Below, piece after piece: positions 1 through 64,000 of a stretch of 64,000 nucleotides of DNA. The stretch is from Cunninghamella blakesleeana (lineage: Eukaryota; Mucoromycota; Mucoromycetes; Mucorales; Cunninghamellaceae), in assembly GCA_017871115.1 (NCBI GenBank), contig JAFCIZ010000001.1:4321501-4385500 (forward strand), read 5' to 3'. The translations under genes and the position numbers were made by a program. Each line of letters starts with the position of its first letter. Position 1 is the stretch's first letter. The notes beneath the pieces are model-generated. The model was not told where the DNA came from and made no database searches. It saw only the letters and a list, made by a program, of their open reading frames with translations.

Positions 1-2
1 AT

Positions 3-1022
3 ATACAAGACTATGTTAAAAAATGTAGAAGATGTCAAACTACTGGACCTAAAAAATTAAATGAATTTTTATATCCTGTTCCTGTAAAATCAAAACCTTT
101 TGAACAATGGGGAATTGATGTCAAGCATGTTCCAACATCTAAAAGTGGATATCGTTACGTTATAGCTGCTATTGACTATCTTACTAAATGGGTGGAAGCA
201 CGAGCTCTTAAATATCAATCAACTTCGGAAATTGCTTTATTTATATATGAAGAAATTATATGTAGACATGGCACGCCTCATCTTATTATATCGGATAATG
301 GCACTCCTTTTGTTAGTGACTTAATCAATAAAGTTTGTAGACAATATAATATTCATCATAATACTATTACTGTTGGAAACTCTCAAGCTAATGGATTAAT
401 AGAAAGATTTAATTCAACACTTGGATCAATTATCAAAAAAATTACAACAACAGAAAAAGGATTATGGGATCAATACTTACCATCGGTATTATTTGCCTAT
501 CGCACAATAAAACAAAATTCAACAAAACAATCGCCATTTTATTTAACATATGGTTATATTCCAAAAACACCTTTTGATCATATAGACACGATAGTAGATT
601 TTAATTCTTATAATTTTGAAAGCCAAATGATGCTCAGAACAAAAAAAGAAATCGTTGCACTAAATTTAATAAGACAACAAGCAGCAGAAAAAATTAAAAA
701 ATCACAAGAAAATCAGAAAAAGGCAATCGATAAGAAGGTAAATAATCGGGATCGTGAATGGAAACCTGCTTTCAGAATTGGTGAAATAGTTACTTTATAC
801 ACTGGGATTCAATCAAACTCATGGTCTGGAAAGATATCGGATATGTGGCAAGGAAAATATACTATACACCAATCTCTCGGAAGAGGAACCTATCTTATAA
901 AATCACTAGAAACAAATAACACAAGATTAAAACGTGTACATGGGAACCGACTCAAATTATTACAAATGCCTGATGTGTACTGGAATACACACATATGTAA
1001 AACATATGGAATAGATTTATAA
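3..1022 (+). CDS. El1 integrase, 5' partial
   Basis: Codons are open from position 3, in the middle of the H2C2 zinc-binding domain; the two cysteines of the CxxC half (CRRC) are visible. The DDE core follows: first Asp in WGIDVKH, second Asp in SDNGTPF, and the Glu in NGLIERF. The C-terminal part has the basic, GPY/F-like region (GEIVTLYTG ... GKYTIHQSLG) that usually precedes the end of Ty3/gypsy integrases. The enzyme inserts the cDNA into host DNA. The reading frame is intact to the TAA at 1020-1022. An ATG at 192 is internal, not the start. The protein differs from the El4 integrase at only scattered residues. Confidence 0.93.
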   Translation: MQDYVKKCRRCQTTGPKKLNEFLYPVPVKSKPFEQWGIDVKHVPTSKSGYRYVIAAIDYLTKWVEARALKYQSTSEIALFIYEEIICRHGTPHLIISDNGTPFVSDLINKVCRQYNIHHNTITVGNSQANGLIERFNSTLGSIIKKITTTEKGLWDQYLPSVLFAYRTIKQNSTKQSPFYLTYGYIPKTPFDHIDTIVDFNSYNFESQMMLRTKKEIVALNLIRQQAAEKIKKSQENQKKAIDKKVNNRDREWKPAFRIGEIVTLYTGIQSNSWSGKISDMWQGKYTIHQSLGRGTYLIKSLETNNTRLKRVHGNRLKLLQMPDVYWNTHICKTYGIDL

Positions 1023-1204
1023 AAAAAAAAAATTCTTTTTATATAGATGAATATATAAACAAAACAAAACAATAACACAAAAAGATATAAAAAGTAATAA
1101 TTATTAAATTATTGTCAAAAAAAAAAAAATTATAAAAAAAAAAAAAAAAAATTATTATATTATTATTTTTCTTTCTTTCTTCAATTTTTTTTTTTATCAA
1201 GTAA

Positions 1205-1711
1205 ATGGATATACCTATCAATCTCAATCGCCCTCCTGTGGACCAAGACCCTATATATGAAGAAGTTTTGGCTGCTTTCAAGGATGATCTTTCAGAAGCA
1301 GAACTTTTGAAGCTATTTATAAAATACTCTTACCATATGTATGTTGATGACTATGCTACTATACAAAAGGTTAAACAAAATATGCAAGATACATATGCAT
1401 CTCATTTGCTTCCTAATATTATGAAATACCTACACACTGCTCTTTCGAAACCAAATAATGCTAATAGTCTCTCATCTTATCGTAGAGAAAGGATGGTGTT
1501 GCTTAATGAACTTTTTACACCTTTGGCCAAACCAAGATTTAATCAAATCTTTTTTAAAAAGATACGCCGTGAAGATCCATGGGGAAAAGATTCCATTCTT
1601 GATGGTGAAGAATTAACTTTTGTAGGTGTTGCTCAGGTTAATAACGATGGAGGTCCATCTTCTCCTGGTGGTGAGGGTGTCGTCCAAGCGGATGATGTTG
1701 GCGGTGATTAA
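1205..1711 (+). CDS. El1 third ORF, unknown retroelement accessory protein
   Basis: A 168-aa protein in the place where some retroelements carry env, but without signal peptide or membrane segment. It is mostly helical in composition, with acidic N-terminal and basic central stretches, and shares YHMYVDD, YRRERM, AKPRFNQ and DPWGKD blocks with the El4 copy. More distant versions sit at the same place in El2 and El3. It starts 182 bp after the integrase stop behind A-rich tracts. Its last codons lie inside the 3' LTR, and the Gly-rich end (GGPSSPGGEG) is coded by the G-rich polypurine tract. No family is recognised and the function is unknown. Confidence 0.75.
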   Translation: MDIPINLNRPPVDQDPIYEEVLAAFKDDLSEAELLKLFIKYSYHMYVDDYATIQKVKQNMQDTYASHLLPNIMKYLHTALSKPNNANSLSSYRRERMVLLNELFTPLAKPRFNQIFFKKIRREDPWGKDSILDGEELTFVGVAQVNNDGGPSSPGGEGVVQADDVGGD

Positions 1712-2412
1712 ATTATTTTTTTTTTCACAACCAAAGTTCTACAACCAAAGTTCTACAACCAAAGTTCTACAACCTAATTCCTACAACCAAATTCCTACAA
1801 CTTAATTCCTACAACCAAAGTTCTACAACCAAATTCCTACAACCTTTTTCCTCTTTCTCTCCCTAAAAAATTTATTTTTTGTTTTAATATAAATAGGAAA
1901 GAATATTTCTCTTTCTCTTTTGTTTTTTTTCTTTGTCAAATATAAACATAATATTTTTAAATAATACTTTATATAATAAATATTTTATTTGTCCAAACCA
2001 ATTTTTTTATTTTATTTTAACTTTATACTAATTTCTTAATTGAAATCATTTTTATTACTATAACAAATATATTTTATTTCTTAAGTGAAATCTCTTTTTA
2101 TTTATATACAACATATATAAACTTTTATATTTTATTTTTAATTTTATTATTACTTTATTTGATTATTACTCTTTTTATATAATAATCTACTCTCTGACTT
2201 TTAAATTCATTTGCATATACTTTTGAATTTTTTTTGAATATTTTTATTTTATATTATCTTTTTACCTTTTTACTTTTACATTATATTAAGTCGTTCTACT
2301 TGTAAAACAAGAACTGGTGCTCACTGGAATTATCTTATTTATAATTAATATAAATACAAACTCTCTTATTTTATTTTAACAAAAATAACTCTTACCAAAA
2401 ACACACACAACA
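1678..2412 (+). repeat. El1 3' LTR (735 bp)
   Basis: Starts TGTCG right after the G-rich tract GGTGGTGAGGG and ends ACACAACA, giving TG...CA ends. U3 holds about ten copies of a 12-13 bp repeat (CTACAACCAAAGTT and variants, 1726-1843). A TATAAATAG box is at 1888-1896. R/U5 is near-identical to that of El4, whereas U3 is different. A hairpin followed by a PBS-like motif is at 2293-2327. Confidence 0.92.
2293..2327 (+). promoter_or_regulatory. LTR hairpin plus PBS-core copy (El1)
   Basis: GTTCT pairs with AGAAC around an A-rich loop and is followed directly by TGGTGCTCACTGG, the same 13 bases that begin the primer-binding sites of El2-El4. It lies downstream of the TATA box and so should be in the transcript. 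Role unknown. Confidence 0.6.
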
Positions 2413-2467
2413 ACACACACAACAAAATGCAAACTCTCACATTTTATTTTAACAAAAATATCTCTTA
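2413..2467 (+). repeat. El0 LTR remnant, left piece
   Basis: This 55-bp stretch between El1 and El2 resembles the U5 end of the El1/El4 LTRs (CAAACTCTC, then TTTATTTTAACAAAAATA). It continues, after El2 is removed, at 27865-27882 with TCAAAAACACACACATCA. It is therefore the end of an older LTR that served as target for El2 and apparently El1. Positions 2464-2467 (CTTA) are the left target duplication of El2. Confidence 0.75.
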
Positions 2468-3124
2468 TGTTGCGCGATGGATTCGCTTGGATCATTTCGA
2501 AGACCGCTCATGGAATTTGATTGGTTAAAATATTTCATCATTTTTGGTAACAATTTTTCTAACACTTTTTATATCATTTTCGATAACAAATTTGTTAACA
2601 CTTTTGGTGACAAATTTGATGACAAAATCAGTAACACTTTTTATGTCGAATCTGACATAAAATATAAAACCTTATTTTTATTTTTTTATATAAATACTCG
2701 ACAATTTTTATTTTATTTTTGAAAAATCAGTTAATAACAAGTTAATTTTAAATAAAAGAACTTATATTATAACCAATAAGTCTATTAACTCATCTTTTTA
2801 GCTAAAGATTATTTTTATTTTATATTAATATTGTTGATTACTATCCAATATTACTTTATATTATTTTATTATAATAATCGTTGATCTTTATCCGATATTA
2901 TACTTATTTTATTTTAATTTTATTACTTTGTCTATATAATTGTTGATCTTTATCCAATTATATAATTTATTTTATTTTAAACTATCAATCTAAACTAAGT
3001 TGTATCTACTTATAAAACAAGATACTGGTGCTCACTGACAATTAAACTAAACTACAAAGCTATCTACTTTCCAAAACTATAAAAGGAAATTCTACTTTTA
3101 CAACAACCAAAAATTTACACAACA
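2468..3124 (+). repeat. El2 5' LTR (657 bp)
   Basis: Begins TGTTGCGCGATGG and ends TTTACACAACA. It appears identical to 9968-10623 plus base 27860. U3 has imperfect repeats built on GGTAACAA/TTAACACTTTT (about 2545-2650), and a TATAAATA box is at 2689-2696. The hairpin with PBS-core copy is at 3002-3037. Identical LTRs imply recent insertion. Confidence 0.96.
3002..3037 (+). promoter_or_regulatory. LTR hairpin plus PBS-core copy (El2)
   Basis: GTATCT pairs with AGATAC, where the other elements have GTTCT with AGAAC or GGAAC. The stem is kept although its sequence changed. TGGTGCTCACTG follows at 3026-3037. The second copy is in the 3' LTR at 10502-10537. Confidence 0.65.
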
Positions 3125-3129
3125 TATTT

Positions 3130-3148
3130 TGGTGCTCACTGGCGGGGA
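3130..3148 (+). promoter_or_regulatory. El2 primer-binding site
   Basis: TGGTGCTCACTGGCGGGGA begins five bases after the LTR end and is identical in El3 and El4. It would pair with the 3' end of a tRNA ending ...GUGAGCACCA. I cannot name the tRNA: elongator Met and Thr tRNAs of other fungi end similarly, but the match is not decisive. Confidence 0.8.
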
Positions 3149-3299
3149 TAATACAAAAAACAGGGGAAACACTAATTATCAAGGAATAACTAAATCTATA
3201 AAAGAATATAATCAAGAATACTTAAATTCAAGTTAAACAACTACTTTAAAAATACACAAACTTTATCATCCTATTTCAAAAACTTATCTTTATATTCCA

Positions 3300-4421
3300 A
3301 TGGAAAATCCACAAAAATCAAGTATCGAGCAAACCGCGTTGGAAAATCATGATCATCACCATGATCCTAACCTTGCTGCTAAGCTGAAGCTTAATCTTTT
3401 AACTTTTTCAGGTTCTGATGACGAAGACTTTCGTTATTTTGAAAAGTCCTTGGAAAATTATTTTAAATTATCTAGAGTTGGTATGGATAGAAGGGCAATT
3501 ATCTTGAAGGTGCAATTGTCTGGTCCTGCTGAATTCTATTTTGAACAATTAGAACAAGATCCTAATATGGCTAATGATTATCAAAAATTGATGAATGCTT
3601 TAAGGGAAAAGTATGTCACCAAAGAATTGATATTATCATACGAAATTGCACTTGGTACTATTAAACAAGGCAATGACGAAAGACCAAAGAACTTTTTGGC
3701 ACGTATCCAAGAAATGGCAAGATTGGCACAATTGAAGGATGACCATATTATATTGATGAGATTCCGTGCTGGTTTAAAAGAAGAAATCAGAATACACTGT
3801 ATGGATCAAGGTGCTGAAACATTGAATCAATGGTATAACTATGCTGAAAATTGGTGGAAGACAAGACATATACAATCATTACCATCTGTATGTAATCTTA
3901 CCAATGCTAATAGATTTGCTGGAGGCCATAAAAAGAAGTCAAATAATAATTATGGTGATCATAATGGCAATATATCATTAAATACAGCTGAACATGTTGA
4001 TGGAGAATCTGCATTCATGCAAAAACTTTTAGGTCATATGGAAAAATTGATAAACAACAAATTGGAAGACAAAAGAGGTTCGTACAATAACCAAAGAAAC
4101 AACAACAATAATACTCGTAACAACCAAACATATAATGGACCTAATAATTACAACAGAAATAATAATCAAAAATACAGAAATAATCAGTATAACAATTATC
4201 GTCAATATGATAATAATAATAACAACAACAATAATCATAATTATAACAATCAATATTTACCTGAAGATAATTATAACAACAGAGATTATTATTACCAAGG
4301 AAATCAAATGCATAATAATAATAATTATAATCCACAATATAACTATCCACAACGAAATAATTATAATAATCCACCAAATAATAATCAAAACAACACACCA
4401 GTTAATGGTTCAAAAAACTAA
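3300..4421 (+). CDS. gag: El2 Gag
   Basis: A 373-aa capsid-type protein. Residues from about 35 to 185 match the retrotransposon gag family (FSGSDDEDFRYFEKSLENYF, then the K-x-F-L-A-R-I-Q-E block and an MRFRAGL block). There is no CCHC zinc knuckle. In its place the last 110 residues or so are Asn/Tyr/Gln-rich with scattered Arg, which could bind RNA without zinc. It ends TCA AAA AAC TAA, a slippery site fused to the stop. The start is the first ATG after the PBS region; its context (CCAATGG) is reasonable. The protein should form the virus-like particle. Confidence 0.92.
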   Translation: MENPQKSSIEQTALENHDHHHDPNLAAKLKLNLLTFSGSDDEDFRYFEKSLENYFKLSRVGMDRRAIILKVQLSGPAEFYFEQLEQDPNMANDYQKLMNALREKYVTKELILSYEIALGTIKQGNDERPKNFLARIQEMARLAQLKDDHIILMRFRAGLKEEIRIHCMDQGAETLNQWYNYAENWWKTRHIQSLPSVCNLTNANRFAGGHKKKSNNNYGDHNGNISLNTAEHVDGESAFMQKLLGHMEKLINNKLEDKRGSYNNQRNNNNNTRNNQTYNGPNNYNRNNNQKYRNNQYNNYRQYDNNNNNNNNHNYNNQYLPEDNYNNRDYYYQGNQMHNNNNYNPQYNYPQRNNYNNPPNNNQNNTPVNGSKN

Positions 4422-4462
4422 ATAGGGCAATTGTAACAGATGGTCAATTGGGAATCCCTATT
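4412..4462 (+). promoter_or_regulatory. -1 ribosomal frameshift signal, gag/pol (El2)
   Basis: The heptamer A AAA AAC (4412-4418) is in the correct phase relative to gag, and the gag stop TAA follows directly. Downstream, AATAGGG (4421-4427) pairs with CCCTATT (4456-4462), and two CAATTG boxes (4428-4433, 4445-4450) pair with each other, leaving an 11-base loop. The pol frame is -1 relative to gag and open from here. The same arrangement occurs in El3 and El4. Confidence 0.85.
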
Positions 4463-7400
4463 ACAAAATCCATCCATCCAAATAATAATCAACTATATCA
4501 AGAAAATAATATTAATAAATATCACAACTATAATACACCAAATAATGACAACTTAAATACACGAAATTATAATCCCAATACTTACGTTCCACATAACATA
4601 ATGGACAACCATAATGATTATTTATCAGCACAAAATCATTATTATCTTCAAAATATATTAGATAGTGATCAAGAAATCAATGATTGTGATTTTAATGTTG
4701 CTGCAAATCCAAAACCACCAGTTGTTGAAAAAGCAATAAGAAAACCACGTACAAGGAAGACTATAGAAAAACCAAGTACATCAGCAGCTGCTACAAAATC
4801 TATTCCACAACAAATACAACAAGATATTCGTGATCATACACATGTTCCACCACAAAATAATCCATTTTTCCAAAACGTATTTTCACAGCATCCAAATCAA
4901 GATGTAGCTGAACCTTCTAAATCAAATAATAATGATATGATGGAAGAAGTACAAATAATAAATGATAAAAGGAAAAAAGTATCCATTCAAGAACCACCTG
5001 TGGATAAAAAGAAGAAGACACCAAAAAGGAAATCACAACCATTATCAATAAATTATAATATTTCTGAAGATATATTACATCAAAAAGCTAATATTAATGT
5101 TGGTGATCTTATAACTATATCTGCTCCATTAAGAAGAGAATTGATTACAGCTTGTAGACAATCAAGAATAAAAAGACCAATTGATAAAGGTAAAGAAAAA
5201 GATGTACAATTAAATTCTATTGATAATAGTGATGTTGTAACTACCGCTGCATATGCCGATATAATGGTGAATGATGTAAAGGTTACTGGATTAATTGATT
5301 GTGGAGCTGCAAGAGCTTGTATGTCCAGGGCAATGATGAAATCATTAGATCTAGAAATTGATGCACCATCTACAAGTATTTTTGTGATGGGAAATGGTAC
5401 TAAACAACCTGCGTTAGGTGTAATTCATGATGTTCCTATTACTGTTGGTAAAGGATTGACTATACCAATTGATGTTGAAGTATTACCAAAGTGTCCACCA
5501 CATATAGTGTTAGGTACTAGCTGGTTGGATCATGCACAAGCGGTGATTAACTTTAAAACGGGTACTTTAAAGGTGACTTATAAACGTCGTACACAAGAAA
5601 TTCCAATTACATATATAAAATCAAATGAACGTCCATATACATACCAACGTGTTACAAATGCAAGATATGAATTGGAACAGCCGCAAGGTGAAGATGTAGC
5701 TGAAAATATATCAAGTGCTAGTGATTCAGAAGATGATACTGATTCTAATGATGAAGATTCTACTAATGATGAAGATTCTACTGATGATGGAGATTCTACT
5801 GATAGCAATGAAGAAGATGCTGTACAAGATGATGAAGACTTTTATTTAATGGATGATCATGCAAAAAGTCCAGTAATCCTAACACGTCCAAATAAAGATG
5901 AAGGTACTATGATGATATTAAGTGGAAGTACTGGTTTATCAATACCACCTTACCATATTTGTCAAATCAACTATGCCATTGATGAAAATATAATTGTTCC
6001 ACATTTTAAACATCTTGATGAATTTTTGGATAAACATGAAGACTTTGATGTAATCTTGGAAATTATCAATAAAACTGAAGACATGATGGAAATACCGCCA
6101 AACAACGTACTAGGTGAATTCATAAATAGGAAACAATTTCCAATACAAAAGGATCCATATGTCGAATATACTGGTTATGATTTTGAAGACCACTATAGAG
6201 AATTACCACCTTCTCTGCTGGAAGATGATACTGAAGAAATTATTCTTGATCCTAATATAAAAGGAAAAATCCAAATGGGTGATATACCTGAAGAATACAA
6301 AAAGAAATTTTATAAATTAATACACCACTATCAAGATATCTTTGATTGGAATAATGATAAAATGGGAAAAACTACATTAATAGAACACGAAATAATATTA
6401 AAAGAAAACACATTACCTATCAGACACAGACCATATAGACTGGGACCAAGTGAACAAGAATATTTGAAGAAGGAATTAGACCGTCTTTGTGAATTAGGAA
6501 TTATAAAACCTTCAAATTCTCCTTTTACCGCACCAATTATCTTAGTCAAAAAGAAGAATGGTGAATATCGTATGGTAGTTGACTATCGTAAACTGAATAC
6601 ACATACAAAGGTTGATTCATATCCACTACCACGTATTGATGATTTAATTGATGAACTTGGAAAATCAAAAATATTTTCTGCTTTGGATTTAAGATCTGGT
6701 TTCCATCAAGTTCCATTAAAAGAATCAAGTAAAGAATTAACTGGCTTTACAACTAAATTTGGTACTTATCAATACGAAATGCTGCCAATGGGATTGGTGA
6801 ATAGTCCTGCTACCTTCCAAAGATTAATTGATATCTGTTATAAAGATTTGCTGCATAGTAATCTAGTTGCATTTATTGATGATCTTAATGTACATTCTAA
6901 AAACTTGGATCAACACCTAATTGACTTGGAAAGATTATTCGAATACACTAGAAGAGGTGGATTGGTGTTTAATATTGAAAAGTGTATATTCTTTAAAGAT
7001 GAATTAAAATTTTTAGGCTACATAATAACTGCTGAAGGAATCAAGACAGATCCAGATAAAATTGCAAAGGTTAAAGATTATCCAATACCAAAAACAATTA
7101 AACAAGTTAGAGGCTTCTTAGGTTTAGCTTCATATTACAGAAGATTTGTAAAAGGATTTGCTGCTACTGCTAGGCCATTACATGATCAAACAAAAACCAA
7201 AAAGAGAATACCATGGACAGAAGATACAACAAAAGCTTTTGAAAAATTAAAGGAAAATCTAATCAATGCTCCAATATTAAGAAGACCTGATTTTGATAAA
7301 CCATTCATTGTTGTATGCGATGCTTCACAACTAGGATTAGGTTCTATATTAACACAATTAGATGATGATGGTCGTGAACATCCAATAATATTTGCTAGTA

Positions 7401-7675
7401 GAGGATTGAAGAATAGTGAATTAAACTATGGTGCCACTAAATTAGAATGTCTTGCTTTGGTATGGAGTTTACAAATATTCAGACCGTATTTATTGGGAAA
7501 GAAGTTTACTGTTATATCTGATCATTCGCCGCTAAAATGGTTAATTGAATCGCCAAAAGCTACTGGAATTGTTGCAAGATGGATCACATATTTGGCCGAT
7601 TATGAATTTGAAATCAAATATAGGGCTGGAAGAAAACAAGAAGCTGCCGATTTTCTTTCAAGACTAGGCTACTAA
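4418..7675 (+). CDS. pol: El2 Pol: protease, reverse transcriptase, RNase H (as Gag-Pol)
   Basis: Read in the -1 frame from the slippery site, adding about 1085 residues to Gag. There is no ATG; a TTG at 4448 is not needed. In order: an Asn-rich lead, a basic block, a conserved pre-protease block (KANINVGDL), an aspartic protease with LIDCGAARACMS, an acidic repeat of DEDST units, the reverse transcriptase (YRMVVDYRKLN, LPMGLVNSPATFQRL, and FIDD as the catalytic YxDD box), and RNase H (CDAS, Glu in TKLECLAL, SDHSPL). It stops at DFLSRLGY, just where integrase normally continues. The protease DCG in place of D(S/T)G is odd and may lower activity. Confidence 0.93.
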   Translation, partial: LNRAIVTDGQLGIPITKSIHPNNNQLYQENNINKYHNYNTPNNDNLNTRNYNPNTYVPHNIMDNHNDYLSAQNHYYLQNILDSDQEINDCDFNVAANPKPPVVEKAIRKPRTRKTIEKPSTSAAATKSIPQQIQQDIRDHTHVPPQNNPFFQNVFSQHPNQDVAEPSKSNNNDMMEEVQIINDKRKKVSIQEPPVDKKKKTPKRKSQPLSINYNISEDILHQKANINVGDLITISAPLRRELITACRQSRIKRPIDKGKEKDVQLNSIDNSDVVTTAAYADIMVNDVKVTGLIDCGAARACMSRAMMKSLDLEIDAPSTSIFVMGNGTKQPALGVIHDVPITVGKGLTIPIDVEVLPKCPPHIVLGTSWLDHAQAVINFKTGTLKVTYKRRTQEIPITYIKSNERPYTYQRVTNARYELEQPQGEDVAENISSASDSEDDTDSNDEDSTNDEDSTDDGDSTDSNEEDAVQDDEDFYLMDDHAKSPVILTRPNKDEGTMMILSGSTGLSIPPYHICQINYAIDENIIVPHFKHLDEFLDKHEDFDVILEIINKTEDMMEIPPNNVLGEFINRKQFPIQKDPYVEYTGYDFEDHYRELPPSLLEDDTEEIILDPNIKGKIQMGDIPEEYKKKFYKLIHHYQDIFDWNNDKMGKTTLIEHEIILKENTLPIRHRPYRLGPSEQEYLKKELDRLCELGIIKPSNSPFTAPIILVKKKNGEYRMVVDYRKLNTHTKVDSYPLPRIDDLIDELGKSKIFSALDLRSGFHQVPLKESSKELTGFTTKFGTYQYEMLPMGLVNSPATFQRLIDICYKDLLHSNLVAFIDDLNVHSKNLDQHLIDLERLFEYTRRGGLVFNIEKCIFFKDELKFLGYIITAEGIKTDPDKIAKVKDYPIPKTIKQVRGFLGLASYYRRFVKGFAATARPLHDQTKTKKRIPWTEDTTKAFEKLKENLINAPILRRPDFDKPFIVVCDASQLGLGSILTQLDDDGREHPIIFASRGLKNSELNYGATKLECLALVWSLQIFRPYLLGKKFTVISDHSPLKWLIESPKATGIVARWITYLADYEFEIKYRAGRKQEAADFLSRLGY

Positions 7676-7717
7676 AATAACAAAATGCAAAAATATAAAT
7701 ACATATATATATATATA

Positions 7718-7814
<97 letters not shown>

Positions 7815-7979
7815 CAATTACTTACCAATCGACCAAGTTTTGCTGAAGTCGTAAAAAGCTGCATATATTCAGATAAATACAATATATATAACAACAATAC
7901 AATCAACATAATCAACATAAATACTGAAACAATATTCAACAAACAATCTAATTAAAAATACACAACAAATAACAGCAAA
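7676..7979 (+). other. El2 pol-integrase spacer with A-tract and hairpin
   Basis: This 304-bp non-coding gap holds a (TA)n run, then an uninterrupted tract of 92 A (7721-7812), then one copy of the spacer hairpin: CGAC (7830-7833) pairing with GTCG (7848-7851), followed by TAAAAAGCT. El3 and El4 have the same hairpin with CGTC/GACG or TGTC/GACA stems. The integrase ORF then starts at 7980 behind A/C-rich sequence. Confidence 0.8.
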
Positions 7980-9293
7980 ATGGAACAAATCAAAATCGAC
8001 TTGATAAAAAATTATTTAACAACACTAAAATTACCTGATAACATCACCAAAAAGGAAAAGAATTATTTACAAAAACATTCCCATAAATTTATATTACATA
8101 ATAACGATCTATACAGATACAACATCAACTTGCAGACGATCAGAAAAGTTTTGAATAAAGATCAAGTTTCAGAAGCACTATACATGCATCATCAACATCC
8201 ATTAGGAGGACACATGGGGTATCACAACACCTTATTTAAACTTGCAAACCATTATTATTGGGAAAACATGACAAAAGATGTACAAAACTATGTCAAAAAC
8301 TGCAGTAGATGTCAAACCACAGGACCTGCCAAACATAACGAATTGTTACATCCTATTCCAACTTCATCTAAACCTTTTTTCCAATGGGCATTAGATGTCA
8401 AACACATCTCTACTTCTAAAAATGGATATAGATATATAGTTGCTGGTATTGATTATCTAACTAAATGGGTTGAAGCTCGAGCATTAAAATTTCAAACTGC
8501 AGCTGAAATTGCTTTATTTATTTATGAAGATATCATATGTCGCCACGGTACACCGCATATAATTATAACTGATAATGGAAAACCATTTATAGGTGATCTA
8601 ATCAAGAAAGTCTGTTTCTATTATAAAATTCATCACAAGACTATAAGCGTTGGAAATTCACAAGCGAATGGGCTGATAGAAAAGTTTAATTCCACGTTAG
8701 GTGCTATTCTAAAGAAGCTAAATAATAAAGAAAAACAAGTATGGGATCAATATCTACCTTCTGTTCTATTTGCTTATAGGACTATTAAACAAAAATCAAC
8801 AAATTATTCTCCATTTTATTTGACTTACGGTTATGAAGCAAAGACACCTTATGACACAATCTTAAATATACCTTTGGAAACAAACTCTGCAAGTTTTCAA
8901 AATCAGCTAAGGGAACGCGCCACAAAAGAATTATTAGCACTGAAACAGATAAGAGAAGACGCTGCAGAATTTATACAAAAATCCCAAAAGAATCAAAAGA
9001 AGGCTATTGATAAGAAGATAAATAATCACAAGAAAGAATGGAAGCCGCCTTTTAGAACTGGTGATATTGTTATGATGTATGTTGGAAGAAAACCAAACTC
9101 TTGGGGTGGAAAAATATCTGACAACTGGAAGGGCAAATATATTATTCATCAATGTTTAGGCAAAGGAACATATTTGATAAAAGAATTCAACGTGACCAAC
9201 ACTAAACTAAGAAGGATACACGGAAACAAATTAAAGTTATTACAGATGCCTGATGTATTTTGGATTGACTTTTCCAAAAAGACAATTGTTTAA
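7980..9293 (+). CDS. El2 integrase, separate ORF
   Basis: A 437-aa protein that starts with its own ATG. It has an N-terminal helical lead and the H2C2 zinc domain (GGHMGYH with CSRC). The DDE core has Asp in ALDVKH, Asp in TDNGKPF and Glu in NGLIEKF. The C-terminus is GPY/F-like and basic. It is in a different frame from pol and separated by stops and a spacer, so simple readthrough cannot make it. It presumably needs a spliced or internal transcript, or internal initiation. All catalytic residues are present. Confidence 0.94.
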   Translation: MEQIKIDLIKNYLTTLKLPDNITKKEKNYLQKHSHKFILHNNDLYRYNINLQTIRKVLNKDQVSEALYMHHQHPLGGHMGYHNTLFKLANHYYWENMTKDVQNYVKNCSRCQTTGPAKHNELLHPIPTSSKPFFQWALDVKHISTSKNGYRYIVAGIDYLTKWVEARALKFQTAAEIALFIYEDIICRHGTPHIIITDNGKPFIGDLIKKVCFYYKIHHKTISVGNSQANGLIEKFNSTLGAILKKLNNKEKQVWDQYLPSVLFAYRTIKQKSTNYSPFYLTYGYEAKTPYDTILNIPLETNSASFQNQLRERATKELLALKQIREDAAEFIQKSQKNQKKAIDKKINNHKKEWKPPFRTGDIVMMYVGRKPNSWGGKISDNWKGKYIIHQCLGKGTYLIKEFNVTNTKLRRIHGNKLKLLQMPDVFWIDFSKKTIV

Positions 9294-9308
9294 AAAAAAA
9301 AAAAAAAA

Positions 9309-9341
<33 letters not shown>

Positions 9342-9461
9342 TAATGATAAAACAAAAAGGAGAAAAATTGAAATTCCGAAAAGAAAAATAGATATAAAAA
9401 AAAAAAAAAAAAAAAAATAGTAAAAATTTTTAATTATATTTTATAAAATAACAATCTTAAC

Positions 9462-10028
9462 ATGAATTCAAACAACACTACAAGTATTCTTTTTCAAGGT
9501 CTTAATATTCAAGATATATTCTCGGATACAAGTAACTCGGATCCCATGGAAACAAAATTGAATAGTGAAGCTGATATGATGGTGGATCAACTGTTCAATG
9601 AATCTATGATGATATGGCTAAACCAAGATTATACCGTTGATGATCATTTGAAATTTATGATCACAAACAATTTTAATAAGTTTACTGATCATTGTATTGC
9701 TGAACTGGATAACAAATGGCGAAAAGAAAGCTTATTAGATAATACTATTATTCCTGATACTATTACTTACCTTCATAATATTTTTAAGAAGCCAAATACG
9801 AATTCCCAAAAAAGGACTTATTATACAAAAAGAAGACAAGTCTTAGAAGAATTGTTTAAAAATCTTGGTTACGCGGAATTCAAGAAGGAAATTATCAAGA
9901 AGATTTATGCAAACGACCCTTGGACCAATAAAAATGGTGGTGGTCCACCTAAATCTTGGTGGGCGGATGTTGCGCGATGGATTCGCTTGGATCATTTCGA
10001 AGACCGCTCATGGAATTTGATTGGTTAA
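9462..10028 (+). CDS. El2 third ORF, unknown accessory protein
   Basis: A 188-aa protein that corresponds by position and by weak blocks (TYLHNIFKKPN, YYTKRRQVLEELF, KKEIIKKIYANDPW) to the third ORFs of the other elements. It has a longer N-terminus of its own. No membrane segment or signal peptide is present. The last 20 codons lie inside the 3' LTR, and the G-rich polypurine tract GGTGGGCGGA falls within the coding region. Poly(A) runs fill the 168 bp before its ATG. Function unknown. Confidence 0.72.
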   Translation: MNSNNTTSILFQGLNIQDIFSDTSNSDPMETKLNSEADMMVDQLFNESMMIWLNQDYTVDDHLKFMITNNFNKFTDHCIAELDNKWRKESLLDNTIIPDTITYLHNIFKKPNTNSQKRTYYTKRRQVLEELFKNLGYAEFKKEIIKKIYANDPWTNKNGGGPPKSWWADVARWIRLDHFEDRSWNLIG

Positions 10029-10623
10029 AATATTTCATCATTTTTGGTAACAATTTTTCTAACACTTTTTATATCATTTTCGATAACAAATTTGTTAACA
10101 CTTTTGGTGACAAATTTGATGACAAAATCAGTAACACTTTTTATGTCGAATCTGACATAAAATATAAAACCTTATTTTTATTTTTTTATATAAATACTCG
10201 ACAATTTTTATTTTATTTTTGAAAAATCAGTTAATAACAAGTTAATTTTAAATAAAAGAACTTATATTATAACCAATAAGTCTATTAACTCATCTTTTTA
10301 GCTAAAGATTATTTTTATTTTATATTAATATTGTTGATTACTATCCAATATTACTTTATATTATTTTATTATAATAATCGTTGATCTTTATCCGATATTA
10401 TACTTATTTTATTTTAATTTTATTACTTTGTCTATATAATTGTTGATCTTTATCCAATTATATAATTTATTTTATTTTAAACTATCAATCTAAACTAAGT
10501 TGTATCTACTTATAAAACAAGATACTGGTGCTCACTGACAATTAAACTAAACTACAAAGCTATCTACTTTCCAAAACTATAAAAGGAAATTCTACTTTTA
10601 CAACAACCAAAAATTTACACAAC
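9968..10623 (+). repeat. El2 3' LTR, all but the last base
   Basis: Matches 2468-3123. The last base (A) is found at 27860 behind El3. CAAC at 10620-10623 is the left target duplication of El3; the right copy is at 27856-27859. Confidence 0.96.
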
Positions 10624-11349
10624 TGTTAGCAATAATGCTCTTTAATATTTTTCTTTCCTTTTTTGGGCCTGATTTTGTGTTACTGGTGCCATGACTCCAG
10701 AACCATAACTCCAGTGCCATGACACCGGTGCTATGACTCCAGCGTCATGACTCCAGCGTCATGACTCCAAACTTTATTTTATCTCTCCTCACTCTCATAA
10801 ATTTTTATTTTTTTTTTTTAGTATAAATAGAATCATTTCTTTTCTCTTTCTTTCTCTTAAATTGTCAAATTTTTATAATAAATTATTATCTATTAAATAA
10901 TTATTGAACTTGTCCACTTTATAAATCATATTTTATAATTTTAACTTATTTTACTTATAACTCATTCAAGTTACTGAATTTATCTATTTTTTTATAACAA
11001 ACCATATTATTTTATTTTACATTTTTATATTTATTTACTTAAATATTATTCAACCACTCAAATTTAAATTACTTTTTTTAAATTTTCTTATTATATTTAT
11101 TTTATATTGCGGTTACTGAAATCTCTCTTTAATCCTACAATTATATTACACCTTTTAAAATTTTTATTTTTTTATTTCTTTATTTTTACTTTATTTTATT
11201 TTATTTTTTTATTCCTTTATATTAAGTCGTTCTACTTATAAAACAGGAACTGGTGCTCACTGGAATTATATTATACATATCAAATATTACTTATAATACT
11301 CATTCCTCATTTCAAAAAAAATAAATCTTAAACAAAAACCCACACAACA
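10624..11349 (+). repeat. El3 5' LTR (726 bp)
   Basis: TGTTAGC...CACACAACA. U3 has a tandem repeat of about 13 bp (CATGACTCCAGCGT and variants, 10684-10771), followed by TATAAATAG at 10822-10830. The hairpin with PBS-core copy is at 11229-11263. Confidence 0.96.
11229..11263 (+). promoter_or_regulatory. LTR hairpin plus PBS-core copy (El3)
   Basis: GTTCT pairs with GGAAC (one U-G pair), followed by TGGTGCTCACTGG. The second copy is at 18956-18990 in the 3' LTR. Confidence 0.62.
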
Positions 11350-11353
11350 TATT

Positions 11354-11372
11354 TGGTGCTCACTGGCGGGGA
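11354..11372 (+). promoter_or_regulatory. El3 primer-binding site
   Basis: TGGTGCTCACTGGCGGGGA, four bases after the LTR end; identical to El2 and El4. Confidence 0.8.
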
Positions 11373-11475
11373 TCTTTTCTACAAGCTTATACTTTCAATA
11401 ACTACTGGGAAAGATATTCATTCTATATAAACTACTAAAAAACAATCAAGCAAACTGAAAATAATTAATTATAGG

Positions 11476-12555
11476 ATGTCTTACGATTATACCGTGTTGG
11501 CTCAAAAACAACCATTCATGGACTTCAAACCTCAACTTATTCCTTTTTCTGGTGGTGAACGTGAAGACTTCCGTCACTTCAGACAAATTTTAGAAACATT
11601 CTTGGAACTCTCTAATAATACTACAGATAGTAGAAAACTTGCTATATTGAAAATACAAGTTAGAAAATCGGCTAAAACTTATTTAGATTCGCTCAAAGAT
11701 CAACTTCAAGATAATTTAACTTTTGATGTAGCGATGGATGCTTTAGAAGAAAAGTTTGTAACTCCAGAACTACTTGAATCTTATAAGTTAATTCTTAATG
11801 ATATGCGTCAAGGTACTGATGAACATCCACGTGATTTTTATTCAAGGTTACAAGAAGTTGCGCGATTAGCAAAAAAAGATGACAAAGACATTGTATTGAT
11901 GCGTTTTCGTTATGGATTATTACCTGCCATCAGTAAACATTGTATTGAACATGGATCCATTACCGAACAACAATGGTTGAAGTATGCAGAATCATGGTGG
12001 AATGCTAATAAAACTTATGGTATTACTCATAATTATTCTAGTACTGATGTACAATTGAACAATTATCCACTTGGAAATGTAGATTCTTTTACAATGATGG
12101 ATTCTAGTCAACGTGTCATGGATTCTAAATCGTCTATTCATTCTGATCCAGTTGTAACATTATTAGAACGTTTAGTTACTAATATGGAAACCATGGAAAA
12201 GAAAATGAATGATAGAATGGAACAATTGAATCAATCGACAAAGAAACCTCTTAAAAATGATAACCTTACCAGTGATGATATTGTTAAAATAGTACGAAAT
12301 GAACTATCGAAATCTAATAGAAGTAATAACTATAATAATTACCATGGACCTCATAATTATGGACCATATAAAAATAACTATGGATCAAGACGTTACAACA
12401 ATCAACAATATAATCAAGATAATAATTATGACAATAATAATCATAATTATTTATCTAACCAACAACAACATCAACAACAATATTCACAGCAGCAAAATAC
12501 TCAACAATTAAACAATCAACAACAATATAATCAACAAAATCAATCAAAAAACTAG
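11476..12555 (+). CDS. gag: El3 Gag
   Basis: A 359-aa capsid-type protein with a retrotransposon gag domain at about residues 20-175 (FSGGEREDFRHFRQIL, DFYSRLQEVARLAK, LMRFRYGL). It is followed by a short possible coiled stretch and then an Asn/Gln/Tyr-rich tail that is almost pure N/Q repeats at the end. No CCHC zinc knuckle is present. It ends TCA AAA AAC TAG, a slippery site plus stop. The N-terminus (MSYDYT) is shared with El4 but not El2. Confidence 0.92.
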   Translation: MSYDYTVLAQKQPFMDFKPQLIPFSGGEREDFRHFRQILETFLELSNNTTDSRKLAILKIQVRKSAKTYLDSLKDQLQDNLTFDVAMDALEEKFVTPELLESYKLILNDMRQGTDEHPRDFYSRLQEVARLAKKDDKDIVLMRFRYGLLPAISKHCIEHGSITEQQWLKYAESWWNANKTYGITHNYSSTDVQLNNYPLGNVDSFTMMDSSQRVMDSKSSIHSDPVVTLLERLVTNMETMEKKMNDRMEQLNQSTKKPLKNDNLTSDDIVKIVRNELSKSNRSNNYNNYHGPHNYGPYKNNYGSRRYNNQQYNQDNNYDNNNHNYLSNQQQHQQQYSQQQNTQQLNNQQQYNQQNQSKN

Positions 12556-12594
12556 ACAGGGCAATTGCATCTAATGGTCAATTGGAAGTCCCTG
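12546..12594 (+). promoter_or_regulatory. -1 ribosomal frameshift signal, gag/pol (El3)
   Basis: A AAA AAC at 12546-12552, then the TAG stop. CAGGG (12557-12561) pairs with CCCTG (12590-12594). El2 has UAGGG with CCCUA at the same place, a compensatory change. The inner CAATTG pair is at 12562-12567 and 12579-12584. Confidence 0.87.
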
Positions 12595-15500
12595 ATAACA
12601 AATCCATTAACAACAATAATAATAATATTAGCAATAATAATCAAAATAATAACAATAACTTTTATAAAAATAATAAAAACAATATAAAAGATAATAATAC
12701 AAAAAATAATCAACAAAATATGAATGCAATATTTGATCAACATGAATTATGGGATGAAAATGAATATACACATTATGATGATGAAGATCTTTATGCAGCT
12801 AGATTAGACAAACCACCTGCAGTTATACCTTCGTCTTCTAAGACTCCAAAAACAATCAGCAAAGGAAAACAAAAATTAAATATAAATAATACATCTAAAT
12901 TAATTGAAGATATTACTGAACAACAATTATCCCAACAAGATATGATTAATGATTATATTATAGATAATATTATTGAACCAGAAAATAAAACAAAACGAAA
13001 ACGACAACCACCATCTCCAGTGCAAATAAACTATAACATAGTAGATGATGTTTTTAAACAAAAAGCTAATATTGATGTTGGAGATTTAATTAAATCATCA
13101 CATACTTTACGACGTCAATTATTAACTGCATGTAGACCTAAAAGAAAAGCAACAAAAATAAAAGATCAAACTGATACAACTGCAACAGACATACCATTAA
13201 ATACATTAACTAACACAGAACTTACTACAACAGCAGCTTATACAAGTTTAATTATTAATGATAAAAGAATAAGAGGATTGATTGATAGCGGTGCCTCGAA
13301 ATCTTGCATGTCAAAATCAATGATGAAATTATTAGGTTTACAAATTGATGCTCCTTCTACTAATATCTTTATTTTAGGAAATGGTACAAAACAAGCAACT
13401 CTTGGAACAATACATGATGTACAAATACAAGTAACACCTGACATTATAATACCTGTTAATATGGAAGTATTACCTAAATGTCCTGCTCACTTGGTTTTAG
13501 GCAACAATTGGTTAAGTCATGCTCAAGCTCTTCTAAATTTTAGAACAAGTACTCTTAAAGTTTTGTATAAACATAAATCAGCTGAATTACCGATTACATT
13601 TTTAAAAGAAACAGATAAACCTTTAGTTACAATTAAATCAATTAATATTAATTATCAATCTGCAAACTCAACACAAGATAATACAACAAAGGATACTAAC
13701 GAAATAGATAATAATTTTGATACAACAAATAGTGATCTTGAAACAACAACAGACACTGAAACTGATGATGATTGGGAACATGATGAATACTCTGATGAAG
13801 AAAATTATTATATGGAAGATGACGTTAGAATTAATATTGATCGTAATCAAAATGAAAATAGTTTAATTATATCTACTGGTATTCAAGGGATGACCATACC
13901 TCCTCATACAAATTGTCAATTCTATGTAAATCCTTCTATGCATACATCTGAACCTATACTTCTTACTCAAGATGATCAAAATGCTATTGCTAATCCAAAC
14001 GAATTTACATTAAATTTAATTAATAGATCTGATAATGATATTGATTTACCACCTCATCATATAATTAGTGAATATTATAATTTAATGAATAATGATTGTG
14101 CATTAGAAGCTGATGATCTGAAAGGTTATGATATAGTTGAATCACTTGACATGAATGGACTAACAGAAGAATTATTCAATATTGATAATATGGATGATGA
14201 TGAAACACTGGATGAATCTCTTAAAGAAAAACTACAACTTGGAAATATACCTGAAGATTATAAAATTAAATTTTGGAAACTAATAAATCATTATCAAGAT
14301 GTTTTTGACTGGAACAATGATAGGATGGGATGTACTACTATGATTGAACATGATATAATTTTACAAGATAACACAGTACCCATTAGACATCGACCTTATC
14401 GTATGAGTCCAATGGAACAAGAATATTTAAAAAAGGAATTGGATCGACTATGTGAATTGGGAATAATTAAGCCTGCTAATACACCTTATACTGCTCCTAT
14501 TATATTAGTTAAGAAGAAAAATGGCGATTACAGAATGGTAGTAGACTATAGAAAATTAAATGCACAGACTAAAGTAGATGCTTATCCATTACCTAGAATT
14601 GATGATCTTATTGATGAACTTGGTACTTCAAGTATATTTTCAGCTTTGGATCTTAGGTCAGGATTTCACCAAGTACCTCTAAAAAATAATAGTAAAGAAC
14701 TAACTGGATTCGTCACAAAATTTGGCACTTATCAATATGAAATGCTACCAATGGGTTTAGTTAATAGTCCTGCAACATTCCAACGGTTAATAGATATATG
14801 TTTTAGATCAATGATTAATAGATGTCTAGTAGCCTATATAGATGATTTGAATGTACACTCAAAAAGTATAGAACAACATTTAATAGATTTAGAAGAATTA
14901 TTCAAATGTGCTCGTAAAGGTGGACTACTTTTTAATATAGAAAAATGTGTCTTCTTTAAAAATGAATTAAAATTCCTGGGATATATAATAACACAAGATG
15001 GAATAAAGACAGATCCAGCAAAAATAGAAAAAGTAAAAGATTTTCCTCAACCGATAACAGTTAAACAAATCAGAGGATTTATTGGACTAGCTTCTTATTA
15101 CAGGCGATTCATACAAAATTTTGCAGCAATAGCAAGACCTTTACACGATGTTACAAAAACAAAAAATAAATCACCTTGGACTGAAACAACAACAAAATCG
15201 TTTGAACTTTTAAAACAAAAATTAACAGAAGCACCAATTCTTAAAAGGGCTGATTTTAATAAACCATTTATAATTGTATGTGATGCATCTATGGAAGGAT
15301 TAGGCTGTGTACTCTCACAATTGGATGATGACAATCAAGAACATCCAGTAGTATATGCAAGCCGAGGTTTAAAGCAAAGTGAACAAAATTATAGTGCAAC
15401 TAAATTAGAATGTCTGGCTCTCATATGGAGTTTACAAACTTTTAGACCATATCTTCTAGGAAAAAAGTTTACAGTCCTTTCTGATCATTCTCCTTTACGA

Positions 15501-15638
15501 TGGCTAATAAAAGCACCTAAACCTACTGGTATGGTGGCAAGATGGATTACTTACTTGGCTGATTATGATTTTGAAATACAGTATCGTAGTGGAAAAAAAC
15601 AACAGTCTGCAGATTTTCTTTCAAGACTTGGGTATTAA
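12552..15638 (+). CDS. pol: El3 Pol: protease, reverse transcriptase, RNase H (as Gag-Pol)
   Basis: About 1028 residues in the -1 frame. It has an Asn-rich lead, the pre-protease block (KANIDVGDL), a protease with LIDSGASKSCMS, and an acidic linker. The RT has YRMVVDYRKLN, LPMGLVNSPATFQRL, YIDD and FLGYIIT. RNase H has CDAS, TKLECLAL and SDHSPL. It stops at DFLSRLGY. The first residues after the shift (LDRAI, then NGQL) are shared with El2 (LNRAI...GQL) and El4 (LDRAI...NGQL), which supports real translation across the frameshift rather than a TTG start at 12582. Confidence 0.94.
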   Translation, partial: LDRAIASNGQLEVPDNKSINNNNNNISNNNQNNNNNFYKNNKNNIKDNNTKNNQQNMNAIFDQHELWDENEYTHYDDEDLYAARLDKPPAVIPSSSKTPKTISKGKQKLNINNTSKLIEDITEQQLSQQDMINDYIIDNIIEPENKTKRKRQPPSPVQINYNIVDDVFKQKANIDVGDLIKSSHTLRRQLLTACRPKRKATKIKDQTDTTATDIPLNTLTNTELTTTAAYTSLIINDKRIRGLIDSGASKSCMSKSMMKLLGLQIDAPSTNIFILGNGTKQATLGTIHDVQIQVTPDIIIPVNMEVLPKCPAHLVLGNNWLSHAQALLNFRTSTLKVLYKHKSAELPITFLKETDKPLVTIKSININYQSANSTQDNTTKDTNEIDNNFDTTNSDLETTTDTETDDDWEHDEYSDEENYYMEDDVRINIDRNQNENSLIISTGIQGMTIPPHTNCQFYVNPSMHTSEPILLTQDDQNAIANPNEFTLNLINRSDNDIDLPPHHIISEYYNLMNNDCALEADDLKGYDIVESLDMNGLTEELFNIDNMDDDETLDESLKEKLQLGNIPEDYKIKFWKLINHYQDVFDWNNDRMGCTTMIEHDIILQDNTVPIRHRPYRMSPMEQEYLKKELDRLCELGIIKPANTPYTAPIILVKKKNGDYRMVVDYRKLNAQTKVDAYPLPRIDDLIDELGTSSIFSALDLRSGFHQVPLKNNSKELTGFVTKFGTYQYEMLPMGLVNSPATFQRLIDICFRSMINRCLVAYIDDLNVHSKSIEQHLIDLEELFKCARKGGLLFNIEKCVFFKNELKFLGYIITQDGIKTDPAKIEKVKDFPQPITVKQIRGFIGLASYYRRFIQNFAAIARPLHDVTKTKNKSPWTETTTKSFELLKQKLTEAPILKRADFNKPFIIVCDASMEGLGCVLSQLDDDNQEHPVVYASRGLKQSEQNYSATKLECLALIWSLQTFRPYLLGKKFTVLSDHSPLRWLIKAPKPTGMVARWITYLADYDFEIQYRSGKKQQSADFLSRLGY

Positions 15639-15657
15639 AAATAATAATAATAATAAT

Positions 15658-15705
<48 letters not shown>

Positions 15706-16278
15706 ATTATTATAAATTATATTTTTAATATACGTCCAAGGGAAATTGAAGACGATAAAAGCTAGACAAATATTAACATAACAATTTATTATATTACAAT
15801 TATTTTACAAAAGACAACATTCTACAACAATTATTATTATTTCAACAACACATACAACAAAAAGTTATATTTTACAATAGTTATATTATTTATTTACAAC
15901 AGACATTTTATTTATTTACAACAATTATTTTTACTTTATACAACAATTATTTTTACTTTATACAACAATTATTTATATTACAACAAATCTTTTATAACAG
16001 TTATTTAACAAACAATTATTTCAACAACATCAAAAAAAAAAAAAAAAAACACACACACACAAAAAAAAATATATATATCATTATTATTTGTCCAAAGGTG
16101 ATTGAAGACATTAAAAGCTATATCCAAACTAACAAAATACATAATTATTACAACATAGACAACACTTACTAAATTATATTATTAAAATAACTTACAACAA
16201 AGCCTAAACAACAAATCTAACAACAATAATAAAAAACAACAAATATATATAATTATACTTAAAAAAAAAAAAAAAAAA
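15639..16278 (+). other. El3 pol-integrase spacer with two hairpins
   Basis: A 640-bp non-coding gap with a tract of 42 A (15662-15703) and many ACAACA/TTATTT units. It has two spacer hairpins: CGTC/GACG at 15733-15763 and TGTC/GACA at 16089-16119, each followed by A-rich sequence and AAAAGCT. An A-tract directly precedes the integrase ATG. Confidence 0.8.
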
Positions 16279-17598
16279 ATGGACCAACAAACTATAGATA
16301 AATTAAGAGAATATCTTACTACATTAAAAATACCTGAAAACACAACAGCGAAAATGAAAAGATACTTACAACGTAATTCACACAACTTTATCCTACGCAA
16401 TAATAAATTATATAAATTTAATATTTATCATCAAACCTTAAGACAAGTATTAAATAAACAAGAAGCCATAGAAGCACTTTATATGTATCATCAGCATCCT
16501 TTAGGTGGTCATATAGGCTACCACAATACTTTATATAAACTATCTATAAGATACTATTGGGATGGTATGGCCAAAGATATACAAATATATATAAAAAAAT
16601 GTCCAAGATGTCAATCAACTGGTTCAAGAAAATTAAATGAATTCTTATATCCGATACCTGTCAAGTCAAAACCTTTTGAACAATGGGGATTAGATGTTAA
16701 ACATGTTCCTACATCTAAAGGCGGTTATAGATATATTATTGCAGGAATAGATTATTTAACAAAATGGGTAGAAGCGCGTGCGCTACGTTATCAAACTACA
16801 TCCGAAGTTGCTTTGTTTATTTATGAAGAAATAATATGTCGGCATGGTACTCCTCATTTAATTATAACCGACAATGGTAAACCATTTATCAGTGACCTTA
16901 TAAAGAAAGTTTGCTATCAATATAATATCCATCACAACACAATCTCAGTTGGAAATTCTCAAGCCAATGGATTAATTGAAAAATTTAATTCTACACTTGG
17001 GACCATTATAAAAAAGGTAACTTCCACGGAAAAATCAATATGGGACCAATATCTACCATCAGTTCTATTTGCTTATCGTTCAATCAGACAGGCATCTACT
17101 CAACAATCACCATTCTTTTTAACTTACGGATATAATGTTAAAACCCCGTTCGATCAACATGACAAACCTATAGATTTTAATTCTTATAATTTTGATACAC
17201 AATTAAAATTACGTACAAATAAGGAAATTATATCACTCAATCAGATAAGATCGACAGCTGCAAAAATGATAGAAAAATCTCAAGAAAACCAAAAACGGGC
17301 TATTGATAAAAAGGTTTTAAACAATAATAGAGAATGGAAACCAGCATTTAGAATTGGGGATATAGTAACTTTATATACTGGTATAAAATCAAATTCTTGG
17401 TCTGGTAAGATTTCCGATATGTGGCAAGGAAAATATACAATACACCAATCACTTGGAAAGGGTACGTATATAATAAAATCCTTGGATACAACAAGAACAA
17501 AATTAAGAAGAATACACGGAAACAGACTAAAAATATTGCAATTACCAGATGTATATTGGAATAATCATGTAAATAAAACCTATGGATTGGACATATAA
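16279..17598 (+). CDS. El3 integrase, separate ORF
   Basis: A 439-aa protein with its own ATG directly behind an 18-A tract. The H2C2 domain is GGHIGYH with CPRC. The DDE triad is Asp in GLDVKH, Asp in TDNGKPF and Glu in NGLIEKF. The basic C-terminal part ends DVYWNNHVNKTYGLDI. It is in a different frame from pol. All catalytic residues are present. Confidence 0.94.
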   Translation: MDQQTIDKLREYLTTLKIPENTTAKMKRYLQRNSHNFILRNNKLYKFNIYHQTLRQVLNKQEAIEALYMYHQHPLGGHIGYHNTLYKLSIRYYWDGMAKDIQIYIKKCPRCQSTGSRKLNEFLYPIPVKSKPFEQWGLDVKHVPTSKGGYRYIIAGIDYLTKWVEARALRYQTTSEVALFIYEEIICRHGTPHLIITDNGKPFISDLIKKVCYQYNIHHNTISVGNSQANGLIEKFNSTLGTIIKKVTSTEKSIWDQYLPSVLFAYRSIRQASTQQSPFFLTYGYNVKTPFDQHDKPIDFNSYNFDTQLKLRTNKEIISLNQIRSTAAKMIEKSQENQKRAIDKKVLNNNREWKPAFRIGDIVTLYTGIKSNSWSGKISDMWQGKYTIHQSLGKGTYIIKSLDTTRTKLRRIHGNRLKILQLPDVYWNNHVNKTYGLDI

Positions 17599-17913
17599 AC
17601 AAAAAAAAAAGATAATAATGAAATATATAAATATAATTAATAATGAAATTTAAAACATTAATCCACGTATTTACCCGAAAAAGAATTTATATAATAACTA
17701 CATTAAAATAACATACGTAAAAGATAAACATAAAAAAAAAAAAAAAAGGGAAAACCAAAAAGATGATTACAAAAAAAAAAAAAAGAAGTATATTTTTTCA
17801 AACTACGAAAAAAGAAAAAAATATAAAAAAAAAAAAAAAAAAAAAAAAACTTTTTTTACATATTCACATTTTCTTTTGAAAATCTTTTAATAATACAAAA
17901 ATATATTTTTAAA

Positions 17914-18372
17914 ATGGATATGCCATACAATACCGAACGAGTCCCTCTGGATGAAGATTCACTTTATGACGAAACACTACAAGTATTGGCTGACTTTGAC
18001 ACTCTATCACAAGAAGAAACCTACAGGGCATTTATTAAATTTACATATCCTATGTATGTAAATGATCATGAAAAAATAAAAAAGTTGAAAATAAAGATGC
18101 AAACTACCTTCGCTAACCAACTCTGTCCAAGTATTATTTCACTCATTCATACTAAGTTACAAATTCCAAAGACACAAGAAGAACTCATCTTATATAAGAT
18201 AGAAAGATCAAAACTACTTGGAGGATTGCTTTCTGGTATTGGAAATAAGAAGTTTAACAAGATTTTCTGTAGAAGGGTAAATCGTCATGATCACTGGACT
18301 GAAGAAGAATTCGATAAAGCTGGAGGTCCATCTTTTGTTGACGTCGAGGGTGTTAGCAATAATGCTCTTTAA
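17914..18372 (+). CDS. El3 third ORF, unknown accessory protein
   Basis: A 152-aa protein related to the El1 and El4 third ORFs: SLYDETL near the start, FIKFTYPMYVNDH, NKKFNKIF and a GGPS end. No signal peptide or membrane segment. It starts 315 bp after the integrase stop, behind several A-tracts, and its last seven codons are in the 3' LTR. Function unknown. Confidence 0.73.
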   Translation: MDMPYNTERVPLDEDSLYDETLQVLADFDTLSQEETYRAFIKFTYPMYVNDHEKIKKLKIKMQTTFANQLCPSIISLIHTKLQIPKTQEELILYKIERSKLLGGLLSGIGNKKFNKIFCRRVNRHDHWTEEEFDKAGGPSFVDVEGVSNNAL

Positions 18373-19035
18373 TATTTTTCTTTCCTTTTTTGGGCCTGAT
18401 TTTGTGTTACTGGTGCCATGACTCCAGAACCATAACTCCAGTGCCATGACACCGGTGCTATGACTCCAGCGTCATGACTCCAGCGTCATGACTCCAAACT
18501 TTATTTTATCTCTCCTCACTCTCATAAATTTTTATTTTTTTTTTTTAGTATAAATAGAATCATTTCTTTTCTCTTTCTTTCTCTTAAATTGTCAAATTTT
18601 TATAATAAATTATTATCTATTAAATAATTATTGAACTTGTCCACTTTATAAATCATATTTTATAATTTTAACTTATTTTACTTATAACTCATTCAAGTTA
18701 CTGAATTTATCTATTTTTTTATAACAAACCATATTATTTTATTTTACATTTTTATATTTATTTACTTAAATATTATTCAACCACTCAAATTTAAATTACT
18801 TTTTTTAAATTTTCTTATTATATTTATTTTATATTGCGGTTACTGAAATCTCTCTTTAATCCTACAATTATATTACACCTTTTAAAATTTTTATTTTTTT
18901 ATTTCTTTATTTTTACTTTATTTTATTTTATTTTTTTATTCCTTTATATTAAGTCGTTCTACTTATAAAACAGGAACTGGTGCTCACTGGAATTATATTA
19001 TACATATCAAATATTACTTATAATACTCATTCCTC
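18351..19035 (+). repeat. El3 3' LTR, first 685 bp
   Basis: Matches 10624-11308. It is broken after TTCCTC by El4 and continues at 27815-27855. CCTC at 19032-19035 and 27811-27814 is the El4 target duplication. Confidence 0.96.
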
Positions 19036-19813
19036 TGTCGCGCAGGATAATGATCCTACCGGTGTTTAAAAAAATTTTTTAACTTTTGTTTTAATTGGTC
19101 AAGCTCACATCCACAACCGCACATCCACAGACGCACATCCACAACCGCACATCCACAGACGCACATCCACAGACGCACATCCACAGACGCACATCCACAG
19201 ATGTACATCCACAACCGCACATCCTTGACCGTATGACTTCTTTCTCTCTCTCTCAAAAATAAATTTTGTTTTAATATAAATAGGAAAGAATATTTCTCTT
19301 TCTCTTTTGTTTTTTTTTTTTCGTTGTCAAATATAAATGTCAAATTTTTAAGATAATATTTTATATAATAAATATTTTATTTGTCCAAACCAATTTTTAT
19401 TTTTATTTTATTTTAACTTTATACTAATTTCTTAATTGAAATCATATTTATTACTATAACAGATATATTTTTATTTCTTAAGTGAAATCTCTATTTTTAT
19501 TTATATACAACATATATAAACTTTTATATTTTATTTTTTAATTTTATTATTACTTTATTTGATTATTACTCTTTTTATATAATAATCTATTCTCTGACTT
19601 TTAAATTCATTTGCATATACTTTTGAATTTTTTTTAAATATTTTTATTTTTTTTATCCTTTTATTTTTTTTTACTTTTACGTTATATTAAGTCGTTCTAC
19701 TTACAAAACAAGAACTGGTGCTCACTGGAATTATCTTATTTATAATTAATATAAATACAAACTCTCTTATTTTATTTTAACAAAAATAACTCTTACCAAA
19801 AACACACACAACA
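19036..19813 (+). repeat. El4 5' LTR (778 bp)
   Basis: TGTCGCGCAGG...ACACAACA. U3 has about nine 12-14 bp tandem units (CACATCCACAGACG/CACATCCACAACCG, 19107-19222), then TATAAATAG at 19275-19283. The hairpin with PBS-core copy is at 19694-19728. Confidence 0.96.
19694..19728 (+). promoter_or_regulatory. LTR hairpin plus PBS-core copy (El4)
   Basis: GTTCT pairs with AGAAC, followed by TGGTGCTCACTGG. The second copy is at 27691-27725. Confidence 0.62.
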
Positions 19814-19817
19814 TATT

Positions 19818-19836
19818 TGGTGCTCACTGGCGGGGA
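19818..19836 (+). promoter_or_regulatory. El4 primer-binding site
   Basis: TGGTGCTCACTGGCGGGGA, four bases after the LTR end; identical to El2 and El3. Confidence 0.8.
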
Positions 19837-19958
19837 AACTTCAAAAAACTACAGGGTAAACTTTAAAAACTACTAAGGAAAATTTCAAAACTATTACATT
19901 CTGCAAGTACACTCTTTGAAGTTTATTCATTTTAAAACTGAAGATTATCAACCATAAA

Positions 19959-21116
19959 ATGTCTTACGATTATACCGCGTTGGCTCAAGAACAACCTTTG
20001 CTCAAGCTCATTCCTAAACTCATTCCTTTTACTGGAGGTGAGCGTGAAGACTTTCGCCACTTCAGACAAATGCTGGAAACTTATTTAGAACTCACAAATA
20101 CTACAAGTGACTCAAGAAAACTAGCCATATTAAGAACTCAAGTACACAAGTCTGCAAAAACTTATTTGGACTGTCTTAAGGATCAATACAAGGATTCTTT
20201 AACTTTTGATATTGTTATGTCGGCTTTTGAAACAAAATTCGTTACTGCTGAACTTTTAGAATCTTATAAATTAATGCTAAACGAAATGAAACAAGGTACC
20301 GAGGAACATCCAAGGGACTTTTACTCAAGATTACAAGAAGTTGCTAGATTAGCTAAGAAAGAAGATGATGATATTATTCTTATGCGATTCAGATATGGAT
20401 TGAATCCTAATATTAGTAAACATTGCATTGCTCTTGCTTCTATAACTGCTGAACAATGGTTAAAAAATGCTGAAGCTTGGTGGTCAGCTAACAAATCAAT
20501 GAATTATGGAATGATAAACAACCGTACAACTGAACATGAACAATTATTGTACTCTGGTTACGCTATGGATAGAAATACAATTGATAATCCACATAATAAT
20601 ATTAATTCATTTAATGTTATGGAGTTTAGTAAAAACGAATCAGTTACAAATTTATCTTCAAACTCTGACCCAATAGTAAAACTCTTAGAACGATTGGTTC
20701 TTAATGTTGAGACTATGGAAAAGAATGTGAATGACAAAATTGAACAGATTCAGCATACTAAAAAACAAACTAAAAATAATGATAATATGTCTAGTGATGA
20801 TATAATCAAACTTGTACGTTCTGAATTAGCTAAATCTAATGGTCCAATTAATAATTCAAATAATAATAATTATAATAGACATAACAATCAATACAACAAT
20901 AAAAGATTCTATCGTCAACAACAGAAAAATCAAGATTATCATAATAATAATTATTATAATGATAAACAACCACCTCAACCTCAACAATATAATGATTATT
21001 ACAATTCAGCTCAGAACTTATCTAATTCTCAACAAGTTCCAATTCAACAATATCAACAACAGCAATCTCATCAACAATATAATCAACAATATGATAACCA
21101 ACAATCAAAAAACTAG
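19959..21116 (+). CDS. gag: El4 Gag
   Basis: A 385-aa capsid-type protein close to the El3 Gag: TGGEREDFRHFRQMLETYLE, DFYSRLQEVARLAKKE and LMRFRYGLNPNISKHC. The gag domain spans about residues 20-175. The tail from about residue 290 is rich in Asn, Gln and Tyr and lacks a CCHC knuckle. It ends TCA AAA AAC TAG (slippery site, then stop). Confidence 0.92.
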   Translation: MSYDYTALAQEQPLLKLIPKLIPFTGGEREDFRHFRQMLETYLELTNTTSDSRKLAILRTQVHKSAKTYLDCLKDQYKDSLTFDIVMSAFETKFVTAELLESYKLMLNEMKQGTEEHPRDFYSRLQEVARLAKKEDDDIILMRFRYGLNPNISKHCIALASITAEQWLKNAEAWWSANKSMNYGMINNRTTEHEQLLYSGYAMDRNTIDNPHNNINSFNVMEFSKNESVTNLSSNSDPIVKLLERLVLNVETMEKNVNDKIEQIQHTKKQTKNNDNMSSDDIIKLVRSELAKSNGPINNSNNNNYNRHNNQYNNKRFYRQQQKNQDYHNNNYYNDKQPPQPQQYNDYYNSAQNLSNSQQVPIQQYQQQQSHQQYNQQYDNQQSKN

Positions 21117-21154
21117 ATAGGGCAATTGTTAATAATGGTCAATTGGCAGTCCCT
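21107..21154 (+). promoter_or_regulatory. -1 ribosomal frameshift signal, gag/pol (El4)
   Basis: A AAA AAC at 21107-21113 and the TAG stop at 21114-21116. AGGG (21119-21122) pairs with CCCT (21151-21154), extendable by a U-G pair. The inner CAATTG boxes are at 21123-21128 and 21140-21145. Confidence 0.85.
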
Positions 21155-24100
21155 GATAATAAATCCATTAATAAAAATAAACAACAAAATATAAATAACC
21201 AACAAAATATAAATAACCAACAAAATATAAATAACCAACAAAATATAAATAACCAACAAAATATAAATAATCAACATCATATGGATACTCAACAAAAAAT
21301 AAATAATACACAAAAAAATCAACAAAATACAAGTAATATGGATAACCATCAAAACATGAATGTTTTATTAAATAATGAAGAAATAGAAGATGAATATAAT
21401 TATGGACCGCATATAAATAATCATGATTTATATGCTGCAAGAATAGAAAAACCTCCTGTTGTTAAACATCATGAAACATCAGCAAAAACAAAAAGGGTTA
21501 CAGAAAAATCAAGATCAGCTAAAAGAATCAGAATGGATGATGAAATTACAGATAAAGATTTAGAAAAAGAAGAAATGATGGATGATATCGATATCGTTTC
21601 ACTTGATACAACAACTATTCCATCTAATCATAATAAAATATCTGAAAATAATGATAAACCCAAAAGAAAAAGATCACCTCCTGCAACTATTGATATAGAA
21701 TATGATATTATTAAAGATGTATTCAAACAAAAAGCTAACATAGAAGTTGGAGATTTAATAAAATCATCACATCATTTAAGAAAACAACTATTAACAGCAT
21801 GTAAACCTAAAAGAAGATCAGTAAAAAATAAATTGGATCAACAAATAACAGAATCATCACACTTAAATACATTAGATAATGAAGATGTAATAACAACTGC
21901 AGCTTACACTAATTTAATTATAGAAAATAAAAAAGTCAAAGTATTAATTGATAGTGGAGCAGCTAAATCATGTATGTCAAAAGCAATGATGAAGCTATTA
22001 GGATTAGAAATAGATGCACCTTCTACTAACATATTTGTATTAGGAAATGGAACAAAACAACCAACCTTAGGTATTGTACATGATGTTAATATACAAGTAA
22101 CACCTGATATAAATATACCGGTCAATATGGAAGTATTACCCAGATGTCCTGCTCATATAGTTCTTGGTAATAATTGGTTAAGTCATGTACAAGCTCTCCT
22201 TAATTTTAAAACAAGTACTCTAAAGGTTACATACAAACATAAAATAGCTGAACTACCTATTATATTTCTAAAATCAACTGATAGACCACTCATATCAATT
22301 AAATCTATTAATGGAAATTATCAACAAGACAACAAGATTGCAATTAATGAAAAAGAAACTTTAGATGAAAGTGATACTGATATAACAGACCTTGAAACAG
22401 ATGAAGAAGAATGGGAACATGATGAACATTCTGACGAAGATGAAGATGATTATTATAATATTACAACAATAGAAAATAATTTAAAAATACAACAAGATGA
22501 TGATACAACAACTATTACAACAGGAAAAGATGGATTAACTGTACCACCGTATTCAATATGTCAAATACAAATCGATTCTAATAAAGATATACATACAACT
22601 ACAAGCAACATATTAAATGAATCAAAAATAAAAAATAATTATGATCACACAACAATAAATTTAATTAATAAGTCTGATAATAATATGGATCTACCACCTA
22701 ATCAAATCATTAGTGAATTTTTTAATTTAGATGAAAATGGGAATAATGAAGGTATAGAAGGATACAATTTAGTAGACCAGCTTAGTCCATATAAAACATA
22801 TATAGAATTTAATAATATTGAAACAGATATTAAAGAAGACACTTTGGATGAATCTTTTAAAAATAAACTACAACTTGGAAATATACCAATGGAATACAAA
22901 ATAAAATTTTGGAAATTAATACAACAATATCAAGATGTATTCGATTGGAATAATGACAAGATGGGACATACTACTCTTCTTGAACATGAAATAATACTAA
23001 AACAAGATGCAATGCCAATACGACATAGACCTTATCGTATGAGCCCTATGGAACAAGAATATTTAAAATCAGAATTGGATCGTTTATGTGAACTTGGAAT
23101 AATCAAACCAGCTAACACTCCTTATACTGCTCCCATAATTTTAGTCAAAAAGAAGAATGGTGATTATAGAATGGTAGTTGATTATAGAAAGCTTAATGCT
23201 CAAACTAAAGTAGATGCATATCCTTTACCAAGAATAGATGACTTAATTGATGAAATTGGTGTATCAAGAATATTTTCTGCTTTGGATCTTAGATCAGGGT
23301 TCCATCAAGTACCTATGAAAGAAAATAGTAAAGAATTAACTGGTTTTGTCACCAAGTTTGGAACTTATCAATATGAAATGTTACCTATGGGTTTAGTAAA
23401 TAGTCCAGCTACCTTTCAACGTTTAATAGATATATGTTTTAAAACTATGATCAATAGATGCTTAGTAGCATATATTGATGATCTTAATGTACACTCGAAT
23501 AATTTGGATCAACATCTATTGGATTTAGAAGAATTATTTAAATGTGCAAGACTTGGCGGATTACTATTCAATATTGAAAAATGTGTATTCTTTAAAGATG
23601 AATTGAAGTTCCTTGTATATATAATCACTAAAGATGGAATAAAAACTGATCCTACAAAAATAGAAAAAGTAAAGAATTATCCTATACCAACTACAGTCAA
23701 GCAAATAAGAGGATTTATTGGATTAGCTTCTTATTATAGAAGATTTATACAAAACTTTGCAGCTATTGCTAGACCATTACATAATGTCACTAAAACAAAA
23801 AAGAAAATACCTTGGACTGCGGAAACAACAAAATCTTTTGAATTATTAAAACAAAAATTAACTGAAGCACCTATATTGAAAAGGGCTGATTATAACAAAC
23901 CATTTATTATCGTTTGTGATGCTTCTACTGATGGACTTGGAACTATATTATCACAATTGGATGAAGAAGGTCTAGAACATCCTGTTATATATGCCAGTCG
24001 TGGTTTAAAAGAAAGTGAAGCAAATTATAGTGCAACTAAGTTAGAATGTTTGGCTCTTATATGGAGTTTGCAAATTTTTAGACCATATTTACTTGGGAAA

Positions 24101-24274
24101 AAATTTACAGTATTATCAGATCACTCTCCACTCAAATGGCTTATTAAATCACCAAAACCTACTGGTATGGTAGCTCGTTGGATCACTTATTTAGCAGATT
24201 ATGAATTTGAAGTTATATATAGAAGTGGTAAAAAACAACAATCGGCTGATTTTCTCTCAAGACTTGGTTATTAA
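21113..24274 (+). CDS. pol: El4 Pol: protease, reverse transcriptase, RNase H (as Gag-Pol)
   Basis: About 1053 residues in the -1 frame. The lead contains a tandem NNQQNI repeat (five units around 21190-21260). Then come the pre-protease block (KANIEVGDL), a protease with LIDSGAAKSCMS and an acidic linker. The RT has YRMVVDYRKLN, LPMGLVNSPATFQRL and YIDD; RNase H has CDAS, TKLECLAL and SDHSPL. It stops at DFLSRLGY. The conserved Gly after FL in the RT thumb-side motif is Val (GTA), a one-base change from GGA that may harm the enzyme. Confidence 0.93.
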   Translation, partial: LDRAIVNNGQLAVPDNKSINKNKQQNINNQQNINNQQNINNQQNINNQQNINNQHHMDTQQKINNTQKNQQNTSNMDNHQNMNVLLNNEEIEDEYNYGPHINNHDLYAARIEKPPVVKHHETSAKTKRVTEKSRSAKRIRMDDEITDKDLEKEEMMDDIDIVSLDTTTIPSNHNKISENNDKPKRKRSPPATIDIEYDIIKDVFKQKANIEVGDLIKSSHHLRKQLLTACKPKRRSVKNKLDQQITESSHLNTLDNEDVITTAAYTNLIIENKKVKVLIDSGAAKSCMSKAMMKLLGLEIDAPSTNIFVLGNGTKQPTLGIVHDVNIQVTPDINIPVNMEVLPRCPAHIVLGNNWLSHVQALLNFKTSTLKVTYKHKIAELPIIFLKSTDRPLISIKSINGNYQQDNKIAINEKETLDESDTDITDLETDEEEWEHDEHSDEDEDDYYNITTIENNLKIQQDDDTTTITTGKDGLTVPPYSICQIQIDSNKDIHTTTSNILNESKIKNNYDHTTINLINKSDNNMDLPPNQIISEFFNLDENGNNEGIEGYNLVDQLSPYKTYIEFNNIETDIKEDTLDESFKNKLQLGNIPMEYKIKFWKLIQQYQDVFDWNNDKMGHTTLLEHEIILKQDAMPIRHRPYRMSPMEQEYLKSELDRLCELGIIKPANTPYTAPIILVKKKNGDYRMVVDYRKLNAQTKVDAYPLPRIDDLIDEIGVSRIFSALDLRSGFHQVPMKENSKELTGFVTKFGTYQYEMLPMGLVNSPATFQRLIDICFKTMINRCLVAYIDDLNVHSNNLDQHLLDLEELFKCARLGGLLFNIEKCVFFKDELKFLVYIITKDGIKTDPTKIEKVKNYPIPTTVKQIRGFIGLASYYRRFIQNFAAIARPLHNVTKTKKKIPWTAETTKSFELLKQKLTEAPILKRADYNKPFIIVCDASTDGLGTILSQLDEEGLEHPVIYASRGLKESEANYSATKLECLALIWSLQIFRPYLLGKKFTVLSDHSPLKWLIKSPKPTGMVARWITYLADYEFEVIYRSGKKQQSADFLSRLGY

Positions 24275-24910
24275 AGAAAAAAAAAAATACATATATATAT
24301 ATAAAATATAAAAAAAAAAAAAAAGAAATAATAAATGAATAAATATATTTTATACAACAAGCGTCCAAGACGATTGAAGACGTTAAAAGCTAATCCAACA
24401 AATTAATATCAAGATTTTTATTTTTATTATCACAATAGTTTATTTCATACAACAAGCGTCCAAGACGATTGAAGACGTTAAAAGCTAATCTATTAACATA
24501 ACATTATATTATTAACAATTATTTTACATTTATTTTTATTAGTTTTACAACAAATTTTATACAACAATATTATTCAAACATTTTTTATATAATACAACAA
24601 TTATTTTTAATCAACAATATATATATAGTCAAAAAAAAAAAAACAATAACACACAACTTATAAAATTATTTAATACAACAAACGTCCAAAGACGATTGAA
24701 GACGTAAAAAGCTATACTCACACCATACAATCAACATATATATCACTTAATAACAACTTTTTACCTATCTTAATTCAACAAAATCAACAAAAAAAAAAAA
24801 TTATAATATCAGTTATCAAAAAAAAAAAAAAAAAATAAGCTAGTAACACAAAAAAAAAAAATTAGTAAACAATAACATCAACACACCTATCAAAAATTTA
24901 ATTACTTAGT
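24275..24910 (+). other. El4 pol-integrase spacer with three hairpins
   Basis: A 636-bp non-coding gap with three spacer hairpins at 24362-24391, 24457-24486 and 24683-24713. All have CGTC/GACG stems and a CAA...TTG inner pair with an AA bulge, followed by AAAAGCT. The first two copies and their flanks (ACAACAAGCGTCC...AAAGCTAATC) are near-identical direct repeats. Many A-tracts precede the integrase ATG at 24911. Confidence 0.82.
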
Positions 24911-26230
24911 ATGGATCAACAATTAATAGATAATATGAAGCAATATTTAGTCACTTTAAAACTACCAAACAACATTACACCAAAAGAAAAAAGATATATA
25001 CAACGAAATTCACATAACTTTGTGGTACGATCAAATCAATTATATAAATATAATATAGAACATCAAACATTAAGAAAAGTCCTAAATAAAACACAAGCTA
25101 TGGAAGTTTTATTTATGTGTCACCAACATCCTTTAGGAGGTCACCTCGGTTATCATAATACTTTATATAAGGTATCAACTAGATATTATTGGAATGCTAT
25201 GGCTAAAGATATACAAGAATATGTTAAAAAATGTAAAAGATGTCAAACTACTGGACCTAAGAAATTAAACGAATTTTTATATCCTGTTCCTGTGAAATCA
25301 AAACCTTTCGAACAATGGGGAATTGATGTCAAGCATGTTCCAACGTCTAAAAGTGGATATCGTTACGTTATAGCCGCTATTGACTATCTTACTAAATGGG
25401 TGGAGGCACGAGCACTTAAGTATCAATCAACTTCGGAAATTGCTTTATTTATATATGAAGAAATTATATGTAGGCATGGTACGCCTCATCTTATTATATC
25501 GGATAATGGTACTCCTTTTATTAGTGACTTAATCAATAAAGTTTGTAGACAATATAATATTCATCATAATACTATTACTGTTGGAAATTCTCAAGCTAAT
25601 GGATTAATAGAAAGATTTAATTCAACACTTGGATCAATTATCAAAAAGATTGCAACAACAGAAAAGGGATTATGGGATCAATATTTACCATCTGTATTAT
25701 TTTCCTATCGCACAATAAAACAAAATTCAACAAAACAATCTCCATTTTATTTAACATATGGTTACATTCCAAAGACTCCTTTTGATCATATAGACACAAT
25801 AGTAGATTTTAACTCTTATAACTTTGAAAATCAGATAATGCTCAGAACAAAAAAGGAAATTACTGCACTAAATCTAATAAGACAACAATCAGCAGAAAAA
25901 ATCAAAAGGTCGCAAGAAAACCAGAAAAAGGCAATAGATAAGAAAGTAAATAAACGAGACCGCGAATGGAAACCAGCTTTTAGAATTGGTGAAATAGTAA
26001 CCTTATATACAGGAATACAATCAAACTCATGGTCAGGTAAAATATCGGATATGTGGCAAGGAAGGTATACTATACATCAATCTTTAGGAAAAGGTACCTA
26101 TTTGATTAAATCTCTAGACTCTAATAACATAAGAATAAAGCGTGTACATGGAAACCGACTCAAATTATTACAAATGCCAGATGTATATTGGAATACACAT
26201 GTATCTAAAACTTATGGAATTGATCTATAA
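24911..26230 (+). CDS. El4 integrase, separate ORF
   Basis: A 439-aa protein. It has H2C2 (GGHLGYH with CKRC); the DDE core with Asp in GIDVKH, Asp in SDNGTPF and Glu in NGLIERF; and a C-terminal basic GPY/F-like part ending NTHVSKTYGIDL. It is nearly the same protein as the El1 integrase, of which only the downstream part is in the window. All catalytic residues are kept. Confidence 0.94.
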   Translation: MDQQLIDNMKQYLVTLKLPNNITPKEKRYIQRNSHNFVVRSNQLYKYNIEHQTLRKVLNKTQAMEVLFMCHQHPLGGHLGYHNTLYKVSTRYYWNAMAKDIQEYVKKCKRCQTTGPKKLNEFLYPVPVKSKPFEQWGIDVKHVPTSKSGYRYVIAAIDYLTKWVEARALKYQSTSEIALFIYEEIICRHGTPHLIISDNGTPFISDLINKVCRQYNIHHNTITVGNSQANGLIERFNSTLGSIIKKIATTEKGLWDQYLPSVLFSYRTIKQNSTKQSPFYLTYGYIPKTPFDHIDTIVDFNSYNFENQIMLRTKKEITALNLIRQQSAEKIKRSQENQKKAIDKKVNKRDREWKPAFRIGEIVTLYTGIQSNSWSGKISDMWQGRYTIHQSLGKGTYLIKSLDSNNIRIKRVHGNRLKLLQMPDVYWNTHVSKTYGIDL

Positions 26231-26535
26231 AAAAAAAAAAAAAATTTACATATAAATAAAATAAAATAAAATAAGATAAAAGAAAATTTTTTTTTAAAAA
26301 AAAAAAAAAAAACAAATACAATCAAAAAAAAAAAAATAACAGCAATAATAATAATAAATAAATAAATAAAAATAATTATAAAGATAAAGAAATATTTAGA
26401 TAGATATATATGATAATTACAAAAAAAAAATTTATATAAATATCAAAAAAAAAAAATTTTATTTCAAAAAAAAAAAAATATTTACAATATAAACATATCT
26501 CACTTATTTTTATACAATTCAAGCATTATACAAGA

Positions 26536-27066
26536 ATGAATCTACCTTTTAATTTTAACAGACCTTCTGTGGATCAAGATCCCATCTATGAAGAAGTTCT
26601 TGCAGCCTTTACAGAAAATCTCTCGGAAATTGAACTTTTGAAACTCTTTATCAAGTATTCCTACCATATGTATGTAGATGATCACCATCGTGTAATTGAA
26701 ATACAAAAGAGTATGCAAGAAAATTATGCCAAGCATATTTTACCTAACGTGGTCAAGCTTCTTCATACATCCTTGGGAAAACCAACCAATCTTGGTGAAT
26801 TAATTAATTATCGACGTGAACGTATGGAATTACTCAATGAGTTGTTAAGTCCTTTGGCTAAACCTCGTTTTAACCAAGTTTTTTATAAAAAATTACGTAA
26901 AGAAGATCCTTGGGGAAAGGATACTATTCTCATGGAACAAGAAGAAAATGATGTGGAAGTTCCTATGACTTTTGTCGGTGTCGCTAATGACAATAATAAC
27001 GATGGAGGTCCATCTTCTCCTGGTGGTGAGGGTGTCGCGCAGGATAATGATCCTACCGGTGTTTAA
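26536..27066 (+). CDS. El4 third ORF, unknown accessory protein
   Basis: A 176-aa protein with strong similarity to the El1 copy: PSVDQDPIYEEVLAAF, FIKYSYHMYVDDH, YRRERMELLNELL, DPWGKD and GGPSSPGGEGVAQ. Synonymous and conservative changes dominate between the two, which suggests that the protein is under selection. It starts 305 bp after the integrase stop. Its last codons read into the LTR. No membrane segment, so it is not an envelope protein. Function unknown. Confidence 0.77.
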   Translation: MNLPFNFNRPSVDQDPIYEEVLAAFTENLSEIELLKLFIKYSYHMYVDDHHRVIEIQKSMQENYAKHILPNVVKLLHTSLGKPTNLGELINYRRERMELLNELLSPLAKPRFNQVFYKKLRKEDPWGKDTILMEQEENDVEVPMTFVGVANDNNNDGGPSSPGGEGVAQDNDPTGV

Positions 27067-27810
27067 AAAAATTTTTTAACTTTTGTTTTAATTGGTCAAG
27101 CTCACATCCACAACCGCACATCCACAGACGCACATCCACAACCGCACATCCACAGACGCACATCCACAGACGCACATCCACAGACGCACATCCACAGATG
27201 TACATCCACAACCGCACATCCTTGACCGTATGACTTCTTTCTCTCTCTCTCAAAAATAAATTTTGTTTTAATATAAATAGGAAAGAATATTTCTCTTTCT
27301 CTTTTGTTTTTTTTTTTTCGTTGTCAAATATAAATGTCAAATTTTTAAGATAATATTTTATATAATAAATATTTTATTTGTCCAAACCAATTTTTATTTT
27401 TATTTTATTTTAACTTTATACTAATTTCTTAATTGAAATCATATTTATTACTATAACAGATATATTTTTATTTCTTAAGTGAAATCTCTATTTTTATTTA
27501 TATACAACATATATAAACTTTTATATTTTATTTTTTAATTTTATTATTACTTTATTTGATTATTACTCTTTTTATATAATAATCTATTCTCTGACTTTTA
27601 AATTCATTTGCATATACTTTTGAATTTTTTTTAAATATTTTTATTTTTTTTATCCTTTTATTTTTTTTTACTTTTACGTTATATTAAGTCGTTCTACTTA
27701 CAAAACAAGAACTGGTGCTCACTGGAATTATCTTATTTATAATTAATATAAATACAAACTCTCTTATTTTATTTTAACAAAAATAACTCTTACCAAAAAC
27801 ACACACAACA
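27033..27810 (+). repeat. El4 3' LTR (778 bp)
   Basis: Same length as 19036-19813 and no difference seen. It is preceded by the G-rich tract GGTGGTGAGGG and followed by CCTC (27811-27814). Confidence 0.97.
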
Positions 27811-27882
27811 CCTCATTTCAAAAAAAATAAATCTTAAACAAAAACCCACACAACACAACACTTATCAAAAACACACACATCA
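27811..27882 (+). repeat. Stacked LTR ends of El3, El2 and El0
   Basis: This 72-bp junction holds, in order: CCTC (El4 duplication), the last 41 bp of the El3 LTR (27815-27855), CAAC (El3 duplication, 27856-27859), the last base of the El2 LTR (27860), CTTA (El2 duplication, 27861-27864) and the end of the El0 LTR (27865-27882, ends ATCA). Twenty bases of ordinary sequence then lead to the U6 terminator. Confidence 0.92.
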
Positions 27883-27902
27883 TTTTCGTTATTGTAAGTT
27901 TT

Positions 27903-27968
27903 AAAAAAAAAAGTTGCTCCGTAGAGCGTTCCATCTCAGAAGTTTAGTGTCATCCTTGTGCAGGGGCC

Positions 27969-28000
<32 letters not shown>

Positions 28001-28032
28001 ATGAGTGTCATACAACATAAAGTTGCAGACAC
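27903..28032 (-). ncRNA. U6: U6 spliceosomal snRNA
   Basis: On the minus strand the conserved core is present: GGAACGATACAGAGAAG (containing the ACAGAGA box), GATTAGC (AGC triad) and the internal stem-loop ATGGCCCCTGCACAAGGATG. The 5' end forms a GTGTC/GACAC stem. The 3' tail is unusual, with a small GCTC-TACG-GAGC hairpin, and ends in a run of ten T (A at 27903-27912 on the plus strand), a Pol III terminator. No intron is present. U6 is the catalytic RNA of the spliceosome, in keeping with the intron-rich genes nearby. Confidence 0.96.
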
Positions 28033-28054
28033 TTGAAAAAACATCTCAAGTGGA

Positions 28055-28064
28055 ACTTATAAAG
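28055..28064 (-). promoter_or_regulatory. U6 TATA box
   Basis: CTTTATAAG on the minus strand, about 25-31 bases before the presumed first base of U6, the usual place for the TATA box of a Pol III-transcribed U6 gene. No clear B box was seen on the 3' side, which is now LTR sequence. Confidence 0.65.
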
Positions 28065-28364
28065 TGAAATATAAATTGTTCAAGTCAAATTGTGGGTTGA
28101 ATTTTTTCTAGCGGTATTTTAATTTTCTTTCCCCTTTGCCTTTTACGCCATAATCTATACTTTATATTTATTGAATAATATAGTGATATAATCTGGCTAA
28201 ACCTTCCATATTTATGCAAAACGCAAAAATTGTTTTAATTATATATATATTTCAACTTTTATATTTTATAACTTATTCAATTTTTACTCCTTTGTTATAA
28301 TGGTCTCTACAAACACCTCTCAATCTGGGTTTGAATTCATATTATTCTAGTATAAAAAGGAGCG

Positions 28365-28628
28365 AATTTTTATTTTATTTTTGAAAAATCAGTTGATAAA
28401 AATCAGTTTATACATGATAAAAAATACTTGATTAATAATAAATACTTTTTCTAAAAAGTTCTATTAACTCACCCTTTTAACTAAAGATTATATTTATTTT
28501 ATTCTAATGTTGTTGGTTATTATCTATTATGAATTTATTTTATTTTATTATAATAATCGTTGATCTTTATCCGATATTATATTATATTTTTTCTTTTATT
28601 TATATAGTTGATGATCTTTATCCAATTA
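28365..28628 (+). repeat. Diverged El2-type LTR fragment upstream of U6
   Basis: About 260 bp that line up with the middle of the El2 LTR (about 2704-2960): TTTTATTTTTGAAAAATCAG, CTATTAACTCA, TAATAATCGTTGATCTTTAT and GATCTTTATCCAATTA. It has many differences and lacks the LTR ends, so it is an old remnant of the same family on the other side of U6. It is in the same orientation as El1-El4. Confidence 0.8.
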
Positions 28629-28943
28629 AATAATAAAATAGATCCCTTTTTAATATACCCAGCAAGTAATAAAAGTAAAATGGAACAAAACAAAGTTAGC
28701 TTATTACAGCATTGATTTATATATAAAAGTGGTTTAAGGCAATATATATATAATAAAACAAATAACATATAAAAATATATGTGATAATATACAAATATGA
28801 ATAAATATTTCGGTATGCATATATAAAACCAATTTATTTTTTTATAAAAAAGAAGATATCGTGTATAAATTACAAATAAATATACTAAAAACAGCAATAA
28901 TAAATAATAAAAATTAATATAAAGATTAAAAAAAAGTAAAAAA

Positions 28944-30547
28944 TTACACCAACACAGCAGCTATTAACATAAGAACAAACGTGACAACAAAAGAAGATAT
29001 AGACAAAGCAGAAGAAGCAATAGCAGCATTTGGAGTGTTATTTGGTTGAACAGCGGCAGCAGTATTAGAAGCAGCTGGGCTAGTAGTTGTTGTTGATGTT
29101 GATGTATTACTGGGAGGATTAGGGTTTTGGTCAGTAGGATAAACGAAATTGGATTCCCAGTAAGGTTGTGAAATATTCATACATTGGTTAAAAGGAATAA
29201 CACGGAAAGCTTGCTGAACTTGAGGTAACCATTTTTCAGCCATTGATACGGTAGCGTTATTTAATTCATGTTGTAAAGTAATATGACCATGTTGATTATC
29301 GGTACCATTTTTACGTGCAGCTATCCATCCTTCAAAATAACCATCCACTGTAGCGGGAGGAAGATTACCACCACCAGTTCCTATGATGACGAATATTATT
29401 ATTTATTTATTTATTTTTTAAAAAAAAAAAAGGTATGAATAAATGATAGACTGTTTTAACTAGTTATTTGTATGTATGTATGTATTTTACCTGGCATATT
29501 CCAATCATCACTAAAGATAATAATAAAATTTATAAAAAAAGACATATTTAATTTAATATAATATAATGACATTAATCATGATATATTTTTATTTCTATTT
29601 TTTAATTACGTGTCATAGTCCCAAAGAACGCTCACCATACCCATTTGGCTAGCAATAGCTCTTACACGATCATCAATATCACCATAAGGAGGTCTCCAAC
29701 ATTTAGGAGTGACACCAGTTACTTCTTTAATAGCACGTAAAGTCCAGTATAATTCAGCAATAACTTGTTGATTTGATTGTGTTGTCATAGCAGGATGACT
29801 CCAAGTATGAACACAAAGTGTATGACCATCCGCAAGAGCCCGTTGAGCGGCAAGTGGGGCTTGAATTACATTTGATCCAATATCTATACAGGTAAAAAGA
29901 TAAATAAAAACGAATCCATTAGTATTTTTTTTTTTTGAAGAAAAATAAAATAAAAATAACTTACAGAATAGAGCAGCTTTTTGGTTATTTGATTTGGCTA
30001 AGGCATCGTATAAGTTTGGTTCTGCCCACTCACCACCATCTTCCTTAGTTAATGGACCGTCGTCGAAGGAAATACCAAAGTCACCAACATTAGGACAATA
30101 AGCAATATCAGAAGGAACATTTGTATGTTTGGATTGAGTACAGCCATTATAAGTCCACCAACAATCAGGATCACTACTGTCATACCCACTTGTATTTGGA
30201 GTTCCGTCTTTATTTGCACTATGTACGGTAGAATTAGGAACAAGGCTCCAGTCAATAGATTGATAAACAGCTTGAATTTCTGGAGAATCAGTAGGTGGAG
30301 ATGCCCATACTGTTGGATAACCTTGTAAAGTAATATTAGAGGAAGCAGTAAAAGGGCCAGTTGGAATTTGTGTATTGTCTCCTTTTGGATAGGCTTGAAC
30401 ATTACCAGGAAGAGGTTTGATATTAGCCAACCATGTAGGTGAAGATTGTGGTTTGGGTCCTCCCCCAGTGGTACCTGAAGGTTGAACGGTTGATTGGGCA
30501 AGCACTGTACTTACTAAAAAGGTTAATGAATATATATACTGTTTCAT
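28944..30547 (-). CDS. Chitin deacetylase 1 (secreted, GPI-type)
   Basis: Exons on the minus strand: 30547-29965, 29883-29610, 29510-29491, 29380-28944, giving 437 aa. It converts cell-wall chitin to chitosan, the typical mucoralean wall polymer. It has a signal peptide (MKQYIYSLTFLVSTVLA), then the NodB/polysaccharide deacetylase domain: ISFDDGP (catalytic and metal Asp), HTWSHPAM (metal His pair), WRPPYGDIDD, DYDTDDWNMP and HITLQHE (catalytic His). The C-terminus is Ser/Thr/Asn-rich and ends in a hydrophobic tail suited to GPI anchoring. The 20-base third exon is in the same place in chitin deacetylase 2 (35429-37233). Five acceptable motifs and intact frames argue for an active enzyme. Confidence 0.93.
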
Positions 30548-31934
30548 TCTATATTATATTATTTATTAAAAAATGAAAAGAATAAAGAAGAATAAAAAGA
30601 GAAAGAGGGAAAAAATAAAAAGGATAGTTGAAAAGGGAAAAGAAATATAAAAAAAAAAAAAAAAGGGAAGCTTATTTATTAAAAAAAAATTAAAAAAACG
30701 ATACACTTTTAAGGTATAATATAATAACTTTGTACTCGAATAAAAATATAACCGGGTAAATTATCTAAATAAAGATAATTTATTATTTTTATCATCATTT
30801 TACTGTTACACTGATATATAAGTCATTTTCCAATTATGGTTGTTTTTTTTTTTTTTTTATTAGATTGAAAGTTTATTTAAGCCATTTCGTATCATCCTTT
30901 TTATTTTTGATAATAATAACTGAATCACTCATATTATTATTGGCATATAAAAATAAAAGCAAGTAAATATTTATATTAAAATAACAAAAGTAAAAATAGT
31001 TTTTATTCTAACCAGTTTATATATAACCAATGAATTCATACTATTAAAAATAGAATTGAATAAAAGTGTGATCTTTAAGTTTAGTGTGGCAAAAAAATAA
31101 AATAAAATATAAAAATAATTATTCAAAAGTCCTAAAGTAAACAATATATAATTGATAGGCGTCAAGGGATTGGTGACTCGGTATTATTTAGAATTAATAG
31201 TTTTTCAGTAAAACAAAAACCATTATATTCATGACTTTGATCTCTTAATCTAAATCACCAAAGCCATATTTTATTTTTAGTACTAGTATTTTCCACTTTG
31301 AGAGTAAGACAAATTATCGAGGAAGTACTGGGACCTAAACTTGTTTGAATTCTTTTGTTAGTATATTGGCGTAAGTTAGATCAGCTTTTTTGCAGAAATA
31401 ATGACAGAAATAAAGTACCGTCATCAAGGTAGCCAGGTGAGGTTTTTTTTTTTTAAAAAAATAATAATAATGACGATGATGATAATTAGATAAAGAGAAA
31501 GATTTAAATTAAAAATAAAAATAGGTTATGTGTTTCTATATATTTTGAATGAACGAAGGCAAAATCATAAAAATAATAAAAAAAAAGGAGTAAAAAAAAA
31601 AAAAAAAAACCAATCATTGTGGTTATTTTTTTATTTTTCTCCTTTTTTTTTTAGATATACGCTTAAATAGATATATAATGACACAAGAACGGATGATTAT
31701 TATTTTGATGGCAAAATAATAAATAAGGAAACGGAAATAATAATTATGTATATATGTGAATGTTTATAAAAATCTAAAATAAATCAACAATGCAAAAACA
31801 AAAAACAAAAAACAAAAAAAAACATATCAACATCAAAAAGAAAGAAAAAGAAGAAGAATAAAAAAAGAGAGAAGGGGTATAAAACTAAACTAAAAAGATA
31901 TTTAAAAAAGAGTATGTATGTATATGTATCTACT
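30548..31934. other. Intergenic, no gene seen
   Basis: A+T-rich sequence with many homopolymer runs between two minus-strand genes. A slightly less biased patch at about 31140-31440 has no ORF or RNA fold that I can defend. It should contain the promoter of chitin deacetylase 1 and the 3' UTR of the HMG-box gene. Confidence 0.5.
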
Positions 31935-33337
31935 TTAAGCTAATCGAAATTTTTTACATGAATCAGCAGCGGCAGCAGCATCTTGATCATTGTTAGATTG
32001 ATAGGTTAAAACAACAGATTTTGGTAAGGCACGTTTTGGACGGTATCGATAATCAGGAAAGGCTTCTTGATGGGCCAATTTTTCTTGTTCAGCCATAATA
32101 TGCCATGGTTTCTTTTGTTTACTTGTAAGTCGGGCCCAATATTCCGATGCACGCCTACATATAATGGTAAATAAATAATAATAAAATAAATAATAAACAA
32201 TCAATATCGATTATGTTTATATATATCTATATATCCCTTATACATCGATTATTCTTTCTCTCCCTTTTTTATTATTATTATTATTTATTATTTATTATAT
32301 TTGTATTTAAATATATATAACATCATCATTATTATGCCACTCTCTATTCTTTTCCCTCTTTTGTCTCTCTGACTTTATTCTTTTCTACCCCCTTAAAAAA
32401 AAGATTCATGTTTTTAATCATCCATAAATAAATTATCAACTTACTTTGAAATTTCTTCTGCACGAATGGTAGGATCTTTTGCCTTTAATGATTGGCCAAA
32501 ATAACATCGAAACTAATAAAATCAATCATCAAATAAAAATGTTTTAATTAAAATAAAAATAATCATTCGATATTATTTATTTATTTATTTTAAAATTAAT
32601 AAACTTACATGGATCCAGGCATTACGTGGACGTTTAATATGAGAATTCTTTGTAACAAATTCATGTTGTTGTTCAATGGTAGTTGGAGAAGGAGAGGCCC
32701 AAAAAGTTAAAAGAGAAGAAGAAGGAGGAGAAGGAGATGCAATGGGTGACGATGAATGATTTATATTTTCATGTTTATTGGATAGAGTAGGAGGGGGAGT
32801 ATTTAATACTGAGGGTGTTAAAGGTGATGATGAAGGTGATGGTTTTATTATAGATACAGATGATGATTTCTCATTATTATTTTGTTGTGAACTATGCAAA
32901 GAAGGTAAAGGAAGGATATTTCTATAACGTTGTTGTTGGAGAGTAGTAGGAGTAGAAGGGGAATAATAATCTTGATCTTGGAAAGAGTCTAAAGATCGAT
33001 CATCTTCTGAACTTCCTGATGAGGCAATGGAAGATAAAGAAGATAAAGAAAGTCTATGAGGACGTGATTGTCGAATAGTATCTAAAGTTGTTTGTGGTTG
33101 CGGTTCCAAAAAAGCAGGAGGTGTTATTGCTTGTGTTGTATTCTTATCGCGTGGCAAAGATGATTTTTCTTGACTGGTTACTTTTTTAATAATAATAATA
33201 ATAAAAAGTAAGTTTTCTTTTTCTTTTTCTTCTTATCGTTATTCAAACTTACAAAGCTTATCATCTAAAGGTGGTAATATCAGTTTTGTTGAAGGATGAA
33301 AGTCATGAGAAAAAAGTAAATTATGTACAGAATGCAT
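31935..33337 (-). CDS. HMG-box (MATA/SOX-type) DNA-binding protein
   Basis: Exons on the minus strand: 33337-33253, 33180-32609, 32512-32445, 32154-31935, total 314 aa. The N-terminal two-thirds is Ser/Pro-rich and disordered. The HMG box spans about residues 210-280 (HIKRPRNAWIHF, then EEISKRASEYWARL, QKKPWHIMAEQEK and YRYRPKR) and is interrupted by two introns. Such proteins bind and bend DNA as transcription regulators. The start is the first in-frame Met (MHSVHN) after a long AT microsatellite. The flanking genes are chitin deacetylases, not the TptA/RnhA pair that usually borders the Mucorales sex locus, so I do not call it sexM/sexP. Confidence 0.87.
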
Positions 33338-33403
33338 ATTTATGAAGAAAAGAAGAGAAAGAAAGAAAGAAAGAAAAAAAAAAAAATGAAAATGGTATAT
33401 AAC

Positions 33404-33434
<31 letters not shown>

Positions 33435-35428
33435 ATATATATAAAATGGAATGATATTATGTAATGTATGTATAAATGTATAATATATATATATAAATAA
33501 ATATATATATATATATATATATATAAAATAATAAATATAAATAAAAATATGAGAGAAGAAAGAAAGAGAGAAAAAGAGAAAAAGAGAGAGAAAAAGAAAT
33601 ATATAAAATTAAAAAAGACAATGAAGTAGCTGTGTTTTAAAAATTCAACTTTCATGGTTAAAATATATAAGTCAGGTAGGATTCCCCTTCTTTTTTTACT
33701 CTTGTTTTTTACTCACTCTCACTCTCACTCTCCTTAAAAAAGGTTTTTTTTTGTTTTCCCCTTTCGAAAAAAAGCAATATTTTCATTGAAATACTACTTC
33801 TTTTTGTTTTGTATTACTCCTTTTCATTATTTTATTTATTTATTACTATAAATTGACAATCTGTCCATTCTATTAATGATTTATTTATAATAAATATCAT
33901 TATCTTTTATATAATAATAACAATAACAATAATTGTCATTATTATTATAATTATTATTTTATTATAATGAATCATTATTATAACCATTATCAATATTGTA
34001 AATATTATCTCGACAAAAATAAAATAAAATCATGGTGTTTTTTCTGTTATTTTCTGTTTTTTTTTTTTTTTTTTTTTACAGATACTTTTTTATAAAAATG
34101 TTCAAAACCAAGATATGTCATGATAAATAATGATCTTTTGATTTTGCCACTTTTCTTTCTTTCTTTTATGATCAAGTCCCCTTTTATTTCCCTTTTCTTG
34201 TTTTCTCTCTCTTACTCTCCCCTTATATAATCAACTCCTTAATAAATAAATAAATGCTTTTTATATATAAAAAATGCTCCTTATGTCAATAATAATAATA
34301 ATAATAAATTTAACGTGTTTGATGATAGAAACATATATTAAAATATTTTTTTTTTTTTTTTTTTTTACATAATGAACTTTGCTCTCTCCTTCTTTTTATG
34401 ATGATTATGATGATCATTATTATTATTATTATTAGGATTATTAGGATTATTTCTATTATTATGTTTCTTATTTTTATAAAAAGAAATACATACTTTTTTT
34501 TTTTTTACCGTTGAATGATCCGAGAGCATTTACACTCCTAAAGTTCATAATGGTTAAAAATAATTCCTATTAGACAATGAAGGTACATGTTGGATTCTTT
34601 TAGAATAGAAACACATGTAGTTTTTATTGTTTTTCATGGATAGTATGGTTAGATTAAAACCCAGAATTAACTATATTTGGGGAAAATATTTTATCATCTT
34701 TCTCTACCTAGAAAAAAAATATATAAAAGCTATTTATAATTATATATCATCAATAATAGAATTATAATAATAATAAATAATAATAAATAGATATCCACAT
34801 ATCTTGGACAAAAAAAAAAAAAGTCTCTCGACAATCTGATTACCTATGCATCTTTCTTTCTCTTGGTTCAGTCATCTTTTTTTTTTTCTTTTAAATAATA
34901 TCATCAGTGAGAAAAATTATTCCTTATTTTTTTTTCTTTTTTACTGAGTACATAAAGACAGAAAATAAATAAATAAATAATACTTTTTTAGAAATAAATT
35001 CAACTTTTAAATAATCTAAAAAAAGTATCATTATCAATATTGAAAAACAGAAGCATATAAAATTCAAGAAACGAAATTAAAAAAAATAAAAAAAAATAAA
35101 TTATAGACACTTTAAAAATTATTCAATGGCATTGTTATCAATAAAAGACTCTTTTATTATTGATAAAAAATAAAATCATTGTATCAATTTTATAATAAAT
35201 AATTGTTATCACTTGTTTATTTTATTATTTTCATCATTCATAAGTTTAAGAACTCTTATTAAATTTAAACTTTTTGTGTACCTTGAGTTTTTTTTTTTTT
35301 GCCATTAAAACTACGCAGAAAAAGTAAAAATAATTCATTATAAAAAGGTATAAAAAAATGGAATAATATCCATATTTCTTTTTTCTTTTTTATTTATTAA
35401 AAATCTATTTTTTATTTTATTTTATAGA
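33338..35428. other. Long intergenic region, divergent promoters
   Basis: About 2.1 kb of AT-rich, low-complexity DNA (TA repeats at 33400-33535, T-tracts at about 34058 and 34349) between the divergent HMG-box and chitin deacetylase 2 genes. It must hold both promoters. No gene or RNA is recognised. Confidence 0.5.
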
Positions 35429-37233
35429 ATGACATTAATAAAACAAGCTAGTATTGTTCTTTTTACCATTGGTGCCTTTGTTTCAAGTGAACCTACTGCC
35501 ACTACCACTACCACTACCACTAGTAGTAGTAGTAGTAATAATAATTATTTACCTCAACAATCCCCTGCATGGCTACCCAAGTTCACTACCCCTTCCAATG
35601 TAAACAATGGTTATACTTCTACCAATTCCATTAATACCGACGCTACTTTAGACAAAACCACTTTAAATTTAAATAGTTATCCTGAACCTTGGTCTGCTGC
35701 TACCGTCAACCATCCTGAAGTGAAGGCTGTCATCGATGCTCTTGATTGGTCCAAAGTGCCTAATATTAAGCCTAGTAAAGCCGATAAAAATGGAAATGTT
35801 GTCTTTGATGGCTATGATGATGCAAAAGATCCTAATTGTTGGTGGTCTGATACTAATTGTGTTAAACCCAAGGTTGACTATATCCCTGAAGATATTTATT
35901 ATTGCCCTAATGCCGGTGACTTTGGCTTGAATTATGATGACGGTCCTTATAAGTAATAGAAAAAAAAAAAAAAAAAAAAAACACTAACATTACCTAGTAG
36001 ATAGTTCAATTCTAATTTATTTTATTTAAATTCTTTTTTCTTTTAGCCCTTCACCAGATGATAAAGAATTGAATGCTTACTCTGAACCATACTTGTAAAA
36101 TTTTTTACTTATTTATTTGTTTATTAAATAATAATAATAATAATAATAATAATACGCATATGTATTTTGACCTTATATTATTTATTTCCTTTTTTTTTTT
36201 TAAAAAAAAAATAGATACAACTTTTTAGCTAAAAATAACAACCAAAAGGCATCCTTGTTCTATATTGGTAGTAATGTAGTCACTTATCCTTCTGCAGCCG
36301 TCCGCGCTTTAAATGGCGGTCATATTTTATGTGTTCATACTTGGAGTCATCCTGCTATGACAAGTCAAACCAATCAACAAGTAGTTGCTGAATTATATTG
36401 GACCTTACGTGCCATTAAAGAAGCTACTGGCGTCACTCCTAAATGTTGGAGACCTCCATTTGGTGACGTTGATGATCGTGTTAGAGCTATTGCTTGGCAA
36501 ATGGGTATGAGAACCTACCTTTGGGACCAAGACAGGTAACCTTTTTTTTTAAAAAAATAAAGAAATAAAGAAATAGAATATAATAGAAATAATATATTAT
36601 TTATTTACTTTTTTTTTTTTTTTTTTTTTTACTATATCCTATTTTTATACTTAGTAATGACTGGAATATGCCTGGTAATAAATAAATAAATAATTGTTAC
36701 AAGTATATAGTTAATCCATTATATTAACCATTTCTCTCTCTCTTTTTTATATAATAATAATAGGTGATGGTGGAGGTGACTTGCCTTGGGATACTGTCAA
36801 TGGCTATTTTGAAGGTTGGGTAGATGCACGTAAAAATGGATCTGATAATCAACATGGCCATATTACTTTAGAACATGAATTAAATAATGCTACTGTTAAA
36901 ATGACTGAAAAATGGTTGCCAACTTTACAAAAAACTTTTAATGTCAAGTCTATTCATGAATGTATGGGAATTACTGAGCCATATTGGGAACAGCAATGGG
37001 TAATCGGTGCTTCTACTAATTCTTCTTCTTCATCTAATACTTCTGCTACCATATCATCATCTTTACCTTCTTCTACTCCAGTATCTTCTCCTTCTTCTTC
37101 TAATAAGGATCAATCTGATTCTTCTTCACAATCGGCCAAGGATAATGCTTCTACTAGCAATGGAAATGGTTTAGCTGTATCAAAAATCGCTGGGTTAGTT
37201 CTTTCTGTATCTGTCATTTTATCACAACTTTAA
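35429..37233 (+). CDS. Chitin deacetylase 2 (secreted, GPI-type)
   Basis: Exons 35429-35952, 36047-36094, 36215-36535, 36655-36674, 36764-37233, total 460 aa. Same family and domain order as chitin deacetylase 1: signal peptide, Thr/Ser/Asn-rich linker, LNYDDGP in place of the usual TFDDGP, HTWSHPAM, WRPPFGDVDD, DQDSNDWNMP and HITLEHE, then a long Ser-rich stretch and a hydrophobic GPI-type tail. It keeps the 20-base exon coding NDWNMP. It lacks the intron of gene 1 before IGSNV but has two others further upstream. The pair arose by duplication and diverged; both should work on nascent wall chitin. Confidence 0.93.
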
Positions 37234-37428
37234 ATAATATAATTATCACACCATCTTTTTTTATGTATCTTTTTAATAATAATTGTATGATTTTTTTTCA
37301 ATAAGGATAACTTATATTGTATAAAATAAAATCTGTTCCATTTAGAATAAGTTGATATAATGTAATTTTTTTACTGTATAATTATAGAATAATAAAAATA
37401 CTAAAAAGACAGAAAGTTAAATATGATC

Positions 37429-37465
<37 letters not shown>

Positions 37466-37977
37466 ATCATATAGTTTTAAAATAATATACTATGCTTCCA
37501 TAGCACCTTTATAATTATAATAACTACTTTTGACTTGACTCGTTTTATCACTGTTTTAAGATATTTTCATTTAAAAATCATTCCGAGTATATAATATTCA
37601 AAAAGAAAGTAAGAAAATTAGAATAAATATATGAGAATAATCGTAGCAATATGCATAAATTTAAAAAATAGAAATCATTTTAAAGGAAAAAAAAAAAAAA
37701 AACTTTATTCAATAATATAAAAGTACCTTTTGACAAGCTGAGATAACTTGTTTTTTCTTTAAAAAAAAGAAAAATAACATTATGCTCTATATAAACTTTT
37801 TATTTTTATTAATTAAAAGGAAAATAAAAAAAAAGGAAAAAAAAGCACATCGAAAGTAGAATTTTTAACTTTTTTTTTATTCTTGGCGATACTATTTAAT
37901 ATTCCTAACGGTGGTAGTAGAATATGTCACTTGGTAACTATTTAGATGCTGTTATTATTGGTCACTTTATTAAAATA

Positions 37978-38015
<38 letters not shown>

Positions 38016-38388
38016 TTTTCTATTAAATCAATTTGAATATACATGTTTTTTATTTATTTATTTGTTTAATAAAAGAAATTTACACTCTAATTTGATTAAA
38101 TGGTTTATTTATATTAAAGAGTTATTATTTCTTATATTACAAAACTGTAAAAGTTTCACCTTATAATAATAATAATATCCTCTTTTTTAACGAATTCACA
38201 ATTAATCTGGACTTTGGGATTTTAAAAAATCGGTTTTTATTAATAATTATTCATGCAAACAACTTCTAATAGACAAATAATAAAATTAACAACATTTGAA
38301 TTTAATTTTACTACATATTTATTTTTTAAAATAAAATAAAATGATATAACATTTATAGGTATTTTTTTTTTTTTAAATAAAGATAGAA
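37234..38388. other. Intergenic, no gene seen
   Basis: AT-rich DNA with a (TA)n microsatellite (37433-37462). It includes the 3' end of chitin deacetylase 2 and the 3' flank of the small cysteine-rich gene. An 80-codon ORF at 37924 is low complexity and not supported. Confidence 0.5.
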
Positions 38389-38656
38389 CTATTCTAATAT
38401 TTCGCAAGTTCCATAGACATTATCACTATTGTTGTATCGACAATAGGTTCCTTTTGCACAAGGTAAATTTTGACTACAATCTATTGATCGAGGAAATATA
38501 TATATATATAAATATATAATTTCATATAAATATCTATTCTGATTTTATTTACTTACATTCATGAGCATGAACAGGTTTATCTGCATATTGAACACAAGAT
38601 ATAAAGGATATCATCAGAGCAGAAAACAAGCAAACATATGTGATCATTGACTTCAT
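38389..38656 (-). CDS. Small secreted cysteine-rich protein (63 aa)
   Basis: Two exons on the minus strand: 38656-38557 and 38480-38389. The first codes a signal peptide (MKSMITYVCLFSALM..., cleavage likely after QYA). The second codes the cysteine part with spacing C-x5-C-x5-C-x11-C, ending at TAG. The mature peptide would be under 45 aa with two possible disulphides. GTAAGT donor, AATAG acceptor and frame all agree. Small secreted proteins of this build serve fungi as effectors, wall or surface proteins; nothing in the sequence shows which. It sits tail-side of COG1 on the same strand and is shorter than a usual ORF cutoff. Confidence 0.68.
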
Positions 38657-38876
38657 TATATAGATGTAAATGTATATTTATTTATTAATATAATAAATTA
38701 AATTAAAAGAAGGTAAAAAAGGTGAAATTATATTAAATGATATACATATATATATTAATTTTTTTTCTTAAAAAAAATAAATAAGTTGTATATAAATAAA
38801 AAAAATCTAAAAAATTCAAAATACGTCTAAAAAATTCCCTTTTTTTTTTTTTCCATTTTTCAGTATTATAAGAAAA

Positions 38877-40228
38877 TTATCGAGATCTAATGCTAGTACC
38901 ATGACCAATGGGCAATAAAGTAAATCGTTGTGCTTGTGGTGCAAGAGGTAATACATTATATTGCTGTTGTCCATGTTGATTACCGATCATTGCTTTTCTT
39001 GCTCTAAAATGAATATTATTTTTAAAAAAAAACAAGCCAAAAAACAAATGATTTTATTCAATATATATATCTATATATCTATATCTATATCAATATATAT
39101 CTCTATATATTGGTATCTATATATCTATATATATATGTTTGTATTTTTCTTATCATTTTCGCTCTTTTTCTTATTATTAATATTATTGATATTCTTACCT
39201 TTCAAAAGTTTCGTTATTTGTTCTTAAAAGTATACCTAATAATAATGTTTGTTTAAGATAGAATCTTTCTACATTGCTATCATAGTACGTTTCAAATACA
39301 GCCCAATTAATTGGATCAACCTAAAAATATTAATAAAAAAACAAAAATAAAAAATAGATACCGTACATTAATATATTACCCGTGACAAATACCAAATATG
39401 CGATAATATGCGATAATATGCTATTATTAATATAAATGTTATTATTTATTACCTTATCTTTTAACGGTTGTAAAAATGATAAGATAGAAATAGAATGCTT
39501 ATGATCTTGTAAAACACGAACAATAAAACTTATATCGAATAGCAACTGTAAAGCTCCTTTTTCAGTAATAGACACCAAAGTATCATTATTGCCATCTGTT
39601 GTTGAAATAAAGGAATTAAAAGTTTCTATCAAATGTTCATATAATTGTTGGCAAAGCTTTTGTAATATAGCCTAAAAAATAAAATATAAAAAATAGGTAT
39701 GTATATATATATTAGGAATGCCATGTGAGTTTGTATTACAGTACCCTTTTTTTATATGTTTTTTGACAACACGTTACTAATTACCATATCAAGTCTAGTA
39801 CACTGAATTCTTTGGATTTCTTTACATATACCAAATATGACGTTTTCTATCCCATTAGATGCTATAGTTGGTAATACAATGTCATTGTTTTCCTCATTAC
39901 TAATATCTATAAATAAAAGGAAAAGACGAAAGAAACAAAAGAAAATTTGATGGATTAAACTTTCTGTATAGAATATTATAAATAACTTTTTTTTTAATTT
40001 TTTAATTTTTTGACTTACTTTCCCATGCCAAGATATAAGGGCATTGATCGTTCCATTTTGTTGACTTTAATACATTAGATAATTGTTGTACAAAATTTTT
40101 ACAAACTTGTTCAATCCATCCGTTATGTGATTCTTGATAGATAGTATAAAGTTTTTCTTGTAATTGAGCATAGGTGGCATCTAATAAAAATATCATATAT
40201 TGTTATTATTACAATTATTAAACTATTC

Positions 40229-40273
<45 letters not shown>

Positions 40274-42117
40274 TTTTCCAACACCACTTTTCAGCTCAAA
40301 AATTTCATTCTCTTCAGCCGTAAATGAGAGTGATTTCGGTAATTCTTTAGAATCCTCACTTAATAAACGAGCAAGTCTTCCAATCCAGATCGAAATATCA
40401 TTAGCTATATATTTAAAAAAATAAATAAAAAATAAAGAATGATAGTAATAATAATTAAATTTCTAGTTCTAATTTTTATACTCTTTCTTTTTAATCATTT
40501 ATCAATACTATTATATTTTACCATTGTTTTGGTGTGGCCATTGTTTAAGTTGTTCAATCAAGTTTTGCAAGCCATCAACATACTTTAAAGTAGTTTGTTC
40601 ACATTGATCTCGGAAGTATTGTCGGATTTTATTTGCATCTCTAAATATATATAAATATTAAAAATAAAAAAAAAAGGTTAATACATTAACTCTATGATGT
40701 ATTCAGTATATACATATATGTAGTTACGTTTGTGAATAGAAATGATCATCTTGATTTATAGATAAAGTGTGATAATTAACATCATTTCGTAATTGGTTCC
40801 ATGCTTGATCAAAAATAAGTTGGGTTTCTGTCAAGAGAGGAGTTCGTTCAGTGGATGCTTCATGTAATGCTTTTTTAAAATTAGCTATTTCTGTCGAGGA
40901 TGAAAAGTTAGGCAAATTAAGATTAGAGTGGATACCAGCAGTTGGCCAAATGATCGGCGCGAGTTGGAAATCTATAAAATATCCAGAAAATGAAAAATAA
41001 CAAATAAGAAAACAAATTTTCTATATATAATCTATTCATTTTCTATTTTATAAATCTGACTTACTCTTTTTAATTGTATTGTTTTTTATATTAACAAGAG
41101 ATGGCCATATTACTTCGATCGGTTGTTTTGAAATAGAACTGCATTCCGTATCTATAATTTGTTCTGCACGTATATTTAATGGTGAACGGAATATTTTTTC
41201 ATAAATTGAATAATGATCTTGAAGTACTTCATTACAAATCTGAAGGAAAAGGAAAGAAAATTTCGATTAGAATTAAAAAAAAAAATTGCCTATTTTTATG
41301 CTCTCTTTCATTTTAAAGTAATAACAATATACCTTTTTCCATTCAATTTTTCCACTTTCATCATATTCATCGTTATGTAAAAGATCCCATAATTTAGTAC
41401 GTATCTCCGTCAATTTTTGATTTGTAGTAATGGATTGTAAGATGGTGATCAATTGAATCTCAAGCTGTTCTTTTCTTTCTTTTAACCATTTAGTAACCAT
41501 ATCGGTAATAATATCCTTATTTAGTTCGTTGCTACGATTTTCCAATTTAAATTTAGGTGTAAAAGATTGAATACATTCTGGTAAATAACGAATTAAAAGA
41601 TGTACATTTGTGCTTGGTGCAAATAATCTAGCTACAGCTGGTAATGAAGAAGAGGATGAAGAAGATAGTGACCCATTTACTACAATTGTTGTATTAATGT
41701 CTGTACTATCATTATTATTAAAATTAGATGAAGCAGAGCTAGTGGGTATAGTGAATTTTTTTTGCATTTGTTCTACATAGTATTCTAATAATGATTGTGA
41801 TGGTTGTGCTGGTAAAGACTGATTTGCTTTTTCTGATGGTAAAAAAATATGGCGCACATGAACAAGTGTTCGCTTTATAATATATGCTATATCTCGTAAA
41901 TGTCTAGATAATTTTAGTTCTTGGTTGTTTGATTTTTCTTTCATTAATTGATTTATTAATTCGTCGATGGCTTTTGTACGCATTTCCAATAGTGTTTCCA
42001 ATGTTTTTTTTATTGTCATATCGTCCAATTGCATTAATCCCACTATTACTTTTGCTACTTCCTATTACAATTAAGAATGACATGCACAGTATTTGAATAC
42101 TATTCTTTTTATTATTC

Positions 42118-42148
<31 letters not shown>

Positions 42149-43199
42149 CTTATTATTATTACTTACTTCCGACTCCAATATAACTACACGTAAATGGCTA
42201 ATAGATTTTTGAATAATTTGAGGTCTAAAAAAACTAATAGCATCCCATTGACGTTGTACTACTGGAAAAGCAAGCTATATATAATAATAATCAAGAAAAA
42301 AATAAATATATAGACAAGAAAATATTACAGAATTGAATTTATCAAAATGGCATTATTATTATTATCCTTATCATTATTATATATTACTTACGTCGGTATC
42401 AATCATAAAAGACTCTTCTGTTTCCAAATATTCATGAACTTGTTGAGCTAATATATATAGTGATCCAGCTTGTAAATATTGGTGACCTTCAAGAGCATGC
42501 CATATTTGTTCAGGAACATCTGCCAAAGATTTTATTAAAGCTGCAAGAATATATAATTGTCGGCGTTTTTTATCTAATCATAATTATATATAATAGTATT
42601 AATAAAATGTATAATATATATCATTATTTCTAAATCTATGCATATCGTTTACCTTGGGACTTTTGTTCATTAGGTTGTAACATGTGTAGCTGGGAAGCTT
42701 TTTTTTGGATAGAGGTAGCATCACAGGCTTCTTGCATTCTATGAAAGTTTTCTTGAATTAGCTTTGCTTTCCTATCCATATCAGTAATTGTATCAGCTGC
42801 TGCAATTAAATCCAAGTATTGTTCTCTAATAAATATTAAGTATTAAAAAATCAATAACTTTCTTGTCAAGTAGGTTTCTAGTAGAGTCTTTTTTCTTTCT
42901 TTTTTTAATATGTATAGAATTACCCAACCATAGTTCTTAATTCTTTTTTACGCGATTCTATATTTTGACTATAATAAATATTTAGATAAAAACCATTTCA
43001 TTATTAGATTAGATGAGAAATATAATAAAATATTAATATATAAAGCTGATTCGTTTTTTTAAAAAGAAAAGTACCGTGTTCTTTTTTCGAAGGCCCTTAC
43101 TTCAGCAACACTAGCTTCAGCAAGATATGTATCTGGATCTTCATCTTTATTAAATAATGGCGAAGAATGAGTATTGGGTGACTCTGACTTCGTTGCCAT
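38877..43199 (-). CDS. COG1: COG1, conserved oligomeric Golgi complex subunit 1
   Basis: Fifteen exons on the minus strand: 43199-43075, 42968-42924, 42825-42653, 42573-42392, 42274-42167, 42061-41333, 41239-41065, 40971-40728, 40640-40522, 40404-40273, 40180-40019, 39906-39785, 39671-39453, 39320-39199, 39003-38877; total 927 aa. The N-terminus has the Vps51/COG1 signature: AEVRAFEKRTR, KKELRTMVGEQYLDLIAAAD, IWHALEGHQYLQAGSLYILA and FPVVQRQWDAI. The rest is helical with no catalytic motif. COG tethers retrograde vesicles at the Golgi and keeps glycosylation enzymes in place. The length fits the family. The far C-terminal exons rest on frame and splice signals more than on similarity. Confidence 0.88.
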
Positions 43200-43688
43200 T
43201 TTTTTATTTTATTGAGAGGGTTGTTTAAAGTAATAAAATTAAAGAAAGGAAAAAAATATCGAAATTTTTTTTGGTAAAAAATTATATTTAAGCTCCGTTA
43301 TTCATTTTTTTTTGCGTGAATCTTTTTAATAAATATCAGTATATTTTATTTGCTTTATTCAAATAATGTTTTTATTATTAAAGTATCAATAATTAATATT
43401 GAATCATAAGCTGTCATATAATATAGTGAAATTTTTATAAATTATTTATTTTGTTTATTTTATTTAATTTTAAGGAAAACTGTCATATAAAACAGTTGTC
43501 CTTTGATTTTATGAAAAACTAAATTGACACCAATATAAACAGGAATTTAACTAATATTTTTTTTGTATTTAATTGATTATAGAAGCATATACAAATTTGG
43601 AAAGAAATAAAAGTTGATTTTGCTCGAGGGCAATTTCAAAAACGCGATTTTTTAAATAATGATTTTTATATAGAACCTTAAAAGGAAA

Positions 43689-43719
<31 letters not shown>

Positions 43720-44386
43720 CTAACATAATAATTAAGTGTAATTTTTAACAATAGCATGAAGCTCCGAATATGTTAATGTATGTAAAATGGTATGTGAGTG
43801 TTTTACTTTATTTTATTTTTTAAAAAAAGAATATAAATAATATACGAATGTGCCTTGGTATTTTTTATGCATAAGCGGTAATTTCAAGATATTTAGCCGT
43901 AAAACCAGTTTAATCTGACATCCATAGCCGAGAAAGGCAAAGCATAACATCCTGTTTTTACTTTTGCATATCTTTTTTTTTTTTAAAAAAAAAAAGATTG
44001 ATTTCAATATATATTCTTTGGTTTATCTTAATTTTTTAAATACAATTCAATAAAAATAAAAATTTAAAGCCTTTATATGCATATCACCATCTATTAAAAT
44101 TAAATCAAATAAAATGTATATTGTTTTATACCCATATAAATCTACACTTGCATTTTTTATATAATATTATACAGTCCCTGAGAAACTCAAAGCTGGAGTA
44201 GTTATATATCTTTATGTCATTAACGGAAAAAGAATTGTCCAATTGTAAAGTGAGGGAATTTTTATTTCATAAGCGTTATTACGGCGTTTAAAATTAATTT
44301 ATGTGAAAAAATAAAAATGAAATTTCCAATTATTTTTTCCACTTCTTTTTCTTTTATTAATATTAAATAAATATAATTTATACACA
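43200..44386. other. Divergent promoter region
   Basis: About 1.2 kb between divergent COG1 and hydratase genes, AT-rich with a (TA)n run near 43691-43720. The patch at about 43850-43975 is less A+T-rich than its surroundings, but I found no RNA fold or ORF to support a gene. Confidence 0.5.
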
Positions 44387-45833
44387 ATGCCAGTTGAAGG
44401 TTTTAAAGTAGATGTTGATAAAGCTGTTGGTCATAAATTCCAACCTGAACGCGTAAGTATTTTTATTTATTATACTTTATATATATATTCTTAAAGCGAA
44501 AAAAATATATTTTTTTCACGTAAAATGTATTCATTATTATTTTTATTATTATTATTATTATTATATAGTATGTAAGCAATAAGCGTGATCATCTTTTATA
44601 TGCTTTAGGCGTTGGTGCTAGTGAAGATGAATTAAAATACCTTTATGAATTACGTAAGTATATATATATATCATTATTATTAATAATAAGAAATAAGGAT
44701 AAAGAAAAATGGAGAAAAAAAATAAAAGGGTATTATTATTTTGATTGTATATTTAGTTATTTATAATTTTTGTTATTTATATATTGATCAGATCCTCAAT
44801 TCAACGTTTTACCTACCTATCCCCTTGTCTTAGCTCTTAAAGGTGATAATTTTGAAGTAAACTTATTTAAAGACCGTGCTGGTGGTGGTGGACCTTTACC
44901 AGGTAAGCATATTTTAATATATTTATGTATATGTGTACTTATATGCTTATATAAATATTGATTATTATTATTATAATTCCTTTTCTTTTCTTTTTTATTC
45001 CATACCTTTAAAAAAATTATCATAATTAGGTATGCCTCCATATGATCCTAATAAAATTGTACACGGTGAGCAATCTTTAGAAGTTTTCAATCCATGGCCA
45101 GCAGCTGGTGGCAGTTTCATTGGCCAAAAGACTTGTACTGGTGTATATGATAAAGGATCTGGTATGGTAATTGAAACGTCTATTGATATCTATGGCGAAC
45201 AAGATAAAAAACATTATTGTAAGTTAGTTAGTAAATCTTTTGTACGTGGTTATGGTGGATGGAATGTAAGTTTTTTATATATTGAAAAAATAAAATAAAA
45301 TAAAAATAAAAAATTGAATCATTAAAATACCTTTTTTTTTCTTATTTCTCACATTTAATTTTTTCATATATTTCACACATATATAGGGTCCAAAAGGTCC
45401 AAAAGCTGTTTCATATGTTCCACCAAAACGTCAACCTGATGCTGTTGAAGTATTTGCTACAACTCCTAAACAAGCCTTATTATATCGATTATCTGGTGAT
45501 TATAATCCTTTACATGCTGATACCGAATTAGCCCCCAAGATTGGTTTCCCTAAACCTATTTTACACGGTTTATGTACCTATGGTGGTAGTGCCCATGGTA
45601 TCATCAAGGCTCTTGCTAATAATGATCCTACTCGTCTTAAATCCATTGAAGCTCGTTTTGCTTCTCCTGTTTTCCCTGGTGAAACCATTGAAACTTATAT
45701 GTGGAAAGTTGATACAAATGAACCTAATACTCAAGGTGTTATCTTTGTTGCTAAAGTAAAAGAAAGAGATGTAGTGGTAGTTAATAATGGTTATGCTGTC
45801 CTTTATAAGGATACTCCTCAATCCAAGTTGTAA
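44387..45833 (+). CDS. Peroxisomal (3R)-enoyl-CoA hydratase 2 (MaoC/hot-dog)
   Basis: Exons 44387-44452, 44569-44653, 44792-44902, 45030-45265, 45387-45833, total 314 aa. It hydrates trans-2-enoyl-CoA in peroxisomal fatty-acid beta-oxidation. The C-terminal hot-dog domain has the hydratase 2 motif GDYNPLHAD (catalytic Asp and His) followed by GFPKPILHG; the N-terminal half is the second hot-dog fold. The last three residues are SKL, a perfect PTS1 peroxisome signal. In many fungi this domain is the C-terminal part of the multifunctional enzyme Fox2; here it stands alone with no dehydrogenase domains. It is convergent with the Nudix gene. Confidence 0.92.
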
Positions 45834-46099
45834 AAAAATAAAATAAAATAATTTTGTTTATATAAATAAATTATTATTAATGCATAAATTTTTAATAAAT
45901 AAATAATAAAAAAAAGGGATCAATTATTGAATGTAATAATATATCACTTATACAAATCGATGAAGAAATAAATATACTAGTTTTTTTTTCTTTTTCTTTT
46001 TTCGAATAAAGATGTACTCGTTATTATTTTACATTTTATTATACAAATATTAAGTTGAGTATTATCAGGCTACAATGTATGTTGAGAGAGTTGTTTTAT

Positions 46100-46591
46100 T
46101 TATTGTTTTAGTTCATTGGCTTTTTTTGGTCCAGGGAAATCAAGTCTTCTGTGAAGTCTGTAAGAGATATCAACATAATCGGGCTCATTATCAGCTGTGA
46201 TATAACTATAACGCATCATAAATTCTAAAGCAACTGATAACATAAAAAATAAATAAAATAGTAATCATGATGAATCACATATTACTCTTTAAACTTTTTT
46301 TTCTCTATTAATATTTAGTTATTCATTTTTTTTTAAAAAAAAAAAATTGATTTATACCTAAAGAACAATTTGGTTTCCAATCACCATTCAATATAGATTG
46401 TTTTACTTCGTCTAATGTCCATAAATAAAAACATTCAACTTCTCCATCTTTTGGTGTAGGTGTAAAATCAACTGGTAATTCTAAATCATAAATATATCTG
46501 GATAGTAAGAGAGAGAGAGAAAAATAAGAAAGTGAAAGAAAGTTATGTAAGATAATTATTGTTACTGTTATTGTTTTAATAAAAAATAATG

Positions 46592-46624
<33 letters not shown>

Positions 46625-47406
46625 TGATTATTTTTTTTCTTTACTCAGTTTCAGGTTGTAATCCATCCTTTGATTTTGTATAATAAGTTATAATAGATAC
46701 ACTGCGAGCATTTGAAGCTAACGATTCGGGAATACTTGCTTCTTCATCACATTCCTTAATTACAGTTTCTTTTGTAGAATAATTATAAGGCATACCACCA
46801 GCAACCTAATATTATGAACATAATATAAGCAAAAGAAAAAAGTCTTACATGTTATTATTTCACTTTCTTATTTCTATTTTTATATTATATATAAAAACCT
46901 ACACAGTTATCAAGTACACCGGGCCAGGTTTGTTTTGTAGAAGCTCGTTTTGCCACCCACATTTTAATAATACCTTGATCACGGACAAAAGCATTGATAT
47001 GAACTCCAAAAGTTGAAATGCCAAACAAAGCAGCAGCGGCTCTTTCAATAACAAAAATAGGCTTTCCCTGAGGGCCGTACACAGGATATAACTCATCGCG
47101 CCATCCTTTTAAAGCAGGAAAGACATTATCTTTTCTCCATTGATATGTAATAAGTTGTATTGCTTTTGTACGTTCTTCAAAGGTGGAAAGATGTGTGTTG
47201 AATTGTATACTTGTTGGGGTGAAAATAAAAGGAGAAGGTGATACGGTTGTATTGTATTCTTTTAACTTTTCAACAACGGGAGCTAATAAAGTACCAATCA
47301 ATATATCTTTTTCTAATTCAAAAGGAACGCCATGTTCAGAAGCTTTTACATAAGGTACACTATCACAATATTCTACAGCTTGTAAAAAATTTTCAAACTT
47401 TGGCAT
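46100..47406 (-). CDS. Nudix hydrolase, YJR142W/DUF4743 type
   Basis: Exons on the minus strand: 47406-46903, 46805-46645, 46497-46358, 46233-46100, total 312 aa. The N-terminal DUF4743 domain (FENFLQAVEYCD, WRDELYPVYG, ERAAAALFGIST) precedes the Nudix domain (VHINAFVRD, MWVAKRAS, TWPGVLDNCVAGGMP, and a Nudix box with KECDEEA, where Lys replaces the usual Arg). The relatives YJR142W and plant NUDT20/24 hydrolyse damaged thiamine diphosphate (oxo- or oxy-thiamine forms). This is family knowledge, not shown here. The start is MPKFEN rather than an upstream Asn-rich in-frame Met at 47460. Four exons with clean GT-AG ends. Confidence 0.9.
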
Positions 47407-47625
47407 TATAAATAAAAACACAACTATACTGCTATTATTATTATTGTTATATATTTTCAAAAAAAAATTTATTTAAGAAGTATTGGAAAAAAAAAATATA
47501 AATTTCGAATTTATATAAAAAAAAGAGATGGAACTGAGATTAAAAATTAAAAATTAAAAAATTAAAGAGGTATATATAAAACAAGGATATGATTAAATAA
47601 AAATATAGAAACTAATCGATATAAT

Positions 47626-48324
47626 TTATGTTAACTTCTTCTTATTTTTTAATTTAATCGAACTGACAGTAAAATCTTCTTCCAAGGAATGTTTTAAAGG
47701 ATTTTGCTTGCAAATATTTGGTCGTAAACGTTCAGAAGGTGCTTTATAAGGAAGATATTTTTGAGAATTGTTGATTAATTGATGTATTTCCCTTAATGTG
47801 AATAATTCTATTTCATCTACGTTAATAGCATTATCTAATTGGTAACTAAGATCACTCAAATATACACGAATGAGTTCTCTAATGTGTTTCATATAACGTT
47901 GAGTTCCATAGTGGCTATGTCCGCTTGCTGATTTATGTAGTTGGTAAATAGCATAATAAGGATCTATATCATTATCAATGGCATCGTATTTATAATCATC
48001 ATCATTATCGCTTGTATCACTATCTGTTTGTTCTTTTTTATTTTTTTTCTTGTTGGAAAGCATACGTTCACGTTGAGGATGAATAGATGGAAATGGATAT
48101 AATTCATTTACATCAGCAAGAGCATCTTGAGCATGAACGGCTACATCAACATATTGTTTGGTTTGTTGTTCTTTCAAGTAGTCGATTTTTTCCCATTCAT
48201 TTGCAACATTAGTAGAGGTTTGGCCAAGAGAAGGAAAACTATCTTCGTTTGTTAACCAGTCTACATAATACGTGGCTTCGTCACCATAATGGATGGATTC
48301 ACTATAACCGACAGGAGAAGGCAT
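47626..48324 (-). CDS. Unknown protein A with FPxLG motif
   Basis: An intronless 232-aa protein. Near the N-terminus it has YYVDWLTNEDSFPSLG, then EWEKIDYLKEQ and KQYVDVA. A Lys/Asp-rich disordered middle follows, and a second conserved part (YYAIYQLHKSASGHSHYG, then KHIRELIRVYLSDL). The same blocks appear in protein B at 61946-62830, so the two are paralogues of one family. There is no signal peptide, membrane segment or catalytic signature. It lies 219 bp upstream of the Nudix gene on the same strand and is divergent from the SNF2 gene. I do not recognise the family. Confidence 0.8.
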   Translation of the reverse strand: MPSPVGYSESIHYGDEATYYVDWLTNEDSFPSLGQTSTNVANEWEKIDYLKEQQTKQYVDVAVHAQDALADVNELYPFPSIHPQRERMLSNKKKNKKEQTDSDTSDNDDDYKYDAIDNDIDPYYAIYQLHKSASGHSHYGTQRYMKHIRELIRVYLSDLSYQLDNAINVDEIELFTLREIHQLINNSQKYLPYKAPSERLRPNICKQNPLKHSLEEDFTVSSIKLKNKKKLT

Positions 48325-49467
48325 TATTGTTTTAATAGTATTAATAAAAATTATATAAATTATAATAAAGAAAAAAGAAAAAGCGAAAGAAAGAGAAAAA
48401 AATTATTTTTATAGTTGCAAAATCGCAGCATTTACCGCAGCTAACTTAATCCAAAAAAGGTAGTTTCAGTTTATTCCTAATTTGCACATTGCTGCCTTTA
48501 AAAATCCCGTTGCCGTAGTTTCTTTCCTTTTTATTATATGTTATTTTTTGACATTTTTTTATTGTTTCAATTAAAAAAGGGGAGAGATTGACAGCCAATT
48601 AAGCAGAAAATCATTATTCAATTTTTATTTAAAAAAAACATTAGTAATACTTCTGACTACTTAAATGAAATGTATATTAATAATCATACCCATTCACTGT
48701 GTTAAAAAAAATACTTGCTATAATATACTTGTATGTATATATGTACGTCGCAATTTTTTTAAAAAGAGATAAACTTTTGAGTGATTATATCAAATAAATT
48801 AAAAATGAATAAAATGGAATTGTTCAACATAATATACTATAAAAATGGGTGATCAATTAACAATGAAAGTTATTATCTCGTTGATGCCATATTTGAATTA
48901 CTAAAAAAGGAAACATAAGTCTTTTTTACTCACTTACCTATCTAATGCTCTTAGTAAGATAAAAAAAATTATATCAGTGTTTTATCTTAAAAACAGAAAT
49001 TGAGTTTGTTTAATGATTATTTTCCTAATAATCATAAAATAAAATTAATTTTGTGAGTACTAACAGTATAATAATTATAAGAAAATAAACCAAAAGCTCA
49101 ACTGGGTTTTAAAAATATCAGACAAAATTAAAAAAAGTTGAAACCTTATATGAAAAATATCCACGTGACATGTAACATGACATTTAGGAGCGCTCCTTAC
49201 TCTTTTTTTTATATAATTTTTAATACCTCGAATTTTTTCCCTTCTCTTTCTTCCCTTTTTTTTCTTTCTTACTTTGTCTTATCAAAAATATTATTTTAAA
49301 TAAATAAATAAATATTATTATATTTATTATATTTTTTTATTGTATTTATTATATTGGAATCTATTTTGTTTTTGAGATTATTGAACTGTTATGCCTAGAT
49401 ATAATTAATATATATATATATACAAATCAGACAAAAAAAAAAGTACATAAAATTAGTTTTTTAAAGT
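48325..49467. other. Divergent promoter region
   Basis: About 1.1 kb between protein A (-) and the SNF2 gene (+). It has CCACGTGACATG near 49161 and a GGAGCGCTCC palindrome near 49187, either of which could be a regulator site. No gene seen. Confidence 0.45.
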
Positions 49468-52400
49468 ATGAATTATCAAGATCACACGTTAAATACCTTT
49501 TTACCTTGGCCCCATATTACAAACGACACTTCTTCAACAACACTTGATGAAAATGAGTCTAAAAGACGACGTACGCAATTAAATCAATCCAACTCTTCAC
49601 TCCCTTCTTTAACTCATATTTATAATGTAAGTATTTGCTCCATTTCTTTTTTAATAGCAATATATTTATATTCTTTGATATAAATAATAATAATAATAAT
49701 ATATATATTTATATATATTCAAAGCGTTTATTAATATCTCTATTCTTTTATTATTGTTATATTATACAAATAATAGGATAATAAATATATACCAGATTCG
49801 ACTATAAATAATTCTCATATGAATAATACCGTTAGATCAACCCAATCACCTTTAATACATCCCTGGCAAGGACAGCAACTAAATCGATCTCAATCTCTAA
49901 GTGGATTAAGTAACCTATCAACAACACCGACTACTATGACACATGAAGACTATTCACGGGACCAATTGCCTATGCAAGCTTCGTTAATTGATTTAACACT
50001 TGAGGAAAGATCAAATAATAATAATAATAATACTATAACCACCCATCCTCCACCTCCACAACTACCACAACAGCATCATTCAAAAACTTATCACCGACCA
50101 CATAGTGAATCATCCGTATTTTCACCTCCTTCACACCAATCAAAATATATTCCTCCCCCTACAAGCTATTCAAATGTATCTTCGCCTATTCTTAATCGCC
50201 AGCCCCCTTCTATGATATATCCAAAAGAAATTCAAAACAATTATAAACCTCATCATATAACAAGACCTCATAGTACTAGTGGTATTCGGCAACATCCTAA
50301 TATCCATCCCTTTAATGGCATAGTTACACAATCATCTGTAGTGAAACACCAACAACAAAACCCACTACAGAAGCAACTTCATATTGTCATTTCTGATAAT
50401 GAAGAAAATAAAAATAGCATAAATAATAATCACATGAATCATAATAATAGTAATAATAATATTGGGCAAATGTATAATAATTATCAACATCAACAACAAT
50501 TTCATCAACATAATAACAATAATCATAATATGAATAAGAGTAATAGTAACAACAATAATAGTAATGATAGAATGAGATATGAAGATACAACAAATAAATA
50601 TGATATATGTTTAGGAATGTTAAGGTCAGATGTTGTTACTAAAAATCCATTAAATTTGATCAAAGATGAACTATATGAACCAGTTGAAATGAGATATGAA
50701 GGACAAAGAGAAGCAAATTATAGTAAGTTTAGATATAAATACATGTTTACCCTTTTAATACATTGCCTCGGAAGAGAAAAAAAAAAAATGAAAAAAATTG
50801 ATAAATAGTCATCTGATCATTTGTTTTTTTTTTTTTTTTTTTTTTGTATTATTATTTCTTTTTTCTTTATTAATCTTATAGCATTTACCATAACAAGTAA
50901 GAAGAATCCAGGGAAATTTGTAAGTAATATAATCAACTTATTCTTTATATTAACTGTTTATAATTACAATAATTATTTATTTATATACCATTTTATTGTT
51001 TTTGTTTTGTATTGTATTAAAAAAATATTTAGTTTGGTTGGGTACCATTTACAGATACAAGAGTGTTAGGACCTTTAGCTTCATATAGCTTAGTAAGGTG
51101 GGATGTAGTCATACCTAGAAATAAAGTGAATCATTCTCGCACTCCATTATATATCATACTTTATTGTCAACAATCAACTTACGAATCCATATGTAATATT
51201 CTAGCTACACATAAACTTGAATTAAAAGATCCACCTTTTTATAATCCAGCATGTCAATATTTCAATCCTAAATATAATAGTAAGCAACGTAACAAAGAAA
51301 CAGTCCAATTAAGAAAAGTCTCCTCATTACCTAGTACACCATATCATGAAAACAATAATATCACTTTTATTTATAATGATAGTTCTTCTTCGTCTCAAAC
51401 CACTACTATGACAACAATGATGGAGGGAAATGTTTTCACTCAATCAAAACAACAAATTGCTCAGCTATTAGAAAGCATTCCGAGTTCACTAAAGAAACGA
51501 AATAATGACATGACAGACGATGACGATGATAGGGTCAAAGAAGAAGATTTAAATATGGATGGATTAGCAATCAAATTATTACCTCATCAATGCGAAGGTA
51601 TAAAATGGATGAAAGATAGAGAAGCAAATGAAACCAGTTCGGGAGGAATTTTAGCGGATGATATGGGATTAGGAAAAACAATACAAACTATTGGCTTAGT
51701 TGTCTCAGGGTTATCAACGGAACAGGAGCAAGAACAAGAACAAGATAATAAAATGAAGAAGAAAAAACAAACACTTATTGTGGCACCATTAGCATTAATC
51801 AATCAATGGGCATCTGAATTTAAATTGAAAACAGTAGAAAATCGTGTAAACGTACTAATACACCATGGGCCTCAACGTACTCAGGATTATAAGGAATTTG
51901 AACCTTATGATGTTGTCATCACTACGTATCAAATGGTAGCTTCTGATATGCCATCTATCTCTGGAAAAAAAAGAAAAAAACAAAAGCAAGCATATATTGT
52001 TATATCAGATGATGAAGATGAAGACATGATGGAAACAAGTGAAGGCGATACAAGTGCTGAAAGTAGTAGAGTAACATCGCCTAAGTCCATTCATGAACAG
52101 CCTTCTTTTTATGATGAAAATAATAGTAATAGTAATAATAATAGTAATAACACGACAGAATTTAATCCTGAATATGGTCCCCTTTTTCAAATTAAATGGC
52201 ATCGTATTGTATTAGGTAATACAAATTTAAATAAAATAAATAACAAAAGAATTGAAATCTATATAAAGAAAGAAAGGAAATTATAAGCTAAATATTTATT
52301 ATTTTAAAATAGACGAAGCCCAACAAATCAAAAATCACACGACCCGAGTCTCTATAGCATGTAGTAAACTTTTAGCAACAAAACGATGGTGTTTAACTGG

Positions 52401-54495
52401 AACGCCTATTCAAAATAGAGTCGATGAATTATATAGTTTATTTAGATTTTTACAGATCAAACCCTTATGCCAATTATCGGAATTTAGAAGAGCTATTTCT
52501 ATACCTATTCAAAAAGGACAAATGGAATCTGCATTGGATCGATTAAAATTAGTATTAATGGCTATTATGTTAAGAAGAACAAAACAAGTATTAGGTTCAG
52601 ATTCCTCTCTTACAACAGATACATCTCTCTCTTATTCTCCTACCACTACTACACCTACTACTGATGATAACACGACGGCAGCGGCCTCTGATTCAACCAC
52701 ACCGATGGAATCCACATCTTCCTCATCCATGTCTCAATCTTTAAACCTTAGTTTACCAAGTCGACAAAAACAAGATATATTACTATCTTTTGCACCTAGT
52801 GAACGTACTTTATATAACCTTTTGACTGAAAAAACAACTAATGCTGTTAAAAAAATAGTTAGTGCTGGAAAAGGAACAAACAGTTTTATGAACATGTTAT
52901 GTATGGTATTGCGTTTAAGACAAGGTAAAGGAAAATAACGAATAATGAATAAAAGGGAATATGGATATATAAAATAAAATGGATACGAATAAAAAGTATA
53001 TTAATTTTTTCTTTATATATAGCTTGTAACCATCCTCAGCTCGTACTGCGTTCCTTGACAAATGATACTGATGTAATGTCACTTTCATCTGAAACTGGGC
53101 TAATGCAACTAACAAAAGCTCGATCTTCTAAAAGGGATACTAGTGAAGCTGCTTTAAAAAAAGTATTAATGTCACAAATGGCATCCGATCTTGGTTGGAA
53201 AAATGATCAATATTCAGACCAATCCTCAAAAACGCTATGTGAAATATGTCGAAGGTATAATAATATACGTATTTATATATGTATATAAAGAATATTGAAG
53301 CGTCAAAAAATAAAAGAAAGATAATGAAAATGAAAATTTTTTTACTTAATACATTATACTTTATTTTCTATATAGCCCTATCATAGTTATTGATATAGAT
53401 GAGACAAATGAACCTCAATATTGCTCTGATTGTCTTCATCAATTAGAAAGTATTCAAGTAGCTTCTCAAACAGCTTCCACCAAGATAAGTAAAATGCTTG
53501 ATATATTACAAGAAACGGAACAACATCATCCAAATGAAAAAACTATTATTTTTTCACAATTTACAAGTATGTTGGATTTAATGGAAAAACCTTTAAAAGA
53601 AAAAGCAATTAAATTTTGTAGATGTAAGTCATCTTTTCTTTTTTTTTTTTTTTTTTTTTTTGATCTTGACAAAAAAAAAACCAGTTTGTCAATAGAAGTT
53701 TCTATACATTTCATTTATTTATATGTTTTTGTTTTTTTTATTTATTTGTTTTTCTAGATGATGGATCAATGTCAAACATTGCTAGAGAAAAAAGTCTTCA
53801 TGCTTTAAGAACGGACCCAGATTGTAAAGTCATGCTTATATCACTCAAGTGTGGATCACTCGGGTAAGTTTTGGGAAAAAATAAGAAGGTCATTTTTTTT
53901 AACGTTAACTTTAAATTTTATAATACCGCCAAATAAACAACAAAAAATTGAAACTTATTTTAATTACTTAATATTAATCCATTTTATTATTACTTATTAT
54001 TTTAGGCTAAATTTAACGGCTGCTAATCGAGTTATTTTAATGGATATATGGTGGAACCCAGCAGTAGAAGGTAATGAATATTCTAAAAAACCAAGAGAGA
54101 AGAGAGAAAAGAAAAGCGAATTTCCTTTTTTAATAAAAATATCATTTTTTTTTATTTATATTTATTTTAGAACAAGCTATAGATAGAGTTCATCGTATTG
54201 GTCAAAGTCTACCTGTTCATGTGACACGATTAATTATTAAAGATACCATTGAACAAAAAATCATTAGGTTACAACAACAAAAAGTAAGTAGCTATATTAT
54301 ACATAAATTAAATAAATAAATAGATGATGTATGTATGTATGTTTGTATGCAAGTATGAGAGATTAATTTTTTATTATGTTCTTTCTTTTTTTTTTCCAGG
54401 CTATTTTAGTCAAAGGTGCATTAGGCGATCAAATGATTAATAATACCAAGCTTACTTATCGCGAACTTTTATCATTATTTGATATTGACAAATAA
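49468..54495 (+). CDS. SNF2-family ATPase, Rad5/16 group (Uls1-like)
   Basis: Eleven exons: 49468-49626, 49777-50722, 50882-50919, 51033-52215, 52313-52924, 53023-53254, 53376-53623, 53758-53863, 54006-54070, 54171-54283, 54400-54495; total 1265 aa. A disordered N-terminus (Ser/His/Asn-rich) precedes the SNF2 motor: [15 protein letters not shown], Walker [16 protein letters not shown] box ([11 protein letters not shown]), [10 protein letters not shown], and the C-terminal lobe with [28 protein letters not shown] and DRVHRIGQ. Between the lobes lies a short Cys pair (CEIC, later YCSDC) where Rad5/Uls1 proteins carry a RING finger; here it is too short for a full RING. Such proteins remodel chromatin or evict SUMOylated or damaged-DNA-bound proteins. 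The DEAQ in place of DEAH occurs in this group. Confidence 0.88.
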
Positions 54496-54598
54496 GCTGG
54501 AATATAAAATCATGTATTTTTTTAAAAAAAATAAATTAAAAATAAATAAAACAAAATAGTTATGTAGTTATCTTGTAGCATTATTATTAAAAGGTTTA

Positions 54599-54606
54599 TT
54601 AAAGTG

Positions 54607-54638
<32 letters not shown>

Positions 54639-55170
54639 CAAAGTAATTTAATTATAAAATTGAAAACAAGTAGATCAATCAATACATTGAAAAAATAAGT
54701 TGGAATTATTATACAAAAAAAAAAAGGCAAATAGTACCACCCAAGCTTTTTATTTTTATAAATGATGATAGATATTCCATTATATGATTTTGACTTTTTT
54801 TTTGATAGTTTGTAGTAATAATTATAAATATCCCATATTTGTGCTATGTTTTCCAAATTCATCATTTTTCCTTTTTGATCTTCAGCCTCTTCTTCGTCAT
54901 AACCAATTGTATATTCGATATACAACTGTTGGACAATATTAATTACTGTATCGGGTTTCTTTTTTTTTTCTTTTCTTTTTTTTTTACTTTTATTTTTCTA
55001 AAGGTCGATGGTCGAATCTAGATGTATTATAAATATAAACAATTTTATAAATATATATAAATCAATATTATTATCATTAAAATAGATATGAAAATAAAAT
55101 ACCTACGTACCTGATTTTTCATAATGATTCTAACTATTTTATCCTTTATCCCTGGATTATAACAGAGTTT
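54599..55170 (-). CDS. Possible small hypothetical gene, uncertain
   Basis: On the minus strand, 55170-55111 reads KLCYNPGIKDKIVRIIMKNQ between a TATAG acceptor and a CAG|GTACGT donor. A second open stretch from 54997 follows a TTTAG acceptor: Lys-rich, then TVINIVQQLYIEYTIGYDEE and NLENIAQIWDIYNYYYK, which have ordinary protein complexity. The joined frame fits. The 5' exon and the true 3' end are not found; an alternative acceptor at 55019 would give a short Lys-rich end instead. No family recognised. It may be a real gene, a pseudogene or chance. Confidence 0.33.
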
Positions 55171-57189
55171 CTATATAGACATGGCAATTAAAAATTTTTA
55201 TTACTGAACTAATGGATATCATCGAATTCAACTAAATAAGATTTCTTTTAATAGATATAGAAGATTTCATACTATAATATTAGCTTCCTACTTTATTTAT
55301 ATAATTAAATGAATAATATTTATACATTTATTTGTATACATGTATATGTTTATTTTCCAATTTTTTATATATATCCGTTGCTAAGTTTTATACATTTGAT
55401 AGGACAATCTTCCAACTTGTTTTTATTTCAATTTTTTATAGCCAAAATAAAAGGTATACGTATTCTTTTGTAAGTAATTTCTAATCTATCCTAGAAATAG
55501 GTGTACGCATATATATTATGCAAAGAGTGCAAGGAAAAACTTTTTTGTTTAAAAAAAAGTGTAAACAAAATAACAATAAAATGTCATTAAAATTATATTT
55601 ACCAAAATAAAAAAACTGATACCCCGGACATTTTTTTAATAGACGCTATTATATTAAAAAAAAAATATATATATTCATATATTAATACAAGTATATATAT
55701 ATTGTTTGCTATACCATTTTTTAAGAATCATCCAATGATAATAAAATAAATGAATAGAAAAGCTACGTATTGATTGATTTCATATAAAAAAAGTTTAATG
55801 ATAAAAAAAATTAATCCAATAGTGTCAATAAAAGACTTTCTAAAAAAAGTAATTATTTACTTTTGTAGAATAAGAAATAGATTTAATAGAAAAATTCATG
55901 CGGTTAAACTTTTTTATTATCATCATTTTTAAAAGTAATGGTGATATAATTTTATAATCATGGTACTTTATTGTTTATTTATATTTATTTATTTTTTAGT
56001 GGGCAGAAATACCCATCCAATCCAAGGAATAGCATTAATATTTATCGAGGTTTCAAAAATAAAAATAATAATACCATGACATAATGGAAATTGATAGGAC
56101 TTTTAAAAAAGATAGTTGAATGATCATCTAAAATATAATATAACAATAAAAAAGTAAGCTGATGACTTTTTTTTTATGAAACGTCTTCTTTATTTTCCTT
56201 AGAATCATGTTTTTGAACCCTGACCATCATGAACTTGGTTTTCTAATTTTTTTTTTAATGTCATTGATATTCTATTGAACTTTTCCATTTCGAATTTAGT
56301 GTAACAGGTTTATTAAAAAAGTAAACTTCAATATAAAAAAGGATCGACCAGAAAAATCCTTCATAATAATGAAATGGTAGTCATGCCGATCCACTCTTTC
56401 TATTTCATAAACCAAAAAAAAAAAAAGAAAAGTGAGTTTTAAATAAATTGAGATTTTAATAAAAAGTATAATTATTATATATATATGAAATATATAGATC
56501 CATTTCTTAATTATTATTATTATTTTTATTGTTTTATATAAAACAGTTTTTTGTAAAGAAGTTAAATCACACGGGTTTTAATTTTTTTTTGGGTGATGGT
56601 CTTTTTTTTTTTTTTAGAATTAATACATACATATGTTTTTTATCATTATTATTGGTATTTTTCATTGTTATGGATTATTGACACTTTACTATTTTAAAAG
56701 ATCATAGAAATAATATTTTAGTATATAATATTTCCTGGGATTCTTCAAAAAAATGGTAAAAGTGAAATGATTGGCTAAAATAACAGTAATATCTTCGAAA
56801 GTTCTATCATTTCTTTTATGATTTAAAAAAAGATTTGAAAATAAAAAAAAAAAATAGTGTTCAGGTGGGTAATTCAATCTCCGTATTTGGTAGGATCTCT
56901 CTTTTTAGGTAGAATTTTTATTTTTTGTATTTAGCATTCTTTCTTTTACTTCTTTTTTATTATTATTATAATATATTATTTTTTTTTTTATTAAGCTTAT
57001 AAAAAAGTGATATAAAAAAAATATATTTTATTTTTTATTTCTTCTCTTTTTCTTTCCAACTATTTTTTTTTTTAACGCTCAATCCATTTTTTTTTTTTTT
57101 TATATATATAATAATATCCATATCACTCATAAACCTTTATATGTATATATAGACCTTTCATAAAATATAATAATAATAATAATAAAACA
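55171..57189. other. Intergenic, no gene seen
   Basis: About 2 kb of AT-rich DNA with homopolymer and TA runs. The last 200 bp (T-tracts, then A-rich leader) should be the promoter of the Ca2+-ATPase gene. Short ORFs on either strand are of low complexity. Confidence 0.5.
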
Positions 57190-60100
57190 ATGACAAAGAA
57201 GAATAAAGAAGAAAAAAACTCATCGCAAGATGAAATCAAAGTAGAAATGATAGATTATACTCTTCAGCATACAGATGAGAAGAATCCTTTTGCTTTCTCA
57301 CCTGAACAGTTGTCAGCTTTAATGGATCCTAAAAACTTACCTTTATTACACTCCTTTGATGGTTTAGATGGGGTCGCTCGTGGCCTTCAAGCTAATACAA
57401 CAACTGGATTATCTTTACAACAACCTGAAACCATTAATCATACTATTACCTTAGATCAAATCAAAAATAAACAAGACCCTCAACCTTCTACTGTTACCTT
57501 TGATTCACATCCTCGTGTTGCTATATTTGGAAACAACGTTTTACCACCTGTTAAATCAAAAAGTATATTTGAATTAATGTGGATTGCATTTAAAGATAAG
57601 ACTTTGGTAAATATATATACATGTATATATATGGATAATTATTAATATTATTATCATATAATATATTATTGTAATTATTATTAGACATCAAATTGATTAA
57701 TTAAATTCTATTTTTATTTATTTTTTATTAATAGATTTTATTAACAGTTGCTGCTGCTGTTTCTCTTGCTGTTGGTTTATATGAAGATATTGCTCAACCT
57801 GAAAGAGATGCTCAAGGAAATAAGTTACCTGGTGTCAAATGGGTAGAAGGTGTTGCTATTATTGTTGCTATTTGTATTGTGGTACTTGTTGGAAGTGTAA
57901 ATGATTACCAAAAAGAAAAACAATTTAGAAAATTAAATGCAAAAAAAGAAGATCGTGAAGTCAAGGTACATACATATATACATACACACATACATACATA
58001 CATACATATATACAAATAAATAATATATATATATAAATAGATTAATATATAATGAAATAAGAAAAAAGAAGAAATAAAATAAAAAAAAAGAATTTGAAGA
58101 ATTAGTAACTAATATCATCATTTCCCTCCCCCCTTCTTTATATATATATATTATGCATGTATTTATTTATAGTGTACCCGAGATGGCGTTATTAAAATGA
58201 TTTCTGTTCATGATGTACTTGTAGGAGATATTTTACATTTAGAACCTGGGGATATTGTCTCTACTGATGGTATATTTATAGAAGGTCATAACTTAAAATG
58301 CGATGAATCTGCAGCTACAGGGGAATCCGATGCAGTACGTAAACAACCTTGGGAAACATGTTATAAATTAATGCAACCCTCAACAAATGACAGTGCTTTA
58401 GACAATAATAATAATAATGATTCTAATAATGAAAAGAAACCTCAACATGAAAGTAAATCTACTCCTGATCCCTTTATTCTTTCTGGCTCCAAAGTTATTG
58501 AAGGTGTATGTACTTATCTTGTTACTGGTGTTGGTATTCATTCTTACAATGGTCGTACTATGATGGCTCTTCGTACTGAAGCCCAAACTACTCCTTTACA
58601 AGAAAAATTAAATGGTTTGGCTGAAATGATTGCTAAATTAGGTTCTGGTGCTGGTTTAGTCATGTTGGTAGCTGTCTTGATTCGTTATTTTGTTGGTTGG
58701 AAAACTCACCCTATTCCTGCTGGTACTGAAATTGTAGCTGATATCATGAATATTCTTATTGTTGTGGTTACTATTGTTGTCGTTGCTGTACCTGAAGGTT
58801 TACCTCTTGCTGTCACTCTTGCTTTAGCTTATGCAACACAACGTATGTTAAAGGATAATAATTTAGTCCGTGTCTTGGCTGCTTGTGAAACCATGGGTAA
58901 TGCCACTACTGTTTGTTCCGATAAAACTGGTACTTTAACCCAAAACAAAATGACCGTCGTCGCTGGTACCTTTGGTGCTTCCTTACGTTTTACTAAAGAT
59001 GTTCCTGAAAACCGTAAAGATTTGATTGATATTAAAGAAGTACAAAAGGCACCTGCTCCTATATTAAATTTAGTCAACGAATCCATTGCTATTAACTCTA
59101 CTGCCTTCGAAGGTGCTGATGAAAATGGTAATCCTTGTTTTGTTGGAAATAAAACAGAAACTGCTCTTTTACAATTCTCCCAAGATATCGGTGCCCCTCG
59201 TTTTGATTCTTTAAGAAACAAGTATCCCGTTGAACAAGTCTTTCCTTTTAGTTCTTTAAGAAAGGCTATGGCTACCATTGTCCGTGTCCCTCATCCTAGC
59301 GTCCCTAATAAAATCGTCTATCGTGCTTATGTAAAAGGTGCTTCTGAAATCTTGATGTCTTACTGTAACCAACTTGTTTCTTTAAAAACTTCTGAATATC
59401 AAAATGAACAACAATCTGTCGTGACTCGTGCTATCTCATCCGATGATGTCAATCGCATGAATCGTATCATTCAAAGTTATGCTTCTAAAAGTTTACGTAC
59501 TATTGGTATAGCTTATCGTGATTTTGAACACTGGCCTCCATATCAACATCAAAGTAGCTCATCAAAGAATAATAATGAAGATGGTGATGCTATTGTTGAT
59601 AGTAAAAATCCTAATGCTGAAGAAAGCGATGCTGGCGAAGAAATTGAAGTTCCCTTTGACGACCTTATTCAAGATAAAGGTTTAATCATGATTGGTGTCG
59701 TTGGTATTGAAGATCCTTTAAGACCTGGCGTTAAAGAAGCTGTAAAGGCATGTCAACAAGCTGGCGTATTCGTTAGAATGGTAACCGGGGATAATATGAT
59801 TACTGCTAAAAGTATTGCAAAGCAATGCGGTATTTATACCTCTGGTGGTATTGTTATGGAAGGCCCTGTCTTCCGTAATTTACCTCCTTCTGAAATGGAT
59901 GCTATTTTACCCCGTTTACAAGTATTGGCTCGTTCTAGTCCCGAAGATAAACAGATTTTAGTTAGTCGATTACAAGAATTAGGTGATATTGTCGCTGTAA
60001 CAGGTGATGGTACTAATGATGGTCCTGCTCTTAAAATGGCTGATGTCGGGTTCAGTATGGGTATTGCTGGTACAGAAGTAGCTAAAGAAGCTTCTAGTAT

Positions 60101-61185
60101 CATTTTAATGGATGATAATTTCTCAAGTATTGTTAAAGCCATCATGTGGGGTCGTTGTGTAAATGACGCTGTGAAGAAATTCTTGGAATTCCAATTGACT
60201 GTGAATGTTACTGCCGTGGTCTTGACATTTATTTCTGCAGTAGCTTCAGAAAATCATAAATCCGTTTTAACTGCTGTTCAATTATTATGGGTTAATTTAA
60301 TTATGGATACCTTTGCTGCTCTTGCTCTTGCTACTGATCCTCCTACTGAAGAATTATTACATCGCTCTCCTGAATCTAGATCTTCTCCTCTCATTACCTT
60401 TAAAATGTGGAAGATGATTATCGGTCAAGCTATTTTCCAAATCGTTGTCACTTTGGTTTTACTCTATAGTAATGTTTTACCTTATGATACTGAAAGTGCT
60501 GAATTACAAACCATCGTCTTTAATACTTTTGTTTTCTGTCAAATCTTTAACGAAATCAAGTAAGTTATTTATATTTTTTTATTTTATTTTTATTTTTTAA
60601 AAAAAAAAGTTGTATAAAATCATGACCATTTAATTAATCCATCTTTTCTTTTTTTTTTTTGTTTAAAAAAATAGTTGTCGTCGTATTGATAGCAAATTAA
60701 ATGTATTCCATAATATTTTTGCCAACAAGTTCTTTATGTTTATTTTCGTATTATGTGTCTTTTTACAAGCTATTATTGTTAACTTTGGTGGCGCTGCCTT
60801 CCAAGTCACTCCGGTTAATGGTCAAGCTTGGGCCATCTCTCTCTGTATTGGTTTATTAGCTCTTCCCGTTGGTGTAGTAATTCGTTTGATTCCTGATGAA
60901 ATCTTTGGTTTTATTTTCCGTGACCCTCTTACTCGTCAACGTTATTTAGGTACAGAAGGTAATAAAGCAACTCTTGCTCCTCCTACTGTTTATGTAACTG
61001 GTAATGAAAGAGTCGCTTGGAATCAACCCAATAACAATAATGTACCTATGGCTCAGCATTCTCTCGACAAATTATCAGAAAAATCATCATCCTCTTTATA
61101 TTCTATACCTGCATCTTTATCAACTCCTCCTACTTACGATAATAATAATAATAATGTAGAAGTTATGGATGCAACAAAGAAATAA
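57190..61185 (+). CDS. PMC1-type Ca2+-transporting P-type ATPase
   Basis: Exons 57190-57606, 57735-57965, 58173-60559, 60675-61185, total 1181 aa. A P2B ATPase that pumps Ca2+ into the vacuole or out of the cell. Order: cytosolic N-terminus; M1-M2 (LLTVAAAVSLAVGLYED, IIVAICIVVLVG); actuator domain with TGES; M3-M4 with the Ca2+-site PEGLPLAV; phosphorylation site CSDKTGTLTQNKM; nucleotide domain (KGASEILM); hinge TGDGTNDGPALK; and M5-M10 with NLIMDTFAALALATDPP and FNEINCRRI. The C-terminus is Ser/Asn-rich and disordered. Exon 4 carries the last membrane segments. All catalytic residues are present. Confidence 0.94.
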
Positions 61186-61945
61186 TCATTATCATCATAC
61201 CTTTTTTTCTTTTTGTTATTTTTTAAAAAAAAATAATCTACGTATTCTTTTTTCTATATTTATATATATATATATATCACTATTTTTGTATCATACTTTT
61301 TTTTTTTTCTAATTCTATTAATATTCTATTTTTTATTGTTATTTATATATTTTATTATTATAATATATTGATTCTTTATTTTTCTCAAAAAATAATAAAA
61401 CCAATTTTTAAAAAAAGAAACTACCATATTTAATTATTTTATGCATTTGATTGGTTAAATATCATTAGATGACGAAATGTTGATTAAATTAGACAAAAGG
61501 TGATTCTTTTTTCCAAAACCAAAACTAAAATGAATAGAAAATAAACAAATTCATATGATTTTATTATATATATGTGTATATAATTTTATAAGGGATATAT
61601 ACTTAATGATATATAAGGAGATGATATAATTTCTATATTATATTATTTTATATACCAACATAAACATCATTGGCATTAGTAGTATTATTATATTTGTATT
61701 AGTATTAATATAAAAAAAAAAAGAAAAGGAGCAATTAATACATGATTGGTTTATTTAAGTGGTGTAACTTTAAATTTTACAAAACGCCGCAGTTGGATTT
61801 TGTCTGCATATTTTGTTTAATATTTAAAAAAATGGGTCTAAGATCTTTTTTTTTTTTTCTTTTTCTTTTCCCAACCCTTTTTTTTTTTAATATACTATAT
61901 ATATATATATAAATATTTATACCATCTATTATAGCTAAATTTGAA
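61186..61945. other. Intergenic, no gene seen
   Basis: About 760 bp of AT-rich DNA between two plus-strand genes, holding the end of the ATPase transcript and the promoter of protein B. No RNA gene recognised. Confidence 0.5.
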
Positions 61946-62830
61946 ATGACTATTGCTTTTGCTGAATGTGTATCTGATAATAATAATGATATCCTTTATC
62001 ATGTTGAATGGTTAGATAGTGAAGAAGCTTTCCCTACTCTTGGAAGTCAAACAAATAATAATAAAAATAATACATCACCAACATTACAAGATTGGCAAAT
62101 CTTACAAAAACAAGAAGTATGCACTGATGAACAAGATGACTTTTTATTCTTTCATGATGGAAAGCGTTTAACTGTATCGGAAATGGAAGATAAATGGGAA
62201 GAAATACATTACGAAAAACAATATGTAGATGTAGCAGCCGAAAACCTAAATGATTTTTCATCCGTTATCACCACTAATGTTCCACCTCTTAAACCCCTTC
62301 GTCACCAGCCCAATAAGCAACAGCAAAAAAAGATGAAAAAGGAATATACAGATGAAGAATTAAGATTACTTTATTGGGATCAACTTGATCAGCTTATTTT
62401 AGAGGAAGAACAAATGAACGGTGAAGCTTATGATGTTTATTATACTAGAAAATCACAAAGCCCTCGTAGCCAGAGAGGAAGTATGCATCATTTACGTCGT
62501 CGTTTAGCCTTTTTAAGTTTAAATAATCATGGTCTTCAGTATTTAAATGCTCAATATAGTGGAAACCCATCCTTAAAGCAATTCTTTAATACTATACAAT
62601 CATCAACAGAGGCATTAACAGAAAATAAAAAAGAAAAGGGTGATGATCAAGAGGAGCAAGGAAAGCAAAAAGCTTGGGGCGCTCCAAAAATTAATGGTCG
62701 TATACTTCATGGTTTAGCTCGCTTATCAATACCTTCCTCATCATCATTATCTTCCTCTTCACATCCAAAACATGATTCAAAAAATACAAAAAATTTAAGT
62801 ATTGATGCGGATTTAACTTTGGTTCAATAA
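61946..62830 (+). CDS. Unknown protein B with FPxLG motif
   Basis: An intronless 294-aa paralogue of protein A (47626-48324). Shared blocks are YHVEWLDSEEAFPTLG, KWEEIHYEKQYVDVA and, further on, YDVYYTRKSQSPRSQRGSMH followed by a basic LRRRLAFLSL. It has a longer Gln/Lys-rich middle and a Ser-rich C-terminus. No signal peptide, membrane segment or enzyme motif. Two members within 14 kb suggest a local duplication that also moved or inverted one copy. Function unknown. Confidence 0.8.
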   Translation: MTIAFAECVSDNNNDILYHVEWLDSEEAFPTLGSQTNNNKNNTSPTLQDWQILQKQEVCTDEQDDFLFFHDGKRLTVSEMEDKWEEIHYEKQYVDVAAENLNDFSSVITTNVPPLKPLRHQPNKQQQKKMKKEYTDEELRLLYWDQLDQLILEEEQMNGEAYDVYYTRKSQSPRSQRGSMHHLRRRLAFLSLNNHGLQYLNAQYSGNPSLKQFFNTIQSSTEALTENKKEKGDDQEEQGKQKAWGAPKINGRILHGLARLSIPSSSSLSSSSHPKHDSKNTKNLSIDADLTLVQ

Positions 62831-64000
62831 TAATCTCTCCTCTTTTTCCCTTTCACTTGAATCTTTTTTATCTCCCTTTCCCATTTTTCTTTCCCTTTCC
62901 CTTTTTCTTTTCCCTATTTTTTTTATTTAAAAAAAAAGAATTATTGTAAATCATATCAATATTATCGAGGGTTTTATTTATATAATCACTTTAACATATT
63001 AGCTTTATATACATATAATCTTTTTTAATACATATATATCACTATAATTTCTTTTTTAATAATACTTTTCCTATTATAATTTTCTCTTATTATACAGAAG
63101 TAAATAATAAAAAAAAATAAAGAATTTTTTTTTTTTTTTTTTTTGATTAATATATATTAAATAATAATAAATGTACATTTTATTATTATTAATGCAATAA
63201 AATAAAATAAAATAATGTAGAGTGTTTTTTAACTTTCTAATCATTTTTAGTATCATTAATATGTTATATACTTTGATAATAAGCAACCACAAAGATGAAT
63301 ATGCACTCTTATTTTTATTTTTATAAAGAAAAGGTGTTTTTTAATAAATGATAATAAATTTTGTAGATATAATAATCTTTTAGACTATTTCAAGTTTACT
63401 GGAGCCAAAAGAAATGGTTGCAGAAACAAGTATTATTAATAAGAAATATAAAACAGTTATGATAAAATAACTTGAGAGTATATATGATTTAAAATATTAA
63501 CATACAGTAATATTATTATTATTTTTGAAAAAAAGAATGGTGATATGACATATGAGAATTATAATATTTAAAGTGAATAAATAGTTTGGTTATTTATTTT
63601 ACTATTATTATATGTATACGCATAAAAAAATACAAAAAATGTAAATTATATTTTGATTAGAATTTATAAATTCCCTACGGGCTCATAAAAACATAATAAA
63701 TATAAAATGGACTGGGTTTGTATAGAGTGTCTGTTACATATATTTATAACAGGGTATAAACAACTTTACCTAAAACGCCAATTGGCTTTTCATGCCAGGA
63801 AATGTTTAATTAGTATGATTAACTAGTGTACAACTCTATTTAGTAAGTTATTCCATTGATATATCCTCGATATTAAACTGAATAAATATTTTTGGAACTG
63901 AATTAGATTGAAAAATCATAACCATAAATATATACAGTTTATATCATCATATATCAAATGTATACCTTCAAAAAAAAAAAAAAGGTACTATTGATAACTA
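62831..64000. other. No gene seen
   Basis: AT-rich sequence to the window end. It starts with a pyrimidine-rich 3' flank (TTTCCCTTTCCC repeats). No ORF, tRNA or repeat I can support. Confidence 0.5.

Follow-up and report, generated by a model that had tools for sequence, protein, structure and literature searches.

The window, as we call the whole 64-kb stretch of Cunninghamella blakesleeana DNA analyzed here (C1:4321501-4385500 of a 31.9-Mb assembly in 12 contigs), carries a U6 snRNA gene on its minus strand at 27908-28021 (Rfam RF00026, 81.6 bits), with the T-tract that forms its 3' end at 27903-27912. Adjoining the gene is a nest of three complete Ty3/gypsy-type elements and two older remnants, all on the plus strand, an arrangement that points their 3' LTRs at the 3' end of the gene. 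El4 (type C; 19036-27810) has identical LTRs at 19036-19813 and 27033-27810 and is flanked by the target duplication CCTC (19032-19035 and 27811-27814). It interrupts the 3' LTR of El3 (type B; 10624-19035), whose 5' LTR lies at 10624-11349 and whose 3' LTR lies at 18351-19035 with its remaining end at 27815-27855; the duplication of El3 is CAAC (10620-10623 and 27856-27859). El2 (type A; 2468-10623) has LTRs at 2468-3124 and at 9968-10623 plus base 27860, and the duplication CTTA (2464-2467 and 27861-27864). The LTR pairs of these three elements match at 100% over 657, 685, and 778 bp, the 685-bp comparison being that of El3, whose second copy is cut and whose full LTR length is 726 bp. El1 is present by its 3' part only (1-2412; 3' LTR about 1678-2412) and starts to the left of the window, where a PBS at C1:4316198 is compatible with it. 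El0 is the U5 end of an old LTR (27865-27882), whose other part was placed by eye at about 2429-2463.

An earlier note on this DNA had put the five insertions at 20 bp (El0), 38 bp (El2), 43 bp (El3), 88 bp (El4), and, after subtraction of later insertions, 89 bp (El1) from the U6 T-tract, all pointing the same way. Base-by-base rereading returned the same five values, and the boundaries bore out the single orientation. The accompanying claim that the target is the 3' side of U6 describes these five insertions, but an LTR piece resembling type A (28365-28634, plus strand; 80% identity) lies upstream of the gene, 344 bp from it, and is an exception in the window to the 3'-side rule. Eight bases of another LTR terminus beside El1, at about 2417-2424 as read by eye, may represent a sixth insertion.

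The elements have the LTR ends (TGT..ACA) and 4-bp target duplications of Ty3/gypsy elements, together with the Ty3/gypsy order of domains: protease, RT, RNase H, and then integrase. In El3, a long plus-strand ORF (12582-15638) contains aspartyl protease, RVT_1, and RNase H domains (Pfam), and the next ORF, in El3 (16279-17598, plus strand) as in El4, contains Integrase_H2C2 and rve; the equivalents of this integrase ORF lie at 24911-26230, 7980-9293, and 3-1022. The integrase thus has an ORF of its own, ∼0.6 kb past the RT-RNase H ORF, and there are runs of A in the gap (15639-16278 and its equivalents). A Pfam search of the ORFs in the Gag position gave no match above the cut-off. Following the 5' LTR is a PBS that is complementary, by eye, to the 3' end of tRNA-Ile(AAU) (..CGCCAGTGAGCA plus CCA); it has 89 exact copies in the genome and 0 in a reversed control. 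The window LTRs also contain CTGGTGCTCACTGG, for example near 19714-19730, a second match by eye to the tRNA-Ile 3' end, which resembles a primer end that was copied and then captured.

Among integrases of known structure, that of Ty3 is the closest (E 3.4e-26), and the named relatives among the best 120 of 210 matches include proteins from Rhizopus, Absidia, Circinella, and Rhizophagus. The alignment to the Ty3 chain ends 98 residues short of the end of that chain, and the structure model has a beta domain up to residue 419 with a low-confidence tail after it; as modeled, the integrase of the window family is predicted to end after an SH3-like C-terminal domain (CTD), without a chromodomain. 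El1 to El4 also carry a fourth small ORF ahead of the 3' LTR (ORF4; in El4 at 26536-27066, plus strand, extending into the 3' LTR, with equivalents at 17914-18372, 9462-10028, and 1205-1711). The ORF4 frame is open in all four and also in three or more divergent copies, whose identity to the El4 version falls as low as 20%; in other copies it is truncated or broken. It has two database relatives, both named Cunninghamella echinulata; Pfam gave no family above the cut-off, and comparison with PDB sequences gave nothing convincing (best E 0.02, to a potassium channel). The model of ORF4 is helical and confident at about residues 31-130 (mean pLDDT 70, nine sequences), and the product is probably a fast-evolving, helical protein.

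We read 400 bp on each side of all 65 members of a set of Pol III genes (63 tRNA and two U6) picked by covariance model independently of LTRs; the tRNA list is incomplete, with 63 of 1487 candidates scored. With up to three substitutions allowed, a U5 terminus facing the gene was found downstream of 54 of the 65 genes, for a total of 96 termini and with two or more at 30 genes. No U5 terminus lay reversed downstream, or upstream in any sense, in these flanks, and the shuffled-flank control stood at 0.23%. LTR start sequences (up to five substitutions) were added to the search, since a reversed copy would put its U5 terminus more than 400 bp away, and none was found within 400 bp on either side of the 65 genes. 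BLAST at 60 bp and 78% identity gave the downstream-facing arrangement in 57 of 65 flanks and 0 in other positions. At a permissive setting (E 1e-4), the LTR library matched upstream flanks of 49 of the 65 genes in both orientations (15 and 34) and downstream flanks of 61 (59 facing, two reversed); we took the matches seen only at this setting for AT-rich noise, as only the 57 downstream-facing ones survive the stricter thresholds. Judged by position, one of the reversed pair is a 5' LTR, belonging to an element (PBS C1:2807305) that faces the next tRNA-Lys gene. By position lists, a listed LTR lies within 1 kb downstream of 20 genes, convergent in 20 out of 20, versus 0.3 expected at random; upstream, this holds for one gene of the 65, with an LTR 0.8 kb off that belongs to the stack of a neighboring tRNA-Pro.

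The genome-wide comparison of LTR position and orientation proposed in the earlier note therefore returns a downstream, one-orientation enrichment, and the flank counts support its view that the clustering at U6 is beyond chance. The five-copy pile-up at U6 is one case of a genome-wide habit. The note had named a sharp peak near the 3' ends of Pol III genes as support; a peak is present, but it is broad and not base-precise, with the 96 termini at a median of 141 bp from the gene 3' end (middle half 90-192 bp; 5%-95% range 52-309 bp) and no 10-11 bp periodicity in these distances. A downstream terminus occurs in 22 of the 23 gene classes sampled (22 anticodons and U6); the exception is Val-cac, where a decayed LTR is visible by eye. 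Two tRNA-Met genes stand face to face (C5:3340852 and C5:3340984), with a 59-bp spacer that has no LTR. Behind the second U6 gene (C7:1274580-1274688), U5 termini lie at 42 and 64 bp, measured from the annotated 3' end, with a further one at 7 bp by eye, and two PBS copies (C7:1258286 and 1267052) are directed at the gene. As this gene was not selected for LTRs, it is an independent repeat of the U6 stack.

We also started from the elements. Three LTR queries, with 40 candidates scored per query, returned at least 270 matches in at least 69 clusters. For 38 of the 69 listed clusters, a known Pol III gene is found no more than 1 kb from the 3' end, and the nearest gene is convergent in all 38. 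A script assigned the other 31 to those running into a PBS (14), into another LTR (nine), or neither (eight); two of the 14 are by eye a PBS-like motif inside an LTR, and C5:2333 is doubtful among the nine. Among the eight, one reaches an LTR further on, three have a common 69-bp unit, and four (C1:4886143, C2:1357034, C5:2880965, and C7:2986761), with neither a Pol III gene nor the common unit, are unexplained. Rfam scans of the exception loci gave no known RNA gene: One returned the U6 of locus L002 as its sole match, and a second returned six matches, all far under gathering scores.

The 69-bp unit (C2:3335, C2:1457955, and C3:994255) has A-box-like, T9, and B-box-like parts. It adjoins the window LTR type at these three places and an LTR of the upstream type, described below, at two of them. 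Its core has nine copies in the genome, eight of them exact, and 0 in the control; it may be a Pol III or TFIIIC unit that has escaped annotation.

With the PBS as the marker, 35 of 59 outermost elements point toward a convergent gene or B box at a distance of 5-13 kb, seven have an oppositely oriented one ahead, and a single element has a convergent one behind it; these counts rest on 86 genes, 21 of them first met in stretches chosen for their LTRs, and on a B-box list (C1-C3) that includes chance matches (217 in the genome vs. 127 in the reversed control). No convergent known gene lies ahead of 24 of the 59 elements. Six of these 24 were examined, and the LTR end was readable in three: In two, a convergent tRNA follows (157 and 108 bp away), and the third (L138) has no gene within 700 bp.

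The upstream flanks hold other repeats. At 21 of the 65 genes, a repeat that ends within 30 bp upstream of the gene is common to a gene for another amino acid, with six families represented; BLAST places the ends 0-19 bp from the gene, for the most part at 8-12 bp. At least six such families, other than that of the window, have a fixed orientation and end ∼8-12 bp before the start of tRNA genes that serve different amino acids (e.g., C2:2796872-2797403, or L007:2502-3033). Copies of one family (query 532 bp) are often paired ∼5 kb apart, like LTRs, and among 25 long copies taken from 60 matches, eight end no more than 15 bp from the start of a known tRNA, eight out of eight on the strand of the gene. 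Pieces resembling an integrase C terminus lie upstream of two tRNA genes, in the sense of the gene, with Pfam scores below the cut-off. From their repeat content, the two flanks of Pol III genes seem to be divided between lineages. Motifs common across isoacceptors occur in the 3' trailers of tRNA genes, at 15-55 bp from the gene end. One, AAGGTTYAATRGTTTAGCC, occurs at 13 places, at least 11 of them by eye directly behind a tRNA gene or B box, and another, GGTGCSCRTAAG, at 17 places, at least 12 of them so placed by eye; both have 0 occurrences in the control.

Could a few insertions have been multiplied by tandem or segmental duplication, or by gene conversion? Near-duplicates with matching downstream flanks, as such copying would produce, do occur among three Val-cac genes and between two Leu-taa genes. 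However, in 13 out of 13 elements with both ends readable, we found a 4-bp duplication belonging to that element, and stacks vary between genes in order, family, and distance. We consider this explanation so improbable as to carry almost no weight. Position, orientation, independence of the insertions, and generality over 22 of 23 gene classes can be read directly from the genome.

The same duplications bear on a preference of the integrase for LTR U5 sequence, under which nesting beside U6 and tRNA genes would follow from a chance first insertion. Many insertions do sit in older U5 ends. Yet the 13 elements have 11 different duplication words (by eye), which indicates that the place of insertion is not set by a DNA word, and at several genes, the first insertion fell in ordinary flank DNA that is not LTR. 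U5 termini also stand behind 54 of 65 genes that were selected regardless of LTRs. Moreover, 5' LTRs with the same U5, kilobases away, have undamaged U5 ends in 15 of 16 cases, in a sample biased to intact LTRs. At 38 of the 89 PBS copies, a listed LTR piece of at least 300 bp ends at the PBS, and at none is there solely a shorter piece. The bare U5-end preference that the earlier note had set beside Pol III targeting is disfavored by the varied duplications, the non-LTR first insertions, and the intact 5' LTRs, and we find it extremely unlikely; nearness to the gene, and not U5 sequence, seems to govern insertion.

A further alternative is that insertion is random or weakly biased, and that selection in a compact genome removes all copies except those lying behind Pol III genes in a single orientation. 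The positions we read are those of fossils, and insertions elsewhere between genes may be harmful. On the other hand, the window elements with identical LTRs are already in place, 10 of 13 LTR pairs scored are identical, orientation is 96 to 0, and the window family is absent from the very upstream flanks where other families sit. Selection as the whole explanation is thus very unlikely, and selection on fossil positions may have sharpened the pattern.

We therefore favor, with high confidence, a reading in which these are Ty3/gypsy LTR retrotransposons brought to the 3' side of Pol III genes with a fixed polarity, their stacks built by nesting. The integration complex would be recruited downstream of genes transcribed by Pol III (tRNA and U6), where the intasome would dock in one polarity, its element ending up with U5 toward the gene. 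Most new copies would land ∼50-200 bp past the gene, often within the U5 end of an earlier copy, and repeated landing in earlier copies would give rise to nested stacks. We infer docking onto a bound component of the Pol III machinery (TFIIIC, TFIIIB, or Pol III) and contact through the integrase, perhaps jointly with ORF4 or Gag; ORF4 is a candidate tether only.

Several known systems invite comparison, described here from the available parts of the reports. The precedents named in the earlier note omitted the downstream Skipper-2 and TRE3 and the tRNA co-localization of Ty3/gypsy elements in Rhizopus. Ty3 of Saccharomyces cerevisiae has Pol III targets and inserts 0-20 bp upstream of them (PMC8632968, PMC7175516, PMC5911963); its CTD and chromodomain dock on TFIIIB near the start site, and its duplication is 5 bp (PMC8632968). 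The window family shares the targeting of Pol III genes with Ty3, whose integrase, the closest of known structure, was solved with TFIIIB. It differs in lying on the 3' side, mostly at 50-300 bp, with a 4-bp duplication and an integrase that is predicted to lack the chromodomain, and none of the 65 genes has a window-family terminus or start within 400 bp upstream. As the modeled integrase stops after the CTD, without a Ty3-type chromodomain, the tether probably differs from that of Ty3.

Among dictyostelids, the Ty3/gypsy element Skipper-2 inserts ∼7-136 bp downstream of tRNA genes and has a diverged chromodomain (PMC5006619, PMC5911963). Integration downstream of tRNA genes is common to Skipper-2 and the window family; the latter is set apart by its fungal host, single orientation, U6 targets, and canonical PBS, and its modeled integrase ends at the SH3-like domain, whereas a chromodomain follows the integrase core in Skipper-2. 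TRE3 of Dictyostelium, a non-LTR element, inserts 40-150 bp downstream of tRNA genes in a fixed orientation (PMC5911963), which is the transcriptional orientation of the tRNA gene, whereas the LTR elements of the window family are convergent with it. Closest to our host, Ty3/gypsy elements of Rhizopus oryzae were reported in 2009 to have a strong insertion-site preference and frequent co-localization with tRNA genes (PMC2699053). Rhizopus also belongs to the Mucorales, and named Rhizopus relatives of the window integrase are ∼49%-57% identical to it; the available text of that report gives no side, distance, orientation, or U6 (PMC2699053).

We put forward more tentatively, as possible but short of probable, a wider arrangement in which the flanks of Pol III genes are split between lineages, with upstream families at ∼8-12 bp and downstream ones at ∼50-300 bp, U5 facing the gene where readable. 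The downstream docking would be chromodomain-free and the tether new, possibly the integrase CTD or ORF4.

Downstream Pol III targeting by LTR elements is described, in the available text of one report, as confined to dictyostelids (PMC5911963). Our literature search by title and abstract, with most subscription papers outside its coverage, turned up no fungal case of targeting confined to the 3' side and to one orientation. A fungal downstream case with fixed polarity and without the Ty3 chromodomain suggests a separate mode of docking. The dozens of stacks in this genome, which preserve the order of insertion at each gene, offer natural material for studying intasome recognition of Pol III 3' flanks, and the LTRs that bracket such sites can flag unannotated Pol III units.
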